Positions 1 to 64,000 of a stretch of 64,000 bases of DNA are shown here, in pieces. Origin of the DNA: Sphingorhabdus sp. SMR4y. GTDB lineage: Bacteria > Pseudomonadota > Alphaproteobacteria > Sphingomonadales > Sphingomonadaceae. The first letter of the stretch is position 1. The number at the start of each line of letters is the position of its first letter. Under the pieces are notes generated by a model. That model had not been told where the DNA came from, made no database searches, and worked only from the letters and a program-made list of their open reading frames with translations. The translations under genes were made by a program, and so were the position numbers. The stretch lies in contig NZ_CP022336.1 in assembly GCF_002218195.1 (NCBI RefSeq), forward strand, positions 310,001 to 374,000, read 5' to 3'.

Positions 1-2
1 CT

Positions 3-407
3 CGCATCATGGGCTATCTCGGCATGTATATGTCGGCTTGTAATATGCCGGAAGGAGACGCCTATGCGATGAAGGCTCTGGAAATGGACCCCGATGCAGA
101 ATTGGTGATCGCGGCGGCGGTCGCGATGAGCAAGTTGCGGCGCGGCGATGCCAAGGCTGCGCAGGAGTTGTCGTCAAAATATCACGATTCCCTTCCTGGT
201 GCTGCACTGGGACTGGAGATCAGCTATATATTGTCTTCAGCAAAGCTCGGGGAAAAGGACGATGCCCGTGCAGTCTGGCGACAGCTGGCCGAACGCTCCG
301 GCTATCCGGAAACCGCGAACCCGCGTGATGTTCTCGGCAAATGGATTTCCGATCCGGACCTTCTGCGCAAAGTCGAGGCCGATTTCAGAGACGCGGCGCT
401 CTATTAG
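3..407 (+). CDS. C-terminal part of a TPR-like protein (cut by window start)
   Basis: The reading frame is open to the window edge, so only the last 134 or so residues are visible. They form helix-rich, alanine-rich stretches (GDAYAMKALEMDP, GDAKAAQELSSKY, GEKDDARAVWRQLAER) that look like degenerate tetratricopeptide repeats. This architecture is common at the C-terminus of larger regulatory proteins such as TPR-containing cyclases or HTH proteins, but no catalytic domain is visible here. It ends in ...DFRDAALY and converges on the minus-strand metallo-hydrolase with a gap of about 75 bases. The function cannot be assigned from this fragment. Confidence 0.6.
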   Translation, partial: RIMGYLGMYMSACNMPEGDAYAMKALEMDPDAELVIAAAVAMSKLRRGDAKAAQELSSKYHDSLPGAALGLEISYILSSAKLGEKDDARAVWRQLAERSGYPETANPRDVLGKWISDPDLLRKVEADFRDAALY

Positions 408-483
408 CAGCATGCAGCGGCACTGGTCGGCGGGATTTGATACATCCGTTTCGTGAAGTGAGCGAATAGGAGACGTTGTCGGA

Positions 484-2031
484 TCAGACCCTCTCCAACG
501 CACGTTTGAGTGCAGCGAGCGTTTTCTCGCGATCCCGATTGGTCGACTGACTGGACAGCTTTTCTTCGACTTCTTCTCGCAATGCGGCCAGCTTGGAAAT
601 CCAGTCGCGCGAAGCGGTCAAATCTCCCGCGTCGACACGACCAGCGGCCTGAAGCATAGCGGCCCAGTCAGGCTGCAGTTCCCATGTCTCTCCCAGTTTC
701 GGAACGATCGCTGCGGGCAGGTCCGCAATAGCCGCCAGAGCGTCCGCAAAACCTGTCAGCGCAGACTGTTCTCCGTGAACCAGAAAGAGCGAGCCCCTGA
801 CCGGTGTGCGATCCCTGATCCACTGCACCAGACCGTCCCGATCGGCATGGTTGGAATAGCCGTCAAGCTTTGCAACCCGCGCTTTTACCATGACATCATT
901 GCCGGAAATGCGGACCCGCTTGGCACCATCCCGGAGCACCGCGCCCAGGGTTCCTGCCACCTGAAAGCCGGGCAATAACAGCCGGGATTGTCTCCGCGGA
1001 AGATTGCGGATCAGATGATGTCTGATACGTCCACCGGTGCACATGCCCGATCCGGCGATGATGACAACTCCGGTCATCCGGTTAAGTTTCTTTGATTCCG
1101 CCGTATTCTTGACGAAGCGAATATTGCTTCTGTCCAGCATCCCGGTTCCGCTATCGCGGTAGCGCATCACCGTTGTCGTGACTTTCTGGGCCAGCGGGGA
1201 ATCAAGAAAGACGTTTAGGGGAGGGAGCCGTCCGGATTCGAACAGGGCATCGAAATCCTCAAGTATCGCCTGTGTCCGCTCCACTGCGAAAGCAGGGATC
1301 AAGACATTGCCCCCGGCCGCCATCACGTCCTCGACATGGCGCGCCAGAGTTTCACGGCGTTCGCTGACCAGGACAAGATCACGATCGCGATTACCATAAG
1401 TCGATTCACAGATCACATGATCATAGCCGCCGATTTCCGATGCGGTGCAATTGATTGATCGACCCGGCCCGATATCGCCGGAGAAAAGCAGGCGCTGCCC
1501 GGCAATGTTGATTTCTATCGATGCTGATCCGACAATATGCCGTGCATCCCAGAAACGAAAGGACACTCCGTCGCCGAGACTTTTCTCTTCGCAAAAGGAA
1601 ACGGAACGCACTTTGCTGTGCAGCTTCGCAATGTCGCTTCCGTCATAGAGCGGGATGAAGGGGGGCAGCCCCGCGCGATCCGCCCGGCGATTGCGACGGT
1701 CTGCATCGGCGGCCTGCAACTTGGCTGCGTCCTGCAGCAACGGCTTGATGATTGCGGCGCTGGGCTCCGTGCAATAGGTTTTTGCTTTGCAGCCGCTGGC
1801 ATAGAGATAGGGGAGCCTGCCACTATGATCGAGATGGGCATGGGTGAGCAGCACCGCATCGATTGCTGCCGGATCGAAGGGAAGCGGTTCATGGTTCAGC
1901 GCTTCGAGCGAGCGGGTGCCCTGGAACATGCCGCAATCGACCAACAGGGTCTTGCCCGCACCTTTTACTTCGAAACAGGATCCGGTGACTGTCCCGGCTG
2001 CACCGTGAAATCTGACCGTTACTCCACTCAT
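484..2031 (-). CDS. beta-CASP metallo-beta-lactamase fold RNase-like hydrolase
   Basis: The protein is 515 residues long from the ATG at 2031, which has a GAGGGG ribosome site 8 bases upstream. A longer reading frame to 2100 exists but has no better site. The N-terminal metallo-beta-lactamase domain carries the zinc motif HAHLDH at about residues 64-69, then HIVGSAS and FSGDIG. A beta-CASP insert follows, and the C-terminal part has GYSNHADRDGL and FLVHGE, typical of the RNA-specificity (RMMBL) family related to Ysh1/CPSF73. Bacterial members are thought to be exo/endoribonucleases, but many are uncharacterised. It is the last gene of a minus-strand set with a universal stress protein 32 bases upstream, so co-transcription is likely. 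The RNA-processing role is inferred from family. Confidence 0.85.
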   Translation of the reverse strand: MSGVTVRFHGAAGTVTGSCFEVKGAGKTLLVDCGMFQGTRSLEALNHEPLPFDPAAIDAVLLTHAHLDHSGRLPYLYASGCKAKTYCTEPSAAIIKPLLQDAAKLQAADADRRNRRADRAGLPPFIPLYDGSDIAKLHSKVRSVSFCEEKSLGDGVSFRFWDARHIVGSASIEINIAGQRLLFSGDIGPGRSINCTASEIGGYDHVICESTYGNRDRDLVLVSERRETLARHVEDVMAAGGNVLIPAFAVERTQAILEDFDALFESGRLPPLNVFLDSPLAQKVTTTVMRYRDSGTGMLDRSNIRFVKNTAESKKLNRMTGVVIIAGSGMCTGGRIRHHLIRNLPRRQSRLLLPGFQVAGTLGAVLRDGAKRVRISGNDVMVKARVAKLDGYSNHADRDGLVQWIRDRTPVRGSLFLVHGEQSALTGFADALAAIADLPAAIVPKLGETWELQPDWAAMLQAAGRVDAGDLTASRDWISKLAALREEVEEKLSSQSTNRDREKTLAALKRALERV

Positions 2032-2063
2032 TCCACATCCCCTCGGAATATATGCTTCCAAGA

Positions 2064-2876
2064 CTAGTGCGCGACGACCAGCGGCACCGGACAATCCCAA
2101 AACAGCTTTCGTGAAACGCCGCCGAACAGAAATTCACGCGCCCGGCTGTGGCCATAGGCACCCATTACCATGTAGCTGGCATTCAGCGTATCAACGGTCG
2201 ACAGCAATATTGCCTCTACCGAGGATTTGTCGGCAGCAAGCTCGTGAATCTGTGACTTGATGCCATGTCTTGAAAGATATTCCGAAGCGTCCAAGGGGGG
2301 CAGGTCATGACGCTTTTCTTCCTCGACCACGACGATATGCACATCGCTGGCGAGCTCGAGCAGCGGTACTGCCGCACGCAATGCGTTGCCGGCTTCGAAA
2401 CTGCCATTCCATGCGACGATCGCGGGACCGGCTGCATCGAATTTCCTGACGCTGTCCGGTTGGACAATGACCGGGACATTGGTGTTGAAGATCACATCGC
2501 CCAACAGGCCGAGGGGGAGGGTGTTATCCTTTATCCCGCTGCACGAACTGAGCACTATCACGTCGGTCAGTGCTGAATTTCGGGCCAGGCCGCGAGCCGG
2601 TTCCGCATTGGTTTCCTGATAGTCCCATGGCACGTCTTCACCGGTGAGCCGCTTTTCCATTTCGGTCTTCAGCAGCAAATCGGCTTTGCTTGTATATTTG
2701 CTGATATCGTACATCACGGACATGCCGGTAACCCCATCAAAAGCCATTTGTGGCCTGTAGGGATCGGGGCGCAGGCAATGGAGATGCCCCTCCAGCGCGC
2801 GCGTGATATCCAGTGCCGCCTGATAGCGGGCGTCGAGCCCGGAATCATCGTTGATGTAAAGAAGCACGGATTTCAT
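2064..2876 (-). CDS. Universal stress protein, two tandem Usp domains
   Basis: The 270-residue protein starts at the ATG at 2876, chosen because GGGGAGAG lies just upstream. It is about twice the length of a single UspA domain and begins with the usual beta-strand MKSVLLYINDDS. The second half ends in the nucleotide-binding-type motif GAYGHSRAREFLFGGVS followed by PVPLVVAH, as in ATP-binding Usp proteins. Usp proteins are cytoplasmic and support survival in stasis, low oxygen or energy stress. Here the gene sits between a beta-CASP hydrolase and an LptB-like ATPase on the same strand, which fits a stress-related operon. The partner or ligand is unknown. Confidence 0.9.
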   Translation of the reverse strand: MKSVLLYINDDSGLDARYQAALDITRALEGHLHCLRPDPYRPQMAFDGVTGMSVMYDISKYTSKADLLLKTEMEKRLTGEDVPWDYQETNAEPARGLARNSALTDVIVLSSCSGIKDNTLPLGLLGDVIFNTNVPVIVQPDSVRKFDAAGPAIVAWNGSFEAGNALRAAVPLLELASDVHIVVVEEEKRHDLPPLDASEYLSRHGIKSQIHELAADKSSVEAILLSTVDTLNASYMVMGAYGHSRAREFLFGGVSRKLFWDCPVPLVVAH

Positions 2877-2944
2877 CTTGTCTCTCCCCAGTTGGCCTAC
2901 CTGCTGCAATTGCAAGAAACGCCGAAGGCAAGCCATCCGTAGTG

Positions 2945-3766
2945 TTACCTAGCGGCAGCATGAAATTCCTCGCCGAGATATAATCGGCGCACCAGCCCGT
3001 TCTCCAGCATCGCGCCCGGTGTGCCTTCAAAGACGATCCGTCCTTCGTGCAGAACATAGACGCGGTCCAGCATGTCAACCATCTCGCGCACATTCTGGTC
3101 GGTGATCAATATGCCGACATCATGACTTTCCAGATTGGCAATCATGGCCTTGATGTCCCTAACCGACATCGGGTCAATGCCGGCAAAGGGTTCGTCGAAC
3201 AGCATGATGCCGGGACTGGCCGCCATCGCCCGGGCGATTTCGCAACGGCGTCTTTCGCCACCGGACAACGCTCGCGCCGGAACGTGGCGGACATAGGCAA
3301 TATGAAATTCATCCAGCAGATCATCCAGCTTTTGCGCCCGCGTCGCTGCATCCTTTTCGAACAGTTCCAATACCGTCAGGATATTCTGCTCCACCGTCAG
3401 CCCGCGGAAAATCGACGCTTCCTGCGGTAAATATCCCAGACCGCGAAGCGCGCGCCGGTCGAGTGACAGGTCGGTTATGGCTTCGCCATCCAGGAAGATG
3501 TGCCCGGAATCGATCCGGAGCAATCCGAGGATCGAGTAGAAGGTTACGGTCTTGCCGGCGCCGTCCCGACCAAGCAAGCCCACGACCTCGGACGGCCCGA
3601 CTTCGATGGATACGTCGGTCAGTACCGCTTTTCTGCCGAATTTCTTATTGATCGAGACGACCGACAGTCCGCGACCGTCGTGCAGATCTGATTCGTCCAA
3701 ACGGGACAGCACGGATGGAGATATATGTTTCAATGTTCCGCAACGCCCCGGTTGGAAAGCCTCCAT
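2945..3766 (-). CDS. lptB: LptB-like ABC transporter ATPase with altered switch residue
   Basis: This 273-residue ATPase has Walker A GRDGAGKT (residues 66-73), Q-loop GYLPQEASIF, signature LSGGE (167-171) and Walker B IMLFDE (187-192). Overall it is closest to LptB, the cytoplasmic ATPase of the lipopolysaccharide export complex. Two points are odd. The usual GPNGAGKT has become GRDGAGKT, and the switch histidine in the LptB motif TDHNVRE is glutamine here (TDQNVRE). It also has an N-terminal extension of about 35 residues. It is not beside lptA or lptC but inside a stress-type cluster, so it may be a paralogue of the true lptB, perhaps with weakened ATPase or another partner. The family assignment is firm; the LPS role is uncertain. 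Confidence 0.75.
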   Translation of the reverse strand: MEAFQPGRCGTLKHISPSVLSRLDESDLHDGRGLSVVSINKKFGRKAVLTDVSIEVGPSEVVGLLGRDGAGKTVTFYSILGLLRIDSGHIFLDGEAITDLSLDRRALRGLGYLPQEASIFRGLTVEQNILTVLELFEKDAATRAQKLDDLLDEFHIAYVRHVPARALSGGERRRCEIARAMAASPGIMLFDEPFAGIDPMSVRDIKAMIANLESHDVGILITDQNVREMVDMLDRVYVLHEGRIVFEGTPGAMLENGLVRRLYLGEEFHAAAR

Positions 3767-3859
3767 GCTATGCGACGACAGGTCGCAACCATATCAGGGA
3801 GTTTACCTACCTTCCTGTGGCGTGGTGCAGACAGGTACAGCGCGGCCGATGATCAGCGG

Positions 3860-5158
3860 TTACAGACTATTGGCGAGGTCGTTGCGGAATTTCGGATGAG
3901 CAAGCCCGATCAGCGCTTCGGCGCGCTGGTTCAGCGATTTTCCCTTCAGGTCTGCGAACCCATATTCGGTCACGACGATATTGGTGTCGTTGCGCGGCGT
4001 CGTGACCGGCCCGTCCAGTCGGGGAACAATGCGCGAAATCGTGCCGTTGCCGGCCGTGGACTGGCAGGCGATGATCGACTTGCCACCTTTTGACGCTGTT
4101 GCACCACGGACAAAGTCCAGCTGGCCACCCGAACCGCTATATTGCCGGCCCATCAGATGTTCCGAATTGCACGCGCCGCCAAGGTCGATCTGCAACGTCG
4201 CATTGACCGAAACAACATTTCTGTTTTTTGCGATATGGCGGGGATCATTGACGATATTGACCGGGGCACTGTGCATGGCGGGATTGTCGTCGAGAAAATC
4301 ATAGAAAGGCCGGTCGCCCATCGCGAAGGTGAAGACGCTGCGGCCACGATAGGTGGTCTTGGCCTGGTTGGTGACGGCGCCGCACTGGATGAGTCCGGCG
4401 AGAGCAGGGGTCATCAACTCGGTATGGATGCCCAGATCCCGGCGGTCCTGCAGCAAGGCGCAGACGGCGCCGGGAAGCGCGCCAATGCCCATTTGCAGGC
4501 AGGCCCTGTCGTCGATCATGTCGGCGATGGTGGCTGCTACCGTCGCTTCCTCCGGTGACATTTCGGGTGCATGGACTTCGGCCAGCGGCGCGCAATGTTC
4601 CACAATCGCATCGACTTCGGATATGTGCAGAAGGGAGGCGCCGAACACTCGCGGCATATTCGGATTGACCTCTACAACCAGCTTTTTGGCGCTGCGCGCG
4701 GCGGCGGTGGAATAGTCGTTGCTGGTACCGAACGTGAACCAGCCATGCCTGTCCATCGGCGACACCGTCGTCACGAACATATCGAGAGGAACTTCTTTTT
4801 CGAATAACCGCGGAGAATCGCTGAAGGCAACCGGTACAAATTCGATCGGACTTTTCGTTCCGGGCTCCTGGGCGCCCAGCAGTTGACGCTCGATTGCACT
4901 CAGAAACATGCAGCGCGGCCGTATCCGGCCGAGCAGATCGGGTTGGAGCACCGTTTCTCCGGCATGGTCCATCGAATGGAAATACCAGAGTTTGACATCA
5001 TCGATATCGGCTTTGGTCACCGTTTCTGCCAGCGCGCCCAGCAAGGCAGGCGGTTCTGCAGTGGCCATGCCCATCGCGATATGCGCCCCGGAGTTCAATC
5101 CTTCCACAGCCTGACCGGCAGTCATCAGTCGGGAGCGATATTTTTCGATATGGGTCAT
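3860..5158 (-). CDS. Acetyl-CoA hydrolase/transferase family protein
   Basis: The 432-residue enzyme belongs to the acetyl-CoA hydrolase/4-hydroxybutyrate CoA-transferase family of class I CoA-transferases. The C-terminal domain carries YSGSGGQLDFVRGA, GGKSII and the near-terminal VTEYGFADLKGKS..RAEALI..AHP that mark the family. It would move CoA between acetyl-CoA and short acids, or hydrolyse acetyl-CoA, in the cytoplasm. The ATG at 5158 (MTHIEKYR) is preferred; an in-frame TTG at 5182 would add eight residues. It is on the same strand as the LptB-like and host-attachment genes. The exact substrate cannot be told from sequence. Confidence 0.85.
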   Translation of the reverse strand: MTHIEKYRSRLMTAGQAVEGLNSGAHIAMGMATAEPPALLGALAETVTKADIDDVKLWYFHSMDHAGETVLQPDLLGRIRPRCMFLSAIERQLLGAQEPGTKSPIEFVPVAFSDSPRLFEKEVPLDMFVTTVSPMDRHGWFTFGTSNDYSTAAARSAKKLVVEVNPNMPRVFGASLLHISEVDAIVEHCAPLAEVHAPEMSPEEATVAATIADMIDDRACLQMGIGALPGAVCALLQDRRDLGIHTELMTPALAGLIQCGAVTNQAKTTYRGRSVFTFAMGDRPFYDFLDDNPAMHSAPVNIVNDPRHIAKNRNVVSVNATLQIDLGGACNSEHLMGRQYSGSGGQLDFVRGATASKGGKSIIACQSTAGNGTISRIVPRLDGPVTTPRNDTNIVVTEYGFADLKGKSLNQRAEALIGLAHPKFRNDLANSL

Positions 5159-5248
5159 GTCTGACGTCCCGGGCGGAGACAAGCGATATCAGGGAAATCA
5201 GTGCTCCCCATTTGTCTCGACGGCCGCTTAGTAGCGATGGCGCTTCTG

Positions 5249-5692
5249 TCAGATTTCATGCTTGGCGAGCATATTGGCCAGCGGTTCCGCTGCATCCGGT
5301 CCAAAATCCTTGGGTATCTCTGCTTGCAACCGGGCGATCGTTTCCGGGCCCAGATGTTTCCGGATCACGCCCAGGGCGCGCGGCGCAGCGACCAAAATGA
5401 TGCTGTCTTTCGAACCCGACATGATTTGCTCGATCCGCTTTGCCATTTCCGAAACAAACCGGTCTTCCTCCTGCTGTTGCAAGTCCGTTTGCTCGTGGGA
5501 GCCGCGTCGCGGAGACTTGCTCTGAAAGCTTCGTCCCGGTTTGTCGGTGCCCAGATCCGAAGTGCGTAGCGAGGGATTCTTGTGTTCCTCGATCAGTTCC
5601 AGCTCCGGCGCGAAGGCCTCGCCCTTGGTTTTGAACATCGTCATGCGGGAGCCATCAACGGCGATAACCCTGCTATCTTTTCGAACCAGCAT
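5249..5692 (-). CDS. Host-attachment (AtsE-like) family protein
   Basis: This is a 147-residue protein with an ATG at 5692 preceded by GAGGGG. It opens with the strand pattern VRKDSRVIAVDGSRMTMFK and has a charged middle (RSFQSKSPRRGSHEQ). The C-terminal half (FVSEMAKRIEQIM..IILVAAPRALGVIRKHL) is typical of the host attachment protein family (Pfam Host_attach), which is related to the eRF1/baeRF fold. The family was named from a plant-attachment phenotype in rhizobia, but its biochemical role is unclear. It is the first gene of the minus-strand set, so the promoter for the set probably lies between 5693 and 5875. Confidence 0.8.
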   Translation of the reverse strand: MLVRKDSRVIAVDGSRMTMFKTKGEAFAPELELIEEHKNPSLRTSDLGTDKPGRSFQSKSPRRGSHEQTDLQQQEEDRFVSEMAKRIEQIMSGSKDSIILVAAPRALGVIRKHLGPETIARLQAEIPKDFGPDAAEPLANMLAKHEI

Positions 5693-5874
5693 TTCATTCT
5701 CCCCTCGGCATCTTGGCTGGGGGTTTTCTAGGAAGGGAGAGGTCGGACGACGATAGGTATTGTTACGGACCGACCGGGCAGGTCATACGCGTGTTTACGT
5801 AAAGACAGATAGTCAGATTCGTCCACAATGGCCGCTTGTCCGCCGCTGCAGCGGCATCAGCAGGAGAACTGATC

Positions 5875-6471
5875 ATGACGGAGCGAGCGAATATGGTGAA
5901 AGTCGCAGCCAATGCGATGGCGATGCTGATGACCCTGTTGCTGCTCGGCTGTGCGACAGCGACGCCCTATCAGCCCCAAATCGCCGGGCAACGTGTCTCT
6001 GGCGGCTTTTTGGAAGAACGCATTGATGCTACGCATTACCGGGTGCGGTTTGCAGGTAATAGTCTGACGTCGCGCGATACTGTCGAGGGCTATCTCCTGT
6101 ACCGGGCTGCAGAACTCACGGTGCAGAGCGGCTACGACTGGTTCCGGATCACCGACCATACGACAGAAACCGAGCGGCGGAGCTATGTTGAACATTTCCC
6201 GCGTTATGAACCCTATTACGGGTCCATATATCTCAACTGGCGTCCGCACTGGCGCTATTATCGCAGTGGCGTCTGGTCGACCTGGCATCCCTACGGCCGC
6301 GATCCGTTCTGGTCCATTGATTCAACTGTGCGGACGGTCGAGCAGTTCGAGGCCGAAGCAGAGATCGTGATGCGTCGTGGTTCGAAACCGGCGGACGCGT
6401 CCCGCGCGTTTGATGCCCGCGAGGTTCTGGCAGACCTCGGCCCCACGATCAAATGGCCTGAAGACAGGTAA
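5875..6471 (+). CDS. Small outer-membrane-type lipoprotein, CC0125/CC1285-like
   Basis: The 198-residue protein starts at the ATG at 5875, with AGGAG ten bases upstream. A hydrophobic signal segment is followed by lipobox LLGC and then ATATPYQPQ, so it should be exported and lipidated. The mature part has the pattern YRVRFAGNSLTSRDTVEGYLLYRAAELTVQSGYDWF, seen in a family of short conserved alphaproteobacterial lipoproteins annotated as CC0125/CC1285. The C-terminal part is rich in Trp and Tyr (NWRPHWRYYRSGVWSTWHPYG). The role is unknown. It is convergent with the L,D-transpeptidase gene and divergent from the host-attachment gene. Confidence 0.75.
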   Translation: MTERANMVKVAANAMAMLMTLLLLGCATATPYQPQIAGQRVSGGFLEERIDATHYRVRFAGNSLTSRDTVEGYLLYRAAELTVQSGYDWFRITDHTTETERRSYVEHFPRYEPYYGSIYLNWRPHWRYYRSGVWSTWHPYGRDPFWSIDSTVRTVEQFEAEAEIVMRRGSKPADASRAFDAREVLADLGPTIKWPEDR

Positions 6472-6645
6472 TGTAGGTCAGAGCGTCTGGCGGTTCGGAC
6501 AGATATTATAGCTGGAATATGCGGTCGGGTCGAAGCCGATGCTGGAAAGCTTCGGGTCAGAGATGCTCCGCTGAAACTATGCGGAAGTTTAGTGATGCGC
6601 AACCGTCCGTGCCTGACTATGTCGCGCGATGCCCCAAGCTACCGC

Positions 6646-7287
6646 CTACAGCTTGTCGGCATAGAGCAATCGCCCCGGCCCCAATCGTTCCATTATGACA
6701 GGGAGATCGCTTTCGGAAAAAGCGAAGCAACCCTGACTGCGGCCCAGTTTGCCATGGGTTTCGACCATTTCTGGTTCGGCATACCAGGCACCGTGGATCA
6801 CGATCGCGCGCGGTTCGGCCATATTGTTGCTTGGGTCGAGTCCTTTCAGGCGGCGGGATGTTCCATGCTTCCCGACATAGGATTCGCTGGTCATATAGCT
6901 GCCACCCGAAGAGGCTTCGGATCCGGGAATATTGGAAAATTCCTGCAGCCATCCGGTGTGCCTCGGATCCGACCCCTTGCCGTGGGCAACGAGGAAGGAC
7001 TGGATATTCCCGCTCGCCATGTCGACAATATGGAAACGCGCCTTTGCGGAATGCAGGGAATAGTCGGCGATGCCGATCCGGTCCGTATGCAGCAAAGATG
7101 ATTCATGTGTTGCCATTGCGGCCTTGGCGCGGTCAATCAGCGCGAGAGCCCCCGATCGGGGAATGTCCATTGGGCGGGCCGGCATTGTCTTGACGATCTT
7201 GCTGGCAGCTTGCGACCGGCTGCCCAGCCCGCAAGCCGCGCCGGTCATGCCGATAAGGCCCGCAGCGATAAATTTTCTTCGGTTCAT
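6646..7287 (-). CDS. Murein L,D-transpeptidase family protein (YkuD_2 type), exported
   Basis: The 213-residue protein begins MNRRKFIAAGLIGM, a twin-arginine-like signal, followed by an Ala-rich cleavage region. The catalytic region carries VIHGAWY with His165 and GRSQGCFAF with Cys187, matching the short L,D-transpeptidase catalytic family (YkuD_2) rather than the larger YcbB type. It would act in the periplasm on peptidoglycan cross-links or on anchoring of outer-membrane proteins. It is divergent from the second L,D-transpeptidase across an 88-base gap, so the two may share a control region. The enzyme class is firm; the substrate is inferred. Confidence 0.85.
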   Translation of the reverse strand: MNRRKFIAAGLIGMTGAACGLGSRSQAASKIVKTMPARPMDIPRSGALALIDRAKAAMATHESSLLHTDRIGIADYSLHSAKARFHIVDMASGNIQSFLVAHGKGSDPRHTGWLQEFSNIPGSEASSGGSYMTSESYVGKHGTSRRLKGLDPSNNMAEPRAIVIHGAWYAEPEMVETHGKLGRSQGCFAFSESDLPVIMERLGPGRLLYADKL

Positions 7288-7374
7288 CGTTCATCCATAG
7301 CATGTTTTTCCTGTACCCTGGATTAAGTATCAATACTTATTGCTGTGCCGGTCGCCAACCGGGAGAGAGGGCAG

Positions 7375-8553
7375 ATGAGAATATTCATCGCAATATGGGG
7401 CGGGTTGCTGTTTTCGGTGGCCGCCGCGGCGCAGACCGGAGACGTGAAAAACCATGCAGCAGAGGATGTCCGGGATCATCTGATCTGGACGGAATCGCAA
7501 ATTGTCGAGTTGCAGAAGCTGGTCGATGCGCGAGTGTCCGAAGGACTGGGAAATTGTCCCATCAGCGATTTCAGCCAGCCAAATTCCGCCAGCGATCCTT
7601 ATCGGCGGTCGCGGCTGGCTTCTGCTGCCGCGGATGAATTGATGCAGGCCTATCTCGAGGGATGTGCCCCCGCATCGGCCCGGGCGCAATGGCATATCAG
7701 CAGCGATGACCGCCATATCGACACCCGGCAGTTGCTGATGAAGGCGCTGGTCCACGACGATCTTGATGGTTATTTCGACGCTCTTCGTCCGCGCAATCCG
7801 CACTATGGGGCGCTGCGTGCGGCCTACGCGACTGAAAGCGATGCAGCCAAGCGCGCTACACTGGCGCTGAACATGGAACGCTGGCGCTGGATGCGACTGG
7901 TCATGGGCAGAAGATATCTGCTGGTAAATGCTGCCAGTTTCGAACTCACGCTTTGGGACGATGACCAGGTCGTGAAAAGCTGGCCGGTCATCGTGGGCAA
8001 GACCAAATCCCCGACACCCGTTTTCGAAGCCACGGTTAGCGGCGTGATCCTCAATCCCTGGTGGGAAATTCCGACATCGATTGTCGCGGAGGGTATCGGT
8101 TCGCTGGTCCGCAACAATCCGGCTGCAGCAAGGCGGAAAGGCTATGTTGTACAGAATGGGCGCTACCGCCAGCGACCGGGGCCGGGTAATGCGCTCGGGC
8201 AGATGAAACTGGTCATGCCCAATCCCTACAGCGTCTACCTGCACGACACGCCGAACAAGACCCTGTTCGCCGAGCCCGTGCGCACATTCAGCCACGGTTG
8301 CATCCGGGTGGGTGGCGCGATTGATCTGGACAAGACTTTGCTCGAGAGCGCGGTAACGCCGGAGCAGATCGATGCAATATTGGACAGCCGGAAAACGACC
8401 AGATTGTCGCTACCCAGAGCGATTCCGGTCTACATTGCCTATTTCACCGCCGAGGCTGGGGAAGATGGCTCGATACGCTATTTCCCAGACATTTATAAGC
8501 GGGACAATTTGAAACTGGCGCAAAACGAACCACGTCTGGATTGTGCTGCGTAG
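7375..8553 (+). CDS. L,D-transpeptidase (YcbB/YkuD type), exported
   Basis: The 392-residue protein starts at the ATG at 7375 after a GGGAGAGAGGG ribosome site. It has a signal peptide MRIFIAIWGGLLFSVAAAAQ. The YkuD domain occupies the second half, with YLHDTPNK and the classic active-site motif SHGCIRV (His307, Cys309). The N-terminal half resembles the scaffold region of YcbB-like proteins, but no clear peptidoglycan-binding repeat is visible. It would form 3-3 cross-links between meso-diaminopimelate residues in the periplasm. A long antisense reading frame over this gene is a shadow. Confidence 0.88.
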   Translation: MRIFIAIWGGLLFSVAAAAQTGDVKNHAAEDVRDHLIWTESQIVELQKLVDARVSEGLGNCPISDFSQPNSASDPYRRSRLASAAADELMQAYLEGCAPASARAQWHISSDDRHIDTRQLLMKALVHDDLDGYFDALRPRNPHYGALRAAYATESDAAKRATLALNMERWRWMRLVMGRRYLLVNAASFELTLWDDDQVVKSWPVIVGKTKSPTPVFEATVSGVILNPWWEIPTSIVAEGIGSLVRNNPAAARRKGYVVQNGRYRQRPGPGNALGQMKLVMPNPYSVYLHDTPNKTLFAEPVRTFSHGCIRVGGAIDLDKTLLESAVTPEQIDAILDSRKTTRLSLPRAIPVYIAYFTAEAGEDGSIRYFPDIYKRDNLKLAQNEPRLDCAA

Positions 8554-8664
8554 CCAGACCTGCCGGGCAGTCGCAGACAGGACCCGTTAGGGCAAAATCG
8601 TCCCCCAAATCTATCCGTCCGCCTTCGGACGCGGGAACAGCGGCCATAGTCCGTCTTTCCTTAT

Positions 8665-8702
8665 AATAACCATCTTTGTCATCTTTCTATCTGCTCTTGT
8701 AA
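8665..8702. promoter_or_regulatory. Tandem direct-repeat operator upstream of the SLAM-like operon
   Basis: Two 17-mers begin 21 bases apart: AATAACCATCTTTGTCA at 8665 and TCTATCTGCTCTTGTAA at 8686. They resemble the sites at 13920-13957 and 18018-18034 (pattern TCTAACA-N3-TYTGTNA). Half-sites fall at 10, 11 and 10 base intervals, as in PhoB/OmpR-type boxes. The local response regulator (18107-18790) is the obvious candidate to bind. The match here is weaker than at 13920. Confidence 0.45.
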
Positions 8703-8766
8703 CAAGCCTGCGGCGTCGGGCTGCCCTATCCGATTTTCATATTCAATGAATTCACAGGGGGCCTGA

Positions 8767-10098
8767 ATGCGCTTTTCCAAAACTGTCGCGATCTCGACAA
8801 TTGCGTTGAACACCTGCTTGTTGGCACTGGCTTCTGCGCCTGCCGCTGCGCAAAGCGATCAACTTGTCACAACTGCCATGGAGCAATTGAGCGCAGGGAA
8901 GACTGACGCCGCCTATGCCGCTCTCAAGGCTCGCGAAGATGATCGAGCCGGCGAACCGGACTATGATCTTGCTCTGGGGCTGGCCGCACTGGAAAGCGGC
9001 CTGAATGGCGAAGCGATCATCGCATTTCAGCGGATACTGGCGATCCAACCGGACAACGCGCGCGCGCAAGCGGAACTCGCACGCGCCTATGCTGCGGCCG
9101 GCGATATAGACACGGCGCGGGCGGAATTCGCGACGGTTCGCGGCGATCCTTCTATTCCGGATCCGGTGCGCAACCGGATTGACGGGCTGGTCCGGACACT
9201 GGATCAGCAAATTGCCGGTGGCCCATCGGAAATTACCGGCTTTCTCGATGTGGAAGGCGGATATGATAGCAATATCAACACTGCGACCGATGCGATTTCG
9301 ATCACATTACCGCTTTTTGCCTTTCTCGGACCTGCCACGCTTAACGGCGCCGCCCGCGAGCAGGATGCCGGATTCTACCAGATTCAGGGCGGGTTGTCCG
9401 GTTCTACCCCTCTCAGCCGGCAGACACGATTGTTCGCCTCAATTCTGGGCAACTGGCGCGATAATGTCGATACGCGCTTCGTCGACCAGGCATCGGCGGT
9501 CGGTACGGTGGGCATCGCTCATAGTCTGGCCAACGGGGACGTGGTTTCCCTTTCCGGTCAGGGGCAGCGATTCTGGCTCGGTCATAGCGGTTATCGCACC
9601 AGCATTGGCGGAGATATACGCTATACCAAGCGACTATCGGACAACCGCGCCTTGTCGGTCAGCGGGCAATATTTCCGGCTGAATTATGATGGCAATCCAC
9701 TGCAGGATGCAGAGCGTTTCTCCGGCAGTATCACTTATGCCGATGACAAGATTTACGGAGGCGTCGGCGGCGGCAAGGAAGAAACCCGGCGCACCGGAGC
9801 GGACCAGCTCAGCTATGGCTTTTTCAATGCCCAGATTGGCGGCGAATTCGATCTGGGCCCGAAAACGGCGCTTATCGCCGGTGCCAGCGTAGAACATCGC
9901 AACTATGATGCCAGTGACCCGCTGTTTCTCAAAGGTCGCAGGGATACGCAATATGACGCTTCGCTGGGAGTCCGGTACAAATTCACCGATGCTCTGAGCG
10001 TCCGACCTCGTGCCACCTATACCCGCAACGACAGCAATATCGGCCTCTACGACTATGATCGCTGGACCGCCTCGATAGGCCTGCGCCTGAGCTTCTAA
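8767..10098 (+). CDS. SLAM-like outer-membrane protein (TPR plus DUF560-type barrel)
   Basis: The 443-residue protein has a signal peptide ending in ASAPAAAQ, then a TPR-like periplasmic domain (about residues 35-150, e.g. NARAQAELARAYAAAGDIDTARAEF). A beta-barrel of about 290 residues follows and ends in SIGLRLSF with a terminal Phe. The junction motif GYDSNINTATD is typical of surface lipoprotein assembly modifier (SLAM) and related DUF560 proteins. SLAM proteins move TbpB-like proteins across the outer membrane in Neisseria. Only 29 bases separate it from the next gene, whose product contains TbpB-like repeats, so that product is its likely client. The client relation is inferred; the TPR-barrel architecture is visible. 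Confidence 0.8.
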   Translation: MRFSKTVAISTIALNTCLLALASAPAAAQSDQLVTTAMEQLSAGKTDAAYAALKAREDDRAGEPDYDLALGLAALESGLNGEAIIAFQRILAIQPDNARAQAELARAYAAAGDIDTARAEFATVRGDPSIPDPVRNRIDGLVRTLDQQIAGGPSEITGFLDVEGGYDSNINTATDAISITLPLFAFLGPATLNGAAREQDAGFYQIQGGLSGSTPLSRQTRLFASILGNWRDNVDTRFVDQASAVGTVGIAHSLANGDVVSLSGQGQRFWLGHSGYRTSIGGDIRYTKRLSDNRALSVSGQYFRLNYDGNPLQDAERFSGSITYADDKIYGGVGGGKEETRRTGADQLSYGFFNAQIGGEFDLGPKTALIAGASVEHRNYDASDPLFLKGRRDTQYDASLGVRYKFTDALSVRPRATYTRNDSNIGLYDYDRWTASIGLRLSF

Positions 10099-10127
10099 TT
10101 TTAACAGAATTTTTCGGGAGACATATC

Positions 10128-13100
10128 ATGACCCATGACAATCAGAGAAATACCAGCTTGCTTACCGACGCTAAACTGGCTGGTGCCAGCGCCCTGGTGA
10201 CGACCCTCGCGGCCTTGCTCATCCCCTGTTCCCCGGTGTGGAGTGCGGAAATGGTTTTTGCTTCCGCCAGTGCCGGTAATCCATCGGCGCACAACGGAGG
10301 AGGCGAGCAACAAATTCCATCAGGCACAGTGCAACTGAAGCTTGATGACGGGACCATGATAAGCATCGTCGGCCCTGCCAGCTATTCGATTGATGCCAAT
10401 GGTCAACTGAAAATAGCCAGCGGCGGTTTTACCGCCTCCGCCGCCAAGGGGGCGACTCCCATGCCGATCCTGGCGGGGAATGGCAGCCAGCTTTCGTTAC
10501 GGTCCGGCAGCAGTGGCAGCGGAAAAATAGCCGCTGACGGAAGCTTTTCCGGCTTTGTGCTGTCCGGCTCGATGCAAATCAGCAGCAACGGCCGCAGCCG
10601 CAATTTCAGTGCCGGCAATGCGTTTCGCGCCAGCGCCGGATCGGGGCCTTCCGCTGTGGTGACCGCCGGCGTCCAACCCAATCGCAGCGGCGGACGAACG
10701 GCTCTGCAGCAGATCCAGCAGGCCCAGACAACAGCAGGCCAATATCTTGCATACGCCAGCCAGACCAACCCGACATCACTCGGATTCGCCGGCGTCTCGC
10801 AAACCCAGAATTTTACACCCGGAACATTGCAGTCCGCGACAACGCCAAGCCAGTTTCAGGCGCTTGTCCAAGCCCAGACTGGAGCGATCGACCCAGCGCT
10901 GGCCGTGCAGATCATTCTCGATATTCTGACCGCTAGCGGAAACGGCAGTCTTGGCTCCTATAGCGGGCTGACACCCGCCCAGATCGAGGCCTTTTTGCTC
11001 AATCTGCAAACCTATGGCGTGCCATCGGCCATTTCCCAGTTCCAGCTGGAAGAATTTCTGCGGGCGCTGGGGGCTGCCGGCTACACGATCACCGGTATCA
11101 CCGGCAGTGGTCCGAGCTTCGGCTCGCTGGCAGACCTGCTGGCGCTGGTTGCTGCCGGCGGTACGATCCCGCCGGGCGACCCGACGGTGCAGGCGTTGAT
11201 CGATATTCTGTTCGCCAACGCCTTCCCGGCGGGTCTCGATCCGGACGAACTGGCACGTCTGTTCAGACTGGCCGGATACTCGGTTCCGCCGCAATTTGGC
11301 GGTAACACGGGTGGTGGCACGCCGACGCCGTCGCCGACGCCCACACCGCCTCCGGTGTTGGCTGATTCAGACGGGCTCCGGCCGGATGACAGCCGCAGCG
11401 ATATCAATCTCGCTTTTGCCAAAATCACGGAAACCGGCCAGGACAGTCAGGTCACCCTGATTTTTGAAGCCGATGAATTTGTCGGCTACCGGCTCCGCAG
11501 TGGTTTTGAAATCAGGTTTGCCGATCGCGATGAAGTCGAGAAAGGCGGGGATCAGGGTATCATCGGCTGGTCACGCCTCGCCGGCGGGACAAAGGTTCTG
11601 GGCGCACAGCGCGGTCCCGACAGCGGCGACCATTTTGTCTATGGCGTGCCGATGATCAATCCGCCATCGGGCGGTCTGCTGACCTATGATCTGATCGGCT
11701 ATACCAGTCCGACACTGCGCGACGACAGCATCGCAGCTGGCGGGTTTGACGGAAAATTGTCGGTCAACTTCGGCACTGCGCAGATATTGGCAGGGCTCGA
11801 AGCGACCATCTCCATATCCGACTCCGTCTATCAGGTGTCATCGGCAGGCGGCGTGCTGGCACCGAGTATCGCTGTGCTCAGCGATGGCCGGTTCAACGGG
11901 ACCATCGATCTGGAGGACGGCCTGGGTATCGCCTGCAGCGTCGGGGACTGCCGCTTTGTCTATAACGGGTTCCTCGCCGGCGACGGCGCCAGCCATGCGG
12001 GCTTTGCCTACACAATTCGCGATGATGCGCAGAATGTCTTCAAGTGGATCGATGGCAGCGCCGCCTTCGCCAAAGGAGAAAATACGGGCGGGACGCCCAA
12101 TCCGATCACCAAGACTTTCCGTGGGGCTAAAATCGACGAGACTTTCGAGCAACCGGGCGAAGGCGATTTCGCCTCGGCGATCGGCGTATCGGAAAATTTC
12201 CTGACCAGGGGCGAAATCGTCGCTGACGAGGGACGGGCTTTCCGGATAACCGGTTATGACGATGGAAGCACCGGTAACAGGTCGGCGCTGTCAGAAGTCA
12301 GAGTTCAGGGTGGCGTAGGAGATTCCTTCCGGAGCATCGGTACGGCTAAAAATATCGACAATGGCGGACTCGGCGATGTGCTGGGCTGGACCCGCTGGGC
12401 AGATGGCGAATATGATAATATCAAGGGGGGCAAGCGGGTGCTGTCCGGCAGTGAATCCATCCATTATATTTACGGAGAACGCACAACCGGCACTTTGCCG
12501 ACCGGTCGCGCGGAATATGCCGTAGGTGGCGGGACACGCCCAACCCGGGTGGATGGACTGGGTGACCCGGGAACGTTCGAGGGCGAGATTGCGATTGATT
12601 TCGCGACCCTGAAAATGGGTTGGGACACGATCATCGGCATGGGCAATGACCGGTTCAACTTTCTCTCTGCCGGTGGTCTCGACGATCTGTCGATCACAGT
12701 CGCCAATGCCGGTAATGGTGTCTTTAATTTTGCCGGTGACGGAACAGTCATTTCCGAGCTTGGTCGCTGTGAAGGATGTACGGGTTCGGCGAGCGGCTTC
12801 CTGAGCGGCAAGGACGGCCGCTATATCGGCTTCAGCTATGAAATCGGGACCGTCGATTTTGGTGCCATTCATGGCGTGGCCGGCTTCGAACGCGCCGATC
12901 TGGAAGATGTACCGGAAGAGATCACTCGCAACGAGCAAGTCATCAACGGGCGCGGCAATCGGATCCAGACGATAGGGTTTACCGATGGCCGGCTGGGCGA
13001 ATATCGAGGCCTGGGCGGTGTGTCCGGCGTTCGTGACACAGCCGAGAATGTTGATTTTGGCAGCGCTGCGGACGGTGTTATCAACTGGACCCGCTGGACG

Positions 13101-13835
13101 AATGGCACAGCGACGCTGTCAGACGCAAATGGCGCCAGAAACTTCGACTATCCTGAAAATGGCGGTGTGCATTTTGTTTATGGCAGCGCCGCCACAAATC
13201 TCCCGACCACCGGGACCATCGCTTATGATCTGGTGGGCTCCACGGCACCGACATTACGGGACGGATCACAAACGCCCGGGACCTTTGCCGGGCAGTTGGC
13301 CATCGCTTTTGGCGGCACGCCAAAGGTCGGACTGGAGTTTGAAGTGGGTATCGGCGGTTCGACCTATGGGATAGCCACAGAGGGGGGCGTAGCGGGTGCC
13401 GCTACCGACGGTCTGGTGATCTTTACCGATACCAGCACGGGCTTTGCCAATCACACGTTTGCCAGCTTCAACGTCCCCGTTTCCGGTGATGGTCCCGTCT
13501 GTGCCAGCGGATGTCGCGCAACCATTGACGGATTTCTCGCCGGCGATGGAGCGAGCCATGTCGGAGTCAATTATACGTTCGGCAGTTCCGGACAGTTAGT
13601 CGAAGGGGCCGCCGCATTCGGCAAGTCCGCAGCGGCTGCAACCGCAAGCCAGGTTGTTGGCAGCGACTGGTCCGCATGGACCGGCGTCAATGGCAAGATC
13701 ATCCCGGGGATCGGTGATGCCAAGAGTATCGGCATTGCGCCGCGCAACGGCAGGCGGCTGGAAACCGGTCTCAATCCTGCGGACGGCATCGCCGCTATCA
13801 GGGAACGGCTCGGCCCGAACTTTTCGTTCCACTAG
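10128..13835 (+). CDS. Large exported FecR-domain protein with three TbpB-like barrel repeats
   Basis: The 1235-residue protein follows CGGGAGA. A signal region ends near PCSPVWSAEM. There is no lipobox Cys, so it is probably not a lipoprotein. A FecR domain follows (GTVQLKLDDGTMISIVGPASYSI, about residues 60-150), then an Ala/Gly/Gln-rich region and a TPTPSPTPTPPP linker near residue 405. Three repeats of about 230 residues follow. Each has G/N-W-[ST]-R (about 478, 751, 984), HFVYG or IHYIYG, YDLxGxTxPTLRD or its relic, a GxFxGxL strand, a Cys pair, then GFLAGDGASH or its relic (about 615, 891, 1134). These features resemble the TbpB handle/barrel domains. It is probably the client of the SLAM-like gene upstream. 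Ligand and surface location are unknown. Confidence 0.75.
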   Translation: MTHDNQRNTSLLTDAKLAGASALVTTLAALLIPCSPVWSAEMVFASASAGNPSAHNGGGEQQIPSGTVQLKLDDGTMISIVGPASYSIDANGQLKIASGGFTASAAKGATPMPILAGNGSQLSLRSGSSGSGKIAADGSFSGFVLSGSMQISSNGRSRNFSAGNAFRASAGSGPSAVVTAGVQPNRSGGRTALQQIQQAQTTAGQYLAYASQTNPTSLGFAGVSQTQNFTPGTLQSATTPSQFQALVQAQTGAIDPALAVQIILDILTASGNGSLGSYSGLTPAQIEAFLLNLQTYGVPSAISQFQLEEFLRALGAAGYTITGITGSGPSFGSLADLLALVAAGGTIPPGDPTVQALIDILFANAFPAGLDPDELARLFRLAGYSVPPQFGGNTGGGTPTPSPTPTPPPVLADSDGLRPDDSRSDINLAFAKITETGQDSQVTLIFEADEFVGYRLRSGFEIRFADRDEVEKGGDQGIIGWSRLAGGTKVLGAQRGPDSGDHFVYGVPMINPPSGGLLTYDLIGYTSPTLRDDSIAAGGFDGKLSVNFGTAQILAGLEATISISDSVYQVSSAGGVLAPSIAVLSDGRFNGTIDLEDGLGIACSVGDCRFVYNGFLAGDGASHAGFAYTIRDDAQNVFKWIDGSAAFAKGENTGGTPNPITKTFRGAKIDETFEQPGEGDFASAIGVSENFLTRGEIVADEGRAFRITGYDDGSTGNRSALSEVRVQGGVGDSFRSIGTAKNIDNGGLGDVLGWTRWADGEYDNIKGGKRVLSGSESIHYIYGERTTGTLPTGRAEYAVGGGTRPTRVDGLGDPGTFEGEIAIDFATLKMGWDTIIGMGNDRFNFLSAGGLDDLSITVANAGNGVFNFAGDGTVISELGRCEGCTGSASGFLSGKDGRYIGFSYEIGTVDFGAIHGVAGFERADLEDVPEEITRNEQVINGRGNRIQTIGFTDGRLGEYRGLGGVSGVRDTAENVDFGSAADGVINWTRWTNGTATLSDANGARNFDYPENGGVHFVYGSAATNLPTTGTIAYDLVGSTAPTLRDGSQTPGTFAGQLAIAFGGTPKVGLEFEVGIGGSTYGIATEGGVAGAATDGLVIFTDTSTGFANHTFASFNVPVSGDGPVCASGCRATIDGFLAGDGASHVGVNYTFGSSGQLVEGAAAFGKSAAAATASQVVGSDWSAWTGVNGKIIPGIGDAKSIGIAPRNGRRLETGLNPADGIAAIRERLGPNFSFH

Positions 13836-13846
13836 ATGTCAGGATC

Positions 13847-13899
13847 ACCGGGTCCGGCTGGCTCTTCCGCGTTCCGGTGGAGGCCAGGCCAGACCCGGT
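13847..13899 (+). terminator. Possible intercistronic hairpin after the FecR-domain gene
   Basis: ACCGGGTC (13847-13854) pairs with GACCCGGT (13892-13899). Additional GGC/GCC pairing lies inside, and a short T-rich tail (TTTCTG) follows. It lies 12 bases after the stop of the FecR-domain gene. It may be a weak terminator or a processing hairpin. Confidence 0.35.
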
Positions 13900-13919
13900 T
13901 TCTGCTGTTGCTCGCTGAA

Positions 13920-13957
13920 TCTAACAGCGTCTGTCATGTCTCTAACAATATCTGTAA
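13920..13957. promoter_or_regulatory. Tandem direct-repeat operator upstream of the SH3-domain gene
   Basis: TCTAACAGCGTCTGTCA (13920-13936) and TCTAACAATATCTGTAA (13941-13957) are 21 bases apart, that is, two helical turns. The four half-sites CTAACA, CTGTCA, CTAACA and CTGTAA start at 13921, 13931, 13942 and 13952. This is the best copy of a motif also found before the SLAM-like operon and in the CHAT/response-regulator intergenic region. It resembles a PhoB-type box. Confidence 0.55.
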
Positions 13958-14020
13958 CTGGCAAAAGAGCTGGCTTCCGGCCAGTTTCGCTTTGCACACA
14001 GAGCAAGGGGAATGGAAATC

Positions 14021-14920
14021 ATGACAAAATTCAAACCAGTTTCAGCGATCAAGGCAGTGACCGCTATTGCGTCGATTGTTGCTTTGACAGCGCCGGTCGC
14101 TGCGAAAGACAAAAACGTCGAAGTGGTCAAATGCGATGCTTCCTATGGCACGATCGCGATTACCGATGGCGACACCCAGGGCTGGAACAAATTCGGCCTG
14201 TCCAGTCCGCGTGGCATGCTCGGTGCGATCGTTCAGGAATCGGGGTGCTTCACTCTTCACACGGGAGCTGACGGTCAGCCGACCGATTATCTGCTTTCCG
14301 CGATCGCGGGATCGCAGGAAGAAGTTGACCAGACGATGAATGTTGCCAAGACGGCACTGACCGAGGGACTGGTCCGGTCCGGTGCGGCCACCACGGTTCT
14401 CAGCAAGGTTCCGATGGGCGGCGCGCTGGTTGGCATGTTCGGTGGCCTCGGTGGCAAAAAGAAGACGATTACAGCGGGTCTCCGGTTAATGAATCCGGCC
14501 AATGGACAAACGCTGATCGCCGGCAGCGGACAAAGCAAGAAATCAACCATCAAGATTCTGGGCAGGAGCGACTGGGTCGCAGCCAGTCAGGGGCAGTTCG
14601 GTCAATATGGCAGTTCGAAAGATGGCAAGATGGTCACCAGCGCCTTCATTGAGGCTTTCAACGGCCTGGCTTCGCAGGCCGGAGCTCTCGCAACCGTGCA
14701 GCAAGCCGCGACCGCCGCTGCGCCTGCAGCCTCCAGCGCCAGCTACACGGTAGCCGTAGAGACAAAGATGCTGGCCAGTGCTTCAGCCAACGCTCCGGAA
14801 GTCCGGTCCCTGCGTGCGGATACCGAACTGCTGCCGACCGGCAACAAGACCGGTCTGTTTGTCGAAGTCACCGACAATTACGGCACGAAAGGATGGGTTT
14901 CAGTCGAAGACCTGCGCTAA
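14021..14920 (+). CDS. Exported SH3-domain protein with CsgG-like N-terminal region
   Basis: The ATG at 14021 is preferred because AAGGGG lies ten bases upstream; the ATG at 14012 is too close to that site. The 299-residue product has a signal peptide (VTAIASIVALTAPVAA). The middle region contains MTSAFIEAFNGLASQAGAL and regular alanine/glycine helices reminiscent of CsgG/HfaB-type secretion proteins, but without the lipobox. An Ala-rich linker leads to a C-terminal bacterial SH3 domain (about 235-299: VETKMLASASANAPEVRSL..NYGTKGWVSVEDL). SH3 domains of this type often bind peptidoglycan. It is convergent with the CHAT gene and has the clearest copy of the regulon motif upstream. Confidence 0.65.
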   Translation: MTKFKPVSAIKAVTAIASIVALTAPVAAKDKNVEVVKCDASYGTIAITDGDTQGWNKFGLSSPRGMLGAIVQESGCFTLHTGADGQPTDYLLSAIAGSQEEVDQTMNVAKTALTEGLVRSGAATTVLSKVPMGGALVGMFGGLGGKKKTITAGLRLMNPANGQTLIAGSGQSKKSTIKILGRSDWVAASQGQFGQYGSSKDGKMVTSAFIEAFNGLASQAGALATVQQAATAAAPAASSASYTVAVETKMLASASANAPEVRSLRADTELLPTGNKTGLFVEVTDNYGTKGWVSVEDLR

Positions 14921-14953
14921 TGCGACCCGAGCGCGGGAATATCGCTGATTGGG

Positions 14954-14984
14954 AAGGGCGTCCTCCACCCCGGAGGGCGCCCTT
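14954..14984. terminator. Bidirectional hairpin terminator between SH3 and CHAT genes
   Basis: A GC-rich stem, AAGGGCGTCCTCC paired with GGAGGGCGCCCTT (one mismatch), has a 5-base loop and is followed by TTTCGTTCTGTTTCT. It sits between two convergent genes that end at 14920 (+) and 14996 (-), so it can serve both. Confidence 0.8.
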
Positions 14985-14995
14985 TCGTTCTGTTT

Positions 14996-17893
14996 CTAGT
15001 CTCCGATCAGGATGAACGGGGCCCACACGGCCGGATGCGATGCTCCGGGAACAGTCGGATCATTCATCAGATCGAGTTGTGCCTGTCGCAAGGCCTCGGC
15101 GCGGCTCTTTCCGCCGGCGGCATTGCTCACCGTGTCTACCGTCAGTCTGGCCGCGGCATCGTCGCGGACGCGCCAATGCGAGAGAAGCAGCGATCTGGCA
15201 CCGGCATAGGCGAATGATTTGGCCAGGCCGGAATAGGTCGGCGTTCCGACGCCGGAACCCGCCGCCGAATTGCAGGCTGACAGGATCACCCAGTCGGCGT
15301 CGAGCCGTAACTGGCCGATTTCCGAAGCTGTCAGCAGACCATCATCGGTCCCGTCGTCGGTCTGCGGAGGGGTGAATACCAGAGCGGGCTCTCCCAATCC
15401 CCGCAATTCTCCGTTGACCAGTCCGTGCGTCGCAAAGGCCAGAACAGAATAGGGCCGGAGATCCATGGTCTTGATCAGCGCTTCGGTCGCCGCATTGCCG
15501 GTGATGACCCTGGAATGATTTCGGCCTAGCGCATCCCCGATCTTTGTCAGTTCGAGCGTGGCGGACGGCAAGCTGGGAAGGTCGCGCACTTCGCTGATAT
15601 CGACATTTCCGCTTCGCAACAGACTGGCGACGACCACCGGCTCGCCCTTGGCACCGGAAAGGGCGGGCGCGCCAAATCCTGCAAAACGGATTTCCCGGTC
15701 CCGTGCGGCCGGGGGCTGCACAAGGTCAGCCACGCTCATGGGATTGCTGACAGCGAAACGCTTGATCAGCCAGGCGATATCCGCATCGGCGGTCCGCTCG
15801 GTTACCGGTTCCGTGATCAATAGCGAAGCGGGAAGCGCCGCCAGAATGCCGGAGCTGATCAGGTGGATTTCATGCTCGTCCCGCAAAAGCTTTTCCACCC
15901 CGGAAGGAACATAATAGCGATAAAGGGCATGTGCGCTTTCGACCGCGAAAGGCGAGGGCGGTCCGTCCATCTGCGAAACGCTGTTCCGGATATCCCGGAC
16001 CCATTGATTGAGTTGCCCCGGCCTGACCGTCGTTTTCTGCCACACATAGTCATTCTTTGTGACGGCTGCGACATAGACGCCATCCAGTGCGGGTGTGACC
16101 ATCAGGAGAGGCGCGGATTTTAGCGCGGACTGCAATGCGCCAAGGGCGACCGGCTCGGGTTTGGCCAGAGACCAATATTCGGGGAGCGCGGTTTCGATCC
16201 TCGCGGATAATTCGGCAATGGCTGCACTATTCTCCTCCCGTTCGCGAAGAAGGGCAGCTTGTTTCGGCTTGTCACCTTCGGTCGTCGCCTTGGTGAAGCT
16301 GGCATCAATTTTCTTGCCGTTCTGCACCAGATCCTGAAGCTGTCGGACCTCGTCCCCCAATCCGGCTTTCTCGGCCACGGACCGGGCCGTCAAACTGCCT
16401 GAGATGCTGCTCAGATCGGCGAACTGGGCGAGTTGCATGGCGTCGAAACTCTCCGCCATATTCTTTTCGCGCGCCATGATACCGGCAAATCTTGCAAACT
16501 GGTCGGTAAGGCCGGTGTCATCCGCAAAATATTCCTCAATTGATACCGCGCGATCCAGTATTTTGCGGCGGACAGCCCGATATGCGGCAATCGCTTCCGA
16601 TGACTTGTTGTCCGGATGCCCGAACGCGTTGGCCAACTCGGTACGCATCACGGCAAATTTGAATTTTTCTGCGACCGGGAATTTGGCAATCACATCCTCT
16701 TGTGTTGCGATCTCGGTCATGATCGACTGCGCTGCATCGTAATTTTCGTTGAGCAGATGGTTGTTGACCAGTTCCAGACGCAATTCGGCGACCGCTGGAT
16801 GATTGTCCGAAAGCGCGGAAAGGGTCGCCGCCAGCGCTTTTTCCAGATAGGTCTGGCCTTGCTCCAGCTGCCCCAGCCGGGTGCTGAGCAGCCCGGCCTT
16901 GGCAAGGCTATTGCCGGTATATCGGCTCTGACTGTTGCCGGGACTGCTCTCGAAAATGCGCGCTGCCTCGTCGAACATGGCCACCTGATCCAGACTGGGC
17001 TCTGTTTTCGCCAGACAGTCGGCCAGATTGGTCAGCGTTATAGCCGTATCGCGCTTGTCGCGTCCCAGAATTTCAGTGCGCAGGTCCAGCGCCCGACGCA
17101 GCAGCGGGATTGCCTCTCCGCAGCGACCTGCGCTGCTCAGGGCAGAGCCCAGATTATTCAATGCCCCGGCATAAACGGAATGGCGCTCACCAAGCCGATC
17201 CTCGGCATATTGGGTGGCCAGGCGGTTTTCCTTGAGCGACAGTTCGGTGTCGCCGGTGGCGTTGACCACTGCGGCAAGCGACATCCAGTAGGTCACGGCC
17301 AGCGTATTGTCGGCATCGGTGGGATTCTCGATCACCCGCGCGATATCGACCGCTTGTCGGATTTCAGTCACCGCAGATTGATAGTCGCCCAGCCGGTATT
17401 TGGTGCTACCGATATTGAACAGGGCTGCCGCGTAGCCGGAGCTTTCCATCCCCTCGGTTTCCCGCCGGATATCCAGAACTTTCTGCTGAATCGAAAGTGC
17501 TTCTTCGGCTTTTCCGGTCATGCTCAGAACGACACTGATATTGTTCAGTATCGAAATCATCTGTTTGTGGGTGTGCAGATTGTCCGCGTCGAGCAGAGCT
17601 TCCGCTGTTCGAAAATTGGCGAGGCTTTGCTCAAAGTCCTGAAGATAGAAATAGGCACCGCCGAGTGCGCCAAACGCTGCCGCTCGGGCAAGCGTGCCGA
17701 CCTCATCGCCGGATTCCGACGCCTCCAGCATCGCCTTGATTTCCTTGATCGCAACATTGGGTTGCCGTGAAACATCGCGATCGACCAGTGCGGTCATTCT
17801 GTCATTGAGGGTCACGTCATCGTTTGCTTGCGCGATACCGGACAATGAACCGGCGGACAGCAGTAAAGCCACTTTCCAATATCTGAATGCCAT
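14996..17893 (-). CDS. Exported TPR-CHAT domain protein (caspase-like peptidase fold)
   Basis: The 966-residue protein starts at the ATG at 17893. The upstream TTG is too close to the GGAAGAG site. A signal peptide (VALLLSAGSLSGIAQA) indicates export. Residues of about 40-430 carry many TPR-like repeats. The C-terminal part of about 340 residues is a CHAT domain with the catalytic-type His823 in FATHGLVNGE and Cys874 in VILSACNSAAG. CHAT proteins are separase/caspase-like peptidases, and cytoplasmic members act in defence and signalling. A secreted version beside a two-component system, SH3 protein and SLAM-like protein suggests envelope proteolysis or sensing. The substrate is unknown. Confidence 0.85.
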   Translation of the reverse strand: MAFRYWKVALLLSAGSLSGIAQANDDVTLNDRMTALVDRDVSRQPNVAIKEIKAMLEASESGDEVGTLARAAAFGALGGAYFYLQDFEQSLANFRTAEALLDADNLHTHKQMISILNNISVVLSMTGKAEEALSIQQKVLDIRRETEGMESSGYAAALFNIGSTKYRLGDYQSAVTEIRQAVDIARVIENPTDADNTLAVTYWMSLAAVVNATGDTELSLKENRLATQYAEDRLGERHSVYAGALNNLGSALSSAGRCGEAIPLLRRALDLRTEILGRDKRDTAITLTNLADCLAKTEPSLDQVAMFDEAARIFESSPGNSQSRYTGNSLAKAGLLSTRLGQLEQGQTYLEKALAATLSALSDNHPAVAELRLELVNNHLLNENYDAAQSIMTEIATQEDVIAKFPVAEKFKFAVMRTELANAFGHPDNKSSEAIAAYRAVRRKILDRAVSIEEYFADDTGLTDQFARFAGIMAREKNMAESFDAMQLAQFADLSSISGSLTARSVAEKAGLGDEVRQLQDLVQNGKKIDASFTKATTEGDKPKQAALLREREENSAAIAELSARIETALPEYWSLAKPEPVALGALQSALKSAPLLMVTPALDGVYVAAVTKNDYVWQKTTVRPGQLNQWVRDIRNSVSQMDGPPSPFAVESAHALYRYYVPSGVEKLLRDEHEIHLISSGILAALPASLLITEPVTERTADADIAWLIKRFAVSNPMSVADLVQPPAARDREIRFAGFGAPALSGAKGEPVVVASLLRSGNVDISEVRDLPSLPSATLELTKIGDALGRNHSRVITGNAATEALIKTMDLRPYSVLAFATHGLVNGELRGLGEPALVFTPPQTDDGTDDGLLTASEIGQLRLDADWVILSACNSAAGSGVGTPTYSGLAKSFAYAGARSLLLSHWRVRDDAAARLTVDTVSNAAGGKSRAEALRQAQLDLMNDPTVPGASHPAVWAPFILIGD

Positions 17894-18017
17894 TTCGTGC
17901 AATCTCTTCCAACAATGCTGATTATCGCCTGGCCATTGCTGGCAAAGTCGAAACCGGTGTGCGCCCAGTCAATTCTATGAAAGAAATTACATGTTTGCAA
18001 ACTGTTGATGGCGCTTT

Positions 18018-18055
18018 TCTAACAGCATTTGTCACTGCTCCATCTTGAGTTGATG
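18018..18055. promoter_or_regulatory. Regulon motif in the CHAT / response-regulator intergenic region
   Basis: TCTAACAGCATTTGTCA (18018-18034) differs at two positions from the site at 13920-13936. A degenerate second unit, TCCATCTTGAGTTGATG, starts exactly 21 bases later. It lies between the divergent CHAT gene and the two-component operon, so it could control both and allow autoregulation. Confidence 0.5.
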
Positions 18056-18106
18056 ATGCTATGGGCCTAGCTATGATTCAACCATATATGAAAATGAGCC
18101 AAATCC

Positions 18107-18790
18107 ATGCCGGGTCTTAATATTCTGCATATCGAGGATGACGCGCAGACGGCAGAGATGGTCTCGACCGCGATGGCCAAGACCGGCGCCGAAACCGTAT
18201 GGGCGGCCGACGGGACCGAAGGCCTCCGCCTCGCATCGGGCAAGAAATTCGACCTGGTGATACTGGACCGGATGCTGCCCGATATGAGCGGGATCGAGAT
18301 TATCGGCAAATTGCGCGAGGCGGGCGTGGATGTTCCGGTTCTCATGCTGTCCGCTCTGGGCCGAACGGAAAACCGGATCGAGGGGCTTGATGCCGGGGTC
18401 GATGATTATCTCGCCAAGCCTTTTGAACAGGAAGAACTGATCGCGCGGGTTCGCGCTTTGCACCGGCGGGCCAGCGGGCAATCCCACAGCGCGGTAATAA
18501 TTTTTGGTGATATGGAATGTCATATCAAGGCGCGCACCGCGCACCGACAGGGCAGGCATCTGGCGCTTAGCCCCAAGGAATTCGACCTGTTCCGGTATTT
18601 CATGCAAAATGCCGGGGAAATCGTGACCCGCGAAATGCTGTTGTTGAATGTCTGGAACCTCAAATTTGATCCGCAGACCAACGTCATAGATGTCAATGTC
18701 GGACGGCTTCGACGCAAGCTGGAAGAAGGCTTCGACAAACCGGTGCTGGAGACAATCTGGGGCGCGGGATACCGGCTTCACGCCGTCTGA
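18107..18790 (+). CDS. OmpR/PhoB-family response regulator
   Basis: The 227-residue protein has a receiver domain with acidic pocket EDD (10-12), phosphoacceptor Asp54 in VILDRMLPD and Lys104 in LAKPF. A winged-helix DNA-binding domain (about 130-225) follows, including LALSPKEFDLFRYFMQN and NVIDVNVGRLRRKL. It is followed after two bases by its histidine kinase. The direct-repeat sites at 8665, 13920 and 18018 have the spacing expected for this family, so it probably controls the surrounding SLAM/FecR/SH3/CHAT genes and itself. Confidence 0.93.
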   Translation: MPGLNILHIEDDAQTAEMVSTAMAKTGAETVWAADGTEGLRLASGKKFDLVILDRMLPDMSGIEIIGKLREAGVDVPVLMLSALGRTENRIEGLDAGVDDYLAKPFEQEELIARVRALHRRASGQSHSAVIIFGDMECHIKARTAHRQGRHLALSPKEFDLFRYFMQNAGEIVTREMLLLNVWNLKFDPQTNVIDVNVGRLRRKLEEGFDKPVLETIWGAGYRLHAV

Positions 18791-18792
18791 TA

Positions 18793-20130
18793 ATGCCGAT
18801 TTTCCCATCTCTGTTCGGTCGTTTGAGTCTGGTCGTCATCATCGTGTCGATATTGTCTTCGGCGGCCCTGTTCGCGATGACGGAATGGATTGTACGATCG
18901 GAATTCCGGGAGCAGATGGCGCGCAGCGTGGATACGGATATTGCCGGTCTTGCAGATATTTATATCGCTGGCGGCGCGGTCGAATTGCGCCAGCGAATCT
19001 CCGACCGCCTGGAGTTGCAGTCGCCCGACGACAAGCGCTATTATCTGCTTGCCTCTCCGAGCGGCCGCAGGATTATCGGCAATGTCGGGTCTTGGCCGGA
19101 ACTGTCGTCGGAAAATTCCGAAGCCGGATTTTTCCGGCTGGATGACGGAACGCAAGTCTACGGGCGCGCTACCCAGCTGAACCCGGATCTGAAACTGCTT
19201 GTCGGGCGTGACACATTGGCCCGTTCGGCCCTGCTCGGGCGGATCAGGATTGCCTTTCTCGGGGCCGGGATATTGCTGGTCCTGATTTTCAGCACAATCG
19301 GCTATTATGCGACCCGCCGGCTGAAGACACGGCTGGACGCCATGAATGATGCTTTCCGTGAGATTGGCACCGGCAATCTGGCGGCCTCAATCCCGGTCGA
19401 CGGGCGGGGGGACGAACTGGACCAGCTGTCCCAACATGGCAATGTCATGATCGGGCGTGTGGCATCGTTGATCTCCGCGCATCAGGATATTTCAGACCAT
19501 ACGGCCCACGAACTGCGGACGCCGCTGATGCATCTGGATAATCGGCTGGTCACGGCTATCGGCCAGAGCACAGACCCGCTGCACAGCGAAACGCTCGGCC
19601 GGGCGCGGCAGGATATTCGGGATATCATCAATATGCTGGACTCGCTGCTCGACATAGCTTCCAGCCGCGCTCAGAAAGGCGATCGTAGTGGATTGTCAGA
19701 GTGCGACATTTCCAGAATCGCTGCCGAAATCACCGAATTATTTGCCGAAAGCGCCGAAGATCTGGGGATCGATTTCGCTACCGACATCGCGCCCGGGGTC
19801 AGAATGATGGCCAATTCTGCCCATATCCAGCGCATTTTGTCCAATCTGCTCGACAATGCGCTGAAATATACGCCGAAAGGTGGCGAGGTGGAACTTGTGC
19901 TTCGGCCGGGACCACTGATCACGGTGCGGGACAATGGTCCCGGTGTGCCCGAGCAAATGCGGGAAAAGATATTCGAGCGTTTCGTTCGCGTGGATGCCAG
20001 TGGCGCGAAGGGACACGGCTTAGGTCTTGCACTGTCGCAGGCGCTGGCCGAACGAAACGGGCTGGTCATTATCTGCCGGGATGCGGAACCCGGCGCATTG
20101 TTCGAAATAAGACCGGAAGGGAGTGGTTGA
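18793..20130 (+). CDS. Membrane sensor histidine kinase partner
   Basis: The 445-residue kinase has a transmembrane segment near residues 10-30 and a periplasmic sensor region (about 31-145). A second membrane segment lies at about 148-173, followed by a HAMP linker and the dimerisation box TAHELRTP with phosphorylated His239. The ATP-binding domain shows NLLDNALKY (N box), VRDNGPGVP (G1) and GHGLGLALS (G2). The sensor domain has no recognisable family. It is translationally close to the response regulator and overlaps or abuts the lipoprotein gene downstream, so the three form an operon. Confidence 0.93.
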   Translation: MPIFPSLFGRLSLVVIIVSILSSAALFAMTEWIVRSEFREQMARSVDTDIAGLADIYIAGGAVELRQRISDRLELQSPDDKRYYLLASPSGRRIIGNVGSWPELSSENSEAGFFRLDDGTQVYGRATQLNPDLKLLVGRDTLARSALLGRIRIAFLGAGILLVLIFSTIGYYATRRLKTRLDAMNDAFREIGTGNLAASIPVDGRGDELDQLSQHGNVMIGRVASLISAHQDISDHTAHELRTPLMHLDNRLVTAIGQSTDPLHSETLGRARQDIRDIINMLDSLLDIASSRAQKGDRSGLSECDISRIAAEITELFAESAEDLGIDFATDIAPGVRMMANSAHIQRILSNLLDNALKYTPKGGEVELVLRPGPLITVRDNGPGVPEQMREKIFERFVRVDASGAKGHGLGLALSQALAERNGLVIICRDAEPGALFEIRPEGSG

Positions 20131-20131
20131 T

Positions 20132-20761
20132 TTGGTTAACTGGTCGATGGGGACTCTGGCAGGCGCAGCGTGGCTTCTGTCCGCCTGCAACGGCATGGCA
20201 TCCAATGGGGCGGCTGTGCAACCATCTCGGGGTGAGGTTGCTATCGCAGCATCTCCGGTCGGCGCCAGTGCAGTGATGCGGACGGCAGATGCTATTATGG
20301 CGGGGCAGGCAGCAGAAGAAAGTTCTGATGCCGCAGCGATGCGTGCTGCTGCCCGGACGCTGGAGAGTCTGGGTGCCAGACCTGACGGGGATCAGGCAGT
20401 CAGTCTGTCGAGGGGCTGGAATGAAAAGGCCAGCCTGATCGATCCCTCGGTTTCACCGCCGGTCTATCGCGGACGGGCGCTCGGCCCGTCTTACAAAAAG
20501 GGACTGGTCTCGGCCACATCGCGAGTCAGTATTGCCCAGATTTTTCTGGCCGGGAAAAAAGCCTCGGTAGCTCTGGTCCCGGTCTCCGAAAAACCGGTGT
20601 CGATCGAGGTCAGTGATGGCGAGGGAAAGAAAATTTGCAGCCGGCATACGTCGTCGCGACCGGCAAATTGCGAATGGCTGCCGCTGTTCACCGAGCGATA
20701 TCAGATCAATATCCGGACCAGCGAGAGCAGACCAGTGCCTTATTATCTGGTTTCGAACTAG
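20132..20761 (+). CDS. Putative lipoprotein of the two-component operon
   Basis: The protein is about 209 residues. The start is uncertain. The TTG at 20132 has GGAAGGGAG eight bases upstream; a GTG at 20123 overlaps the kinase stop; an ATG lies at 20147. A signal segment ends in lipobox LSAC. The C-terminal half (IFLAGKKASVALVPVSEKPVSIEV..WLPLFTERYQINIRTSE..PYYLVSN) looks like a PPC/pre-peptidase-type beta-sandwich. Such domains often accompany secreted proteins and could interact with the kinase sensor or the FecR protein. The function is not known. Its coupling to the kinase gene suggests an accessory sensor role. Confidence 0.65.
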   Translation: MVNWSMGTLAGAAWLLSACNGMASNGAAVQPSRGEVAIAASPVGASAVMRTADAIMAGQAAEESSDAAAMRAAARTLESLGARPDGDQAVSLSRGWNEKASLIDPSVSPPVYRGRALGPSYKKGLVSATSRVSIAQIFLAGKKASVALVPVSEKPVSIEVSDGEGKKICSRHTSSRPANCEWLPLFTERYQINIRTSESRPVPYYLVSN

Positions 20762-20836
20762 GTCGCTTTGTATGGCGTGGCCAGCGATTGCGTCCCACTC
20801 CGATAGCGACATGATCTGCAAGCAGGCCAGCGATCG

Positions 20837-21187
20837 TCAGAGTGCGGACATCGCTTCGCGGTCGAGCCGGAAGGACCGTATCCGGTTGGTGTCAAACAAC
20901 ATGGCTTCGTCCTTGGCAATGCGCTGAGATATTTGCGGATCGCTGGTCGATTCAAAGAATCGAGCCATCGTCGCCTCGTCGGGGAAATCAATCTCCATCA
21001 CGACATCAAAATCGCAGTCGCGATCTTCGCCATCGAGCGGCGTAAGATAGCGGCGGACGTAGCGGACCGCATAAGGGGCGAGGACATCCTCCCCGATCAG
21101 TCGGTGATAGCGCTCGTAATAGTCGCGAAATTCCTTCTGGCTCATGCCGGGCCGCCGCTTGAGCAATGTGACAAGCGTGACGGTCAT
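20837..21187 (-). CDS. EthD-domain protein
   Basis: The 116-residue protein starts at the ATG at 21187 (MTVTLVTLLKRRPGMSQKEF). It shows the ferredoxin-like EthD pattern: VTLLKRRPGMSQKEFRDYYERYH near the start and VVMEIDFPDEATMARFFEST in the second half. EthD-like proteins occur near degradative and stress genes, and their biochemical role is often unclear. It is convergent with the lipoprotein gene. The upstream frame continues to 21277 without a convincing start. Confidence 0.8.
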   Translation of the reverse strand: MTVTLVTLLKRRPGMSQKEFRDYYERYHRLIGEDVLAPYAVRYVRRYLTPLDGEDRDCDFDVVMEIDFPDEATMARFFESTSDPQISQRIAKDEAMLFDTNRIRSFRLDREAMSAL

Positions 21188-21399
21188 GCGCGATAGCCCG
21201 TCGGGGATGGATGCATCATTGGATAAGCGCCGCCCATTGTCGCGGCCCCGGCCCCGGCCGCGGATCGGGAATCGCACCCGGAATGGGCCGGCCCTTGATC
21301 CCGAACCAGTCCCATTTCCCGGTCACCCCAGATGCAGGGATTCTGGCCCTCGTCAGCGAGCAGGATCGAGCCCCATCTTCCGTGCCAGTTTTCAGACAT
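21184..21399 (-). CDS. Possible small protein coupled to the EthD gene
   Basis: A 71-codon frame starts MSENWHGRWGSILL at 21399, with GGGG about eight bases upstream. It ends at a TGA that overlaps the EthD ATG (ATGA). The coupling is gene-like, but the composition is Gly/Pro/Ala-rich and a competing frame over the same bases looks equally plausible. No family is recognised. The rest of the stretch to 21678 shows no convincing gene and should contain the promoter of the peptide cluster. Confidence 0.3.
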   Translation of the reverse strand: MSENWHGRWGSILLADEGQNPCIWGDREMGLVRDQGPAHSGCDSRSAAGAGAATMGGAYPMMHPSPTGYRA

Positions 21400-21678
21400 T
21401 CTCCACATCCCCGCTTCCACTTTTTTCTGATCCGTCGGACTTTAGCAGCGAGATCAAGAGAGTCAGCTAGGATTATAGGGAGGCCAGACGAAAGGACCGC
21501 GAGAAGAAGCAAAATGACCGGGATGCCGTGAACAGGCTCGAGGATCTGCTCGATCCGATTGCGTGGAATACCTCAGGGTGTTTTGGCTGGAGTCAAACAA
21601 GCTAAGTTTGCAGTTTGTGGGTAGGGGTTTTCCGTTATACAGGCAGCTCGAATGGTAATTTTGAGACGAGGACATCCT

Positions 21679-21951
21679 ATGGACATGAAGTCGAGCGTGC
21701 AGCACAGCAGTAATATTGTCTCCTGTGAAATCGACGCGAAAACGGTGATGCTTGATATTGAAAATGGGAAATATCATGGCTTTAACGAAGTCGGCTCCCG
21801 CATTTGGCAAATGATATCCGAGCCAATCGAAATCGGCAAAATATGTGATATTCTGATGACGGAATTTGAAACCTCACAGGAACAATGTGAAGTGGAAGTG
21901 TTGGGGTTTCTGCAAAAGCTGCACGAGACCAATCTCATCTCGGTAAGCTGA
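21679..21951 (+). CDS. PqqD-family leader-binding protein (lasso B1 / RRE)
   Basis: The 90-residue protein starts at the ATG at 21679 (MDMKSSVQHSS). It has the PqqD-like pattern VSCEIDAKTVMLDIENGKYHGFNEVGSRIWQMI followed by a helical tail, i.e. a stand-alone RiPP recognition element. In lasso peptide pathways this B1 protein grips the leader of the precursor and presents it to the protease and cyclase. It opens a run of eleven plus-strand genes, with the asparagine-synthetase-like cyclase 39 bases downstream. The expected leader motif (W-x2-P-x-L-x5-G-x2-T) is present in the precursor at 28315. The assignment rests on family pattern and context. Confidence 0.85.
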   Translation: MDMKSSVQHSSNIVSCEIDAKTVMLDIENGKYHGFNEVGSRIWQMISEPIEIGKICDILMTEFETSQEQCEVEVLGFLQKLHETNLISVS

Positions 21952-21990
21952 TAATATGGTGGTAAACGGCTTTCTCGGGATCGAAATCTT

Positions 21991-23868
21991 GTGAGCATCA
22001 TTGCCGGAAGCGTCGATTTTTCCAGCAATCCCGATGTCCGGAGCAATAAATTCTCCGATTGCTTCGCGAAATTCGAACACGCCTACCATGAACATTGGCA
22101 GGACAGGTTCGCCAGTCTGCGCTATTGGCACCAGAGCATTTCTCCGTCTTCAAAAGGCGAAGTGCAGCCTTTGCTTGACGATGAATTGGTGTTGGTCGGC
22201 GACCTTAGATTAGATAACCGGGCCGATCTCATCAAAAAGCTGAGGGGATTGAGTAGTTCCTCCACCGACAGTGAAATGGTTTTGGCCGCTTATAGAAAGT
22301 GGCAAGACCAATGTGTAAGCCATCTCGTCGGAGGCTTTGCGTTTGCCATCTGGGACAGGCGTCTCAAGACCCTGTTTTGCGCCCGGGATCAAATGGGACA
22401 AAAGCCTCTGTTTTACTGCGAAGCAAACGACGGCTACGATCGCTGTTTCATGTTTTGCACCTCTCCCGCGGGGATACTCAATCACAGCAGGACAAGCAGC
22501 GATATCGACCCTCAAGGCGTGTTCAATATCTTGATGGGACGGACCTGCAACGAAGAAACCAGCACTCTGTTCTCCAGCATTAAGCGGCTAGCTGCGGGAT
22601 TTTGCCTGCAGGTCAACCAGGCAGGAATGGAACTCAGGCGATACTGGGAGCCGGAACCGACCAGAAGTATCCGCTATGCTGATGATCGCGAATATGTCGA
22701 AGGATTTAACGAGAAACTGGAGCAAGCGGTTGAGGCGTGTATCAACACTGATTTGCCAGTGAGTTCGTTTCTCAGCGGTGGGCTGGATTCCAGTACGGTC
22801 GCCTGCATGGCCCATAAAAAATTGCGACATAATGACCGTCGTCTCATCTCTGCCACCTTTGTTCTGCCAGACAATGAAGATGGCGTTGATGAAAAGACAT
22901 ATGTCGATTCCATATTGGCGGAACATGATTTTGACCATTTCTACGTCACTCGCGAAAATATCGGATTTCGCGAATGCCTGCACAACAGCCAGGAGTTATA
23001 TGGGGGCTATCCTCATACCAGCCATGCCTATTTCGATAATCTCTTGCCGGAGTTGGCGGAACGGAATGTCGGCGTGCATCTCTGTGGTTATGGAGGTGAC
23101 CAAGTGGCCTCATATCACGGGATGTGGGTATTCGAGCAGTTGCTGTTGGAAGGGCGCTGGATAGCAATGCTGAATCTGCTGAAGTCTACCAGCAACGGCC
23201 GTTTAAGAAGTGGCGCGAAAACGATATTCAGGACGCTATTGAACATAGTCCAAGCGACTTTGCCCGATAGCCGCGACAGGGATTGGTATGACAAAAAGGT
23301 TGCACGCAGGATGATCCTGCCCGAACTCGCCAATCGGCCTGGTTACCGTGAAAATGTCGCAAAGCGTGCATCATTCGACGTGCATCCGTTTCCATGGAAA
23401 ATTACCGATGTGATGAAACGGTTCATTCAGTATGACCGCACTTCGGTGACCTTGGAGACCCTGAGCAACATCTTTCTGCCTTATGGCATCGAATATCGGA
23501 CCCCACTCACAGATATTCGCCTGATCGACTATTGCATGTCATTGCCTCCGGAACAATTTTCTATGGGCGGAAAGAGAAGTCTGATGCGCCGGTCAATTCA
23601 GGGGCTGGTACCTGAACAAATTCGTCTGGCTCACAACAAGCATCAGGGCTCGACGCCGAATTTGTTTCTCGGCCTGTGGCAGGAAAAAGATCAATTGCTG
23701 GAGGATCTGAATAATTGCACCCATATCAGTGATATCTCAAAATTATTGGATATTCCCAGAATAAAAAGACTTCTGGCAAAAAGTGAGGTTAATGAAAGAG
23801 ATAGGCCGAAATTATACAGGAACCTGGAGCTAGCCTTGTACCTATCCTGGTTTAAAAATCATTTCTGA
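21991..23868 (+). CDS. Asparagine-synthetase-like lasso cyclase
   Basis: The 625-residue protein has an N-terminal Ntn-type domain but begins (GTG) S-I-I-A-G. The glutaminase catalytic Cys2 of asparagine synthetase B is therefore absent, as in amidotransferases that use another amine. The synthetase domain has the PPi loop SGGLDSS near residue 260 and later GYGGDQ and PYGIEYRTPLTD. In lasso pathways this C protein adenylates the side-chain carboxylate of Asp/Glu and joins it to the core N-terminus. With the PqqD protein upstream and the lasso-like precursor downstream, the cyclase role is well supported. There is no other maturation enzyme of this class in the window. Confidence 0.85.
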   Translation: MSIIAGSVDFSSNPDVRSNKFSDCFAKFEHAYHEHWQDRFASLRYWHQSISPSSKGEVQPLLDDELVLVGDLRLDNRADLIKKLRGLSSSSTDSEMVLAAYRKWQDQCVSHLVGGFAFAIWDRRLKTLFCARDQMGQKPLFYCEANDGYDRCFMFCTSPAGILNHSRTSSDIDPQGVFNILMGRTCNEETSTLFSSIKRLAAGFCLQVNQAGMELRRYWEPEPTRSIRYADDREYVEGFNEKLEQAVEACINTDLPVSSFLSGGLDSSTVACMAHKKLRHNDRRLISATFVLPDNEDGVDEKTYVDSILAEHDFDHFYVTRENIGFRECLHNSQELYGGYPHTSHAYFDNLLPELAERNVGVHLCGYGGDQVASYHGMWVFEQLLLEGRWIAMLNLLKSTSNGRLRSGAKTIFRTLLNIVQATLPDSRDRDWYDKKVARRMILPELANRPGYRENVAKRASFDVHPFPWKITDVMKRFIQYDRTSVTLETLSNIFLPYGIEYRTPLTDIRLIDYCMSLPPEQFSMGGKRSLMRRSIQGLVPEQIRLAHNKHQGSTPNLFLGLWQEKDQLLEDLNNCTHISDISKLLDIPRIKRLLAKSEVNERDRPKLYRNLELALYLSWFKNHF

Positions 23869-23902
23869 AAATCATCTGTATAATCATGTAAAGAAACAGC
23901 AA

Positions 23903-24829
23903 ATGGTCAAGCTTCGGAACACTCATTCTTATCGGGCATTCGGATTGAACATTCGCTCGGACATTTGCCTGCCCGAACTGGAGCCAGATCTCGCTCCAAG
24001 CCAAATGGACGTGCACATTCGCTATGGCCCCGGCCTGGCAAATATCTCCTCGCATGACAGTGCCGATCAGAATTTCATCGTCCAGGACGACCAGGTGATA
24101 TTACGGGGAGATGGTTTCGATCTAGCTGTTGTCCGCGGTGAAAATTTGACAATTCACTGCGATAATCCGGCGCTGTATCAAGAGCTTATCCGTTTGCGTA
24201 TTCTTGGGGCTGGAATAGGATTGTTGCTGCAACAGCGGGGGCAGTTGGTGCTGCACGGTGCGACGATTGTCGGCAAGCATGGGGCCGCTGTGGTCATGGG
24301 CAACAGTGGGGATGGCAAATCCACGTTGACGATGCAATTGGCGCAGCGTGGTTATCGTCTGTTGGGTGATGACAAATGCGTCGCCAGAGTTGACGAGCAA
24401 GGCATATCTGCCGTGCCATGTTCGCCATTTATAAAAGTGAGCAAGAAACTTGTCGCGCAAATGGATATCGAGCGGAGCAAGATTCATAGGAATAGTGCCT
24501 TGGAGAACAAAGTATATGTCGATCTAAGGTCGGACTTTCAACTCGATGACGTGCCGATTGTAGCGGGATTTGTTCTCGGCAGGGCTGCGCGGACTTCGGT
24601 AAAAAAGCTTACGCAACGGCAAGCATTTGAGAGTTTTTTCGAGCACAATTACCGCAAGGCGAAATTTTTCAAGACCGGACTGCAAAAAACGCAGTTTCTG
24701 CACTGCCACAATATGGCAAGTTCGGTCCCCGTATATCAATATTCCAGATCCTTGACGAATGTGCATTTCCATCAACCGGAGCCCGAGTTTTTAGATGTGT
24801 TGGGAGGCATTATTGGAAATGGCAGATAA
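23903..24829 (+). CDS. HPr-kinase-like kinase 1 (peptide tailoring candidate)
   Basis: The 308-residue protein has LVLHGATIV followed by Walker A GNSGDGKST near residue 133 and the acidic strand YRLLGDDKCVA. This is the layout of HPr kinase/phosphorylase-like proteins found in RiPP clusters. In some Firmicutes lasso clusters (paeninodin type) such kinases phosphorylate the C-terminal Ser of the precursor. The local precursor ends in Ser. The gene overlaps the downstream oxygenase by 11 bases, so translation is coupled. A second, divergent homologue lies at 29491. The actual substrate is inferred. Confidence 0.75.
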   Translation: MVKLRNTHSYRAFGLNIRSDICLPELEPDLAPSQMDVHIRYGPGLANISSHDSADQNFIVQDDQVILRGDGFDLAVVRGENLTIHCDNPALYQELIRLRILGAGIGLLLQQRGQLVLHGATIVGKHGAAVVMGNSGDGKSTLTMQLAQRGYRLLGDDKCVARVDEQGISAVPCSPFIKVSKKLVAQMDIERSKIHRNSALENKVYVDLRSDFQLDDVPIVAGFVLGRAARTSVKKLTQRQAFESFFEHNYRKAKFFKTGLQKTQFLHCHNMASSVPVYQYSRSLTNVHFHQPEPEFLDVLGGIIGNGR

Positions 24830-25703
24830 GGATTTGCTCAAGTTCGAAACTGTCGTGGCCAATCCCGGATTGCTCTCACTGGCTGCCCGGCAGCTTGATA
24901 AGCGCGTTTCTGATAATCCATCTGATACCAATGCAATCTGGCAACTGGCCGAAACTTACCGTAAACTGGGCGAGCTTGAAAAAGCCGCTGAGCTGTACTC
25001 GACGCTATGCCAAGTAACGGGGCAGGGCCGGCTTGTTAGAGATCTTTTGGCTGTCACTGGAGGAAATCCGCAAGATTTTGTCGGTCAAGACGGATGTTAT
25101 CCAGTGCCATTTGTGATCAGAAACAACTATCTCGCCGATGATGAGCTTTCCATGCTTTGCGACTATGTGAGTGCCGAGGCATGGGAAAGTTGCCAACCCT
25201 CGAAAGTCGGCAAGGGCAAGCATGATGATACGCTCAGGCGCTCCTTTGATTTGGCGATGCCCGATTGGCTGAAGAAAAAAATGCGTCAGGAAATTGTCGG
25301 CCATTTACCGGATTTGGCCTGTGCCTTGAATATTGCAGGTGAAAAATTCGATCGGATTGATTTGTCTCTCCGAAGCTATGGAGACGGACATTTTTTTGGC
25401 ATTCATACGGACAAGAGCTCCAAAATTCAGCGCCTTCTGAGTTTGACCTATTTCTTTTTTATCGAGCCGAAAAGTTTCACCGGCGGAGATTTGCTGATCT
25501 TCGATACCGATGTCGGTCAGTCCGAACACCGAGCATTTTCGGAAAGTTTCACGCGGCTGCAAGCCAGGCAAAACAGCCTGGTAGTCTTCCCAAGCGCTTC
25601 TTATCATGCCGTCTCAACGGTCAATGCTGAGACAGGAAGCACGGCTCACTATCGCTACGCTGTAAACGGTCATGTCTGGGAGCAGAACTCGGATGAGCAA
25701 TAA
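24819..25703 (+). CDS. TPR plus 2-oxoglutarate/Fe(II) oxygenase
   Basis: The 294-residue protein starts at the ATG at 24819 inside the end of the kinase gene, with GGGAGG upstream. Residues 15-70 contain a TPR-like unit (DTNAIWQLAETYRKLGELEK). The C-terminal part is a prolyl-4-hydroxylase-like jelly roll with His196-x-Asp198 (GIHTDK), His263 (SYHAV) and Arg279 as candidate iron and 2-oxoglutarate ligands, plus the GGDLLIFD strand. It would hydroxylate a residue of the peptide, with Asp, Asn or Tyr as candidates. It overlaps the sulfotransferase gene by 11 bases. Confidence 0.78.
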   Translation: MADKDLLKFETVVANPGLLSLAARQLDKRVSDNPSDTNAIWQLAETYRKLGELEKAAELYSTLCQVTGQGRLVRDLLAVTGGNPQDFVGQDGCYPVPFVIRNNYLADDELSMLCDYVSAEAWESCQPSKVGKGKHDDTLRRSFDLAMPDWLKKKMRQEIVGHLPDLACALNIAGEKFDRIDLSLRSYGDGHFFGIHTDKSSKIQRLLSLTYFFFIEPKSFTGGDLLIFDTDVGQSEHRAFSESFTRLQARQNSLVVFPSASYHAVSTVNAETGSTAHYRYAVNGHVWEQNSDEQ

Positions 25704-26514
25704 CCCTTCTGACGAGCGACCGTTTTTTGGGGCTCTTTACGATTTGCAGGAGCTTGTAAAAACGCACCTGTTTCTGATCTGCCCGAACAATAGCGGCTCA
25801 ACTTATTTGAAGGGTGTCATGGCGAACTCCATGCACACATGGAACCTCCGGAAAGAGGGGCAGCATATGGTGGGCTTTCAGGGCGTATCCACAAATGCGA
25901 TCGGTGCGGAACTGTTGTGGGCTACTGAGAAATGGTTGAAATATTTTACAGATGAAACGGCGTTTAACTGGCCGGAGACGCGGAAAGCCTGGTATTTTGC
26001 AGCCACGGCGCGAGATCCCGCAGCGTCAGTATTTTTTACCAAGTCTCCTCCAGCTATCGTCTGGGTGGAGCAACTCAAGCAGTGTTTCCGCAACAGCCGA
26101 TTTATCTTCATGGTGCGTAACCCCTATGCGGTGGTGGAGGGAATCTCGAGAAGGAAGCGGGGACATTATCCGAGAGAGCAGATCCTCAATCTGGCTTCAG
26201 AACATATTATGAAATGTTTTGAGCTGCAGATAAAAAATATCGAGGACAATCCGGAAGGCGAGTTCTTCACCTATGAGTTTTTATGCGCCGAACCGGAGCA
26301 GGTCAAAAATAGGCTGAACCGGTTGGTTCCGGATTTGGCAGATTTGAACTTCGATTCCGAAATACCGGTCAAGGGAAGTTACTGCGAACCGCTCCGCAAC
26401 ATGAATGAGCAGCAGATAAACAAGCTTGGCGGGACCGACTTGGCGATCATAAACCGTGTTTTTGATATGCACCCGGAAGTTTTGGAATATTTCGAATATC
26501 AGAGGGTGAGCTAA
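25693..26514 (+). CDS. Sulfotransferase 1 of the lasso-like cluster
   Basis: The 273-residue protein starts at the ATG at 25693, overlapping the oxygenase stop. The N-terminal P-loop-like PAPS site reads CPNNSGSTYLK and the 3'-phosphate site FIFMVRNPYAVVEGI, as in cytosolic sulfotransferases. The 5' loop is atypical (usually PRSGT). Candidate acceptors on the core are Tyr16, Thr7, Thr8, Ser19 or a new hydroxyl made by the hydroxylases. The second sulfotransferase at 28487 has a more canonical loop, so the two probably have different acceptors. Confidence 0.75.
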   Translation: MSNNPSDERPFFGALYDLQELVKTHLFLICPNNSGSTYLKGVMANSMHTWNLRKEGQHMVGFQGVSTNAIGAELLWATEKWLKYFTDETAFNWPETRKAWYFAATARDPAASVFFTKSPPAIVWVEQLKQCFRNSRFIFMVRNPYAVVEGISRRKRGHYPREQILNLASEHIMKCFELQIKNIEDNPEGEFFTYEFLCAEPEQVKNRLNRLVPDLADLNFDSEIPVKGSYCEPLRNMNEQQINKLGGTDLAIINRVFDMHPEVLEYFEYQRVS

Positions 26515-26539
26515 TGGACGATCGATTGGGAATAGTGAC

Positions 26540-27106
26540 ATGACCTATTTTCCGGGTCAAACAAGAGAGCTCGCTAAAATTGACCATGATGCCATCGAGC
26601 TTTTGGTGAACGAACTGTCGAAGCAGGCCGGCCTGTGGGAAAAATGGGATGCACTGAAGCCGAACCGTTTCGGTGTTTTCAATGGATGCGTGCAGCATGT
26701 CGTCTTCAAATATCCGGTAGACCTGAGTGACCACCGGCTATCGATGACATTTCCAATCTGGCACGATTGGCAACCTCTTATTCAGCCGCTGATCGATCAA
26801 GCCGTATGTCCATATGGTTATGAACAGGGCAGTGTCGCTCGTATAATGTTGGCGAAATTACGCTCCTGTGGATCGATCCCCCTGCACATCGATAGCTCGC
26901 AATCTGCAGAAATCCCACACAAGGTGCACATTCCACTACAAACAGCTCGGGGTGTTGTGATGAATTTTGCCGGGAAGGACAGCTCCCATTTGGCGGTTGG
27001 CAGGGCTTATGAAGTGAATAATCGTATCGAGCATGGCGCGACCAATCCAACCGGTCATGATCGTGTTCACCTGATATTCGACTATTTCTCGCAAGCTCCA
27101 AATTAA
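26540..27106 (+). CDS. Aspartyl/asparaginyl beta-hydroxylase-like protein 1 (short)
   Basis: The 188-residue protein has a C-terminal hydroxylase fold: His116-x-Asp118 (LHIDSS), VHIPLQT, His165 (RIEHGATN) and Arg175 (HDRVHLIFDYF). This is the iron and 2-oxoglutarate ligand pattern of the Asp/Asn beta-hydroxylase family. In other clusters such enzymes hydroxylate Asp or Asn of peptides. The core offers Asn4, Asp9, Asp10, Asp14 and Asn15. It is 25 bases after the sulfotransferase and 17 before another family member. The function is inferred from motif and place. Confidence 0.72.
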   Translation: MTYFPGQTRELAKIDHDAIELLVNELSKQAGLWEKWDALKPNRFGVFNGCVQHVVFKYPVDLSDHRLSMTFPIWHDWQPLIQPLIDQAVCPYGYEQGSVARIMLAKLRSCGSIPLHIDSSQSAEIPHKVHIPLQTARGVVMNFAGKDSSHLAVGRAYEVNNRIEHGATNPTGHDRVHLIFDYFSQAPN

Positions 27107-27123
27107 CATAGGCGGTTGACGGC

Positions 27124-28065
27124 ATGCTTCCTGTATTTACCCAGCCTTTTGTCAAACTGCCACTCCGGGTGGACGTTAGCCGGTTGCAGTCTGAAGTGGC
27201 TGCGCTGTTGGAATTGGATTGGCTGATACATCCTTCAGGATTCCCCGGAAACCTGACTCTGCCGCTGATTGCCGTGAACGGGCAGTTCAACCATGATTTA
27301 TCCATTGCCGGCCAAATGCTGCCGACTCCTGCCTTGCTATCATGTCCCTATATCAGGCAAATCCTGGCTTATCTCGAGGTGCCCCTATCCCGTACCCGGC
27401 TGATGATGCTGCATTCGGGCGCTGAAGTGTCCAGGCACTATGATGCGGGCTATCATTGGTATCGTCGACTGCGGATACATATCCCCATCTTCACACATCC
27501 CGACGTGATATTCGGATGCGCGGAGCAAGAGCGCCATCTGGGTCAGGGAGAACTATGGTGTTTTGATCATAAAAACTGGCACTGGGTTCAAAATCACTCC
27601 CAATATACCCGAATTCATTTGGTGATAGATACCAAAGCCTCGCCGGATTTCTTCGCGTCTCTGTCAAAGCGGGATGGTCAGGAAACGGAGATCCCGTTCG
27701 GTGGTCAGGTTGCCAAGTCGATGTCCCTGGAGCCCTATGTTTTTGAAGTTCTCGAACCAGAGGAGCTATCACGGCTCATTGTTATCATGGTGACTCAACT
27801 GGAAGAACAAAACCAGCTTGAGTCCGTGCGTTTGCTGGAGGCGCTTGCAAGAAAATGGGAGCATGCTTTCGTCGAATATCAGCATAATGGAGCGGGTGAA
27901 TCGGCCTACAGACAAATCATCGAAGAGTTGGTGAAAAAAATCGATAGATCATTGCTGGGCGAGAAAGAAGATCGCGCGTTTAATACAATCGCCACGATGC
28001 TTGACAAGAGCAATGGTACGCCAGTTTTTCAGAGACTGAATGACATGAAACTCAATTTCAATTAG
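27124..28065 (+). CDS. Aspartyl/asparaginyl beta-hydroxylase-like protein 2
   Basis: The 313-residue protein shows the clearest Asp/Asn beta-hydroxylase signature in the cluster. His105-x-Asp107 lies in SRHYDAGYHWYRRLRIHIPI, and His153 and Arg163 lie in NWHWVQNHSQYTRIHLVID. A C-terminal helical tail of about 110 residues follows and may serve substrate binding or dimer contact. With the short homologue upstream it may form a pair acting on the same peptide. It is followed by a 249-base gap before the precursor gene, where a separate promoter could lie. Confidence 0.78.
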   Translation: MLPVFTQPFVKLPLRVDVSRLQSEVAALLELDWLIHPSGFPGNLTLPLIAVNGQFNHDLSIAGQMLPTPALLSCPYIRQILAYLEVPLSRTRLMMLHSGAEVSRHYDAGYHWYRRLRIHIPIFTHPDVIFGCAEQERHLGQGELWCFDHKNWHWVQNHSQYTRIHLVIDTKASPDFFASLSKRDGQETEIPFGGQVAKSMSLEPYVFEVLEPEELSRLIVIMVTQLEEQNQLESVRLLEALARKWEHAFVEYQHNGAGESAYRQIIEELVKKIDRSLLGEKEDRAFNTIATMLDKSNGTPVFQRLNDMKLNFN

Positions 28066-28314
28066 ATAGAAAGGGCCCCGTCGCCGAATGGACGCCGTGC
28101 AATTTTCGTGCGTTGGTGACATTCTCCTGATGAGTTCTCATGCTATTTAGCCAGCGGCGTCTTGTCCTCTGGGGGCAGGATATTGAAAATTGTTGCGCTT
28201 GATGTTTCCGCAGTTGCTAGTAACAAGGGTATGCAATCGAATATTCAAAAACGCGTGCAGATGATGAAATACAATGGGTATGCAAGGTGCGCTGACATGG
28301 AAGGTAACAGCAAG

Positions 28315-28473
28315 ATGAATGGCGAAGTTGAAAAAAAACAGAACGACCAAGGCAAGAAGAAAACTTGGGGGACGCCTGAACTTACCAGCTATGACTATGG
28401 GACTTTGACACAGGGTGGCGCGAACCTCCGGACAACGGATGATGTCGCAGGAGATAATTACCGGGCCAGTTAA
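28315..28473 (+). CDS. Candidate lasso-type RiPP precursor peptide
   Basis: The peptide has 52 residues from the ATG at 28315; an ATG at 28297 would add six. The Lys-rich leader contains KKKTWGTPELTSYDYGTLT, matching the lasso leader pattern (aromatic-x2-P-x-L ... G ... T) with Trp at -16, Pro at -13, Leu at -11 and Thr at -2. Cleavage after Gln33 gives core GGANLRTTDDVAGDNYRAS, with Gly1 and an Asp at position 9, so a nine-residue macrolactam ring is possible. The core ends in Ser, the site used by HPr-kinase-like lasso kinases elsewhere. It lies between the hydroxylases and sulfotransferase 2, unusually late in the gene order. No product is proven. Confidence 0.75.
   Translation: MNGEVEKKQNDQGKKKTWGTPELTSYDYGTLTQGGANLRTTDDVAGDNYRAS
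28414..28470 (+). other. Predicted core peptide (19 residues)
   Basis: The core reads GGANLRTTDDVAGDNYRAS. The predicted ring is Gly1 N-terminus to the Asp9 side chain, with tail DVAGDNYRAS. Potential tailoring sites are Asn4, Asp10, Asp14 and Asn15 (hydroxylation), Tyr16 (sulfation) and Ser19 (phosphorylation or glycosylation). These positions are inference from the Thr(-2) rule and the enzymes present. Confidence 0.6.
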
Positions 28474-28486
28474 TCAGTACCGCTGA

Positions 28487-29353
28487 ATGGAGAATATTGT
28501 CTGGATTGCCTCTTTTCCGAGGTCCGGAAACACTTGGTTGCGTTGCTTCCTTGCCGGTCTTTTGCAGGAGAGTGAGGAACTGGATCTGGATAGGCTTCCC
28601 ACAGTCCATTGTGCCAACAGGGCGCGCGTAGAGCAAAGCCTGTGTTTCTCCACGGGGGATTTGACCTCCTCGGAGATCAACATTCTCAGGCCTGGTGTCT
28701 ATCGCCATTGGGCCGAAGCGTGTGACTCATCGCTTCCGCTTTTCGTGAAAACCCATGATTGTTATGTGAATAACAATCTCGGTTCGCCGATCTTCCCCGC
28801 GGATGCTTCGCGTGCGGCAATTTACCTGATCCGAAACCCGCTGGATGTTTGCGTGTCCTATGCAAATTTCTGGGGCGGGCACGATTATGAGACGGCAGCA
28901 GACTATATCTGCGATCGTCAGCATTCGCACCCGCTGGATCATAGCAATATGTTCGGGCAATTATTTCAGCATATATCGGACTGGAGTACCCACGTTAAGA
29001 GCTGGCGCGATGATTGCGACATACCGACAAAAATCGTCAGATATGAAGATATGAAAATGGCACCGGCCAGTACCTTTCTTGACATTGTGCGTTTTCTGCA
29101 GCTTCCATTCGGAGAGCAGGATGTCGAGACTTCATTGGAAAAGTGCGATTTCGCAAAATTGCAAAATACTGAGTCTGTATCGGGATTTGGAGAGCGTCCC
29201 TATGAAGGTGACCGATTTTTCCGGCAGGGCAGGGTCGATGGCTGGCGCAATTCACTTCAGGCACAGACTGTTGAGCAGTTGGTCAATTGCCATTTTGAAG
29301 AAATGGCGAGATATAGGTATTTGCAAGAAGATGGAAGCATCATTGCGGACTGA
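28487..29353 (+). CDS. Sulfotransferase 2 of the lasso-like cluster
   Basis: The 288-residue protein has a near-canonical sulfotransferase 5'-PSB loop at the N-terminus (IASFPRSGNTWLR) and the 3'-PB motif AIYLIRNPLDVCVSYANF. The C-terminal KxxxF..FGERPYEGDRFFRQGRVDGWRN is also typical of PAPS-dependent enzymes. It begins 13 bases after the precursor stop, so it is likely co-expressed with it. The best core acceptors are Tyr16 and the Ser/Thr residues. The enzyme class is firm; the acceptor is inferred. Confidence 0.85.
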   Translation: MENIVWIASFPRSGNTWLRCFLAGLLQESEELDLDRLPTVHCANRARVEQSLCFSTGDLTSSEINILRPGVYRHWAEACDSSLPLFVKTHDCYVNNNLGSPIFPADASRAAIYLIRNPLDVCVSYANFWGGHDYETAADYICDRQHSHPLDHSNMFGQLFQHISDWSTHVKSWRDDCDIPTKIVRYEDMKMAPASTFLDIVRFLQLPFGEQDVETSLEKCDFAKLQNTESVSGFGERPYEGDRFFRQGRVDGWRNSLQAQTVEQLVNCHFEEMARYRYLQEDGSIIAD

Positions 29354-29490
29354 AACTGGCGAGGATGCCAAAGCATTGAGCTTTGCCCCATCCCATCGGG
29401 GCAGCTCTTCTTTCTTCGCCTCATTGGCAACTGGATGGACGATAGTTTCTGATTTCCTTCGGTGTCACTGTCGCGATATCGAAAGCCAGC

Positions 29491-30444
29491 ATGGAAAATC
29501 ATAGCTATCTCATCTGCGGATTAACTGTTTCTTTTCCGTGGCCGCAGGCGACATTGATCGCGTCCGCTGCGAAGACGGATGTTATGGTAGAGCTGGGGCG
29601 GGCCACACCTCCTCCAAAAGATCGGGTCAAGTTCAATGGCCCTTATTGCCAGGCCGCTCCCGGGCACGTTTTTTTCGAGCTCGACGATATTGGCCGTTTT
29701 TCCATTCGTGACGGCAACAATATCACGGTTGAAATATCGGGGGACGAAGACGTTGAGGCGCTGAATGCGTTTCTTCTAGGTTCCTGTTTTGGTGTGTTGC
29801 TGATCCAGAGAAATCAGCTGGTTTTGCATGCTGCGGTGCTTGAGAAAAATGGTCGCCAAGTCGGGTTTGCCGGGGGACCGAGCAGTGGAAAGTCCACTCT
29901 ATCGGGCATGTTGCTGAATTCGGGAGCGCGGATTCTGACCGACAATATTGCGGCGATAAAAGTCGAAGCGAACACCGCCGCCACGGTTTTTCCATCCTTT
30001 CCCTCCTTGCATCTATGGCGCCCAGCCATGGAAAAATTGGGGCTTGATCACCGCAACCCCAGAAAATTGCGACCTGAACTGGACAAATATGTGCTGTCCT
30101 TTGAGGAGAAATTCATTCCCGAACCAAGGCCTCTTCATACTCTTTGCATTCTCGCTCCCTGGAACAAAAGCGGGATAAGTTGCGAGCGTATCGAAGGGAT
30201 CGAGCGCATCACGCACCTCAGTCATGCCAGCTTTCGGTTGCGAATAACGCGGGGGATGGAGATGGATGAGCAGCATTTCGGGCACATCAGCGCGCTTTCC
30301 GGTTGTGTTGAACTCATCAAACTTTCTTTTCCCCACGACTGGGCCTTGAACAAAAGTCTGGTTGCACTCGTTGATGAAATGTTTTTGAGCCCCGATAAAA
30401 GATCCAGGTTACAGATCGCCAATGTAGATCCAGTCTCTGGATAG
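29491..30444 (+). CDS. HPr-kinase-like kinase 2
   Basis: The 317-residue protein is a diverged homologue of kinase 1. LVLHAAVLEKNG leads to Walker A GGPSSGKST near residue 128 and an acidic strand ARILTDNIAAIKV. The N-terminal beta domain (SYLICGLTVSFPWP) matches the equivalent part of kinase 1 (AFGLNIRSDICLPEL). Two such kinases in one cluster could phosphorylate different residues, or one could act as a scaffold. The 137 bases upstream contain a short frame that overlaps its start but no recognisable gene. Confidence 0.75.
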   Translation: MENHSYLICGLTVSFPWPQATLIASAAKTDVMVELGRATPPPKDRVKFNGPYCQAAPGHVFFELDDIGRFSIRDGNNITVEISGDEDVEALNAFLLGSCFGVLLIQRNQLVLHAAVLEKNGRQVGFAGGPSSGKSTLSGMLLNSGARILTDNIAAIKVEANTAATVFPSFPSLHLWRPAMEKLGLDHRNPRKLRPELDKYVLSFEEKFIPEPRPLHTLCILAPWNKSGISCERIEGIERITHLSHASFRLRITRGMEMDEQHFGHISALSGCVELIKLSFPHDWALNKSLVALVDEMFLSPDKRSRLQIANVDPVSG

Positions 30445-30509
30445 AAAAGCTGACCGACGGAAGGCTTGGTACCTGAATTTCTTTTAAAAGATGAAAAGGC
30501 AATCTGCAT

Positions 30510-31412
30510 ATGAATTACCGAGCAGACGGAAAATATTGTTTGGCAACGGTAACGACCTCGTCATATCTGATTGGCACCGCAGTATTAGTGCATTCTTTTT
30601 TGGAAAAGAATAACTGGTTTGATGGGGACATCGTCATCATAACCGAAACCAAAAATCTTTCCCCGTCTGAAATCGATATATTGCGCGGTTTTGATCGCGT
30701 GATGATCGTCGATATTGGTGAGGAGTTGCGCGAAAACATAAGAGCGCTCGAGGAAATAAATCCTTCTTTTCTGGGCAAGTCGGCAAGGTTCTTTTCGCTG
30801 GAAGTGTTCAACCTAGAGCGGTACGAGAAAGTGCTGTTCTGCGACAGTGACCTGTTGTTTCTGGACTCCATCAAGCATTTATTTTCTGACAATCAGCCAC
30901 TGCTTTGCTGTGGTGACGGGCCTTACTATCAAGGCCTTAATCGCAACAAATATTCGTTCAAGCCATGTGCACCCAAAGCCCCCGAACAGGAGCTTGCCAA
31001 CACTTTCAATGCGGGATTGATGCTTATTGATCAGTCGCTCATCACCCGATCAAATTACCAGTCCTTGGTAGACATGACAACTGCGCCGCACTGGACAGAT
31101 TCCAGTATAACCCACACCGACCAGAGGATATTCAACCTGTTTTTTGCCGGGCAGCAAAAGCTGGTTTCTCCTGTGTATAATTATTTGCTGGCGCATCAGA
31201 ATTCGATCGACGCGGCCCATCCCGATATCATCGACGATATAAAGGTTTTCCATTTCAATGGCGCCGCTAAACCTTGGCAGTTAATGCGCAGCATGAGCGC
31301 CATTGATGATAATGTGCTACAGTTTCAGGCTGCAATTCGATGGTATCAGCAATTCGAAAGGGCTCTGTCGCACAGGCATCTGGCCATGTTGAATGGCAAA
31401 TCCATTCGCTAG
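30510..31412 (+). CDS. GT8-like (glycogenin-type) glycosyltransferase
   Basis: The 300-residue protein has a GT-A fold pattern: CLATVTTSSYLIGTAVLVHSF at the start, the metal-binding DxD in LFCDSDLLFLD, FNAGLMLID, and the late KVFHFNG..KPW. All are hallmarks of family 8 glycosyltransferases that use UDP-sugars. As the last gene of the cluster it may glycosylate the peptide, for example on Ser19, a phosphorylated Ser or a hydroxylated side chain. Without a known sugar donor pathway nearby, the product is unclear. The rearranged region begins directly downstream. Confidence 0.8.
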   Translation: MNYRADGKYCLATVTTSSYLIGTAVLVHSFLEKNNWFDGDIVIITETKNLSPSEIDILRGFDRVMIVDIGEELRENIRALEEINPSFLGKSARFFSLEVFNLERYEKVLFCDSDLLFLDSIKHLFSDNQPLLCCGDGPYYQGLNRNKYSFKPCAPKAPEQELANTFNAGLMLIDQSLITRSNYQSLVDMTTAPHWTDSSITHTDQRIFNLFFAGQQKLVSPVYNYLLAHQNSIDAAHPDIIDDIKVFHFNGAAKPWQLMRSMSAIDDNVLQFQAAIRWYQQFERALSHRHLAMLNGKSIR

Positions 31413-31475
31413 CAATGGTTGATTGCCTGTTCCGATGATATGCTTGTGCGGATGTCCCCTGTCAGCATTCGATGA

Positions 31476-31748
31476 TCAGATTTGCTGGATGGAAGCGTGA
31501 TGGCCTGATGGCGGGTCGCCACTCGAATTGATCGACTCGACCTTCACAGGATATGCACCGATCCAGCTCATATTGCTCAGAGGCTCGATCGTTTCGAGCG
31601 TGTTCGGTGCCAATCTGTTTGCGTTTGCCCCGGGATTGGATTCGGCCACGCGCATCGATGCTCGGCCCGCGCCATAGCCGTGCGACATTGATACCGCGCC
31701 TTGCCGCAAGCCATCATCAATGCGCAGCTTGGCCTGGATTGTCCGTCG
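31476..31748 (-). pseudogene. C-terminal remnant of a molybdopterin oxidoreductase
   Basis: The minus-strand frame reads KLRIDDGLRQGAVSMSHGYG, then GANANRLAP and MSWIGAYPVKVE. This is the typical C-terminal end of formate-dehydrogenase-like molybdopterin oxidoreductases (DGLRxGxVSMSHG). The frame is closed by a TGA at 31749, and an upstream piece continues in another frame (NAPLIYAAFSAKCSDDG), so it is both truncated and frameshifted. The IS3 element lies on its 5' side. It is not a piece of the complete enzyme at 39960, whose C-terminus differs. Confidence 0.65.
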
Positions 31749-31814
31749 TCAGAACATTTGGCACTGAAGGCTGCGTAAATTAACGGAGCATTGGTTCCAT
31801 CTGGTTGGTTGATA

Positions 31815-32795
31815 TTAAGCGGCAAGCTTGCGGTGTAGCAAGCGCCGATGTTCGATGGTTTGTTTTTTGATCCTTTCTCGTTTTTTGATGATGGCGAGTG
31901 CTCTGCCGAAGTAGGCATCGGCAGGCGTAACGTTGCCCAGGCTTTCGTGATAGCGCTGGTGATTATAATGTTCGACGAACGCCTCGATCTGCGTTTCCAA
32001 GTCCCCTGGCAGGAAGTAGTTTTCCAGCAGGATGCGGTTCTTCAAAGTCTGGTGCCAGCGTTCGATCTTGCCCTGTGTTTGCGGATGGAAGGGGGCGCCG
32101 CGTACATGGCTCATCTTCTGTGCTTCGATATATTCTACCAGTTCACCCGCAATGTAACTCGGGCCATTGTCAGAGAGCAGCCGTGGCTTGTGCATAACTG
32201 CTGCCTGGTCGCAGCCTGAAGCTTCCAGAGCCATGTCCAGCGTGTCGGTGACGTCCTCGGCCCGCATGGTGCTGCAAAGCTTCCAGGCGATGATGTAGCG
32301 CGAGTAATCGTCCAGCACCGTCGATAGATACATCCACCCCCAGCCAATGATCTTGAAGTAGGTAAAATCTGTCTGCCACATCTCGTTGGGCCGCACGGTC
32401 GGTGTGTGGAATCGATCAGCAGCTTTGATCACGACATAGGCGGGGCTGGTGATCAGGTCGTGGGCCTTCAGAAGCCTGTAAACCGTGGCTTCTGACACGA
32501 AGTAGCGCTGTTCATCGGTGAACGTCACCGCCAGTTCGCGTGGACTGAGCTCCGAACGTTCCAGCGCCAGATCGATGATCTGGTCATGCACTTCGGCAGG
32601 GATCCGGTTCCACACCCGGCTTGGAGCCGATGGCCGGTCAGCCAGCGCTTCAGGCCCCCCTTCCAGATACCGATCATACCAGCGGTAAAAGGTTCGGTGC
32701 GGGATCCCCAACTTATCCAGCGTCTTGCGCGCTGACAGATGTGATTGCTCGACGATCCTGATGATCTCAAGCTTCTCCGATGCCGGATATCTCAT
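31815..32795 (-). CDS. IS3-family transposase OrfB (DDE)
   Basis: The 326-residue protein starts at an ATG that overlaps the OrfA stop (ATGA at 32792-32795). An N-terminal HTH (SEKLEIIRIVEQSHLSARKTLDKLGIPHRTFYRWYDRY) is followed by the rve integrase core: MWQTDFTYFKI (first Asp), STVLDDYSRYIIAW, LLSDNGPSY (second Asp) and QGKIERWHQTLKNR (Glu). Codon coupling replaces the usual frameshift. It appears intact. Confidence 0.9.
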   Translation of the reverse strand: MRYPASEKLEIIRIVEQSHLSARKTLDKLGIPHRTFYRWYDRYLEGGPEALADRPSAPSRVWNRIPAEVHDQIIDLALERSELSPRELAVTFTDEQRYFVSEATVYRLLKAHDLITSPAYVVIKAADRFHTPTVRPNEMWQTDFTYFKIIGWGWMYLSTVLDDYSRYIIAWKLCSTMRAEDVTDTLDMALEASGCDQAAVMHKPRLLSDNGPSYIAGELVEYIEAQKMSHVRGAPFHPQTQGKIERWHQTLKNRILLENYFLPGDLETQIEAFVEHYNHQRYHESLGNVTPADAYFGRALAIIKKRERIKKQTIEHRRLLHRKLAA

Positions 32796-33166
32796 GCGTC
32801 GTCGTCCCCATCCGCGATCATGCTTTTTTTGAGCAGACGGTTCTCGAGGGTCAGGTCGGCCACGCATTCCTTCAGATCACGCGACTCCCGCCGCAGGTCT
32901 TTCACTTCATCGCTGGTTGCAGCACGGGCCGTGTCACCGGCCAGCCGACGTTTGCCGGCTTCCATGAACTCCTTCGACCAAGTGTAATACAGGCTCTGCG
33001 CTATGCCCTCCTTGCGGCACAGCTCGGCAATGCTGTCATCACCGCGCAGGCCGTCGATCACGATCCGTATCTTGTCTTCTGCTGAGAAATGCCGGCGGGT
33101 CGCACGGCGGATATCTTTAACCACCCGCTCTGCGGGCTTTTTTGCGGTGGAGTGTTTTGGTTTCAT
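32792..33166 (-). CDS. IS3-family transposase OrfA
   Basis: The 124-residue protein starts at the ATG at 33166 with AAGGAA upstream; a GTG at 33184 is possible. It has the HTH-8 type domain (RRHFSAEDKIRIVIDGLRGDDSIAELCRKEGIAQSLYYTWSKEF) and a C-terminal leucine-zipper-like coiled coil (DLRRESRDLKECVADLTLENRLLKK). It pairs with OrfB. Confidence 0.9.
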   Translation of the reverse strand: MKPKHSTAKKPAERVVKDIRRATRRHFSAEDKIRIVIDGLRGDDSIAELCRKEGIAQSLYYTWSKEFMEAGKRRLAGDTARAATSDEVKDLRRESRDLKECVADLTLENRLLKKSMIADGDDDA

Positions 33167-33246
33167 GCTTCGTTCCTTCGTCACTACGATGAAACCAAAA
33201 CACTCCTTAATTCACAACATCAATTTGGTGACATAGGTGCTGACGG

Positions 33247-33969
33247 GGAACAGTCTATCGTCAACTGCGGGTCGACATCATTTCCTGCCGGCTAAAGCCT
33301 AACGAGAAGCTCCGCTTTGATGCTCTTCGCAAGAGATATGGTGCCGGTGTCGGTACGCTTCGCGAGGCCTTGTCTCACCTTGTATCCGATGGCCTTGTGC
33401 GCATTGATGTCGGGCGCGGGTTCAGGGTGGCTCCAGTTTCAGTCGAAGATCTTGAAGATGTCACATCTTGGAGAATTGAATTCGAAACGCGAGCACTCGA
33501 CGCTTCGATTGGCAACGGCGATGATAACTGGGAAGCAGAAATCATTGCTTCCTATCACCTGTTGAGCAAGATTAAGGTGCCGCGCGTAGATGCTCCCGCG
33601 GAAGAAATGTACGACTACGGCGAGAAACATATGCGCTTTCACGACGCTCTGGTCGCTGCCTGCGGATCGCCATGGTTGATGTTTTTCCGCTCTGCGCTGC
33701 AGACTCAGGCCTTGCGCTATCAGGCGCTCGCCATGACAGACCGGGAGCACATGGTGAACCGGGCCGTGGACGAGCATCAAGCAATCAAGAATGCTGCGGT
33801 AGCACGCGATACAAAGCAGGCGATGGCACTGGTTACGCATCATATACAGCAGACATCAGACGATGTGAAAGTTCTGCTGCAGACTTCCGGCAAGCTGGAC
33901 GAGTTTCTACCGGGACCAGTCGCCGAGGAAAAGCCGCGCCGCAGAGGACGTCCACGCAACACTGCCTGA
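33247..33969 (+). pseudogene. GntR/FadR-family regulator missing its N-terminus
   Basis: Codons from about 33250 read TVYRQLRVDIISCRLKPNEK, then FDALRKRYGAGVGTLREALSHL, a GntR winged helix that lacks its first 10-20 residues and start codon. An FCD-type ligand domain follows (ITSWRIEFETRALDASI-like region, HDALVAACGSPWLM, HQAIKNAAVARDTKQAMALVTHHI) and a basic tail RRRGRPR. An in-frame stop at 33241 and the IS3 element lie immediately upstream. A TTG at 33370 would give only the effector domain and half the HTH. It may have regulated the aromatic module downstream. Confidence 0.75.
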
Positions 33970-33992
33970 ATTCGGTTGAACTGCTATGCCTG

Positions 33993-34415
33993 CTAAGAAG
34001 CGCTGTGGTCCCAAAGGGCCCTCAGCGCTGGCAGCAGATGCTCGCGATGTTCAGGCGGGACACGCTTAAGGAAATTCTCCTCATATTTGAGCAGGATTGC
34101 TTTCGCACGGTTGCAAAGTTCACTCCCTTTCTGCGTGAGTTCGAGTCCAAATGATCGGCCATCACGCTTGATTCTGACGATTTCGCCGCGATCTTCCAAT
34201 CGCACAACCATGGGAACCATATTCGCGCGCTGGATGCCCAGAATTCTGCCCAGTTCGCTTGGCGTGACCCGGGGGTGGTCGTCGATTGTAATCAGCATCG
34301 ACGCATCGGACGGTCGGAGATCAAGCTCACTCAGTCCATCTGTCAACTCGCTCAGGATAACCGTTGATGCGCGGCGCAGATTGTAGCCCGGCAGGCGTTT
34401 CAGAAAATCATCCAT
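33993..34415 (-). CDS. MarR-family regulator, HcaR/CouR-like by context
   Basis: The 140-residue protein starts at the ATG at 34415 (MDDFLKRLPGYNLRRAS); longer frames have no ribosome site. The winged helix is VTPSELGRILGIQRANMVPMVVRLEDRGEIVRIKR with the usual wing DGRSFGLELTQKG. It is divergent from the acyl-CoA dehydrogenase of the hydroxycinnamate module. MarR regulators that sense hydroxycinnamoyl-CoA (CouR, HcaR) occupy this position in comparable clusters. A perfect palindrome in the intergenic region is a candidate operator. Confidence 0.8.
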   Translation of the reverse strand: MDDFLKRLPGYNLRRASTVILSELTDGLSELDLRPSDASMLITIDDHPRVTPSELGRILGIQRANMVPMVVRLEDRGEIVRIKRDGRSFGLELTQKGSELCNRAKAILLKYEENFLKRVPPEHREHLLPALRALWDHSAS

Positions 34416-34456
34416 AATGCCGTGTATCGCATATATTTTTCTGTAGCAATCGCAAT

Positions 34457-34473
34457 TGTTATGCATCATAACA
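34457..34473. promoter_or_regulatory. Palindromic candidate MarR operator
   Basis: TGTTATG-CAT-CATAACA is a perfect inverted repeat with 7-base arms and a 3-base centre. It lies between the divergent MarR gene (start 34415) and acyl-CoA dehydrogenase gene (start 34588), in AT-rich promoter-like sequence. Its size and symmetry fit a MarR dimer site. Confidence 0.5.
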
Positions 34474-34587
34474 TTATTTATTGCGAGGCACCGAAAGTGC
34501 ATGACGTGTCGCCTGGCAGGGCCACATCCAGAGAACCTTCCATGCTGAGGATATTGTCCGGCCGTGTCAAAAAGAGAGGAATGATTT

Positions 34588-35886
34588 ATGGATTTCGAAC
34601 CCACCGAGCAGCAGGCCCAATGGCGCGATAGAGTGGCGCATTTCATGAACACGAAGGTCCGTCCCGCCATTCCGCGTTACCAGGCAGAGCAGGCCACTGG
34701 CGAACGATGGAAAATTCTCGAAGTTGTGGAAGAGCTCAAGGGGGAGGTGAAGGAGGCGGGGCTGTGGAACCTTTTCATGCCGCCGCGCAATGACAGCCAC
34801 CATCATGTGGACGAAACTTTTGAATTCGATGGTCCGGGTCTGACCAACCTTGCTTATGCGCTTTGTGCCGAGGAAATGGGACGTGTTGAATGGGCGGCAG
34901 AATTGTTCAACTGCTCGGCGCCCGATACTGCCAATATGGAAGTCTTGCACCGCTATGGCACACGTGAACAAAAGGATCGGTGGCTGAAACCTCTGATGGA
35001 CGGAGACATCCGGTCCGCGTTCCTGATGACAGAGCCGTTCACGGCGTCGTCCGATGCCACCAACATCGAAACAAGGATTGAACGGGACGGCGATCATTAC
35101 GTGATAAACGGGCGCAAATGGTGGTCGTCGGGTTTCGGCGATCCGCGTTGCAAGGTCGCGATTGTGATGGGCAAGACCGATTTCAATGCAGCGCGTCATG
35201 CCCAGCAATCCATGATCATTGTCCCGAAAGATACGCCGGGCGTCACGCCGCTGCGATACCTGAATGTCTTCGGCTATGATGGTGCCCCGCACGGGCAGAT
35301 GGAGGTGGAACTCAAAGACGTGCGGGTGCCGGCGGACAATATGCTGCTGGGCGAAGGGCGCGGATTCGAAATTGCGCAAGGGCGTCTTGGGCCAGGCCGG
35401 ATTCATCACAGCATGCGCAGCATCGGGCTTGCCGAAGAAGGTTTGCACAAAATGTGCAAGCGTCTTCAGGAACGCGAAGTCTTCGGCAAACCGATCTACA
35501 AGCACTCTGTCTGGGAGGAGAGGGTGGCTCGGGCCCGGATCGATATCGATATGACCCGGCTGCTGTGCCTCAAGGCTGCTGATATGATGGACAAGGTCGG
35601 TAACAAGGGCGCGAGACAGGAAATCGCGATGATCAAGCTTCAGGCACCACAAGCTGCGCTCAGAATTTATGATGATGCCATCCAGGCATTCGGGGGTGCC
35701 GGGGTGGCCGACGACTATGGGCTCGCCGAGGCTTTTGCCGGTCTGCGTTCTTTCAGGCTCGCCGATGGGCCGGATGAGGTCCACGCACGGTCGATTGCAC
35801 GATTGGAGTTTGTCAAGCATCCGCCGGAAGCCGGCCCGGCTGCAAACGCTCTTCGCGGCGATCAGGCGCGAAATGCTGGCGCTTGA
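34588..35886 (+). CDS. Acyl-CoA dehydrogenase of the hydroxycinnamate module (HcaD-like by context)
   Basis: The 432-residue flavoprotein starts after AGAGAGGAATG-type sequence at 34588. It shows FLMTEPFTASSDATNIET, the FAD-contact region INGRKWWSSGFGDPRCKVAIVMGKT, and the C-terminal AIQAFGGAGVADDYGLAEAFAGLRSFRLADGPDEVH. In Acinetobacter hca clusters an acyl-CoA dehydrogenase introduces the double bond into hydroxyphenylpropionyl-CoA, giving the hydroxycinnamoyl-CoA used by the hydratase-lyase. The position beside a MarR gene, aldehyde dehydrogenase and hydratase-lyase supports that role here. Substrate specificity cannot be proven by sequence. Confidence 0.85.
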   Translation: MDFEPTEQQAQWRDRVAHFMNTKVRPAIPRYQAEQATGERWKILEVVEELKGEVKEAGLWNLFMPPRNDSHHHVDETFEFDGPGLTNLAYALCAEEMGRVEWAAELFNCSAPDTANMEVLHRYGTREQKDRWLKPLMDGDIRSAFLMTEPFTASSDATNIETRIERDGDHYVINGRKWWSSGFGDPRCKVAIVMGKTDFNAARHAQQSMIIVPKDTPGVTPLRYLNVFGYDGAPHGQMEVELKDVRVPADNMLLGEGRGFEIAQGRLGPGRIHHSMRSIGLAEEGLHKMCKRLQEREVFGKPIYKHSVWEERVARARIDIDMTRLLCLKAADMMDKVGNKGARQEIAMIKLQAPQAALRIYDDAIQAFGGAGVADDYGLAEAFAGLRSFRLADGPDEVHARSIARLEFVKHPPEAGPAANALRGDQARNAGA

Positions 35887-36042
35887 ATCCCTCGATTCCG
35901 ATGGCCATCCGCTAAAGCAAGTCCACCAGCTTGGATCCTTATGATGAGAACGGGAGCGGTCTTGCCACCCGTCTCACCGCCAATTTGAATATTGCCCACT
36001 CGGACATTTATTGCTATGAGATATAACAATCGGGAGAGAATC

Positions 36043-37442
36043 ATGAATTTCCAACGGGTCAATCCACTCACCGGCGATATCGCATCGACCGCAGTTGCCA
36101 TGCAGGCTTCGGATATGCCGGCTATTGGAGAAAAGGCGCAGCAGGGCTTCGCAAAATGGTCGGTGATGGGGCCAAATGCCCGCCGCGCGGTTTTGATGAA
36201 GGCGGCTGAAGCGCTTGAATCCAGACAAGCTGATTTTGTTGCCGCTATGGCCGCTGAAATAGGAGCCACTGCAGGTTGGGCGATGTTCAACCATGGACTT
36301 GCTGTCGGTATGGTGCGCGAAGCAGCTGCGTTGACCACCCAGATTTCGGGCGAAGTAATCCCGTCAGACAAACCGGGCTGTCTCGCTCTTGCCTTGCGCG
36401 AGCCGGCTGGCGTGATCCTCGGTATTGCGCCGTGGAATGCCCCGATCATTCTGGGCGTGCGCGCCATTGCTGTGCCGCTTGCTTGCGGGAATGCTGTAAT
36501 CCTCAAGGCAAGCGAGCAGTGTCCGCAAACGCACGCCTTGATTATTGATGCTTTTAACGAGGCGGGATTCCCTGAGGGCACCGTCAATCTGGTCAGCAAC
36601 GCCCCTGACGATGCAGCCGATGTCGTGGGCGCGCTGATCGACCTGCCTGCGGTCAAGCGGATCAACTTCACCGGTTCGACCGCAGTGGGCAGGATCATCG
36701 CGAAGCGCGCAGCCGAGCATCTCAAACCATGCCTGCTCGAGCTTGGGGGCAAGGCACCGCTCGTCATTCTCGAAGATGCTGATCTGGATGAGGCGGTTAA
36801 GGCGGCAGCTTTTGGCGCCTATATGAACCAAGGCCAGATATGCATGTCGACCGAACGCATTATCGTGGTCGACGCTGTCGCGGATGCATTTGCGGAAAAA
36901 TTTGCCGAAAAGGTCCGTGCTATGCCTGCTGGGGATCCGCGCGAAGGAAACACGCCGCTCGGCGCTGTCGTTGACACGAAAACGGTCGCGCATTGCCGAT
37001 CGCTGATCGAGGATGCCGTAGCCAGGGAGCGAAGCTGATTGTCGAGGGCGAGACGACCATGAATGTCGTAATGTCCGCGCATCTGGTGGATCATGTGACG
37101 CCGGAAATGAAGCTGTTCCGCGATGAAAGCTTTGGTCCGGTTGTGGGGATCGTGCGCGCCCGTGACGAGGCGCATGCGATCGAACTGGCGAACGATACCG
37201 AATACGGCCTCTCTGCAGCAGTGTTCACCCGGGACAGTGCGCGCGGCCTCAGGGTGGCGCGCCAGATCCGGTCGGGCATCTGCCACGTTAACGGTCCGAC
37301 GGTTCATGATGAGCCGCAAATGCCCTTCGGGGGTGTCGGTGCCTCAGGTTACGGCCGGTTTGGAGGCAAAGCCGGGATCGATGCTTTCACCGAATTGCGC
37401 TGGATCACCATGGAAACCGAACCGGGGCACTTCCCGATCTAA
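36043..37442 (+). pseudogene. Vanillin/4-hydroxybenzaldehyde dehydrogenase, frameshifted
   Basis: Translation from the ATG at 36043 (after CGGGAGAG) runs through INFTGSTAVGRII, ELGGKAPLVILEDADLDEA and the catalytic-Cys motif NQGQICMSTERIIV typical of vanillin-type dehydrogenases. The frame breaks near 37024: LIEDAVARERS-stop, while the +1 frame continues GAKLIVEGETTMNVVMSAH ... DESFGPVVGIV ... FGGVGASGYGRFGG to 37442. Restoring one base between 'gcc' and 'agg' gives an uninterrupted protein of about 466 residues. It is either a recent one-base deletion or a sequence error. It would oxidise the aldehyde produced by the next gene's enzyme. Confidence 0.85.
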
Positions 37443-37507
37443 GTGCATTCATATCACCTTGTCGGTGTTCCGACAGTTTAGCCATCAGGCCCTTCAGGAG
37501 AAGTCAA

Positions 37508-38353
37508 ATGACCAAAGTTATCTCGCCAAGCGGTGTTGCAGCATATGAAATCAAGGATGGAATCGCGTGGGTCTATTTCACCCGATCAGAAAAACGCAAT
37601 TGCATGAGTCCGACGCTCAACAAGGAGATGGGCGATTTGCTCGCGGAGATCGAGTTCCGCGACGATTTTGGTGTTCTGGTGCTAACCGGTGAAGGCACAT
37701 CCTGGTCTGCGGGAATGGATCTCAAGGAATATTTTCGCGAAGCGGAAGCCAAGGGGCTGGGGGCAATTCGCGAGGCGCAGGCACAGGCCTATTCCTGGTG
37801 GCGCAAGCTGCGCTGGTACCAGAAGCCGACAATCGCGATGGTCAATGGCTGGTGCTTTGGCGGTGCCTATGGACCACTGTTTGCGTGCGACCTCGCCTTT
37901 GCGGCAGAAGACGCCCAATTTGGTCTCTCTGAAATAAACTGGGGCATCCTGCCTGGTGGTGCAGCATCCAAGATCATCCGTGAGCTCGCGAATTTCCGCA
38001 ACTCGATGTACCACGCGATGATGGGCGAAAACGTCGATGGCAAGACCGCCGCGCAGTGGGGACTGGTCAACGAGGCCGTTTCCGCAGACAGGCTTGAAGA
38101 CCGGGTAACCGAGGTCGCCAAGGTGCTTCTTGAAAAGAACCCGGTTGCGCTCAAAGCGACCAAGGATGCGATCCGCCGTGTGGGTGAAATGACCTACGAC
38201 AACGCAGAGGACTACCTCGTTCGCGCGCAGGAAGCTGCCAACTACTTCGACAATATGGGCCGCAAGGAAGGGATCAAGCAGTTCATCGACGACAAGACAT
38301 TCAAGCCGGGGCTTGGCGCTTATGATAAAAGCAAACAGCCTGTATCCGAGTGA
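37508..38353 (+). CDS. p-Hydroxycinnamoyl-CoA hydratase/lyase
   Basis: The 281-residue crotonase-fold enzyme closely resembles the Pseudomonas HCHL/Ech: EKRNCMSPTLNKEMGDLL, SAGMDLKEYFRE, KPTIAMVNGWCFGGAYGPLFACDLAF, FGLSEINWGILPGG and KQFIDDKTFKPGL. It hydrates and cleaves feruloyl- or p-coumaroyl-CoA to vanillin or 4-hydroxybenzaldehyde plus acetyl-CoA. It lies between the aldehyde dehydrogenase and PobA, giving a continuous route to protocatechuate. The CoA ligase needed for the first step is not in the window. Confidence 0.93.
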   Translation: MTKVISPSGVAAYEIKDGIAWVYFTRSEKRNCMSPTLNKEMGDLLAEIEFRDDFGVLVLTGEGTSWSAGMDLKEYFREAEAKGLGAIREAQAQAYSWWRKLRWYQKPTIAMVNGWCFGGAYGPLFACDLAFAAEDAQFGLSEINWGILPGGAASKIIRELANFRNSMYHAMMGENVDGKTAAQWGLVNEAVSADRLEDRVTEVAKVLLEKNPVALKATKDAIRRVGEMTYDNAEDYLVRAQEAANYFDNMGRKEGIKQFIDDKTFKPGLGAYDKSKQPVSE

Positions 38354-38364
38354 CGAGGCCGGCT

Positions 38365-39534
38365 ATGCGAACTCAGGTCTGTATTATCGGCGCAGGACCG
38401 GCCGGCCTTCTACTCGGGCATTTGCTCCGGGCGGAAGGGGTCGAATGTGTGGTAATTGAGCGGCAGACGCCGGACTATGTTTTGGGCCGCATTCGTGCGG
38501 GCGTGCTGGAGAACATCACAGTAAGCCTGATGGAGCGACTTGGCCTGGATGCTCGGATGAAAGCCGAAGGCCTGCCGCACGATGGCTTCAATCTCGCAGA
38601 TGGCGAGCGATTGATCCGCATCGATATCGCCGAGCTCGTTGGCCAGGAAGTGATGGTATACGGCCAGACCGAACTGACACGCGACCTGATGGAAGCGTGC
38701 GAAGAACGCGGCCTCGAGGTCATCTATCAGGCTGCGGACGTGGCTTTGCATGACGTGGATGGTGACGCGCCTTTCGTGACTTACATCCATGAAGGGGCGC
38801 AGCAGCGCATCGATGCCCGATTCATCGTCGGCTGCGATGGTTTTCACGGACCAAGCCGCAAGGCTATCCCCAGCAGCGTTTCGCAGGAGTTCGAGAGGGT
38901 CTATCCGTTTGGCTGGCTCGGCATCCTCGCCGATGTCCCGCCCTGCAATCACGAACTGATCTACGCAAATCATGAGCGTGGCTTTGCGCTGGCCTCGATG
39001 CGTTCACCGACCCGCAGCCGCTATTACGTCGATGTGCCGGTGGATGAGGATATCAGGGAGTGGAGCGACGATCGCCTTTGGGATGAGCTTGCCATCCGGC
39101 TTGGCCCCGCAGCCGCTGCCAACATCACCCGCGGACCTGCGATCGAGAAAAGCATCGCACCGCTCCGCTCCTATGTATTCGCGCCGATGCGTCACGGATC
39201 GCTCATGCTTTGTGGTGATGCGGCGCATATCGTGCCGCCAACCGGAGCCAAGGGGCTCAATCTCGCGGCCAGCGATGTGCACTATGCCTCCGAGGCGCTG
39301 ACGCGGTATTTCAAGACGAACGACCCGGCCGGGGTTTCGCGCTATTCTGAAACGGCGCTCGCTCGCGTCTGGCAGTCGGAACGCTTTAGCTGGTCTCTGA
39401 CCAAATTGATGCATCGCTTCCCCGACGATGGCCCATTCGAAAGAGCGATGCAGGTCGCAGAGCTCGACTATATCGCAAACAGTCGCGCGATGCAGACCGC
39501 AATCGCCGAGAATTATGTCGGTCTTCCGGTCTAA
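38365..39534 (+). CDS. pobA: 4-Hydroxybenzoate 3-monooxygenase
   Basis: The 389-residue flavoprotein starts at the ATG at 38365, preceded by ACGAGG; an upstream GTG overlaps the previous stop. It has the FAD motif IIGAGPAGLLLGHLL, RIRAGVLENITVSLM, the FAD/NADPH-contact motif FIVGCDGFHGPSR and GDAAHIVPPTGAKGLNLAASDV, all as in PobA. It converts 4-hydroxybenzoate to protocatechuate with NAD(P)H and O2. The ring-cleavage genes are not in this window. Confidence 0.95.
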   Translation: MRTQVCIIGAGPAGLLLGHLLRAEGVECVVIERQTPDYVLGRIRAGVLENITVSLMERLGLDARMKAEGLPHDGFNLADGERLIRIDIAELVGQEVMVYGQTELTRDLMEACEERGLEVIYQAADVALHDVDGDAPFVTYIHEGAQQRIDARFIVGCDGFHGPSRKAIPSSVSQEFERVYPFGWLGILADVPPCNHELIYANHERGFALASMRSPTRSRYYVDVPVDEDIREWSDDRLWDELAIRLGPAAAANITRGPAIEKSIAPLRSYVFAPMRHGSLMLCGDAAHIVPPTGAKGLNLAASDVHYASEALTRYFKTNDPAGVSRYSETALARVWQSERFSWSLTKLMHRFPDDGPFERAMQVAELDYIANSRAMQTAIAENYVGLPV

Positions 39535-39738
39535 CCTGGAAGCGGTCATACTTCGAATAAAATTATAAGGTGGCTGCGCTGTCTGGTGGCATCGCATCAG
39601 CTGGCGAATGGCAAAAATAAAAATGCCCTCTACATCTGCTTGAAATGAGGATTTTTTAATAGGTAGTCAAATTTTCGAATTGGCATCTATCCTGATAAAA
39701 GAGCATAGCAGCGGAAAGGTCTGTATCGGAGGTTGTTT

Positions 39739-39888
39739 ATGGGTGTCGCGGTTCAGAAAATCGAACGGGAACTTCCCCGAGACGGACATCTGGATACCAT
39801 GACTCCGTGCACCGCGCGCACCATGGAGCGTCAGCGCAAGTTGCTCGTAGCGAGCCCCGAAGCACTGTTTCGACCAGTGCCGGATTAA
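39739..39888 (+). CDS. Small hypothetical ORF before the molybdoenzyme
   Basis: A 49-codon frame starts MGVAVQKIERELPRDGHL at 39739, with a strong GGAGG seven bases upstream, and ends 71 bases before the molybdoenzyme. No family is recognised. It may be a small leader or partner gene, or a truncated remnant. The rest of the 425-base gap after pobA shows nothing else convincing. Confidence 0.35.
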   Translation: MGVAVQKIERELPRDGHLDTMTPCTARTMERQRKLLVASPEALFRPVPD

Positions 39889-39959
39889 CGCGATGTCCCA
39901 CAAAAACATCCTCGAACTGCGCCACGTAACATGTAACTCCAAAGATCGGGGCCGGAAAA

Positions 39960-42134
39960 ATGGCTGACCAGAAAATCGGCGGCGGCGCCAGGAAAATCCT
40001 CTACACGCTGAACACCATCCGCAAGATGGGCGTGACCAAGTCCAGCAAGGCGCTGACCGCCAGAAATACGTGCAAGGCGTGCGCACTGGGCATGGGTGGT
40101 CAGCTCGGCGGGATGACCAACGAACTGGGTGAATTTCCTTCGGTCTGCAACAAGAGCGTTCAGGCGCAATCGTCGGATATCCAGCCTGCTATCCCTGAGG
40201 AAGTCTTCGCCCACGGGATTGATGATTTCGCCGCGCTTTCGGCGAGAGAGATTGAGGGGTTAGGGCGTTTGGGTTCGCCGATCTTCAAGGACCAGGGCGA
40301 GGACCGTTATCGACCGGTCAGCTGGGATCAGGCCATGGAAATCGCCGCCGCTCGTCTGGAGGCAGCCGAGCCGAACCGCACCTTTTTCTACAGTTCCGGG
40401 CGTTCATCGAACGAGGCGGGCTTTCTCTTCCAGCTTCTCGCCAGACTATATGGCACCAATAATGTCACGAACTGTTCCTACTATTGCCATCAGGCGACGA
40501 GCGAGGCCCTTGCCAGCACCATCGGGACAGGCACTTCGACCGTGGAGATTGCCGATCTTTCGCTTTGCGATCTGATCTTTGTCATCGGTGCCAATCCCGC
40601 ATCCAACCATCCCCGTTTCATCCATCAGTTGGCCAGTTGCCGGGCTCGCGGTGGCCAGGTGATCGTGATTAACCCGGCCAAGGAGCCGGGACTGGTGAAA
40701 TTCGCGCTGCCAAAATCCCCGAAGTCGCTCATCAAGGGCGGCGACGAGATTGCTTCCTTCTATCTCCAGCCACGGATCGGTGAAGATCTCGCGCTTTTCA
40801 AGGGAATTGCAAAAGCCATTGTGGCGGACGAGGCCATCGACCGGACCTTCATTGACCAGCATACGCAAGGAAGCGAGAGCTTTCTTTCGGACCTGGCTGC
40901 GACAAGCTGGGAAGAGATTGTCGAGCGGACGCAGATCGAAAAGGCAGTGATAGAGCAGGCGGCGGCCCTTTACGCGAAGTCGAAATCGGCTGTCTTCGCC
41001 TGGGGCATGGGCATGACCCACCACCACAATGGTGTCCAGAATATTGAAATGATCGCCAACCTGGCCCTGATGCGCGGAATGGTTGGACGGCCGGGTGCCG
41101 GCCTGTTGCCCCTGCGCGGTCATTCAAATGTTCAGGGTATCGGGACAATCGGTGTGAAACCCGTGCTCGCCGATGACGTGATGCATGCGATCGAGAACTA
41201 TTTTGACATATCTTTGCCGGAAGAGAAGGGGCTCGATACCATGGCGTCGATGAAGGCGGCAGATGCCGGCCAGATCGACGCTGCGATGATGATGGGCGGC
41301 AATCTGTTTGCGGCCAATCCCAATGCCGAGTGGGCAAAATGTGCGCTAGAGAAAATCGGGTTCAAACTTTTCCTTACCACCACCCTGAACCACGGCCATT
41401 TCAAGGGCATCGGCGACGGAGCAAGCCTTGTCCTGCCCGTCACTGCGCGTGACGAAGAATGGGAGCCGACTACCCAGGAATCCATGTTCAACTATGTCAG
41501 ATTGAGCGATGGCGGAATCAATCGCCTGCCTTCAGTCCGCCCCGAGAGCCACATCCTTGCCGATCTCGCGGAGAGGATTTTGCCCGATTGTCCCATCGAT
41601 TTTGTCGAGTTCAAGCATCACAAGAATATCCGCAAGGCGATCGCAGCCACCGTTCCGGGCATGGAAGAGCTGGCCGGTCTGGATGTGGCCCGGCGGGAGT
41701 TTCACATTGCGCAGCGCCTGCTTCACGAGCCGCAGTTCGGAACGGCATCGGGCAAGGGAGAATTCGCCACTTGTAAATTGCCAGCCAGAGTGGCTGAGGA
41801 TGACCAGTATAGCCTGAGCACTATCCGCAGCGAAGGTCAGTTCAACTCGATCATCTACGAAGAGGCTGATACATATCGCGGCACCCAGTCGCGCTGGACG
41901 GTGTTGATGAACCCGGAAGATATGGCGGCTATGGGCTTGGCGAAAGGGGACGCTGTTGATCTTTTATCGGACAATGGCAAGATGATCGCGGTCGCCGCGC
42001 ATCCGTTCGATATCCCGCGTAGGAATATGATGGCCTATTATCCGGAGGCGAACGTGCTCACCGGAACCGACGTCGATCCGCGCAGTCATACGCCGTCTTT
42101 CAAGAACACACCGGTCCGCATTGCCATCCGCTAG
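39960..42134 (+). CDS. FdhF/YdeP-family molybdopterin oxidoreductase
   Basis: The 724-residue enzyme has the YdeP-type N-terminal motif NTCKACALGMGGQLGGMTNE, SSGRSSNEAGFLFQLLARLYGTNNV, SYYCHQATSEAL, VIGANPASNHPRFIHQL and LRGHSNVQGIGTIG. The C-terminal molybdopterin-binding beta-barrel (YRGTQSRWTVLMNPEDMAAMGL ... YYPEANVLTGTDVDPRSHTPSFK) completes it. There is no classical four-Cys iron-sulfur motif at the N-terminus. YdeP-like proteins are cytoplasmic and linked to acid tolerance or unknown substrates. Its place downstream of pobA suggests a role with aromatics or formaldehyde/formate, but that is speculative. Confidence 0.85.
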   Translation: MADQKIGGGARKILYTLNTIRKMGVTKSSKALTARNTCKACALGMGGQLGGMTNELGEFPSVCNKSVQAQSSDIQPAIPEEVFAHGIDDFAALSAREIEGLGRLGSPIFKDQGEDRYRPVSWDQAMEIAAARLEAAEPNRTFFYSSGRSSNEAGFLFQLLARLYGTNNVTNCSYYCHQATSEALASTIGTGTSTVEIADLSLCDLIFVIGANPASNHPRFIHQLASCRARGGQVIVINPAKEPGLVKFALPKSPKSLIKGGDEIASFYLQPRIGEDLALFKGIAKAIVADEAIDRTFIDQHTQGSESFLSDLAATSWEEIVERTQIEKAVIEQAAALYAKSKSAVFAWGMGMTHHHNGVQNIEMIANLALMRGMVGRPGAGLLPLRGHSNVQGIGTIGVKPVLADDVMHAIENYFDISLPEEKGLDTMASMKAADAGQIDAAMMMGGNLFAANPNAEWAKCALEKIGFKLFLTTTLNHGHFKGIGDGASLVLPVTARDEEWEPTTQESMFNYVRLSDGGINRLPSVRPESHILADLAERILPDCPIDFVEFKHHKNIRKAIAATVPGMEELAGLDVARREFHIAQRLLHEPQFGTASGKGEFATCKLPARVAEDDQYSLSTIRSEGQFNSIIYEEADTYRGTQSRWTVLMNPEDMAAMGLAKGDAVDLLSDNGKMIAVAAHPFDIPRRNMMAYYPEANVLTGTDVDPRSHTPSFKNTPVRIAIR

Positions 42135-42688
42135 CCCAACTGCGCTCTCGTTCTCGGGGGGGGGACGAATCGAGGAAAAGCTCGATAAAAGGGCGGGCAA
42201 GAACTGTGATGGCCTGATCGGCAAGGCCGTCAAGCATGCAGGCAATCCCGGACCGCGCCAATAGGACCCTATGCGCATGGAAACGCCGGGCCTCTGTATT
42301 GGGCTGCGAAAAGCATGAGGCCGCCATCCAGAGCGCCTGTGAACATCGATCACCGGAGGCGGTCGGGTGCAGGGGCGTTAGCTATATATTGCGAGCGAAC
42401 ACTCCTCATTTCGAGCCTGCAGGTCACAGAATAGCGCGAGCAACGGCGTCTGTGAAATTCGGTCGACGCTCCATCCGTGAGGGAGAGCAAGACGTCATCG
42501 CTTGCATCAACATGCCGTGTCCATACTGGAACCGCTTTGGAACAAGTTTTTGCTGCGATTGCAGATGATCCCGATCAGACAATGCGACCCGACCGCAGGC
42601 CAACAAATGATCTCAAGCGCTCAGGACTGCAATGACGATGTGAGACGCCGGTTGCCGGATATCGGTTCACCGTTTGAATTAATTAGAA
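42135..42688. other. Gene-poor stretch with a G9 tract
   Basis: No frame in this 554-base stretch looks like an intact gene. A run of nine G residues lies at 42156-42164. Several short minus-strand frames (for example ARSGIACMLDGLADQAITVLARPFIELFLDS) look protein-like but are broken by stops, so an old gene remnant is possible. Confidence 0.4.
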
Positions 42689-42733
42689 TGGTGAGCCCTG
42701 CTGGGTTCGAACCAGCGACCTACTGATTAAAAG
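42689..42733 (-). other. tRNA-Lys(UUU) 3'-end fragment, probable att site
   Basis: On the minus strand these 45 bases read CTTTTAATCAG-TAGG-TCGCTGGTTCGAACCCAGC-AGGGCTC-ACCA. This is the 3' side of the anticodon loop, the variable loop, the T arm, the 3' acceptor strand and CCA. The 5' half of a tRNA is absent, so it is not a functional gene. A tyrosine integrase lies 152 bases away, so this is a typical attachment-site duplication. The orientation predicts the intact tRNA-Lys at higher coordinates, outside the window. Confidence 0.85.
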
Positions 42734-42851
42734 TTTTTTTAAGCCGATATTTTGATATCCCACATATTCCCTAAACGTCTGAAATAATTAGATAATAGAA
42801 AAATAATGTTCTTGATATGTTCCAGCCAATCCCATAGTATCCTCTCGAAAC

Positions 42852-42865
42852 GCTACCCGGGTAGC
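42852..42865. promoter_or_regulatory. Perfect 14-bp palindrome upstream of the integrase
   Basis: GCTACCCGGGTAGC is self-complementary and ends 19 bases before the integrase start. It may be an operator or a recombination accessory site. It stands out in otherwise AT-rich sequence. Confidence 0.35.
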
Positions 42866-42884
42866 ACGTTTTTAAGAGGCCAAA

Positions 42885-44084
42885 ATGCCAAATCAAATAA
42901 AGCTTACTGATGCTAAATTAAAAGCGGTGAAAACACCATTGCGAGGACGAGTGGAGCTCGCAGATAGTGATTGTGTTGGGTTGAGATTTGTAAAAGGATC
43001 GACAGGTAAATGTCGTTGGATTGTTCGAAAACGGGTTGCTGGAAAGTTCAGAAAGATCACTCTGGGAGACTATCCCGGGATTGGTCTGGCTAAGGCTAGG
43101 CAGAAAGCGCTCCAGGCTTGTGCTGACATTGAGAGCGGCCGGAAGCTGGCGAAGCCTGATAAACGATCGAACAAAACGGTTTCCGCACTGTGGAGTACTT
43201 ACGATCAGCAGCGCGTTGAGAACAAGCGATCTGCAAAAGAAATACGGCGCATATTCAAAAAGTACGTTTTACCGGAGCTTGGCGGTCGTCCGGTGGACGC
43301 CATAACGCGCACGGATGTTACTCGGTTAATTGATGGCATCGCTTATGGCGAGCGTTCTGCGCCGGTAATGGCCCGGCTTGTTGCTGCGCAAATGTCAGTG
43401 TTTTTCAATTGGGTTTTACCACGAGTAGAAACTCTAGCGTACAACCCAGTAACAGCAGCAAGCAGACCACCAGCACCGAAACCTCGTGATAGGGTTTTGT
43501 CGAATGAAGAATTGAAAAGCCTTTGGAAGGCTGTTGAAAATCAGCCGTTTCCTTGGCAGCATAGTTTGAAACTCATGCTGTTCACCGCTGCACGGCGAAG
43601 CGAAGTATTTGGAGCTGAACGTGCGGAGTTTGATTTAGAAGAAAAAGTCTGGAACTTACCTGCGTCGAGCGCAAAAAATAACAACGCTGTTATCATTCCA
43701 CTTTCCGAAGAAGCTTGCCGTGTCGTTTCAGGTTGCCTGGTTACTGATGGTAGCAGCAAGCTGTTTCCTTCTGCGACAAATCCAAAAACTAGTGCATCAG
43801 GTATATCCAAATTGTTGCGACGGTTGAGGGCCGACGTTCAATCTGACTTGCAACGTCCCGTTCTGCATTGGACATTACATGACATCCGGCGGACTGTTGC
43901 TACAAACCTGCAGCGGCTGGGAGTAAGGTTGGAAGTGACTGAGGCAATTCTCAATCACGTTAGCGGTTCTCAGGCTGGTATCGTCAAAGTTTACCAACGA
44001 TATAACTGGATGAATGAAAAACGCGAGGCGTTGCAACTTTGGTCTGATGATCTTGTTCGTATCTGTGACTGCAGCCGACAATAG
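42885..44084 (+). CDS. Tyrosine-type site-specific integrase (island type)
   Basis: The 399-residue protein has the N-terminal DUF4102-like arm-binding domain (LTDAKLKAVKTPLRGRVELADSDCVGLRF, ITLGDYPGIGLAKARQKA) and a SAM-like core-binding region. The catalytic domain has Arg in MLFTAARRSEVFGAE, the HxxR box LHDIRRTVATNLQRLG and the nucleophile Tyr in VYQRYNW. Enzymes of this type insert islands into tRNA 3' ends, which fits the tRNA-Lys fragment just upstream. Base composition is more AT-rich than the chromosome to the left. Confidence 0.92.
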   Translation: MPNQIKLTDAKLKAVKTPLRGRVELADSDCVGLRFVKGSTGKCRWIVRKRVAGKFRKITLGDYPGIGLAKARQKALQACADIESGRKLAKPDKRSNKTVSALWSTYDQQRVENKRSAKEIRRIFKKYVLPELGGRPVDAITRTDVTRLIDGIAYGERSAPVMARLVAAQMSVFFNWVLPRVETLAYNPVTAASRPPAPKPRDRVLSNEELKSLWKAVENQPFPWQHSLKLMLFTAARRSEVFGAERAEFDLEEKVWNLPASSAKNNNAVIIPLSEEACRVVSGCLVTDGSSKLFPSATNPKTSASGISKLLRRLRADVQSDLQRPVLHWTLHDIRRTVATNLQRLGVRLEVTEAILNHVSGSQAGIVKVYQRYNWMNEKREALQLWSDDLVRICDCSRQ

Positions 44085-44085
44085 G

Positions 44086-44295
44086 TTATTTTGTTTCACC
44101 AACCCAATCAACCGCAATGGAGTCAACTCCAGTTTTCACACCCTCAACCAATACCATGTGATTATCTTCGGGAACTTCATTGTCTTGAAAATCCAGTTTC
44201 CAAACGCTTTTATCATCACATTGCAGGACATATCGGCGGTCCCCTTTGATGAGTTTGCCAGTCAGCCGAAGGCGGTTTGAGTTTGAATGGTTCAT
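44086..44295 (-). CDS. DUF5818-like small protein, 5' region cut by IS21
   Basis: The ATG at 44295 gives MNHSNSNRLRLTGKLIKGDRRYVLQCDDKSVWKLDF and ends in VEGVKTGVDSIAVDWVGETK, 69 residues. It resembles the short beta-rich DUF5818 proteins found near integrases in sphingomonads. The IS21 left end at 44303 is only 7 bases upstream of the ATG, so the native ribosome site and promoter have been replaced. It is convergent with the integrase, with one base between the stops. The function is unknown. Confidence 0.65.
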   Translation of the reverse strand: MNHSNSNRLRLTGKLIKGDRRYVLQCDDKSVWKLDFQDNEVPEDNHMVLVEGVKTGVDSIAVDWVGETK

Positions 44296-44351
44296 GATCA
44301 AGTGTCGCGCGACAATCTAGGTGAAAAAGCGCCGTCAATCAGGATAAGAAC

Positions 44352-44436
44352 TCACCTTTGAGGATGTTGCCTGCGGGCGTAGCCCGCAGGCAACATCCTC
44401 AAAGGTGACGGCGCGATCTTTAGGGACCGCGCCGTC
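44352..44436 (+). promoter_or_regulatory. Strong hairpins in the IS21 leader (possible attenuator)
   Basis: 44352-44378 and 44382-44408 form a perfect inverted repeat with 27-base arms around GTA. Next to it GACGGCGC (44407-44414) can pair either with GCGCCGTC upstream (44329-44336) or with GCGCCGTC downstream (44429-44436). Mutually exclusive stems in the istA leader suggest control of read-through transcription into the transposase. Confidence 0.6.
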
Positions 44437-44459
44437 GGTGATCATGGCCGATCGTGTAA

Positions 44460-46840
<2,381 letters not shown>

Positions 46841-46859
46841 GGCGTTGCCTCATCAAAAT

Positions 46860-46886
46860 GTTGCCGGGCACTCCATGCCCGGCAAC
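46860..46886. repeat. Hairpin in the IS21 right-hand non-coding end
   Basis: GTTGCCGGGCA-CTCCA-TGCCCGGCAAC has perfect 11-base arms. It lies 20 bases after the istB stop, followed by several gcgacaa motifs up to the element end at 47042. It may terminate istAB transcription. Confidence 0.6.
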
Positions 46887-47042
46887 GCTCAGTCCAGCAA
46901 AATCGGACGAGCTGTCGCGCAGCGACAACCAAACTCAAAATTAATCCTTGTCAGCGACAACCAGGACGAACATCATGGCGACGCCGTTATGACCGATTCT
47001 TATCTTGGTTGTCGCGTTGATCATCCTGTTTGTCGCGCTACA

Positions 47043-47306
47043 ATGATCGGGGACAAAGGCTATGACAGCGACGAGTATCGCGCCGCCCTGCAGGCCAAAG
47101 GCATCACGCCGTGTATCCCGCCGCGAAAGGGGCGAATATTACCCGCTGACTTCGACAAAACCCTCTACCGGCAGCGTCACAAAATCGAGAATATGTTCGG
47201 GCGCCTCAAGGACTGGAGGCGTATCCACACCCGCTATGACCGATGCGCGCACACCTTCATGTCCGCCATCGCTATCGCAGCTACCGTCATCTTCTGGCTC
47301 AATTAA
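47043..47306 (+). pseudogene. C-terminal fragment of an IS5-family transposase
   Basis: Immediately after the IS21 end the frame reads MIGDKGYDSDEYRAALQAKGI, then KIENMFGRLKDWRRIHTRYDRC and ends AATVIFWLN. This is the last 87 residues of an IS5/DDE_Tnp_1-type transposase with its YREK-like end region. The N-terminal two thirds are absent. GAGTCCTGACCC at 47309-47320 may be the right terminal repeat of this element. Confidence 0.85.
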
Positions 47307-47319
47307 TGAGTCCTGACCC

Positions 47320-48482
47320 TAGTCATCTGGAATTGAAGTAAGTATCATTGTATATGCTCTGTTTGAACAGACAGGAGCATTGGTAATGGTAGGCAGGCAG
47401 GCGGGTTTGGTCGTATTGAGCGGCGAGGACCGCTTTTTTCTTGAAGGGCAGGTTCGCAGGCACAAGGTGCCGCGCTCGTTGTCGGATCGATGCCGGATGA
47501 TTCTGCTATGCGCGGAGGGATTGCAGAGCAAGGAAGTTGCGCAACGCCTCGGTGTCCACGAGCACACAGTTGGCAAATGGCGACGGCGGTTTGTACAGGA
47601 TGGCATTGAAGGGCTGACCGACGAATATCGTTCGGGACGACCACGAACGGTATCAGATGCGCAGGTGGCTCAGGTGATCGAGCGCACGCTGAACAGCACG
47701 CCGAAGGATGCCACCCATTGGTCAATCCGCACGATGGCAGCCGAGACCGGGCTGTCGCACACTACCATCCGGCGGATCTGGTCTGCCTTTGGCCTGCAAC
47801 CGCACCGCTCACAGACGTTCAAACTGTCTACCGACCCTTTGTTCGTCGATAAGGTGCAGGATATTGTCGGCCTCTATTTGTCGCCGCCAAACCGGGCGGT
47901 CGTGCTGTGCGTAGACGAAAAATCCCAGATCCAGGCGCTGGACCGTGAGCAACCGGTCTTGCCTATGGCACCCGGTGTGGCCGAACGCAGAACACATACC
48001 TACATCCGCAATGGTACGACGTCCTTGTTCGCTGCGCTCGACATCGCCACCGGCGCCGTGATCGGCAAATGCTACAAGCGGCACCGGGCCACCGAGTTCC
48101 TCGACTTCCTCAAGAGAATCGACGCCGAGATACCCGAAGGACCGGACATACACCTCGTGATGGACAACTACGCCACCCACAAGACGCCAAAGGTCAAGGC
48201 CTGGCTGGCGCGCCGCCCGCATTGGCATGTTCACTTCACGCCGACATCGGCATCCTGGATCAATCAGGTCGAACGCTGGTTTGCAGAGTTGACGCGCAAG
48301 CAGTTGCAACGCGGTGTCCATCGATCAACGGCAGAACTCGAAGCCGACATTGTCGCCTTCATCGCAGCACATAATGAAAATCCCAAACCCTACAAATGGG
48401 TCAAATCCGCCGACGAAATCCTCGCCGCCGTCAAACGCTTCTGTCAAAAAACAATGAGCCGAACTTCAGATTCAGGTGACTA
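47320..48482 (+). mobile_element. IS630-family element 1 (complete, TA-flanked)
   Basis: The terminal repeats GTCATCTGGAATTGAAG (from 47322) and the inverse of GTCACCTGAATCTGAAG (to 48480) are flanked by TA at 47320-47321 and 48481-48482, the expected target duplication. The transposase gene occupies almost the whole length. Confidence 0.88.
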
Positions 48483-48483
48483 G
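47386..48483 (+). CDS. IS630-family transposase 1
   Basis: The 365-residue protein starts at the ATG at 47386, with AGGAG eight bases upstream. An N-terminal double HTH ([35 protein letters not shown]) is followed by a DDE domain with Asp in [14 protein letters not shown], Asp in [15 protein letters not shown] and Glu in [16 protein letters not shown]. It ends at a TAG in which TA is the flanking target duplication, so the element itself lacks a stop codon. Confidence 0.92.
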
Positions 48484-50099
48484 GCTATCTGCCGAGTATG
48501 CTTTTCCCAATATTTAGCCCTCACATTTTTGCGGAGAACCTTACCAACCGTAGTGGTTGGCAATTCATCCACAAAAGTGACCGTTTTGGGAGCCTTAACC
48601 GAACCGATCAGACTTTTTGCATGGTCGATCAGTTCTTGCTCGTGCACTTCCGTCACTCCATTTCGGATGACTTCTGCGTGGACAGCCTCCCCCCATTCTT
48701 CGTCAGGGATGCCGACCACGGCTGACATTGTTACACAGGGATGAGAATTAATTGCGGCTTCCACCTCGTTCGCATAGACGTTGAATCCACCTGTGATTAT
48801 CAGGTCTTTTTTTCGGTCAACCAGATAGCAATATCCAGCTTCATCGGAATAGCCTAGATCGCCAGACTTCCAGTAACCTTGGAAAAATTCTTCCGCTGTT
48901 TTTTCTGGATTGCCTTCATAACCCTGGCATGTACCCCGGGACCGGAGATATAATTCGCCAACTTCACCCTGCAGCACGGGGTTGCCGTCATCATCGCAAA
49001 TGGTCACCTCAACCCCCGCGTTCCGCCGTCCGGCCGATGCCAGCCTCTTTTCCGTCTGCGTATCTCCGACATGTTCTGCCTTGCCCAAAAACAGGGTCGC
49101 CACGAGATGTTCGGTGGAACCATATACTTGCATGAAAAGCGGACCAAATTTGGCAACTAATTTCTTGGCCTTGGCCGGACTCATTGGCGCGGCTCCATAG
49201 AAAATTGTTTTAAGCGTCGAGAGATCATATCTCTCAGCCTCCGGCATCTCCAGCAAGCGATAAGCGATTGTTGGCACAACAAACGCATGAGTGATCCGTT
49301 CTTTTTCAATGTGCTCACACCAGCGCTCCAGATCGGGCTGGTTCATAGTCACCGTACAACCGCCGCGAAACAAGGTTGGCTGCAACATCATACCGCTGGC
49401 ATGACTCAACGGTGCGATATGGAGCATCCGGCTGTCTGGATCAAAATCATGACCTGGCAATGTTAGAAAGCTCTCTGAACAGGCCATAATATTGTCTGCA
49501 GTATATTTTGCGCATTTGCTATCGCCTGTCGTGCCGCCGGTAAAGCGCATCAAAACAATATGCGTTCTATCATCAATTTCTACGTCTGTATTATGTGTTG
49601 GAGCCTCTGCCAACAAGCTCGGCAGTTCCAATATACCATCCCTTTTTTCTTCCAGTCGATCAACCACCACCACTTGAATGCCGCGTTGCGTAAGTAGCTC
49701 AGCGTGGGTTTCGACTAAGGAATTTTCGATGAAAGCAACTTTAGGACCAGTTATCTCGACCTGTCTCATGTGGGTTTCTAAGCTGTCACGGAAATTACCA
49801 TGGCAGCAGGTGGCCAAAGCTTTGGCTGCCGACCCCCAATGGAAAAGTGACAGATTGTCATTGTCGAGCAAACAGACGTATCGGTCGCCAGTGCCCAATC
49901 CCAACGGACCATGTAAGACGTGAGCAAATCGGTTGGTCAACTCGTGATATTCGCGAAAGGTTAATCGGCGCCCGCGTTCGATATTCACGATCGCTTCGCG
50001 ATCACCGAATGTGTCGACCAGTCCTTGCATGATCCGGCTGTAGTTGAAAGACCCAGTAGAAAGCGTTTGTGTATTTGATGGAGTGAGTTTCGATTTCAT
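48480..50099 (-). CDS. Acyl-CoA ligase (AMP-binding, long- or branched-chain acid)
   Basis: The 539-residue protein shows the AMP-binding motif [37 protein letters not shown], the A8 hinge region [36 protein letters not shown] and the catalytic Lys in [17 protein letters not shown]. It activates a carboxylic acid to its CoA ester. The last codon region touches the IS630 insertion: its TAG stop uses the TA target and the last base of the IS. The length is normal, so the enzyme is probably still active. It is co-directional with the dehydrogenase gene 16 bases upstream. Confidence 0.9.
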
Positions 50100-50115
50100 T
50101 TCAAAGTTTCCGATG

Positions 50116-50889
50116 TTATCTGGCCCTCAGGCGCGTTGCAGCATCAAGCCGGATGGTCTCACCGTTTAAATAGGCATTTTCGACGATATACTGGCAACTA
50201 TGGGCGAATTCACGCATATCGCCAAGCCGCTTGGGCGCCTCCACCATTTCGATGAGTGAAGAAACAATCTTTCCTCCCAATCCCATAATCATGGGCGTCC
50301 CGAACAAACCCGGGGCGATAGCATTGACTCGGATACCGTGGGCACCCAGTTCCCGCGCGGCGGGTAAATTGAGGCCAATGACACCGGCCTTGGATGCCGA
50401 ATAGCCAGCTTGCCCGATCTGGCCTTCATAGGCCGCACCGGAAGAGACATTGATAACGACTCCACGCTCCCCGTCATTTTCTGTAGGGTTTTTGACCATC
50501 ACAGCAACGCATTTGCTCATGACGTTGAACAAGCCGATAAGGTTGACATTTACCACTTTGGCAAATTTTGAAAGGTCGCAGGCATTGCCTTCGCGGTCGA
50601 GAATTTTTGTTGGTGCTGGTATCCCGGCCGCGTTAATGTTGATGTGAATAGTGCCAAATTTTGCAGCGGTCTTTTCGATCGCCTCCTTCGCCTGGGTATC
50701 ATTAGTTACGTCAACATTATGAAATATGGCGTTTTCCGCCCCCAGTTCTGCACACAGACTCTGGCCTGCTTCCTCGTTCAGATCGAAAAGTGAAACTTTG
50801 GCACCATGTTCAACAAAGTATCGTGCAGTAGCGGCGCCGAGACCGGATGCCCCACCCGTAATGACTACTATCTTCCGTTTAAGTTGCAT
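50116..50889 (-). CDS. Short-chain dehydrogenase, HSD10-like 3-hydroxyacyl-CoA dehydrogenase
   Basis: The 257-residue SDR has the cofactor motif TGGASGLGAAT, FDLNEE (Asp favouring NAD), NAAG, the catalytic Ser in VINVSSGAAYEGQ, YSASK (Tyr and Lys) and APGLFGTPM. The pattern GGASGLG..T..FV..GAKV and EGQ.GQ..YSASKAGV matches type-2 3-hydroxyacyl-CoA dehydrogenases (HSD17B10). This enzyme oxidises 3-hydroxy- and 2-methyl-3-hydroxyacyl-CoA. It starts the minus-strand pair with the ligase. Its role in a branched-chain beta-oxidation route is inferred from the neighbours. Confidence 0.85.
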   Translation of the reverse strand: MQLKRKIVVITGGASGLGAATARYFVEHGAKVSLFDLNEEAGQSLCAELGAENAIFHNVDVTNDTQAKEAIEKTAAKFGTIHININAAGIPAPTKILDREGNACDLSKFAKVVNVNLIGLFNVMSKCVAVMVKNPTENDGERGVVINVSSGAAYEGQIGQAGYSASKAGVIGLNLPAARELGAHGIRVNAIAPGLFGTPMIMGLGGKIVSSLIEMVEAPKRLGDMREFAHSCQYIVENAYLNGETIRLDAATRLRAR

Positions 50890-51243
50890 TAGTCATCACC
50901 CTCGCTAAATTATCGAAACGGTCCATTTTTATATTTCCACTTGTTTTAGATATAGCACCCGGGAAGTCGAATGCCGACTTTATGACCAATGCCGATTGAC
51001 ACGATCTCGCCGTAGAGCTGGATATTAATTTGCCTTCCCTACCCAGCAATTTAAAATTTTTACCGATTGACATTATCATTAGAGCTTTCGCTGAAATTGT
51101 TAGGCGCACTCCAGTTTGCCCGCCTCCAAACTCGATTAAATTTAGGAGCTTTGGCACAAAAAATCTTGGTGTAACATTGGTCAGACTGTGCCAATCTGTC
51201 GTCTTCGGGCACGCAACGCTATGCTCATAATTTCAGAACGATA
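50890..51243. other. Intergenic promoter region of the SDR-ligase pair
   Basis: This AT-rich stretch contains no convincing gene. It should contain the minus-strand promoter for the dehydrogenase and ligase genes. It is cut on the right by IS630 element 2. Confidence 0.5.
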
Positions 51244-52384
51244 TACCCCGACTCCTTGAGTATCCGAAAAAATAGCGGTTGCGTTATAGTCGGGAAGCGA
51301 TTCTGTATTGGGGCATGATCCGCAGTGGTTTTCTGAGCAAAGCAGAACGGCTTGAGCTACGAGCTCTGGCGCGGGATGGGCTGAGTGAAGCGCGCGCGGC
51401 GCGCCGTGCCAATGCGATCATTCTGCTGGACAAGGGATGGAGCTGCCAGGAGGTGGCGGAGGCTTTGTTGATCGACGATGACACGGCTCGCTCCTGGCAC
51501 AGACTTTATGACGAGCATGGCCTGACCGGCCTTGTGGTCTTCGATGTTGGGGGCAGTCACAGCCGGCTTTCTGCGGAACAGGAAGATGCGCTGTTTACGT
51601 GGGTCAGCGCCAGCCTGCCACGCAACGCGCGCACGATCGGCGCGTGGATCGTCGACAGTTTTGGCATTGAGTACAGCCACGCGGGGCTGATCGCGCTGCT
51701 GCATCGGCTGAAGCTTTCGTACCGCAAGCCTGCGATGGTGTCGGGCAAGCTGGACGCGGCCAAGCAAGCGACGTTCATCGCAGACTATGACCGGCTGATG
51801 TGCGGCCTTAAGAACGACGAGGCAGTAGCGTTCGTCGACGCCGTTCATCCGACCCATCAGGTCCGTGCGGTGGGCTGCTGGGCACCCACGGGCGAGGCGG
51901 TAGCGATCACGCCCAGCAGCGGTCGTGACCGGGTGAATATTCATGGCGCCATCGACCTCGAGACCGGCAAGACCCAGATGCTCGATGTCCTCACCGTCGA
52001 TGCGCAAAGCACGATCCTGCTGCTCATGGCGATCCTTGCCACCCATCCGTCGCGGCGGTTGATCCACGTCTTCCTCGACAACGCCCGCTACCATCATGCC
52101 CGGCTGGCGCAGGAATGGCTGGTCCGAAAAGGCCAGCGGATCAGGCTCCACTTCGTGCCGACCTACAGCCCCCACCTCAATCCGATCGAGCGACTCTGGG
52201 GAGTGATGCACTAAAACATCACCCATAACCAAGGCTACGCAACGGCGCGCGAATTTAGGGCAGCGATCCTGGGGTTCCTAACTCAAAACGTGCCGAAACA
52301 ATGGCACGCCTTCCGCGATCAGGTCACCAACAACTTTCGCGTCATCAATCCCGCAGATTTTCGGATCCTGAGGTAGACGGGGTA
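51244..52384 (+). mobile_element. IS630-family element 2
   Basis: The ends read TA-CCCCGACTCCTTGAGTATCC at 51244 and the inverse of TA-CCCCGTCTACCTCAGGATCC at 52384, with TA on both sides. The single transposase gene inside carries a nonsense mutation. The right end is followed by a duplicated terminal segment. Confidence 0.85.
51315..52376 (+). pseudogene. IS630-family transposase 2 with in-frame stop
   Basis: Translation from the ATG at 51315 gives an HTH region (RRANAIILLDKGWSCQEVAEALLID) and DDE parts with AFVDAVHPTHQ, IHVFLDNARYHHAR and TYSPHLNPIERLWGVMH. A TAA follows at 52212-52214, where relatives have a Lys codon. The frame then continues NITHNQGYATAREFRAAILGFL to a TAG at 52374. 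Only the last 53 residues are lost, but the change probably inactivates the protein. Confidence 0.88.
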
Positions 52385-52408
52385 TAGTATGTAGACGGGG
52401 TATAGTAT
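52373..52408. repeat. 18-bp tandem duplication at the IS630-2 right end
   Basis: GTAGACGGGGTATAGTAT occurs twice without spacing (52373-52390 and 52391-52408). The first copy includes the last ten bases of the IS and the flanking TA. It may come from slippage or a second insertion/excision event. Confidence 0.85.
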
Positions 52409-52533
52409 ATTGTCAGCGCATTGTTTTTAGGGTACGAGTATCCGCCCGAGGACATATGCTTGCTTATTATGTCGTTTGAAAAACTCGTATCAATCTCAAT
52501 AAAAAATCTAGTGCTTGAAATAGGAGAGAAAAA

Positions 52534-53574
52534 TTGGAGGGCGAAGCGGAATTCCCGACAGCTAAAGTGACAGTCATTGCTACGTGGCTGATCCACTTGG
52601 TTGCGATTGTTGACGAGTTCTATTCGGAGTTTGACACCAATGAAATTCTGCAAGAAGTAGGAATCAATCCTGAGCTTTTGAATGATCCCAATGCGCGTGT
52701 TCCTTCGTGGCAGGTGAGCAAGTTTTACGAGATTATTCAGAGAATTACAGGCGATGAAGCGATTGGCTTGAAGCTCGGCGCACGCCTTACACCGGGCTCC
52801 ATGCACGCATTAGGATATTCACTGTTTGCCAGTCGCACTCTGAATTCTTTCTTCGTAAGATACGAACGGTTTTTCCAATTAATTTCGCAGGCGGGTAATG
52901 CCAGCACACAGATCCGTGATAAGCGGTTAGTTTTTTCGTTAACAATACGAGAAAAACTGCCTCCGACGAGGGAGGATGCATTTTTGGCAACTGTTCTGCG
53001 ATTTGCAAGGATGGTTTATCGGTCAAACTTTTCGCCGATTTTGGTGCGTATGCCCCGACCTAAACCTAAATTCGCATCTGCCGAGTTTGATGATTATTTT
53101 TGCTGTCCCATCGAATATGGGTGCGAACGGCTCGAACTGCACGTCTCCGAATCCGATTCTAACCAACGATTGCGAGGGTTCAATCCAGAGTTTGTCCGTG
53201 CTCATGATCAGATTGCAACGGAATATATCGCCCGATTTGATGATGAGCAAATCATTCCTCGGATTCAGTCAGCCATTGTAAATATGCTGCCCGATGGTGA
53301 CGTGTCGATCCGCACAATTGCAAGCGCACTTGGTATGAGCAATCGAAGCCTCCAACGGCAGTTACAGAATGAAGGTTCAACTTTTAACGCGGTGCTTGAC
53401 GGTATGCGTAAATATCTCGCTATCCGGTATTTGCGTTCCGGACGTCATTCGATCAAGGAAATGTCCTATCTTTTAGGATATAACGACTCCAGCAACTTTT
53501 CGCGTGCATTTCGAAGATTGACCGGTCGGTCACCGCACGAGTATCTCGAAAAATCAAAGCTGAAATCCGAATAA
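52534..53574 (+). CDS. AraC-family regulator (OruR/ArgR type)
   Basis: The 346-residue protein starts at a TTG preceded by AGGAG with an 8-base spacing; no ATG lies near. The N-terminal two thirds form the Arabinose_bd-type ligand domain (VPSWQVSKFYEIIQRITGDEAIGLKLG). The C-terminal AraC DNA-binding region shows VSIRTIASALGMSNRSLQRQLQNEGSTFNAVLDGMR and IKEMSYLLGYNDSSNFSRAFRRLTGRSPHEY. It lies between the ligase/dehydrogenase pair and the beta-oxidation operon and is a likely activator of both. Confidence 0.88.
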   Translation: MEGEAEFPTAKVTVIATWLIHLVAIVDEFYSEFDTNEILQEVGINPELLNDPNARVPSWQVSKFYEIIQRITGDEAIGLKLGARLTPGSMHALGYSLFASRTLNSFFVRYERFFQLISQAGNASTQIRDKRLVFSLTIREKLPPTREDAFLATVLRFARMVYRSNFSPILVRMPRPKPKFASAEFDDYFCCPIEYGCERLELHVSESDSNQRLRGFNPEFVRAHDQIATEYIARFDDEQIIPRIQSAIVNMLPDGDVSIRTIASALGMSNRSLQRQLQNEGSTFNAVLDGMRKYLAIRYLRSGRHSIKEMSYLLGYNDSSNFSRAFRRLTGRSPHEYLEKSKLKSE

Positions 53575-53732
53575 CAGCAAGTTTCAATCGTCCGATGGTT
53601 TTGTTGACGCTATTTTGGCGTGCAATGGCGAGTCAATCGCATGTCAAACGCAGGCTTTCGCTATAATTGTCAGTATTCGGCAGCGCAGTTGAATGCGTCT
53701 TTTGCCTTATCATGGACGGGATATGATGACCG

Positions 53733-54524
53733 ATGGCTTATGAAACAATAAAATTTGAAACTCGCGATGCCATTGCCTGCATAACATTGAACCGGCCTAA
53801 GGCGATGAATGCGCTTTCGGGGGCAATGGTGGACGAACTTTCCAGTGCGGTTTCCGTCGTTGCAGAAGATGACGGTTTGCGTGTGCTAATCATAACGGGA
53901 GCGGGGCGTGCCTTTTGTTGCGGGGCGGATCTGAAAGGCGTTCTTGCCGAAGCCCAGGCAGGCAATGCGAAGGAATTTTTATCCTTTCTTGGTACTATCC
54001 AGGAGATATTCCACCAATTGCGGGAACTGCCTAAACCAACAATTGCGGCGCTGAATGGATTCACGCTTGCCGGAGGTCTGGAAATGGCTATTGCCTGCGA
54101 TATCGTCCTTGCCGCCCGTAGCGCACGATTGGGCGACAGCCATTCCAATTTCGGTGTGCTGCCGGGTGGTGGTGGGGGCACGATCATGCCGCGGCTTATT
54201 GGTGAGAAGAAGGCTAATCTGCTGCTTTTTTCAGGTGAAAACTGGCCAGCGGAGGAATTTGAAAACCTTGGCTTCGTCAGCGCCGTCCATGACGATGAGA
54301 GCCTGATGGACGAAGCAATGAAGCTCGCCGATAATCTGGCGCAGAAAAGTCCCTTGGTTCTGCATCGCATGAAACAGATGGTGGCGGATGGTCGTCAGCT
54401 CAATCCGCGCGATGCGCTGACGCTGGAAACCCGGCTATTAGCAGAGCATTCCAAATCCGCCGATTTTCTAGAGGGCCTGTCTGCCTTTAGCGAGAAACGG
54501 GCACCAGAATATACGGGAAAATGA
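53733..54524 (+). CDS. Enoyl-CoA hydratase/isomerase family protein
   Basis: The 263-residue crotonase-fold protein has ACITLNRPKAMNALSGAMVDEL, the oxyanion-hole strands GRAFCCGADLKGVL and FTLAGGLEMAIACDIVLAA, then DSHSNFGVLPGGGGGTIMPRLIG. The two catalytic Glu positions of classical hydratases are not obviously conserved (Ser/His and Gly-rich instead), so it may be an isomerase, hydrolase or a hydratase with altered chemistry. It is the first gene of a five-gene plus-strand operon. Confidence 0.85.
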   Translation: MAYETIKFETRDAIACITLNRPKAMNALSGAMVDELSSAVSVVAEDDGLRVLIITGAGRAFCCGADLKGVLAEAQAGNAKEFLSFLGTIQEIFHQLRELPKPTIAALNGFTLAGGLEMAIACDIVLAARSARLGDSHSNFGVLPGGGGGTIMPRLIGEKKANLLLFSGENWPAEEFENLGFVSAVHDDESLMDEAMKLADNLAQKSPLVLHRMKQMVADGRQLNPRDALTLETRLLAEHSKSADFLEGLSAFSEKRAPEYTGK

Positions 54525-54568
54525 TCGCGCCGGTTTTCCGGAAAAAAGATTAGAGGGAACTTTCGACA

Positions 54569-55819
54569 ATGGAAAAGGCATATATAGTCGGTGTGGGCAT
54601 GACAAAATTCGGCCGACACCCTGACCAAAGCATAAGGCAGTTGCTTGACACGGCCATTAGCACTGCTCTCGGTGATGCGGGCGGCCATAAGTCTGACGTT
54701 GAAGCGGTTTATCATTCAAGCTCGACACAAGGTTTCCTGCAAGGGCAAACATTCATTCCCGGGCAGGTGGCGCTGGGCCAGATTGGCCTGTCTGGAATAC
54801 CTGTCTTCAACATAGAGAATGCTTGCGCGTCGAGCTCGTCTTCCTTCCATCTGGCCGTGCAGGGGGTTGGCTCCGGCATGCACGACATTATTTTGGCCGC
54901 CGGTGTTGAGAAAATGAATGTTCCTGACAAGAAAAAAATGTTTGCGGTGTTTGATGGCGCTTGGGACGTGGCCACGGTCGATGAAAATATTGAGCGCCTT
55001 GTTAGTCTTGGCAAAGGCATGGAATGCCCCGAAGGGTCCGAATCGGAACGGCCCTATAGTATTTTCATGAAGGTCTATGCGGCCTTTGGGCTCAACCACA
55101 TGAAGCGTAATGGAACGACGCAGCGGCAGATCGCGGCCATCGCTGCCAAAAACCATGAACATTCGGTGCATAATGAATATTCGCAATATCGTCAGGCCTA
55201 TTCGATTGAGGAGGTGCTGGCTGCGCCGCCTATTACCTATCCGCTGACCTTGCCAATGTGCGCACCCATTTCCGATGGTGCTGCTGCCGCGGTTATTTGC
55301 AATGAAGAGGGGCTGAAGAAGCTGGGCATGGACAAGTCCCGCGCTGTGGAAATCCTAGCTAGCGTATCGATGAGCGGCAATGCCGAAAGGACCGCTGACG
55401 AACCGGAAAACCACATGGCCCGGCTGGCGGCGCAAAAAGCCTATCAGATGGCTGGCCGTTCCCCCGATGATATGGATGTCGCCGAAGTCCATGATGCGAC
55501 TGCTATCGGAGAGTTGATGCATGCGGAGAACCTGATGCTTGCTCCTCTGGGTGAGGCGGGTCCGGCGGCGGAACGCGGCGATTTTACGGTAGGCGGCAGG
55601 ATACCCATCAACCCGTCGGGTGGATTGGAATCAAAAGGACATCCGATCGGCGCGACGGGCCTTGGACAACTTCACGAACTGGTTACGCAATTGCGCGGAG
55701 AGGCGGGCAAACGGCAAGTCGAAAATGCGCGGCACGCCATTCACGAAAATAGCGGCGGCCTGGTCGGTATCGAAGAAGGCGCAGCTGTAATCAATATTTT
55801 GGGAAAGGTGGAAGCATAA
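54569..55819 (+). CDS. SCP-x-type thiolase / acetyl-CoA acetyltransferase
   Basis: The 416-residue protein has nucleophile Cys86 in NIENACASSSSSFHLAV, EVHDATAIGELMHAENL with the catalytic His region, and HPIGATGLGQLHE. It lacks the usual C-terminal Cys-x-Gly motif of classical thiolases and ends NSGGLVGIEEGAAVINIL, as in the sterol-carrier-protein-x thiolase group that cleaves branched 3-ketoacyl-CoA. The stop overlaps the next ATG (TAATG). Confidence 0.87.
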   Translation: MEKAYIVGVGMTKFGRHPDQSIRQLLDTAISTALGDAGGHKSDVEAVYHSSSTQGFLQGQTFIPGQVALGQIGLSGIPVFNIENACASSSSSFHLAVQGVGSGMHDIILAAGVEKMNVPDKKKMFAVFDGAWDVATVDENIERLVSLGKGMECPEGSESERPYSIFMKVYAAFGLNHMKRNGTTQRQIAAIAAKNHEHSVHNEYSQYRQAYSIEEVLAAPPITYPLTLPMCAPISDGAAAAVICNEEGLKKLGMDKSRAVEILASVSMSGNAERTADEPENHMARLAAQKAYQMAGRSPDDMDVAEVHDATAIGELMHAENLMLAPLGEAGPAAERGDFTVGGRIPINPSGGLESKGHPIGATGLGQLHELVTQLRGEAGKRQVENARHAIHENSGGLVGIEEGAAVINILGKVEA

Positions 55820-56973
55820 TGAGCAACATTGGTTTCATGTTCAATGAAGATGAACGTCTTGCGATAGACGGTCTGCGGCGTTTTCTGGATGAGCGGCTTG
55901 AGCCGGAGTTGAAGGAGCTAGGCGATGTTTTCTATCCCAAGGAAAATATCCGTGAATGGATGATGCAGCTAGGGGAATTTGGCATTGTCAACGCGCCCCA
56001 GCCGGAATCGGATGGCGGGCTGGGCCTGTCCTGGCGCCTGCATGTACAGCTGATTGAAGAGCTGGCATATTCCTCCGGCGATTTGGCGATCGTCGCGCTG
56101 GTTAATGCCGCTGCCACGTCGATGCTCCTGAGGCTCGCGCCGGATCATATTAAATCACGATATGCCGGCCCGATGCTGCGCGGTGAGATAATAGGTGCGG
56201 TTGGCATATCGGAACCAGATATCGGATCGGATGTGTCGGGCGTCAAGACCCGCGCCGTGCGTGATGGCAATGACTGGATTATAAACGGAGAGAAAACCTG
56301 GATCACAAATGGAGAATATTCTGACTTTTTCATCTGTACATGCCGCTCGGATGAAAATCAGCTGACGCACATTTTGCTTGATCGGGAAGAGCATCCCTAT
56401 GAGGTGCGCGGCATTCCCAAAATAGCACTGAACAGCCAGTCAACTTCACAGATATTTCTGAATGATGTGCGGGTGCCGGTCAGCAATACAATCGGCGAAA
56501 TTGGTAGCGGGTTGAAAAATACACTGACCCTGTTTGAACGGGCGCGCATCCATGTCGCGGCTTGGGGCTATGGCATTGCCAGACGGGCACTGGAAGAATC
56601 CATTAAATATGCACAGGATCGCGTCCAGCATGGCAAACAAATTGCCGGACATCAACTGATCGCCGACAAGATTGCGACCATGGCAACCCAGATTGATGCT
56701 GCGCGATTGCTTGCGCTTCGGGCGGCATCTATGATTGACGCAGGTCAGCGCTGTGATGTCGAATGCGCTATGGCGAAATGGTACGGCACGGAAATAGCAG
56801 TGGAGGCTACGCGCCAGGCGGTTCAGATACATGGCGGCAATGGCCTAACGAAGGAATTCATCGTCGAGAGATTGGCCCGCGAAGCCATGATTACACCCAT
56901 TCCTGACGGCACTACGGAAATTCAGAAGCTCTTGATCGCTCGGGGTTTGACCGGCATTTCCGCATTCCGGTGA
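55819..56973 (+). CDS. Acyl-CoA dehydrogenase of the branched-chain operon
   Basis: The 384-residue flavoprotein has GAVGISEPDIGSDVSGVKTRAVRDGNDWIINGEKTWITNGEYSDFFI (FAD and substrate contacts), YAQDRVQHGKQIAGHQLIADKIATM and, near the end, QIHGGNGLTKEFIVERLAREAMITPIPDGTTEIQKLLIARGL. Unlike the module-D enzyme it resembles short/branched-chain dehydrogenases. It makes the 2-enoyl-CoA for the hydratase. It overlaps the thiolase by one base and the racemase by four. Confidence 0.9.
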   Translation: MSNIGFMFNEDERLAIDGLRRFLDERLEPELKELGDVFYPKENIREWMMQLGEFGIVNAPQPESDGGLGLSWRLHVQLIEELAYSSGDLAIVALVNAAATSMLLRLAPDHIKSRYAGPMLRGEIIGAVGISEPDIGSDVSGVKTRAVRDGNDWIINGEKTWITNGEYSDFFICTCRSDENQLTHILLDREEHPYEVRGIPKIALNSQSTSQIFLNDVRVPVSNTIGEIGSGLKNTLTLFERARIHVAAWGYGIARRALEESIKYAQDRVQHGKQIAGHQLIADKIATMATQIDAARLLALRAASMIDAGQRCDVECAMAKWYGTEIAVEATRQAVQIHGGNGLTKEFIVERLAREAMITPIPDGTTEIQKLLIARGLTGISAFR

Positions 56974-58115
56974 ATGGGACAATGACAATGGGACAGGGGC
57001 CGCTCAGCGGCATCAGGATAATTGAAATGGAGGGGATCGGACCGGGGCCCTTTAGTGGTATGCATCTGGCCGATCTTGGCGCCGATGTCGTACTGATCGA
57101 GCGCAAGGAAAAAGGTAGTGATCCCGGCTCGACAATGCCGATTGGTATATTGAAACGCGGGAAACGTTCCATTGCGCTTGATCTCAAGAATTCGGATGAC
57201 CAAGAGCTGTTGATGAATCTGATCGAGGGAGCGGACGCTCTGATTGAGGGGATGCGTCCTGGTGTAATGGAGCGTCTGAACCTTGGTCCCGATGCCTGTA
57301 TGAAACGCAATCCTCGGCTGGTCTATGGCCGAATTACCGGATGGGGACAGGATGGACCATTGGCACAGGCGGCCGGTCACGATCTCAACTATGTGGCTGT
57401 CAGTTCCGCCATGTGGTATGCTAGCCCTGCGGGCGGAAAGCCCCTGCCGCCGCCCGGCCTTGTCGGGGATGTCGGCGGCGGTGCCAATTACCTGACCATT
57501 GGTCTTCTGGCAGGGATTATCCGGGCGCGCACAACTGGCAAGGGCGATGTCATTGATGCGGCGATTGTGGACGGGTCGGCTCATATGATGAATTTGGTGT
57601 TCGACCTTTTGCCGAAGGGTTTGATGCAACCGGAACGAGGCCAAAGCGCTCTGGACGGAGCGCCCTGGTATAACAGTTACCGATGTGCTGATGGTCGATA
57701 TATAACGTTAGGAAGTCTCGAACCAAAATTCTATTCGGTGCTACTGGATCTGTTGAACCTTACAGACGATCCCGTGTATGAACACCAGTTCGATAAGAAC
57801 GCATGGGCCAATCAAGCCAAACGGCTAAGCGATTTGTTTGCTTCTCAACCGAGCGCGCATTGGTGCGAACTTTTGGAAGGAAGCGATGCCTGTTTTGGTT
57901 TGGTGACAAGCCCTACCGACGCTGCGGATCACCCTCATAATAAGGAACGCGGCATATTTGATGACAGTCTCGGCTTTAGACAAGCCATTGCTGCACCACG
58001 TTTTGCGTCTGTGTCCAACGATTTTCTTGGTGAGGCACCTTTACATAATGAACATCGGCAGGAATTGATTGACGAAATGGTTAGTGAGCAAAGACGGTGG
58101 ATTGGCGCTCATTGA
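56970..58115 (+). CDS. Alpha-methylacyl-CoA racemase (CaiB/BaiF fold)
   Basis: The 381-residue protein starts at a GTG overlapping the dehydrogenase stop (GTGA); ATGs at 56982 and 56988 are alternatives. The N-terminal GPFSGMHLADLGADVVLIERKEKGSDPGS and VDAAIVDGSAHM-like regions mark the CaiB/BaiF family. Candidate active-site residues His137 (GHDLNY), Asp167 (GDVGGG) and Glu251 (GSLEPKFY) have nearly the same spacing as His126/Asp156/Glu241 of mycobacterial MCR, which favours a racemase over a CoA-transferase. It would convert (2R)- to (2S)-methylacyl-CoA so that branched chains can enter beta-oxidation. Confidence 0.85.
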   Translation: MNGTMTMGQGPLSGIRIIEMEGIGPGPFSGMHLADLGADVVLIERKEKGSDPGSTMPIGILKRGKRSIALDLKNSDDQELLMNLIEGADALIEGMRPGVMERLNLGPDACMKRNPRLVYGRITGWGQDGPLAQAAGHDLNYVAVSSAMWYASPAGGKPLPPPGLVGDVGGGANYLTIGLLAGIIRARTTGKGDVIDAAIVDGSAHMMNLVFDLLPKGLMQPERGQSALDGAPWYNSYRCADGRYITLGSLEPKFYSVLLDLLNLTDDPVYEHQFDKNAWANQAKRLSDLFASQPSAHWCELLEGSDACFGLVTSPTDAADHPHNKERGIFDDSLGFRQAIAAPRFASVSNDFLGEAPLHNEHRQELIDEMVSEQRRWIGAH

Positions 58116-58199
58116 ATAGTGGCATCAGTTGCACCGCTGATCAGTTTGTTTAAGTTCTGCATCTTAGAAGATTATAAAAGTGTATTAGGGGGAAAAATC

Positions 58200-60524
58200 A
58201 TGCGATTTGTTTATTTGCGCAGTGCGTCCGTTATTGTAATAGCTGCGCTGGCTCTGTCGACGGCAGGAATGGCACAAGCTCAGGAAACAGATCAGTTAAC
58301 CTCTGATCAAGATCAGTCATCCGGCGGTTCTACTTTTCTGGACGATGTGATTGTTGTCACCGGCACTAAAAAGGCTGGCGGTGAGAATGTGCAGGATGCC
58401 GCGTTGGCAATTACAGCCTATGGCTCAGAAACATTGGATGCTCTGCAAGTACGCGACATTTCTAGTCTTAGTTTCAAAATGCCGAATGTTGCACTTGATG
58501 AGGTCGGCACTACGAAAGGCGTTGCGAATTTTGCTATACGCGGCCTCGGAGTGAATTCATCGATTCCTTCGATCGATCCAGCTGTCGGTGTATTTGTCGA
58601 CGGCGTCTATCTGGGGATAAATGGAGGCGTTGTATTTGACACATTTGATCTGGAAAGCGTGGAAGTACTGCGCGGTCCACAGGGCATTTTGTTTGGGAGG
58701 AACGTGACTGGTGGCGCAGTATTGCTAAATACCGCTGACCCTAAGAATGAATTTCAGACAACAGCAAAACTAATCGCCGAATCTGGTCTCCGCGGGACAG
58801 GCGGAAATTATTATGCCATGGGCACGGTCACCGGCCCGATTGTTGAAGACAAGCTGTCCGCCAAATTGGCACTCTATTACAATAAGGATGATGGTTGGTT
58901 CAAAAATACGTTGGCCTCCGGCGAAACAGAGACTTTTGGTGAGTCTGAAACAGTTATCGTACGCGCCGCAATCAAAGTAACACCTAACGATATTGGTAAT
59001 TTCACCTTGAAATTTGAGCACGGTGAAGCCGATGGTCAGGGACCTGCCAACCAAAACCATATAAACGGACGTGGGGTAGAGGCGGCACCTTTAAATCCTC
59101 CGGGCACTTCCGGAAGGTTCAGCCGTGAGAGCTTTGATTTCTCCATTGATGAGCTCGGCTTTTTCGATACAAGTTGGAACCAAGTGATTGCTACGATCAA
59201 CGTTGATGTCAATATTGGTGATGGCGGTTCTATTGTCAATGTTTTCGGTTGGCGCGAATATGAACAGACGGCTCGCAGCGACATTGACGGCACTCCACTG
59301 TCACTGTTTCATGGGGACTTTGCAACAAAGCAGAACCAGATATCGAACGAACTGCGATTTAATGGACGCTTTGGCGACATGGTCGATTTGACGACAGGTA
59401 TCTATTATTTCTCACAGAAACTGGTATATACAGAAGGACGCGATCTGCTTGGTGCGCTGACGCCAACAGGCGTACCGGCACTGACACAGCATGGCGGTGG
59501 TATAGTAGATCAGGAGACATTCGGCGTCTTCGCCGCGGTTGACATAGACCTGACCGATAGTTTTTCGATCAACGCCGGTATCCGCTATGCTGACGAAACA
59601 AAAGATGCCCAAGTCGCATCACTCGTTAATAATGTGAATACCCCTTGTAATGTCATCGCGGGAACTTGCGCATTCGATTTCGTGGATATATTCCAAACGT
59701 CGAACTGGTCACCCAAGATCGGTATTGGCTATGAATTCAGTCCGGATGCACGAATGTACGCGCATTGGGCGCGGGCCTATCGGGCCGGTGGTTTCAACTT
59801 GCGTAATACAGCCGCTGATAAGGTTAATTTTGGACCTGGTCCGTTTCAGGATGAACAGATCGATTCCTTTGAGTTGGGCTTTAAGTCTGAGCCCATGCCG
59901 CGCTCGCGTCTGAACTTTGCGGTCTTCTATAACCAAATGGAAAGCCTGCAGCGTGAAATTCTCTTGACTGATCCGATTGCGGGTATCGTTCAGGTTATTC
60001 GGAACACTGCCGATGCTACCATCTGGGGCGTTGAGATCGACGGCCAGATTGAAATTCTTCCTGGCTTATTGCTTGAAGGTTCTCTCGGATATGTCGACGG
60101 TGACTATAAAAACGTGGTGTTTGACCTCAATGGCGACGGAGTAATTGATACAGATGATGCTTCTCTGCAGATTCCGCGCCTCGCTAACTGGACCGGTAAT
60201 ATCGGGCTGATCGCCGAACAAGAAATGGACTTTGGTACCCTAACTGGCCGGGTCGCCTATTCACATCGTGATGGTGCGGCGCTTACCGACAATAATCTCG
60301 GTTTTTTAAACCCATCTGACCGGATTGATGCCAGCGTTTCGTTCGCGCTCATGGATGGGGATATGACTTTCACACTCTATGGTAAGAACCTGACCAACGA
60401 TGTGCAGCATGGCGGCGATACGCTGCTTCCGGACATCTTGGGGCCGGTACCGCTCGGCGGCACACTTGCGCCGCTTTCTCGCGGAAGGACATTTGGCATC
60501 GAGTTGAGGTTGAATAGCTTTTGA
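58200..60524 (+). CDS. TonB-dependent receptor
   Basis: The 774-residue protein starts at the ATG at 58200, preceded by TTAGGGGG. The signal peptide ends in AGMAQAQ. A TonB-box-like DDVIVVTGTKK leads to the plug (about 60-180: VRDISSLSFKMPNVALDEVG, VFVDGVYLG, VEVLRGPQGILFGRNVTGGAVLLNT) and a large barrel ending RTFGIELRLNSF. It is downstream of the racemase in the same direction, 84 bases away, so it probably imports the substrate of the operon (sterol-like, isoprenoid or other hydrophobic acid). The substrate cannot be read from sequence. Confidence 0.92.
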   Translation: MRFVYLRSASVIVIAALALSTAGMAQAQETDQLTSDQDQSSGGSTFLDDVIVVTGTKKAGGENVQDAALAITAYGSETLDALQVRDISSLSFKMPNVALDEVGTTKGVANFAIRGLGVNSSIPSIDPAVGVFVDGVYLGINGGVVFDTFDLESVEVLRGPQGILFGRNVTGGAVLLNTADPKNEFQTTAKLIAESGLRGTGGNYYAMGTVTGPIVEDKLSAKLALYYNKDDGWFKNTLASGETETFGESETVIVRAAIKVTPNDIGNFTLKFEHGEADGQGPANQNHINGRGVEAAPLNPPGTSGRFSRESFDFSIDELGFFDTSWNQVIATINVDVNIGDGGSIVNVFGWREYEQTARSDIDGTPLSLFHGDFATKQNQISNELRFNGRFGDMVDLTTGIYYFSQKLVYTEGRDLLGALTPTGVPALTQHGGGIVDQETFGVFAAVDIDLTDSFSINAGIRYADETKDAQVASLVNNVNTPCNVIAGTCAFDFVDIFQTSNWSPKIGIGYEFSPDARMYAHWARAYRAGGFNLRNTAADKVNFGPGPFQDEQIDSFELGFKSEPMPRSRLNFAVFYNQMESLQREILLTDPIAGIVQVIRNTADATIWGVEIDGQIEILPGLLLEGSLGYVDGDYKNVVFDLNGDGVIDTDDASLQIPRLANWTGNIGLIAEQEMDFGTLTGRVAYSHRDGAALTDNNLGFLNPSDRIDASVSFALMDGDMTFTLYGKNLTNDVQHGGDTLLPDILGPVPLGGTLAPLSRGRTFGIELRLNSF

Positions 60525-60791
60525 TGCGATAGCATTGATTTCCGGGTCGGGCTGCTAAGTAAATATTACATTTCTCCTTTGCCGAAACGGCATCGCAATG
60601 TTTGCCGCAACCGATCCGGATTGAAAACGAATATGGGATTCGTTTTCCAGACAAAACTGGAGGTTTCTCTTTACGCACTTGTCACCTGACGGGTGTTGAA
60701 GAGGGGAGAGGTGGCTCGGGAAAACTGCACAGCGGGATAAGTGGATTTTCTGTCTAACGGCGGCCAAGGCGGCCGCATGACAGGAGCGTAT

Positions 60792-61106
60792 ATGAGCAGA
60801 CGACCACGCCGGAACCACAGTCCGGCATTTAAAGCAAAGGTGGCATTGGCTGCGGTGAAGGGTGAGAAGACGCTGGCTGAGTTAGTGCAGCAGTTTGACG
60901 TTCACGCAAACCAGATCACGGCCTGGCGCACTCAGTTGCTGGAAGGGGCTGCGGGTGTTTTCGGATCGGACGGCGGTAGCGCAGCGGCAGAGCCGGCGAT
61001 CGACGTAAAGACGATGCACGCCAAGATTGGCGAGTTGACGCTGGTGAATGATTTTTTGGCCGGAGCGCTCGGGAAAGCCGGACTGTTGCCGGGCGCAAAA
61101 CGATGA
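60792..61106 (+). CDS. IS3-family transposase OrfA (element 2)
   Basis: The 104-residue protein starts at the ATG at 60792, with AGGAG seven bases upstream. It has the HTH RRNHSPAFKAKVALAAVKGEKTLAELVQQFDVHANQITAWRTQLLEGAAGVF and a short helical tail (MHAKIGELTLVNDFLAGALGKAG). The stop overlaps the OrfB ATG. It appears intact. Confidence 0.88.
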   Translation: MSRRPRRNHSPAFKAKVALAAVKGEKTLAELVQQFDVHANQITAWRTQLLEGAAGVFGSDGGSAAAEPAIDVKTMHAKIGELTLVNDFLAGALGKAGLLPGAKR

Positions 61107-61930
61107 TCGATCGCAAGCACGCATTGCCGCTCGTGCGGCAGGCCCGGGAATTGAGGATCAGCCGTGGCAGCGTGTATTACCTGCCTCGGCCGGTATCGCC
61201 TGCCGATCTGGCGATCATGCGGCGGATCGATGAGCTGCACCTGGAGTTCCCGTATGCAGGCAGCCGAATGCTGCGCGATCTTCTGCGCCAGGAGGGCATC
61301 AAGATCGGCCGCCTGCATGTCGCCAGCTTGATGAAGAAGATGGCGATCGAAGCCATCTACCGCCGCCCGAACACTTCGAAGCCGGCTCCAGGGCATAAGA
61401 TCTACCCCTATTTGCTGCGAGGACTGCCGATCGTGCGGCCGGGTCAGGTGTGGGCTACAGACATCACCTACATCCCGATGGCCAGGTAAACCTCCTCATA
61501 CTTCACTGAACGCCAGAGCCGTTCTACAATGACGTTGCCGCGCCATGCACCCCTGCCGTCCATGCTGATGGCGATTTTTTCGCGCAGCAGCACGCTGGTG
61601 AAAGCCATGCTGGTGAACTGACTGCCCTGGTCGGTGTTGAATATCTCAGGGTTGCCATAGCGGGCCAGTGCTTCTTCCAGGGCCTCGACGCAAAAATCAG
61701 CCTCCATCGTGATCGATAGTCGCCATGAGAGAACCTTGCGACTGAACCAGTCGACGATGGCAACGAGATAGACAAAACCCTTGCACGCCTATGGCGGGGT
61801 CAGCGAAGCCCGGTCGTCGATCGGCAGGTATCTGGGCTTTTACAATGGGAGAAGACCGCATTCGAGCCTTGCCGCCAAGACGCCCGATCAAACATATTTT
61901 GACAACCTACCTGTGAAAATGGCAGCATGA
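61103..61930 (+). pseudogene. IS3-family transposase OrfB with inverted middle
   Basis: The plus strand encodes the N-terminal part to GQVWATDITYIPMAR (about 61485). From about 61785 down to 61485 the minus strand encodes the next part (GFVYLVAIVDWFSRKVLSWRLSITMEADF ... VIVERLWRSVKYEEVYL). From 61784 the plus strand resumes HAYGGVSEARSSIGRYLGFYNGRRPHSSLAAKTPDQTYF to a TGA at 61928. The outer parts share one frame, so only an inversion, not an indel, broke the gene. The junctions show CCAGG/CCTGG microhomology. Confidence 0.85.
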
Positions 61931-61939
61931 ATTTGGCAA

Positions 61940-61998
61940 CCGATATGGGGTGTCATTCCGGTCGGGCTACGCCCTCCCTGCATGACACCCCATATCGG
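61940..61998. repeat. Hairpin near the right end of IS3 element 2
   Basis: CCGATATGGGGTGTCAT (61940-61956) and its exact complement (61982-61998) enclose an inner GGGC-TAC-GCCC stem. It lies between the orfB stop and the terminal repeat and may block transcription into or out of the element. Confidence 0.7.
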
Positions 61999-62256
61999 AA
62001 TATTGAGGAAACAAACGGCAGACGATCCGCTTATCTTTTGCCAATCGCTGTGCAAACAAACCGAGCCACCTCTGTATTCTCGATGGATGATGTGGGATTA
62101 GTTAGGACGTTACGGGACATTGAGGAGTTCCTTGCATCTGCGCCAGTTCTCCCCTTCCCGGCAGCCTCCCCTCTTCAACACGTAAGAAAACACTTTCCTA
62201 CAGCTATATGTTCTATTTATGTTCTCATCCGATTCGATACAAGATGGAGATGAATT

Positions 62257-62922
62257 TTGGCAAAGATGCTATCAATAGGGCTGCTTACGATTACGCTGTG
62301 CTCGAGCGTGGCATGGGCACAAGATGTGAGTTTACAGGAAAGCAATGGCGGTCCTACAACGGAACTTGGGGATCAGCAGGCCGATGAAAATTCAACGTTT
62401 CAGCTATTCCAGCATGGAATTTGGCAGCCAGCAAATCCATTGCAAACCATCCCCAGAACATCTGCAGTTCATGATGATGCCAGAACCAATCTACAAAAGA
62501 GAAAGCTTTCAAGGCTCAGCCGAACTGCTTCGTCCAGGCGGACTATCTATATATCCTCCATCCGGGCAGCGGAAAGGAAACACGCCCTCCCCTTTGGGTT
62601 GCTCGACGCTCTAATTTGGCAGGAATCACGGTATAATCCAATGGCTGTAAGCCCAGCGGGTGCTGTTGGTCTGGCCCAACTTATGCCAGGAACAGCTTCG
62701 GACCTTGGGGTACGCAATCGCTATGACCCTGTGGCCAACATTAACGGCGGTGCCCGCTATTTAAGGCAAATGTTGGACAAATTTGGCGGAATTCACTTGG
62801 CGCTAGCGGCATATAATGCCGGACCGAATGCGGTGCAGCGAGCCAAAGGTATTCCTCGATATCGGGAAACCCGCGACTACGTGAAGAAGGTTCTAGCGCG
62901 CTGGACAGAATCGGGACTGTAG
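62257..62922 (+). CDS. Lytic transglycosylase, VirB1-like
   Basis: The 221-residue protein uses a TTG start with GGAGA about eight bases upstream; an ATG at 62266 is possible. A signal peptide (LLTITLCSSVAWAQ) is followed by a variable linker and an SLT domain: LLDALIWQESRYNP with catalytic Glu, SPAGAVGLAQLMPGTASDLGV, NINGGARYLRQML and LALAAYNAGPNAV. Small exported SLT proteins of this kind accompany type IV secretion and conjugation systems. IS21 copy 2 begins 18 bases after the stop, so any further transfer genes are cut off here. Confidence 0.85.
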   Translation: MAKMLSIGLLTITLCSSVAWAQDVSLQESNGGPTTELGDQQADENSTFQLFQHGIWQPANPLQTIPRTSAVHDDARTNLQKRKLSRLSRTASSRRTIYISSIRAAERKHALPFGLLDALIWQESRYNPMAVSPAGAVGLAQLMPGTASDLGVRNRYDPVANINGGARYLRQMLDKFGGIHLALAAYNAGPNAVQRAKGIPRYRETRDYVKKVLARWTESGL

Positions 62923-63141
62923 GACAGAGAACACTTGATTGTAGCGCGACAAACAGGATGATCAACGCGACAACCAAGATAAGAATCGGTCATAACGGCG
63001 TCGCCATGATGTTCGTCCTGGTTGTCGCTGACAAGGATTAATTTTGAGTTTGGTTGTCGCTGCGCGACAGCTCGTCCGATTTTGCTGGACTGAGCGTTGC
63101 CGGGCATGGAGTGCCCGGCAACATTTTGATGAGGCAACGCC

Positions 63142-63978
63142 TCAGGATTCGGTACCATTTGTTGGTGAGGCAACGCGAGTGCCCTTGATTGTCGCGCGTG
63201 TTGGTGGTCGGCCAGCGCCGTGTTGCTTGCGATCGAGAGCGGCGCGCCTTCGGTAACTGTCGACGTTCATTTCGAAGATTGTCGAGTGATGAACAATGCG
63301 ATCGACGGCTGCCAGCGTCATGGCGGGGTCTGGGAAGATTCGATTCCAGTCGCCAAAAGGCTGGTTGGCGGTAATCAGGAGCGATCGCCGCTCGTAGCGG
63401 GCACTGATGAGCTCGAAGAGAACGGAGGTTTCCGCCTGATCCTTGCTGATGTACGCAAAATCGTCGAGCACCAGTAAATCCACGCGGTCGAGCTTGGCGA
63501 TGGCCGCTTCGAGTGCCAGCTCCCGTCTGGCGACCTGCAGCTTCTGGACGAGGTCGGAGGTTCGGGTGAACAGGACCCGGTATCCTTTCTCGACAAGGGC
63601 GAACCCGATCGCTGACGATAAGTGCGATTTTCCGCCGCCAGGCCCCCCTATCAGGATCAGATTGGCGCCCTTGTCGAGCCAGGCGTCGCCAGCGCACAAG
63701 GCCATGACATGCGCCTTGGAGACCATCGGGACGGCCGTGAAGTCGAAGCTGTCGATGCTCTTGCCGGGCAGCAGGCGGGCCTCATTGAGATTGCGCTCAA
63801 TGCGCCTGAGATCACGCTGGGTGACTTCATGCTCGGCGAGCGTGGCCAGGAAGCGGGCGGCGGGCCAGCCTTCCTTGTCGGCCTGCCTGGCAAGGTCTGG
63901 CCAGTTCACCTTGATGGTGGGAAGGCGGAGCTCGTTGAGGAGCAGGGTCAGCCGGGCGCTGTCAATGCTCTGGGTCAT
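63142..63978 (-). CDS. istB: IS21-family helper ATPase IstB (copy 2)
   Basis: The translation is identical to the protein at 46004-46840: Walker A GGPGGGKSHL, Walker B VDLLVLDDFAYI and 278 residues. The identical translation suggests a recent duplication or gene conversion between the two copies. Confidence 0.94.
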   Translation of the reverse strand: MTQSIDSARLTLLLNELRLPTIKVNWPDLARQADKEGWPAARFLATLAEHEVTQRDLRRIERNLNEARLLPGKSIDSFDFTAVPMVSKAHVMALCAGDAWLDKGANLILIGGPGGGKSHLSSAIGFALVEKGYRVLFTRTSDLVQKLQVARRELALEAAIAKLDRVDLLVLDDFAYISKDQAETSVLFELISARYERRSLLITANQPFGDWNRIFPDPAMTLAAVDRIVHHSTIFEMNVDSYRRRAALDRKQHGAGRPPTRATIKGTRVASPTNGTES

Positions 63979-64000
63979 GCCGCCGCTCGCGTGGGCTGGC
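63975..64000 (-). CDS. istA: IstA C-terminal end (copy 2, cut by window end)
   Basis: The last codons of istA (SQPTRAAA-stop) are visible on the minus strand, overlapping the istB start as in copy 1. The rest lies outside the window. Confidence 0.85.

Follow-up and report, generated by a model that had tools for sequence, protein, structure and literature searches.

Sphingorhabdus sp. SMR4y carries a cluster of eleven intact open frames whose gene content points to a heavily tailored lasso-type peptide as its product. The cluster occupies positions 21,679-31,412 on the + strand of the window, the whole 64-kb stretch of DNA analysed here. It encodes a precursor, a leader-binding RRE protein and a lasso-type cyclase, and beside them, as candidates for tailoring, two HprK-like proteins, three 2OG-type hydroxylases, two sulfotransferases and a GT8 glycosyltransferase. 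We read it, with a probability of roughly 0.72, as an RRE-dependent lasso cluster of a Tyr-bearing, multiply anionic type that works through the pathway proposed below. The lasso peptide would be glycosylated and sulfated at or near a tail Tyr and phosphorylated at its C-terminal Ser, these being the predicted acceptor residues.

Gene content and order

An ORF check found 11 of 11 frames open on the + strand, with start-stop overlaps at HprK1/2OG (24,795 < 24,829) and 2OG/ST3 (25,672 < 25,703), which bears out the single-strand, overlapping eleven-gene cluster described in the earlier note. The domain calls are also consistent with the phosphate, sulfate, hydroxyl and sugar groups that had been expected on the product. 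The Pfam matches given here lie above cut-off, and both HprK-like proteins match kinase models below cut-off only.

21679..21951, + strand: RRE, a B1-type PqqD-like leader-binding protein (PqqD 64 bits; NF033536 lasso PqqD 81.7 bits, cut-off 80)
21991..23868, + strand: lasso-type cyclase, asparagine-synthetase-like (Asn_synthase 111 bits, GATase_7 83 bits; NF033535 324 bits, below cut-off 525)
23903..24829, + strand: HprK1, HprK-like kinase with an intact H-K-D-D motif (HprK_rel_A 41 bits, below cut-off 200)
24795..25703, + strand: 2OG-Fe(II) oxygenase with an N-terminal TPR-like part (PF13640, 2OG-FeII_Oxy_3, 47 bits)
25672..26514, + strand: ST3, Sulfotransfer_3 family sulfotransferase (PF13469 34 bits; model pLDDT 91.5)
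26540..27106, + strand: AspH1, Asp/Asn beta-hydroxylase-like (PF05118, Asp_Arg_Hydrox, 26 bits, cut-off 22.6)
27124..28065, + strand: AspH2, Asp/Asn beta-hydroxylase-like (PF05118, Asp_Arg_Hydrox, 55 bits)
28315..28473, + strand: precursor peptide, likely 52 aa, leader ending KKTWGTPELTSYDYGTLTQ, predicted core GGANLRTTDDVAGDNYRAS (conserved in L044 and L045; codon comparison)
28487..29353, + strand: ST1, Sulfotransfer_1 family sulfotransferase (PF00685 97 bits; nearest solved relatives Teg14/Teg12)
29491..30444, + strand: HprK2, HprK-like, with H-K-D-N in place of H-K-D-D (HprK_rel_A 47 bits, below cut-off 200)
30510..31412, + strand: GT8 glycosyltransferase (PF01501 88 bits; nearest solved relative glycogenin-1)

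The RRE frame opens at 21,652, and relatives agree better with a start at 21,679. The listed precursor frame (28,162-28,473) is probably over-long, since the start that its relatives are likely to use aligns with the ATG at 28,315.

Conservation of the cluster and of the core

The same eleven genes occur in the same order in Alteromonas sp. a30 and in a Methylophaga MAG, at 47-67% protein identity (tblastn), with 60% for both copies of the cyclase. Both organisms, whose loci are L044 and L045, are distantly related marine gammaproteobacteria. The precursor, whose conservation beside the same enzymes elsewhere had been set beforehand as the test on which the lasso assignment could fail, is present in both. 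The predicted 19-residue core is identical to that of Methylophaga, with 0 non-synonymous and 14 of 19 synonymous codons, and differs from that of Alteromonas by 2 non-synonymous and 13 synonymous codons of 19. Against the unchanged core of the Methylophaga comparison, the leaders agree in 17 of 38 aligned columns. By these codon counts the core is under purifying selection and, taken together with the conserved gene order, the cluster is more than a chance assembly. All three precursors end in Ser (..NYRAS).

The tailoring set is more widespread than the earlier note supposed. Its author knew of no cluster that combines such tailoring with two sulfotransferases, but the combination is not unique: ST1, ST3, HprK, AspH and GT8 accompany a cyclase in 17 of the 48 fetched loci, further relatives outside those 48 carry the combination too, and a gene table in PMC10040529 lists the set in Pontixanthobacter. 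In Sphingorhabdus sp. SMR4y the cluster has a GC content of 0.492 versus 0.558 in its flanks and is adjoined by a transposase. The cluster was probably acquired as a block.

Precursor, leader-binding protein and cyclase

The precursor matches no family in Pfam or NCBIfam. Lasso precursors are described as having an aromatic-xx-P-x-hydrophobic leader motif, Thr near -2, Gly1 and Asp/Glu at 7-9, a rule that is partly general knowledge and partly found in the available text of PMC10368454. The peptide conforms to it, with W-G-T-P-E-L in the leader (W-x-x-P-x-L) and T-Q (T-x-G) before a core that opens GGANLRTTD, the core start being uncertain by one residue. When relatives are counted from Thr(-2), the ring acid often lands at position 10, outside the known lasso ring sizes of 7-9, so that the core start is uncertain.

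The RRE passes the threshold of the NCBIfam lasso PqqD model, and the lasso model is the best NCBIfam match of the cyclase, which supports the lasso-type core pair beside the precursor. The cyclase has an SGGLDSS motif and no N-terminal Cys. It also matches the AsnB (177 bits) and XrtA/PEP-CTERM amidotransferase (156 bits) models, as would be expected if it were an asparagine-synthetase-like amidotransferase of an exopolysaccharide or other RiPP pathway. We consider such a non-lasso origin very improbable, as the lasso model leads AsnB by about 147 bits and XrtA by 168, the RRE is of lasso type, the precursor carries both W-x-x-P-x-L and T-x-G, and B2 lies beside the corresponding genes of L044 and L045. 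The comparison with asparagine synthetases and exopolysaccharide enzymes was made by profile scores, in which the lasso model ranks first with a score that stays below its own cut-off of 525.

The leader peptidase

B2, the transglutaminase-like leader peptidase that adjoins the same genes in both relatives, was found neither in the cluster nor in the 64-kb window. The nucleotidyltransferase and lasso-type ABC transporter of the relatives are likewise absent from the SMR4y cluster, and searches of the window for remnants of B2 and the nucleotidyltransferase gave matches at chance level only. With the ABC transporter as query, the one match was a different ABC gene at about 3.1-3.6 kb. The sole B2 found in the genome lies at 1,720,818, 1.4 Mb from the cluster, in a locus where no convincing precursor was recognised; a satellite locus (L181) in the same genome has neither cyclase nor B2. 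Since the cluster has no B2, release of the N-terminus has to draw on another part of the genome, and the B2 at 1.72 Mb may act in trans. Single-protein searches with the cyclase gave no matches in viral contigs and none in plasmids at E 1e-60.

The absent B2, nucleotidyltransferase and ABC genes, the low GC content with the adjoining transposase, and the lack of B2 in all nine other listed genomes of the genus (0/9) would also fit an import stranded without its peptidase, yielding a tailored linear precursor only or no product. We regard this as unlikely, as 11 of 11 frames are intact, the core amino acids are the same as in Methylophaga, a B2 is present at 1.72 Mb, and L181 suggests that parts of the system are spread over several places in the genome.

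The tail tyrosine and its association with GT8 and ST3

A tail Tyr is present in 40 of 41 precursors from GT8/ST3 loci versus 6 of 36 from loci without them, and in 9/9 versus 3/25 groups when relatives are collapsed at 50% cyclase identity; these counts include five doubtful ORFs. ST1 was also considered as an explanation for the tail Tyr and rejected, since it showed no association among loci without GT8/ST3 (3/17 versus 3/19). Among loci fetched by GT8, 9 of 10 also show ST3, and the remaining one (L183) has GT8 with no other lasso gene. As GT8 and ST3 nearly always occur together, the tail Tyr tracks the pair and is not assignable to either one of them. In nine ORFs the two are naturally fused in one frame.

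Comparison of GT8 with PDB sequences gives glycogenin-1 for all seven solved matches at E <= 0.001 (best E 2e-4). The best 11 Foldseek rows for the ST3 model are all TPSTs, with TPST1/2 closest and E down to 5e-8, at a TM of only about 0.5-0.58; by sequence, the ST3 profile finds the CurM sulfotransferase best among solved structures (E 4e-8), while TPSTs reach no better than 6e-4. A possible, though not the favoured, arrangement of the same lasso pathway is that a TPST-like ST3 sulfates Tyr itself and GT8 acts on another residue, for example a hydroxylated Asp/Asn or a Thr. The fold of the ST3 model speaks for it, as do the acidic residues near Tyr that favour TPST sulfation according to the available text of PMC9774471, the core reading GDNY. 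The GT8-ST3 fusions suggest instead one common site, and L018, the sole GT8 locus without a nearby ST3, keeps its Tyr, although a contig taken as the same has ST3 elsewhere (L076).

The HprK-like proteins

Lasso HprK kinases carry an H-K-D-D motif (PMC9266682) and have the C-terminal Ser as a known target (PMC9266682, PMC8498205). By motif count, HprK1 has H-K-D-D, and HprK2 has H-K-D-N, an Asp-to-Asn change in the catalytic motif that occurs in 3 of 83 HprK-like proteins, all of this cluster type. Both HprK-like proteins of the earlier note are present and HprK1 keeps its motif, but the catalytic residue of HprK2 is changed. Departures from HKDD/HKED number 7 of 43 among ST1-adjacent or ST1-fused HprKs versus 2 of 40 among the others, counts that are too few to decide and give a lead only towards a tie between HprK degeneration and ST1 neighbours. 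Elsewhere, natural fusions join HprK to ST1 in two ORFs and HprK to 2OG in two plus one partial. Over all the fusions, including GT8-ST3, some ORFs are near-copies of others, and independent events are fewer than the ORF counts.

Comparison with known systems

The paeninodin/Syan-type clusters (PadeK, ThcoK, SyanK), as described in the available parts of PMC8498205 and PMC4289311, share the split B1/B2, an HprK-like kinase and a Ser-ended precursor, and some are mentioned there with a sulfotransferase gene. The SMR4y cluster, by contrast, lacks B2 and carries a GT8 and three hydroxylases along with a pair each of HprK-like proteins and sulfotransferases. The Pontixanthobacter cluster, whose genes are listed in PMC10040529, is alike in ST3, AspH1, HprK, ST1, RRE, cyclase and GT8. 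Loci of this type (L072, L073 and L082 by name; L019, L021 and L022 from genus g38), in 5/6 of which a precursor was recognised, differ in carrying B2 and the nucleotidyltransferase, ABC in 5/6, one HprK, no 2OG and another core.

Canucin offers a parallel in lasso-tail hydroxylation, where CanE is a 2OG hydroxylase acting on a C-terminal Asp, and pseudomycoidin (PsmK/PsmN) in a phosphate-hexose on the tail, although its sugar is placed on phospho-Ser by PsmN and not by a GT8; the excerpted accounts mention a sulfotransferase for neither. RaxX/RaxST is similar in that a bacterial tyrosylprotein sulfotransferase acts on a peptide Tyr, and differs in its double-glycine leader and type I secretion, with no macrolactam cyclase described in the available text (PMC6637879).

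Proposed pathway

Drawing on the observed gene content, conservation, core selection, Tyr association, fusions and motif change, we propose that the RRE would bind the W-x-x-P-x-L leader and offer the linear precursor to the tailoring enzymes, of which HprK1 would phosphorylate C-terminal Ser19, and AspH1, AspH2 and the 2OG enzyme would hydroxylate Asp/Asn or a different side chain. GT8 may glycosylate Tyr16 by glycogenin-like chemistry, ST3 may sulfate Tyr16 or the sugar on it, and ST1 may add a second sulfate with the changed HprK2 as its partner. B2, encoded at the 1.72 Mb locus and acting in trans, would then remove the leader, and the cyclase would close the lasso ring between Gly1 and Asp9 (Asp8/Asp9 with a core that begins one residue further on). 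Every chemical step, each acceptor residue and the trans action of B2 are predictions. For the core common to SMR4y and Methylophaga, the unmodified macrolactam would have a mass of 1933.888 Da with 19 residues or 1876.866 Da with 18; phosphate would add 79.966 Da, sulfate 79.957, hydroxyl 15.995 and hexose 162.053. Weighing against this best explanation are the absence of B2, nucleotidyltransferase and ABC genes, the sub-cut-off cyclase score, H-K-D-N in HprK2, the inseparability of GT8 and ST3, the weak match of ST3 to TPSTs and the uncertain core start.

A more far-reaching and rather doubtful view is that the cluster belongs to a lineage in which the GT8-ST3 pair builds a sulfated O-glycan on the tail Tyr of a scaffold kept near-constant across bacterial classes. 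The H-K-D-N HprK would no longer phosphorylate but serve ST1, sulfation would partly replace tail phosphorylation, and B2 would act in trans here.

Significance

The cluster is real and testable, its product being a prediction from the genes. If the proposed pathway is true, the product would be a sulfated lasso peptide, and no report of lasso sulfation appears among the matches listed in the open-licence literature, as far as its available text goes. The Alteromonas sp. a30 version, which has B2 and a transporter, is a practical source for a product search. The natural fusions are ready-made bifunctional enzymes, and the changed-motif HprK allows a test of whether a kinase fold has become a partner protein. 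That the core stays near-constant in two classes of proteobacteria suggests a fixed target or receptor.

Conserved Cluster and Predicted Core

The eleven genes form a real, conserved and heavily tailored lasso-type cluster in a genome that is a single contig of 3.48 Mb. The window features concerned are:

21679..31412, + strand, the cluster: RRE, cyclase, HprK1, 2OG-Fe(II) oxygenase (2OG), Sulfotransfer_3 sulfotransferase (ST3), two Asp/Asn beta-hydroxylase-like proteins (AspH1, AspH2), precursor, Sulfotransfer_1 sulfotransferase (ST1), HprK2 and GT8
31815-32867, - strand: integrase-core (rve) transposase, directly 3' of the cluster
42885-44084: phage-type integrase
14996-17902, - strand: TPR-CHAT protein upstream of the cluster, with no link to the lasso finding

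All eleven genes proposed in the earlier note are open on the + strand with the expected domains. In the family-model search the kinase models matched by the two HprK-like proteins scored under their cut-offs, and no model matched the precursor. The RRE scores above the curated lasso cut-off, and the lasso cyclase model is the best match of the cyclase, at a score under that model's cut-off.

An alignment of four ST3 sequences (A1), scanned over genome contigs, yielded 113 pattern matches, with 55 relatives and 48 loci. Alteromonas sp. a30 (L044) and a Methylophaga MAG (L045) carry all eleven genes in identical order, at 47-67% identity, and both additionally have an ABC transporter, a nucleotidyltransferase and the leader peptidase B2 upstream. 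Among 141 loci annotated with our own profiles, only these two and the window combine cyclase, ST1, ST3, GT8, HprK, AspH and 2OG. The predicted core GGANLRTTDDVAGDNYRAS is common to the window and Methylophaga, with five identical codons, 14 synonymous differences and no amino-acid changes, while their leaders agree in 17 of 38 aligned columns; the Alteromonas core is predicted as GGTNLRTTDDVVGDNYRAS.

In the window precursor, a Thr lies 14 residues beyond the leader Trp; with this Thr set at -2, the core has 19 residues and Asp9 is the ring acid. Known lasso rings span 7-9 residues. Counted by eye, the acid falls one residue later in several relatives, among them L018, L052 and the Pontixanthobacter-type loci L019, L021 and L072, at position 10 by the Thr(-2) rule; either cleavage would occur one residue later in these, or the ring would exceed 7-9.

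Tail Tyrosine and Tailoring Enzymes

Precursors were collected with one leader pattern over the 141 loci, counting only ORFs close to cluster genes where the locus has a cyclase or RRE, and 77 distinct precursor-like ORFs, a few of them doubtful, were kept. A Tyr within the last eight residues (in the window, Tyr16 of the predicted core) is present in 40/41 ORFs from GT8-bearing loci vs 6/36 others (Fisher 2.5e-14, over related loci). Because the loci are akin, they were grouped by cyclase identity, the majority deciding each group; tail Tyr, with vs without GT8, then occurred in 6/6 vs 3/19 groups at 40% identity (p 5e-4), 9/9 vs 3/25 at 50% (p 4e-6) and 14/14 vs 4/26 at 60% (p 1e-7), with two mixed groups at each threshold. 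GT8 and ST3 are confounded here, since ST3 was the bait for most GT8-bearing loci. Ten later loci fetched by GT8 gave six new clear precursors (the first ORF of L181, L184, L186, L187, L188 and L190), all with a tail Tyr; a second precursor-like ORF of L181 has none, the L189 precursor repeats that of L072, and no precursor was found in L182, L183 or L185. ST1 was rejected as a correlate of the tail Tyr: where both GT8 and ST3 are absent, the counts are 3/17 vs 3/19.

The closest solved relative of GT8 is glycogenin-1, which glucosylates its own Tyr. For the ST3 model (pLDDT 91.5), the first 11 PDB rows are tyrosylprotein sulfotransferases (E 5e-8 to 2e-6, TM about 0.5-0.58); by sequence profile, CurM is closer than these. 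Among solved proteins, ST1 is nearest to Teg14 and Teg12, which are glycopeptide sulfotransferases.

Single open frames join GT8 to ST3 in nine ORFs (L054, L058, L061, L062 twice, L065, L071, L074, L088), HprK to ST1 in L059 and L060, and HprK to 2OG in L056, L091 and partly L050; independent fusion events are fewer, because several ORFs are near-copies (e.g., L058/L061, L059/L060). In the window, HprK1 overlaps 2OG and ST1 adjoins HprK2, so that two HprK genes would be explained as one per module; ST3 and GT8 lie apart. The His-Lys-Asp-Asp motif is described as essential in lasso kinases (PMC9266682). Among 83 HprK domains, 68 have HKDD, six HKED and three HKDN, the last confined to HprK2 of the window, L044 and L045. 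Broken motifs (RKDH, RKDG, SKDG) occur in the ST1-adjacent HprK of L118, L152 and L024, in clusters lacking GT8 and ST3; the L118 and L152 precursors end in ..YYTPPS.

Distribution of the Tailoring Genes

Eighty B2-centred loci, 60 same-family and 20 wider, were drawn from the matches listed, as stretches of limited length; HprK occurs in 32, ST1 in 13, ST3 and GT8 in one each, and AspH and 2OG in none. The sole one with ST3 and GT8 is L103, a truncated stretch, and AspH is present in L190, another stretch from the same place. Around ST3 (48 loci), the flanks hold a cyclase in 41, GT8 in 46, HprK in 36, ST1 in 25 and AspH in 20; 17 hold all five, though adjoining clusters may mix inside one locus. 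A table of gene clusters from Pontixanthobacter (PMC10040529) lists B2, a nucleotidyltransferase, two sulfotransferases, an aspartyl beta-hydroxylase, PqqD, asparagine synthase and a glycosyltransferase under co-occurrence with halotolerance, and two passages of the paper do not treat them as a pathway.

Such clusters are greatly expanded per genome in chromosome-level MAGs of uncultured Gammaproteobacteria/Pseudomonadales (L048-L091): OY282353.1, OY282455.1, OY282378.1, OY282519.1 and OY282433.1 have 16, 14, 8, 11 and 5 ST3 matches, a few partial, most adjoining lasso-type cyclases, GT8 or HprK in the fetched loci. Within cluster arrays at L084:1714-3246 and L079, the cyclase is fragmented and an ST1-cyclase piece shares one frame, as if by decay or recombination.

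Leader Peptidase and Origin

A PF13471 search of the whole genome found one B2, at 1,720,818, in a locus with HprK, ST1, cyclase and RRE (L017). Near 1.764 Mb, L181 (9312-13496 and 14380-14535) has GT8, AspH, HprK, RRE, ST3 and the two precursor-like ORFs, one terminating in ..FNASYGVS, and its annotation includes no cyclase or B2; near 3.197 Mb, L099 has a nucleotidyltransferase and an ABC transporter. Lasso functions thus seem dispersed over the genome, and it is plausible that B2 serves the window cluster in trans; genome G259, with two clusters and one B2, is a parallel. We infer that the cluster was gained as a block, because its GC is lower (0.492 vs 0.558 in the flanks), a transposase is near, and neither B2 nor GT8 (E 1e-30) was found in nine other genus genomes among the matches listed.

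A 2014 paper (PMC4289311) mentions a sulfotransferase gene in lasso clusters of anaerobes, and a 2021 review (PMC8498205), which cites work from 2016, does so for Firmicutes. Among the open-licence papers listed, titles and abstract openings gave no report of a sulfated lasso peptide or of this cluster. Glycosylation and/or sulfation of the tail tyrosine is a predicted, testable reading of the cluster, with the altered-motif HprK as a predicted kinase-like partner.
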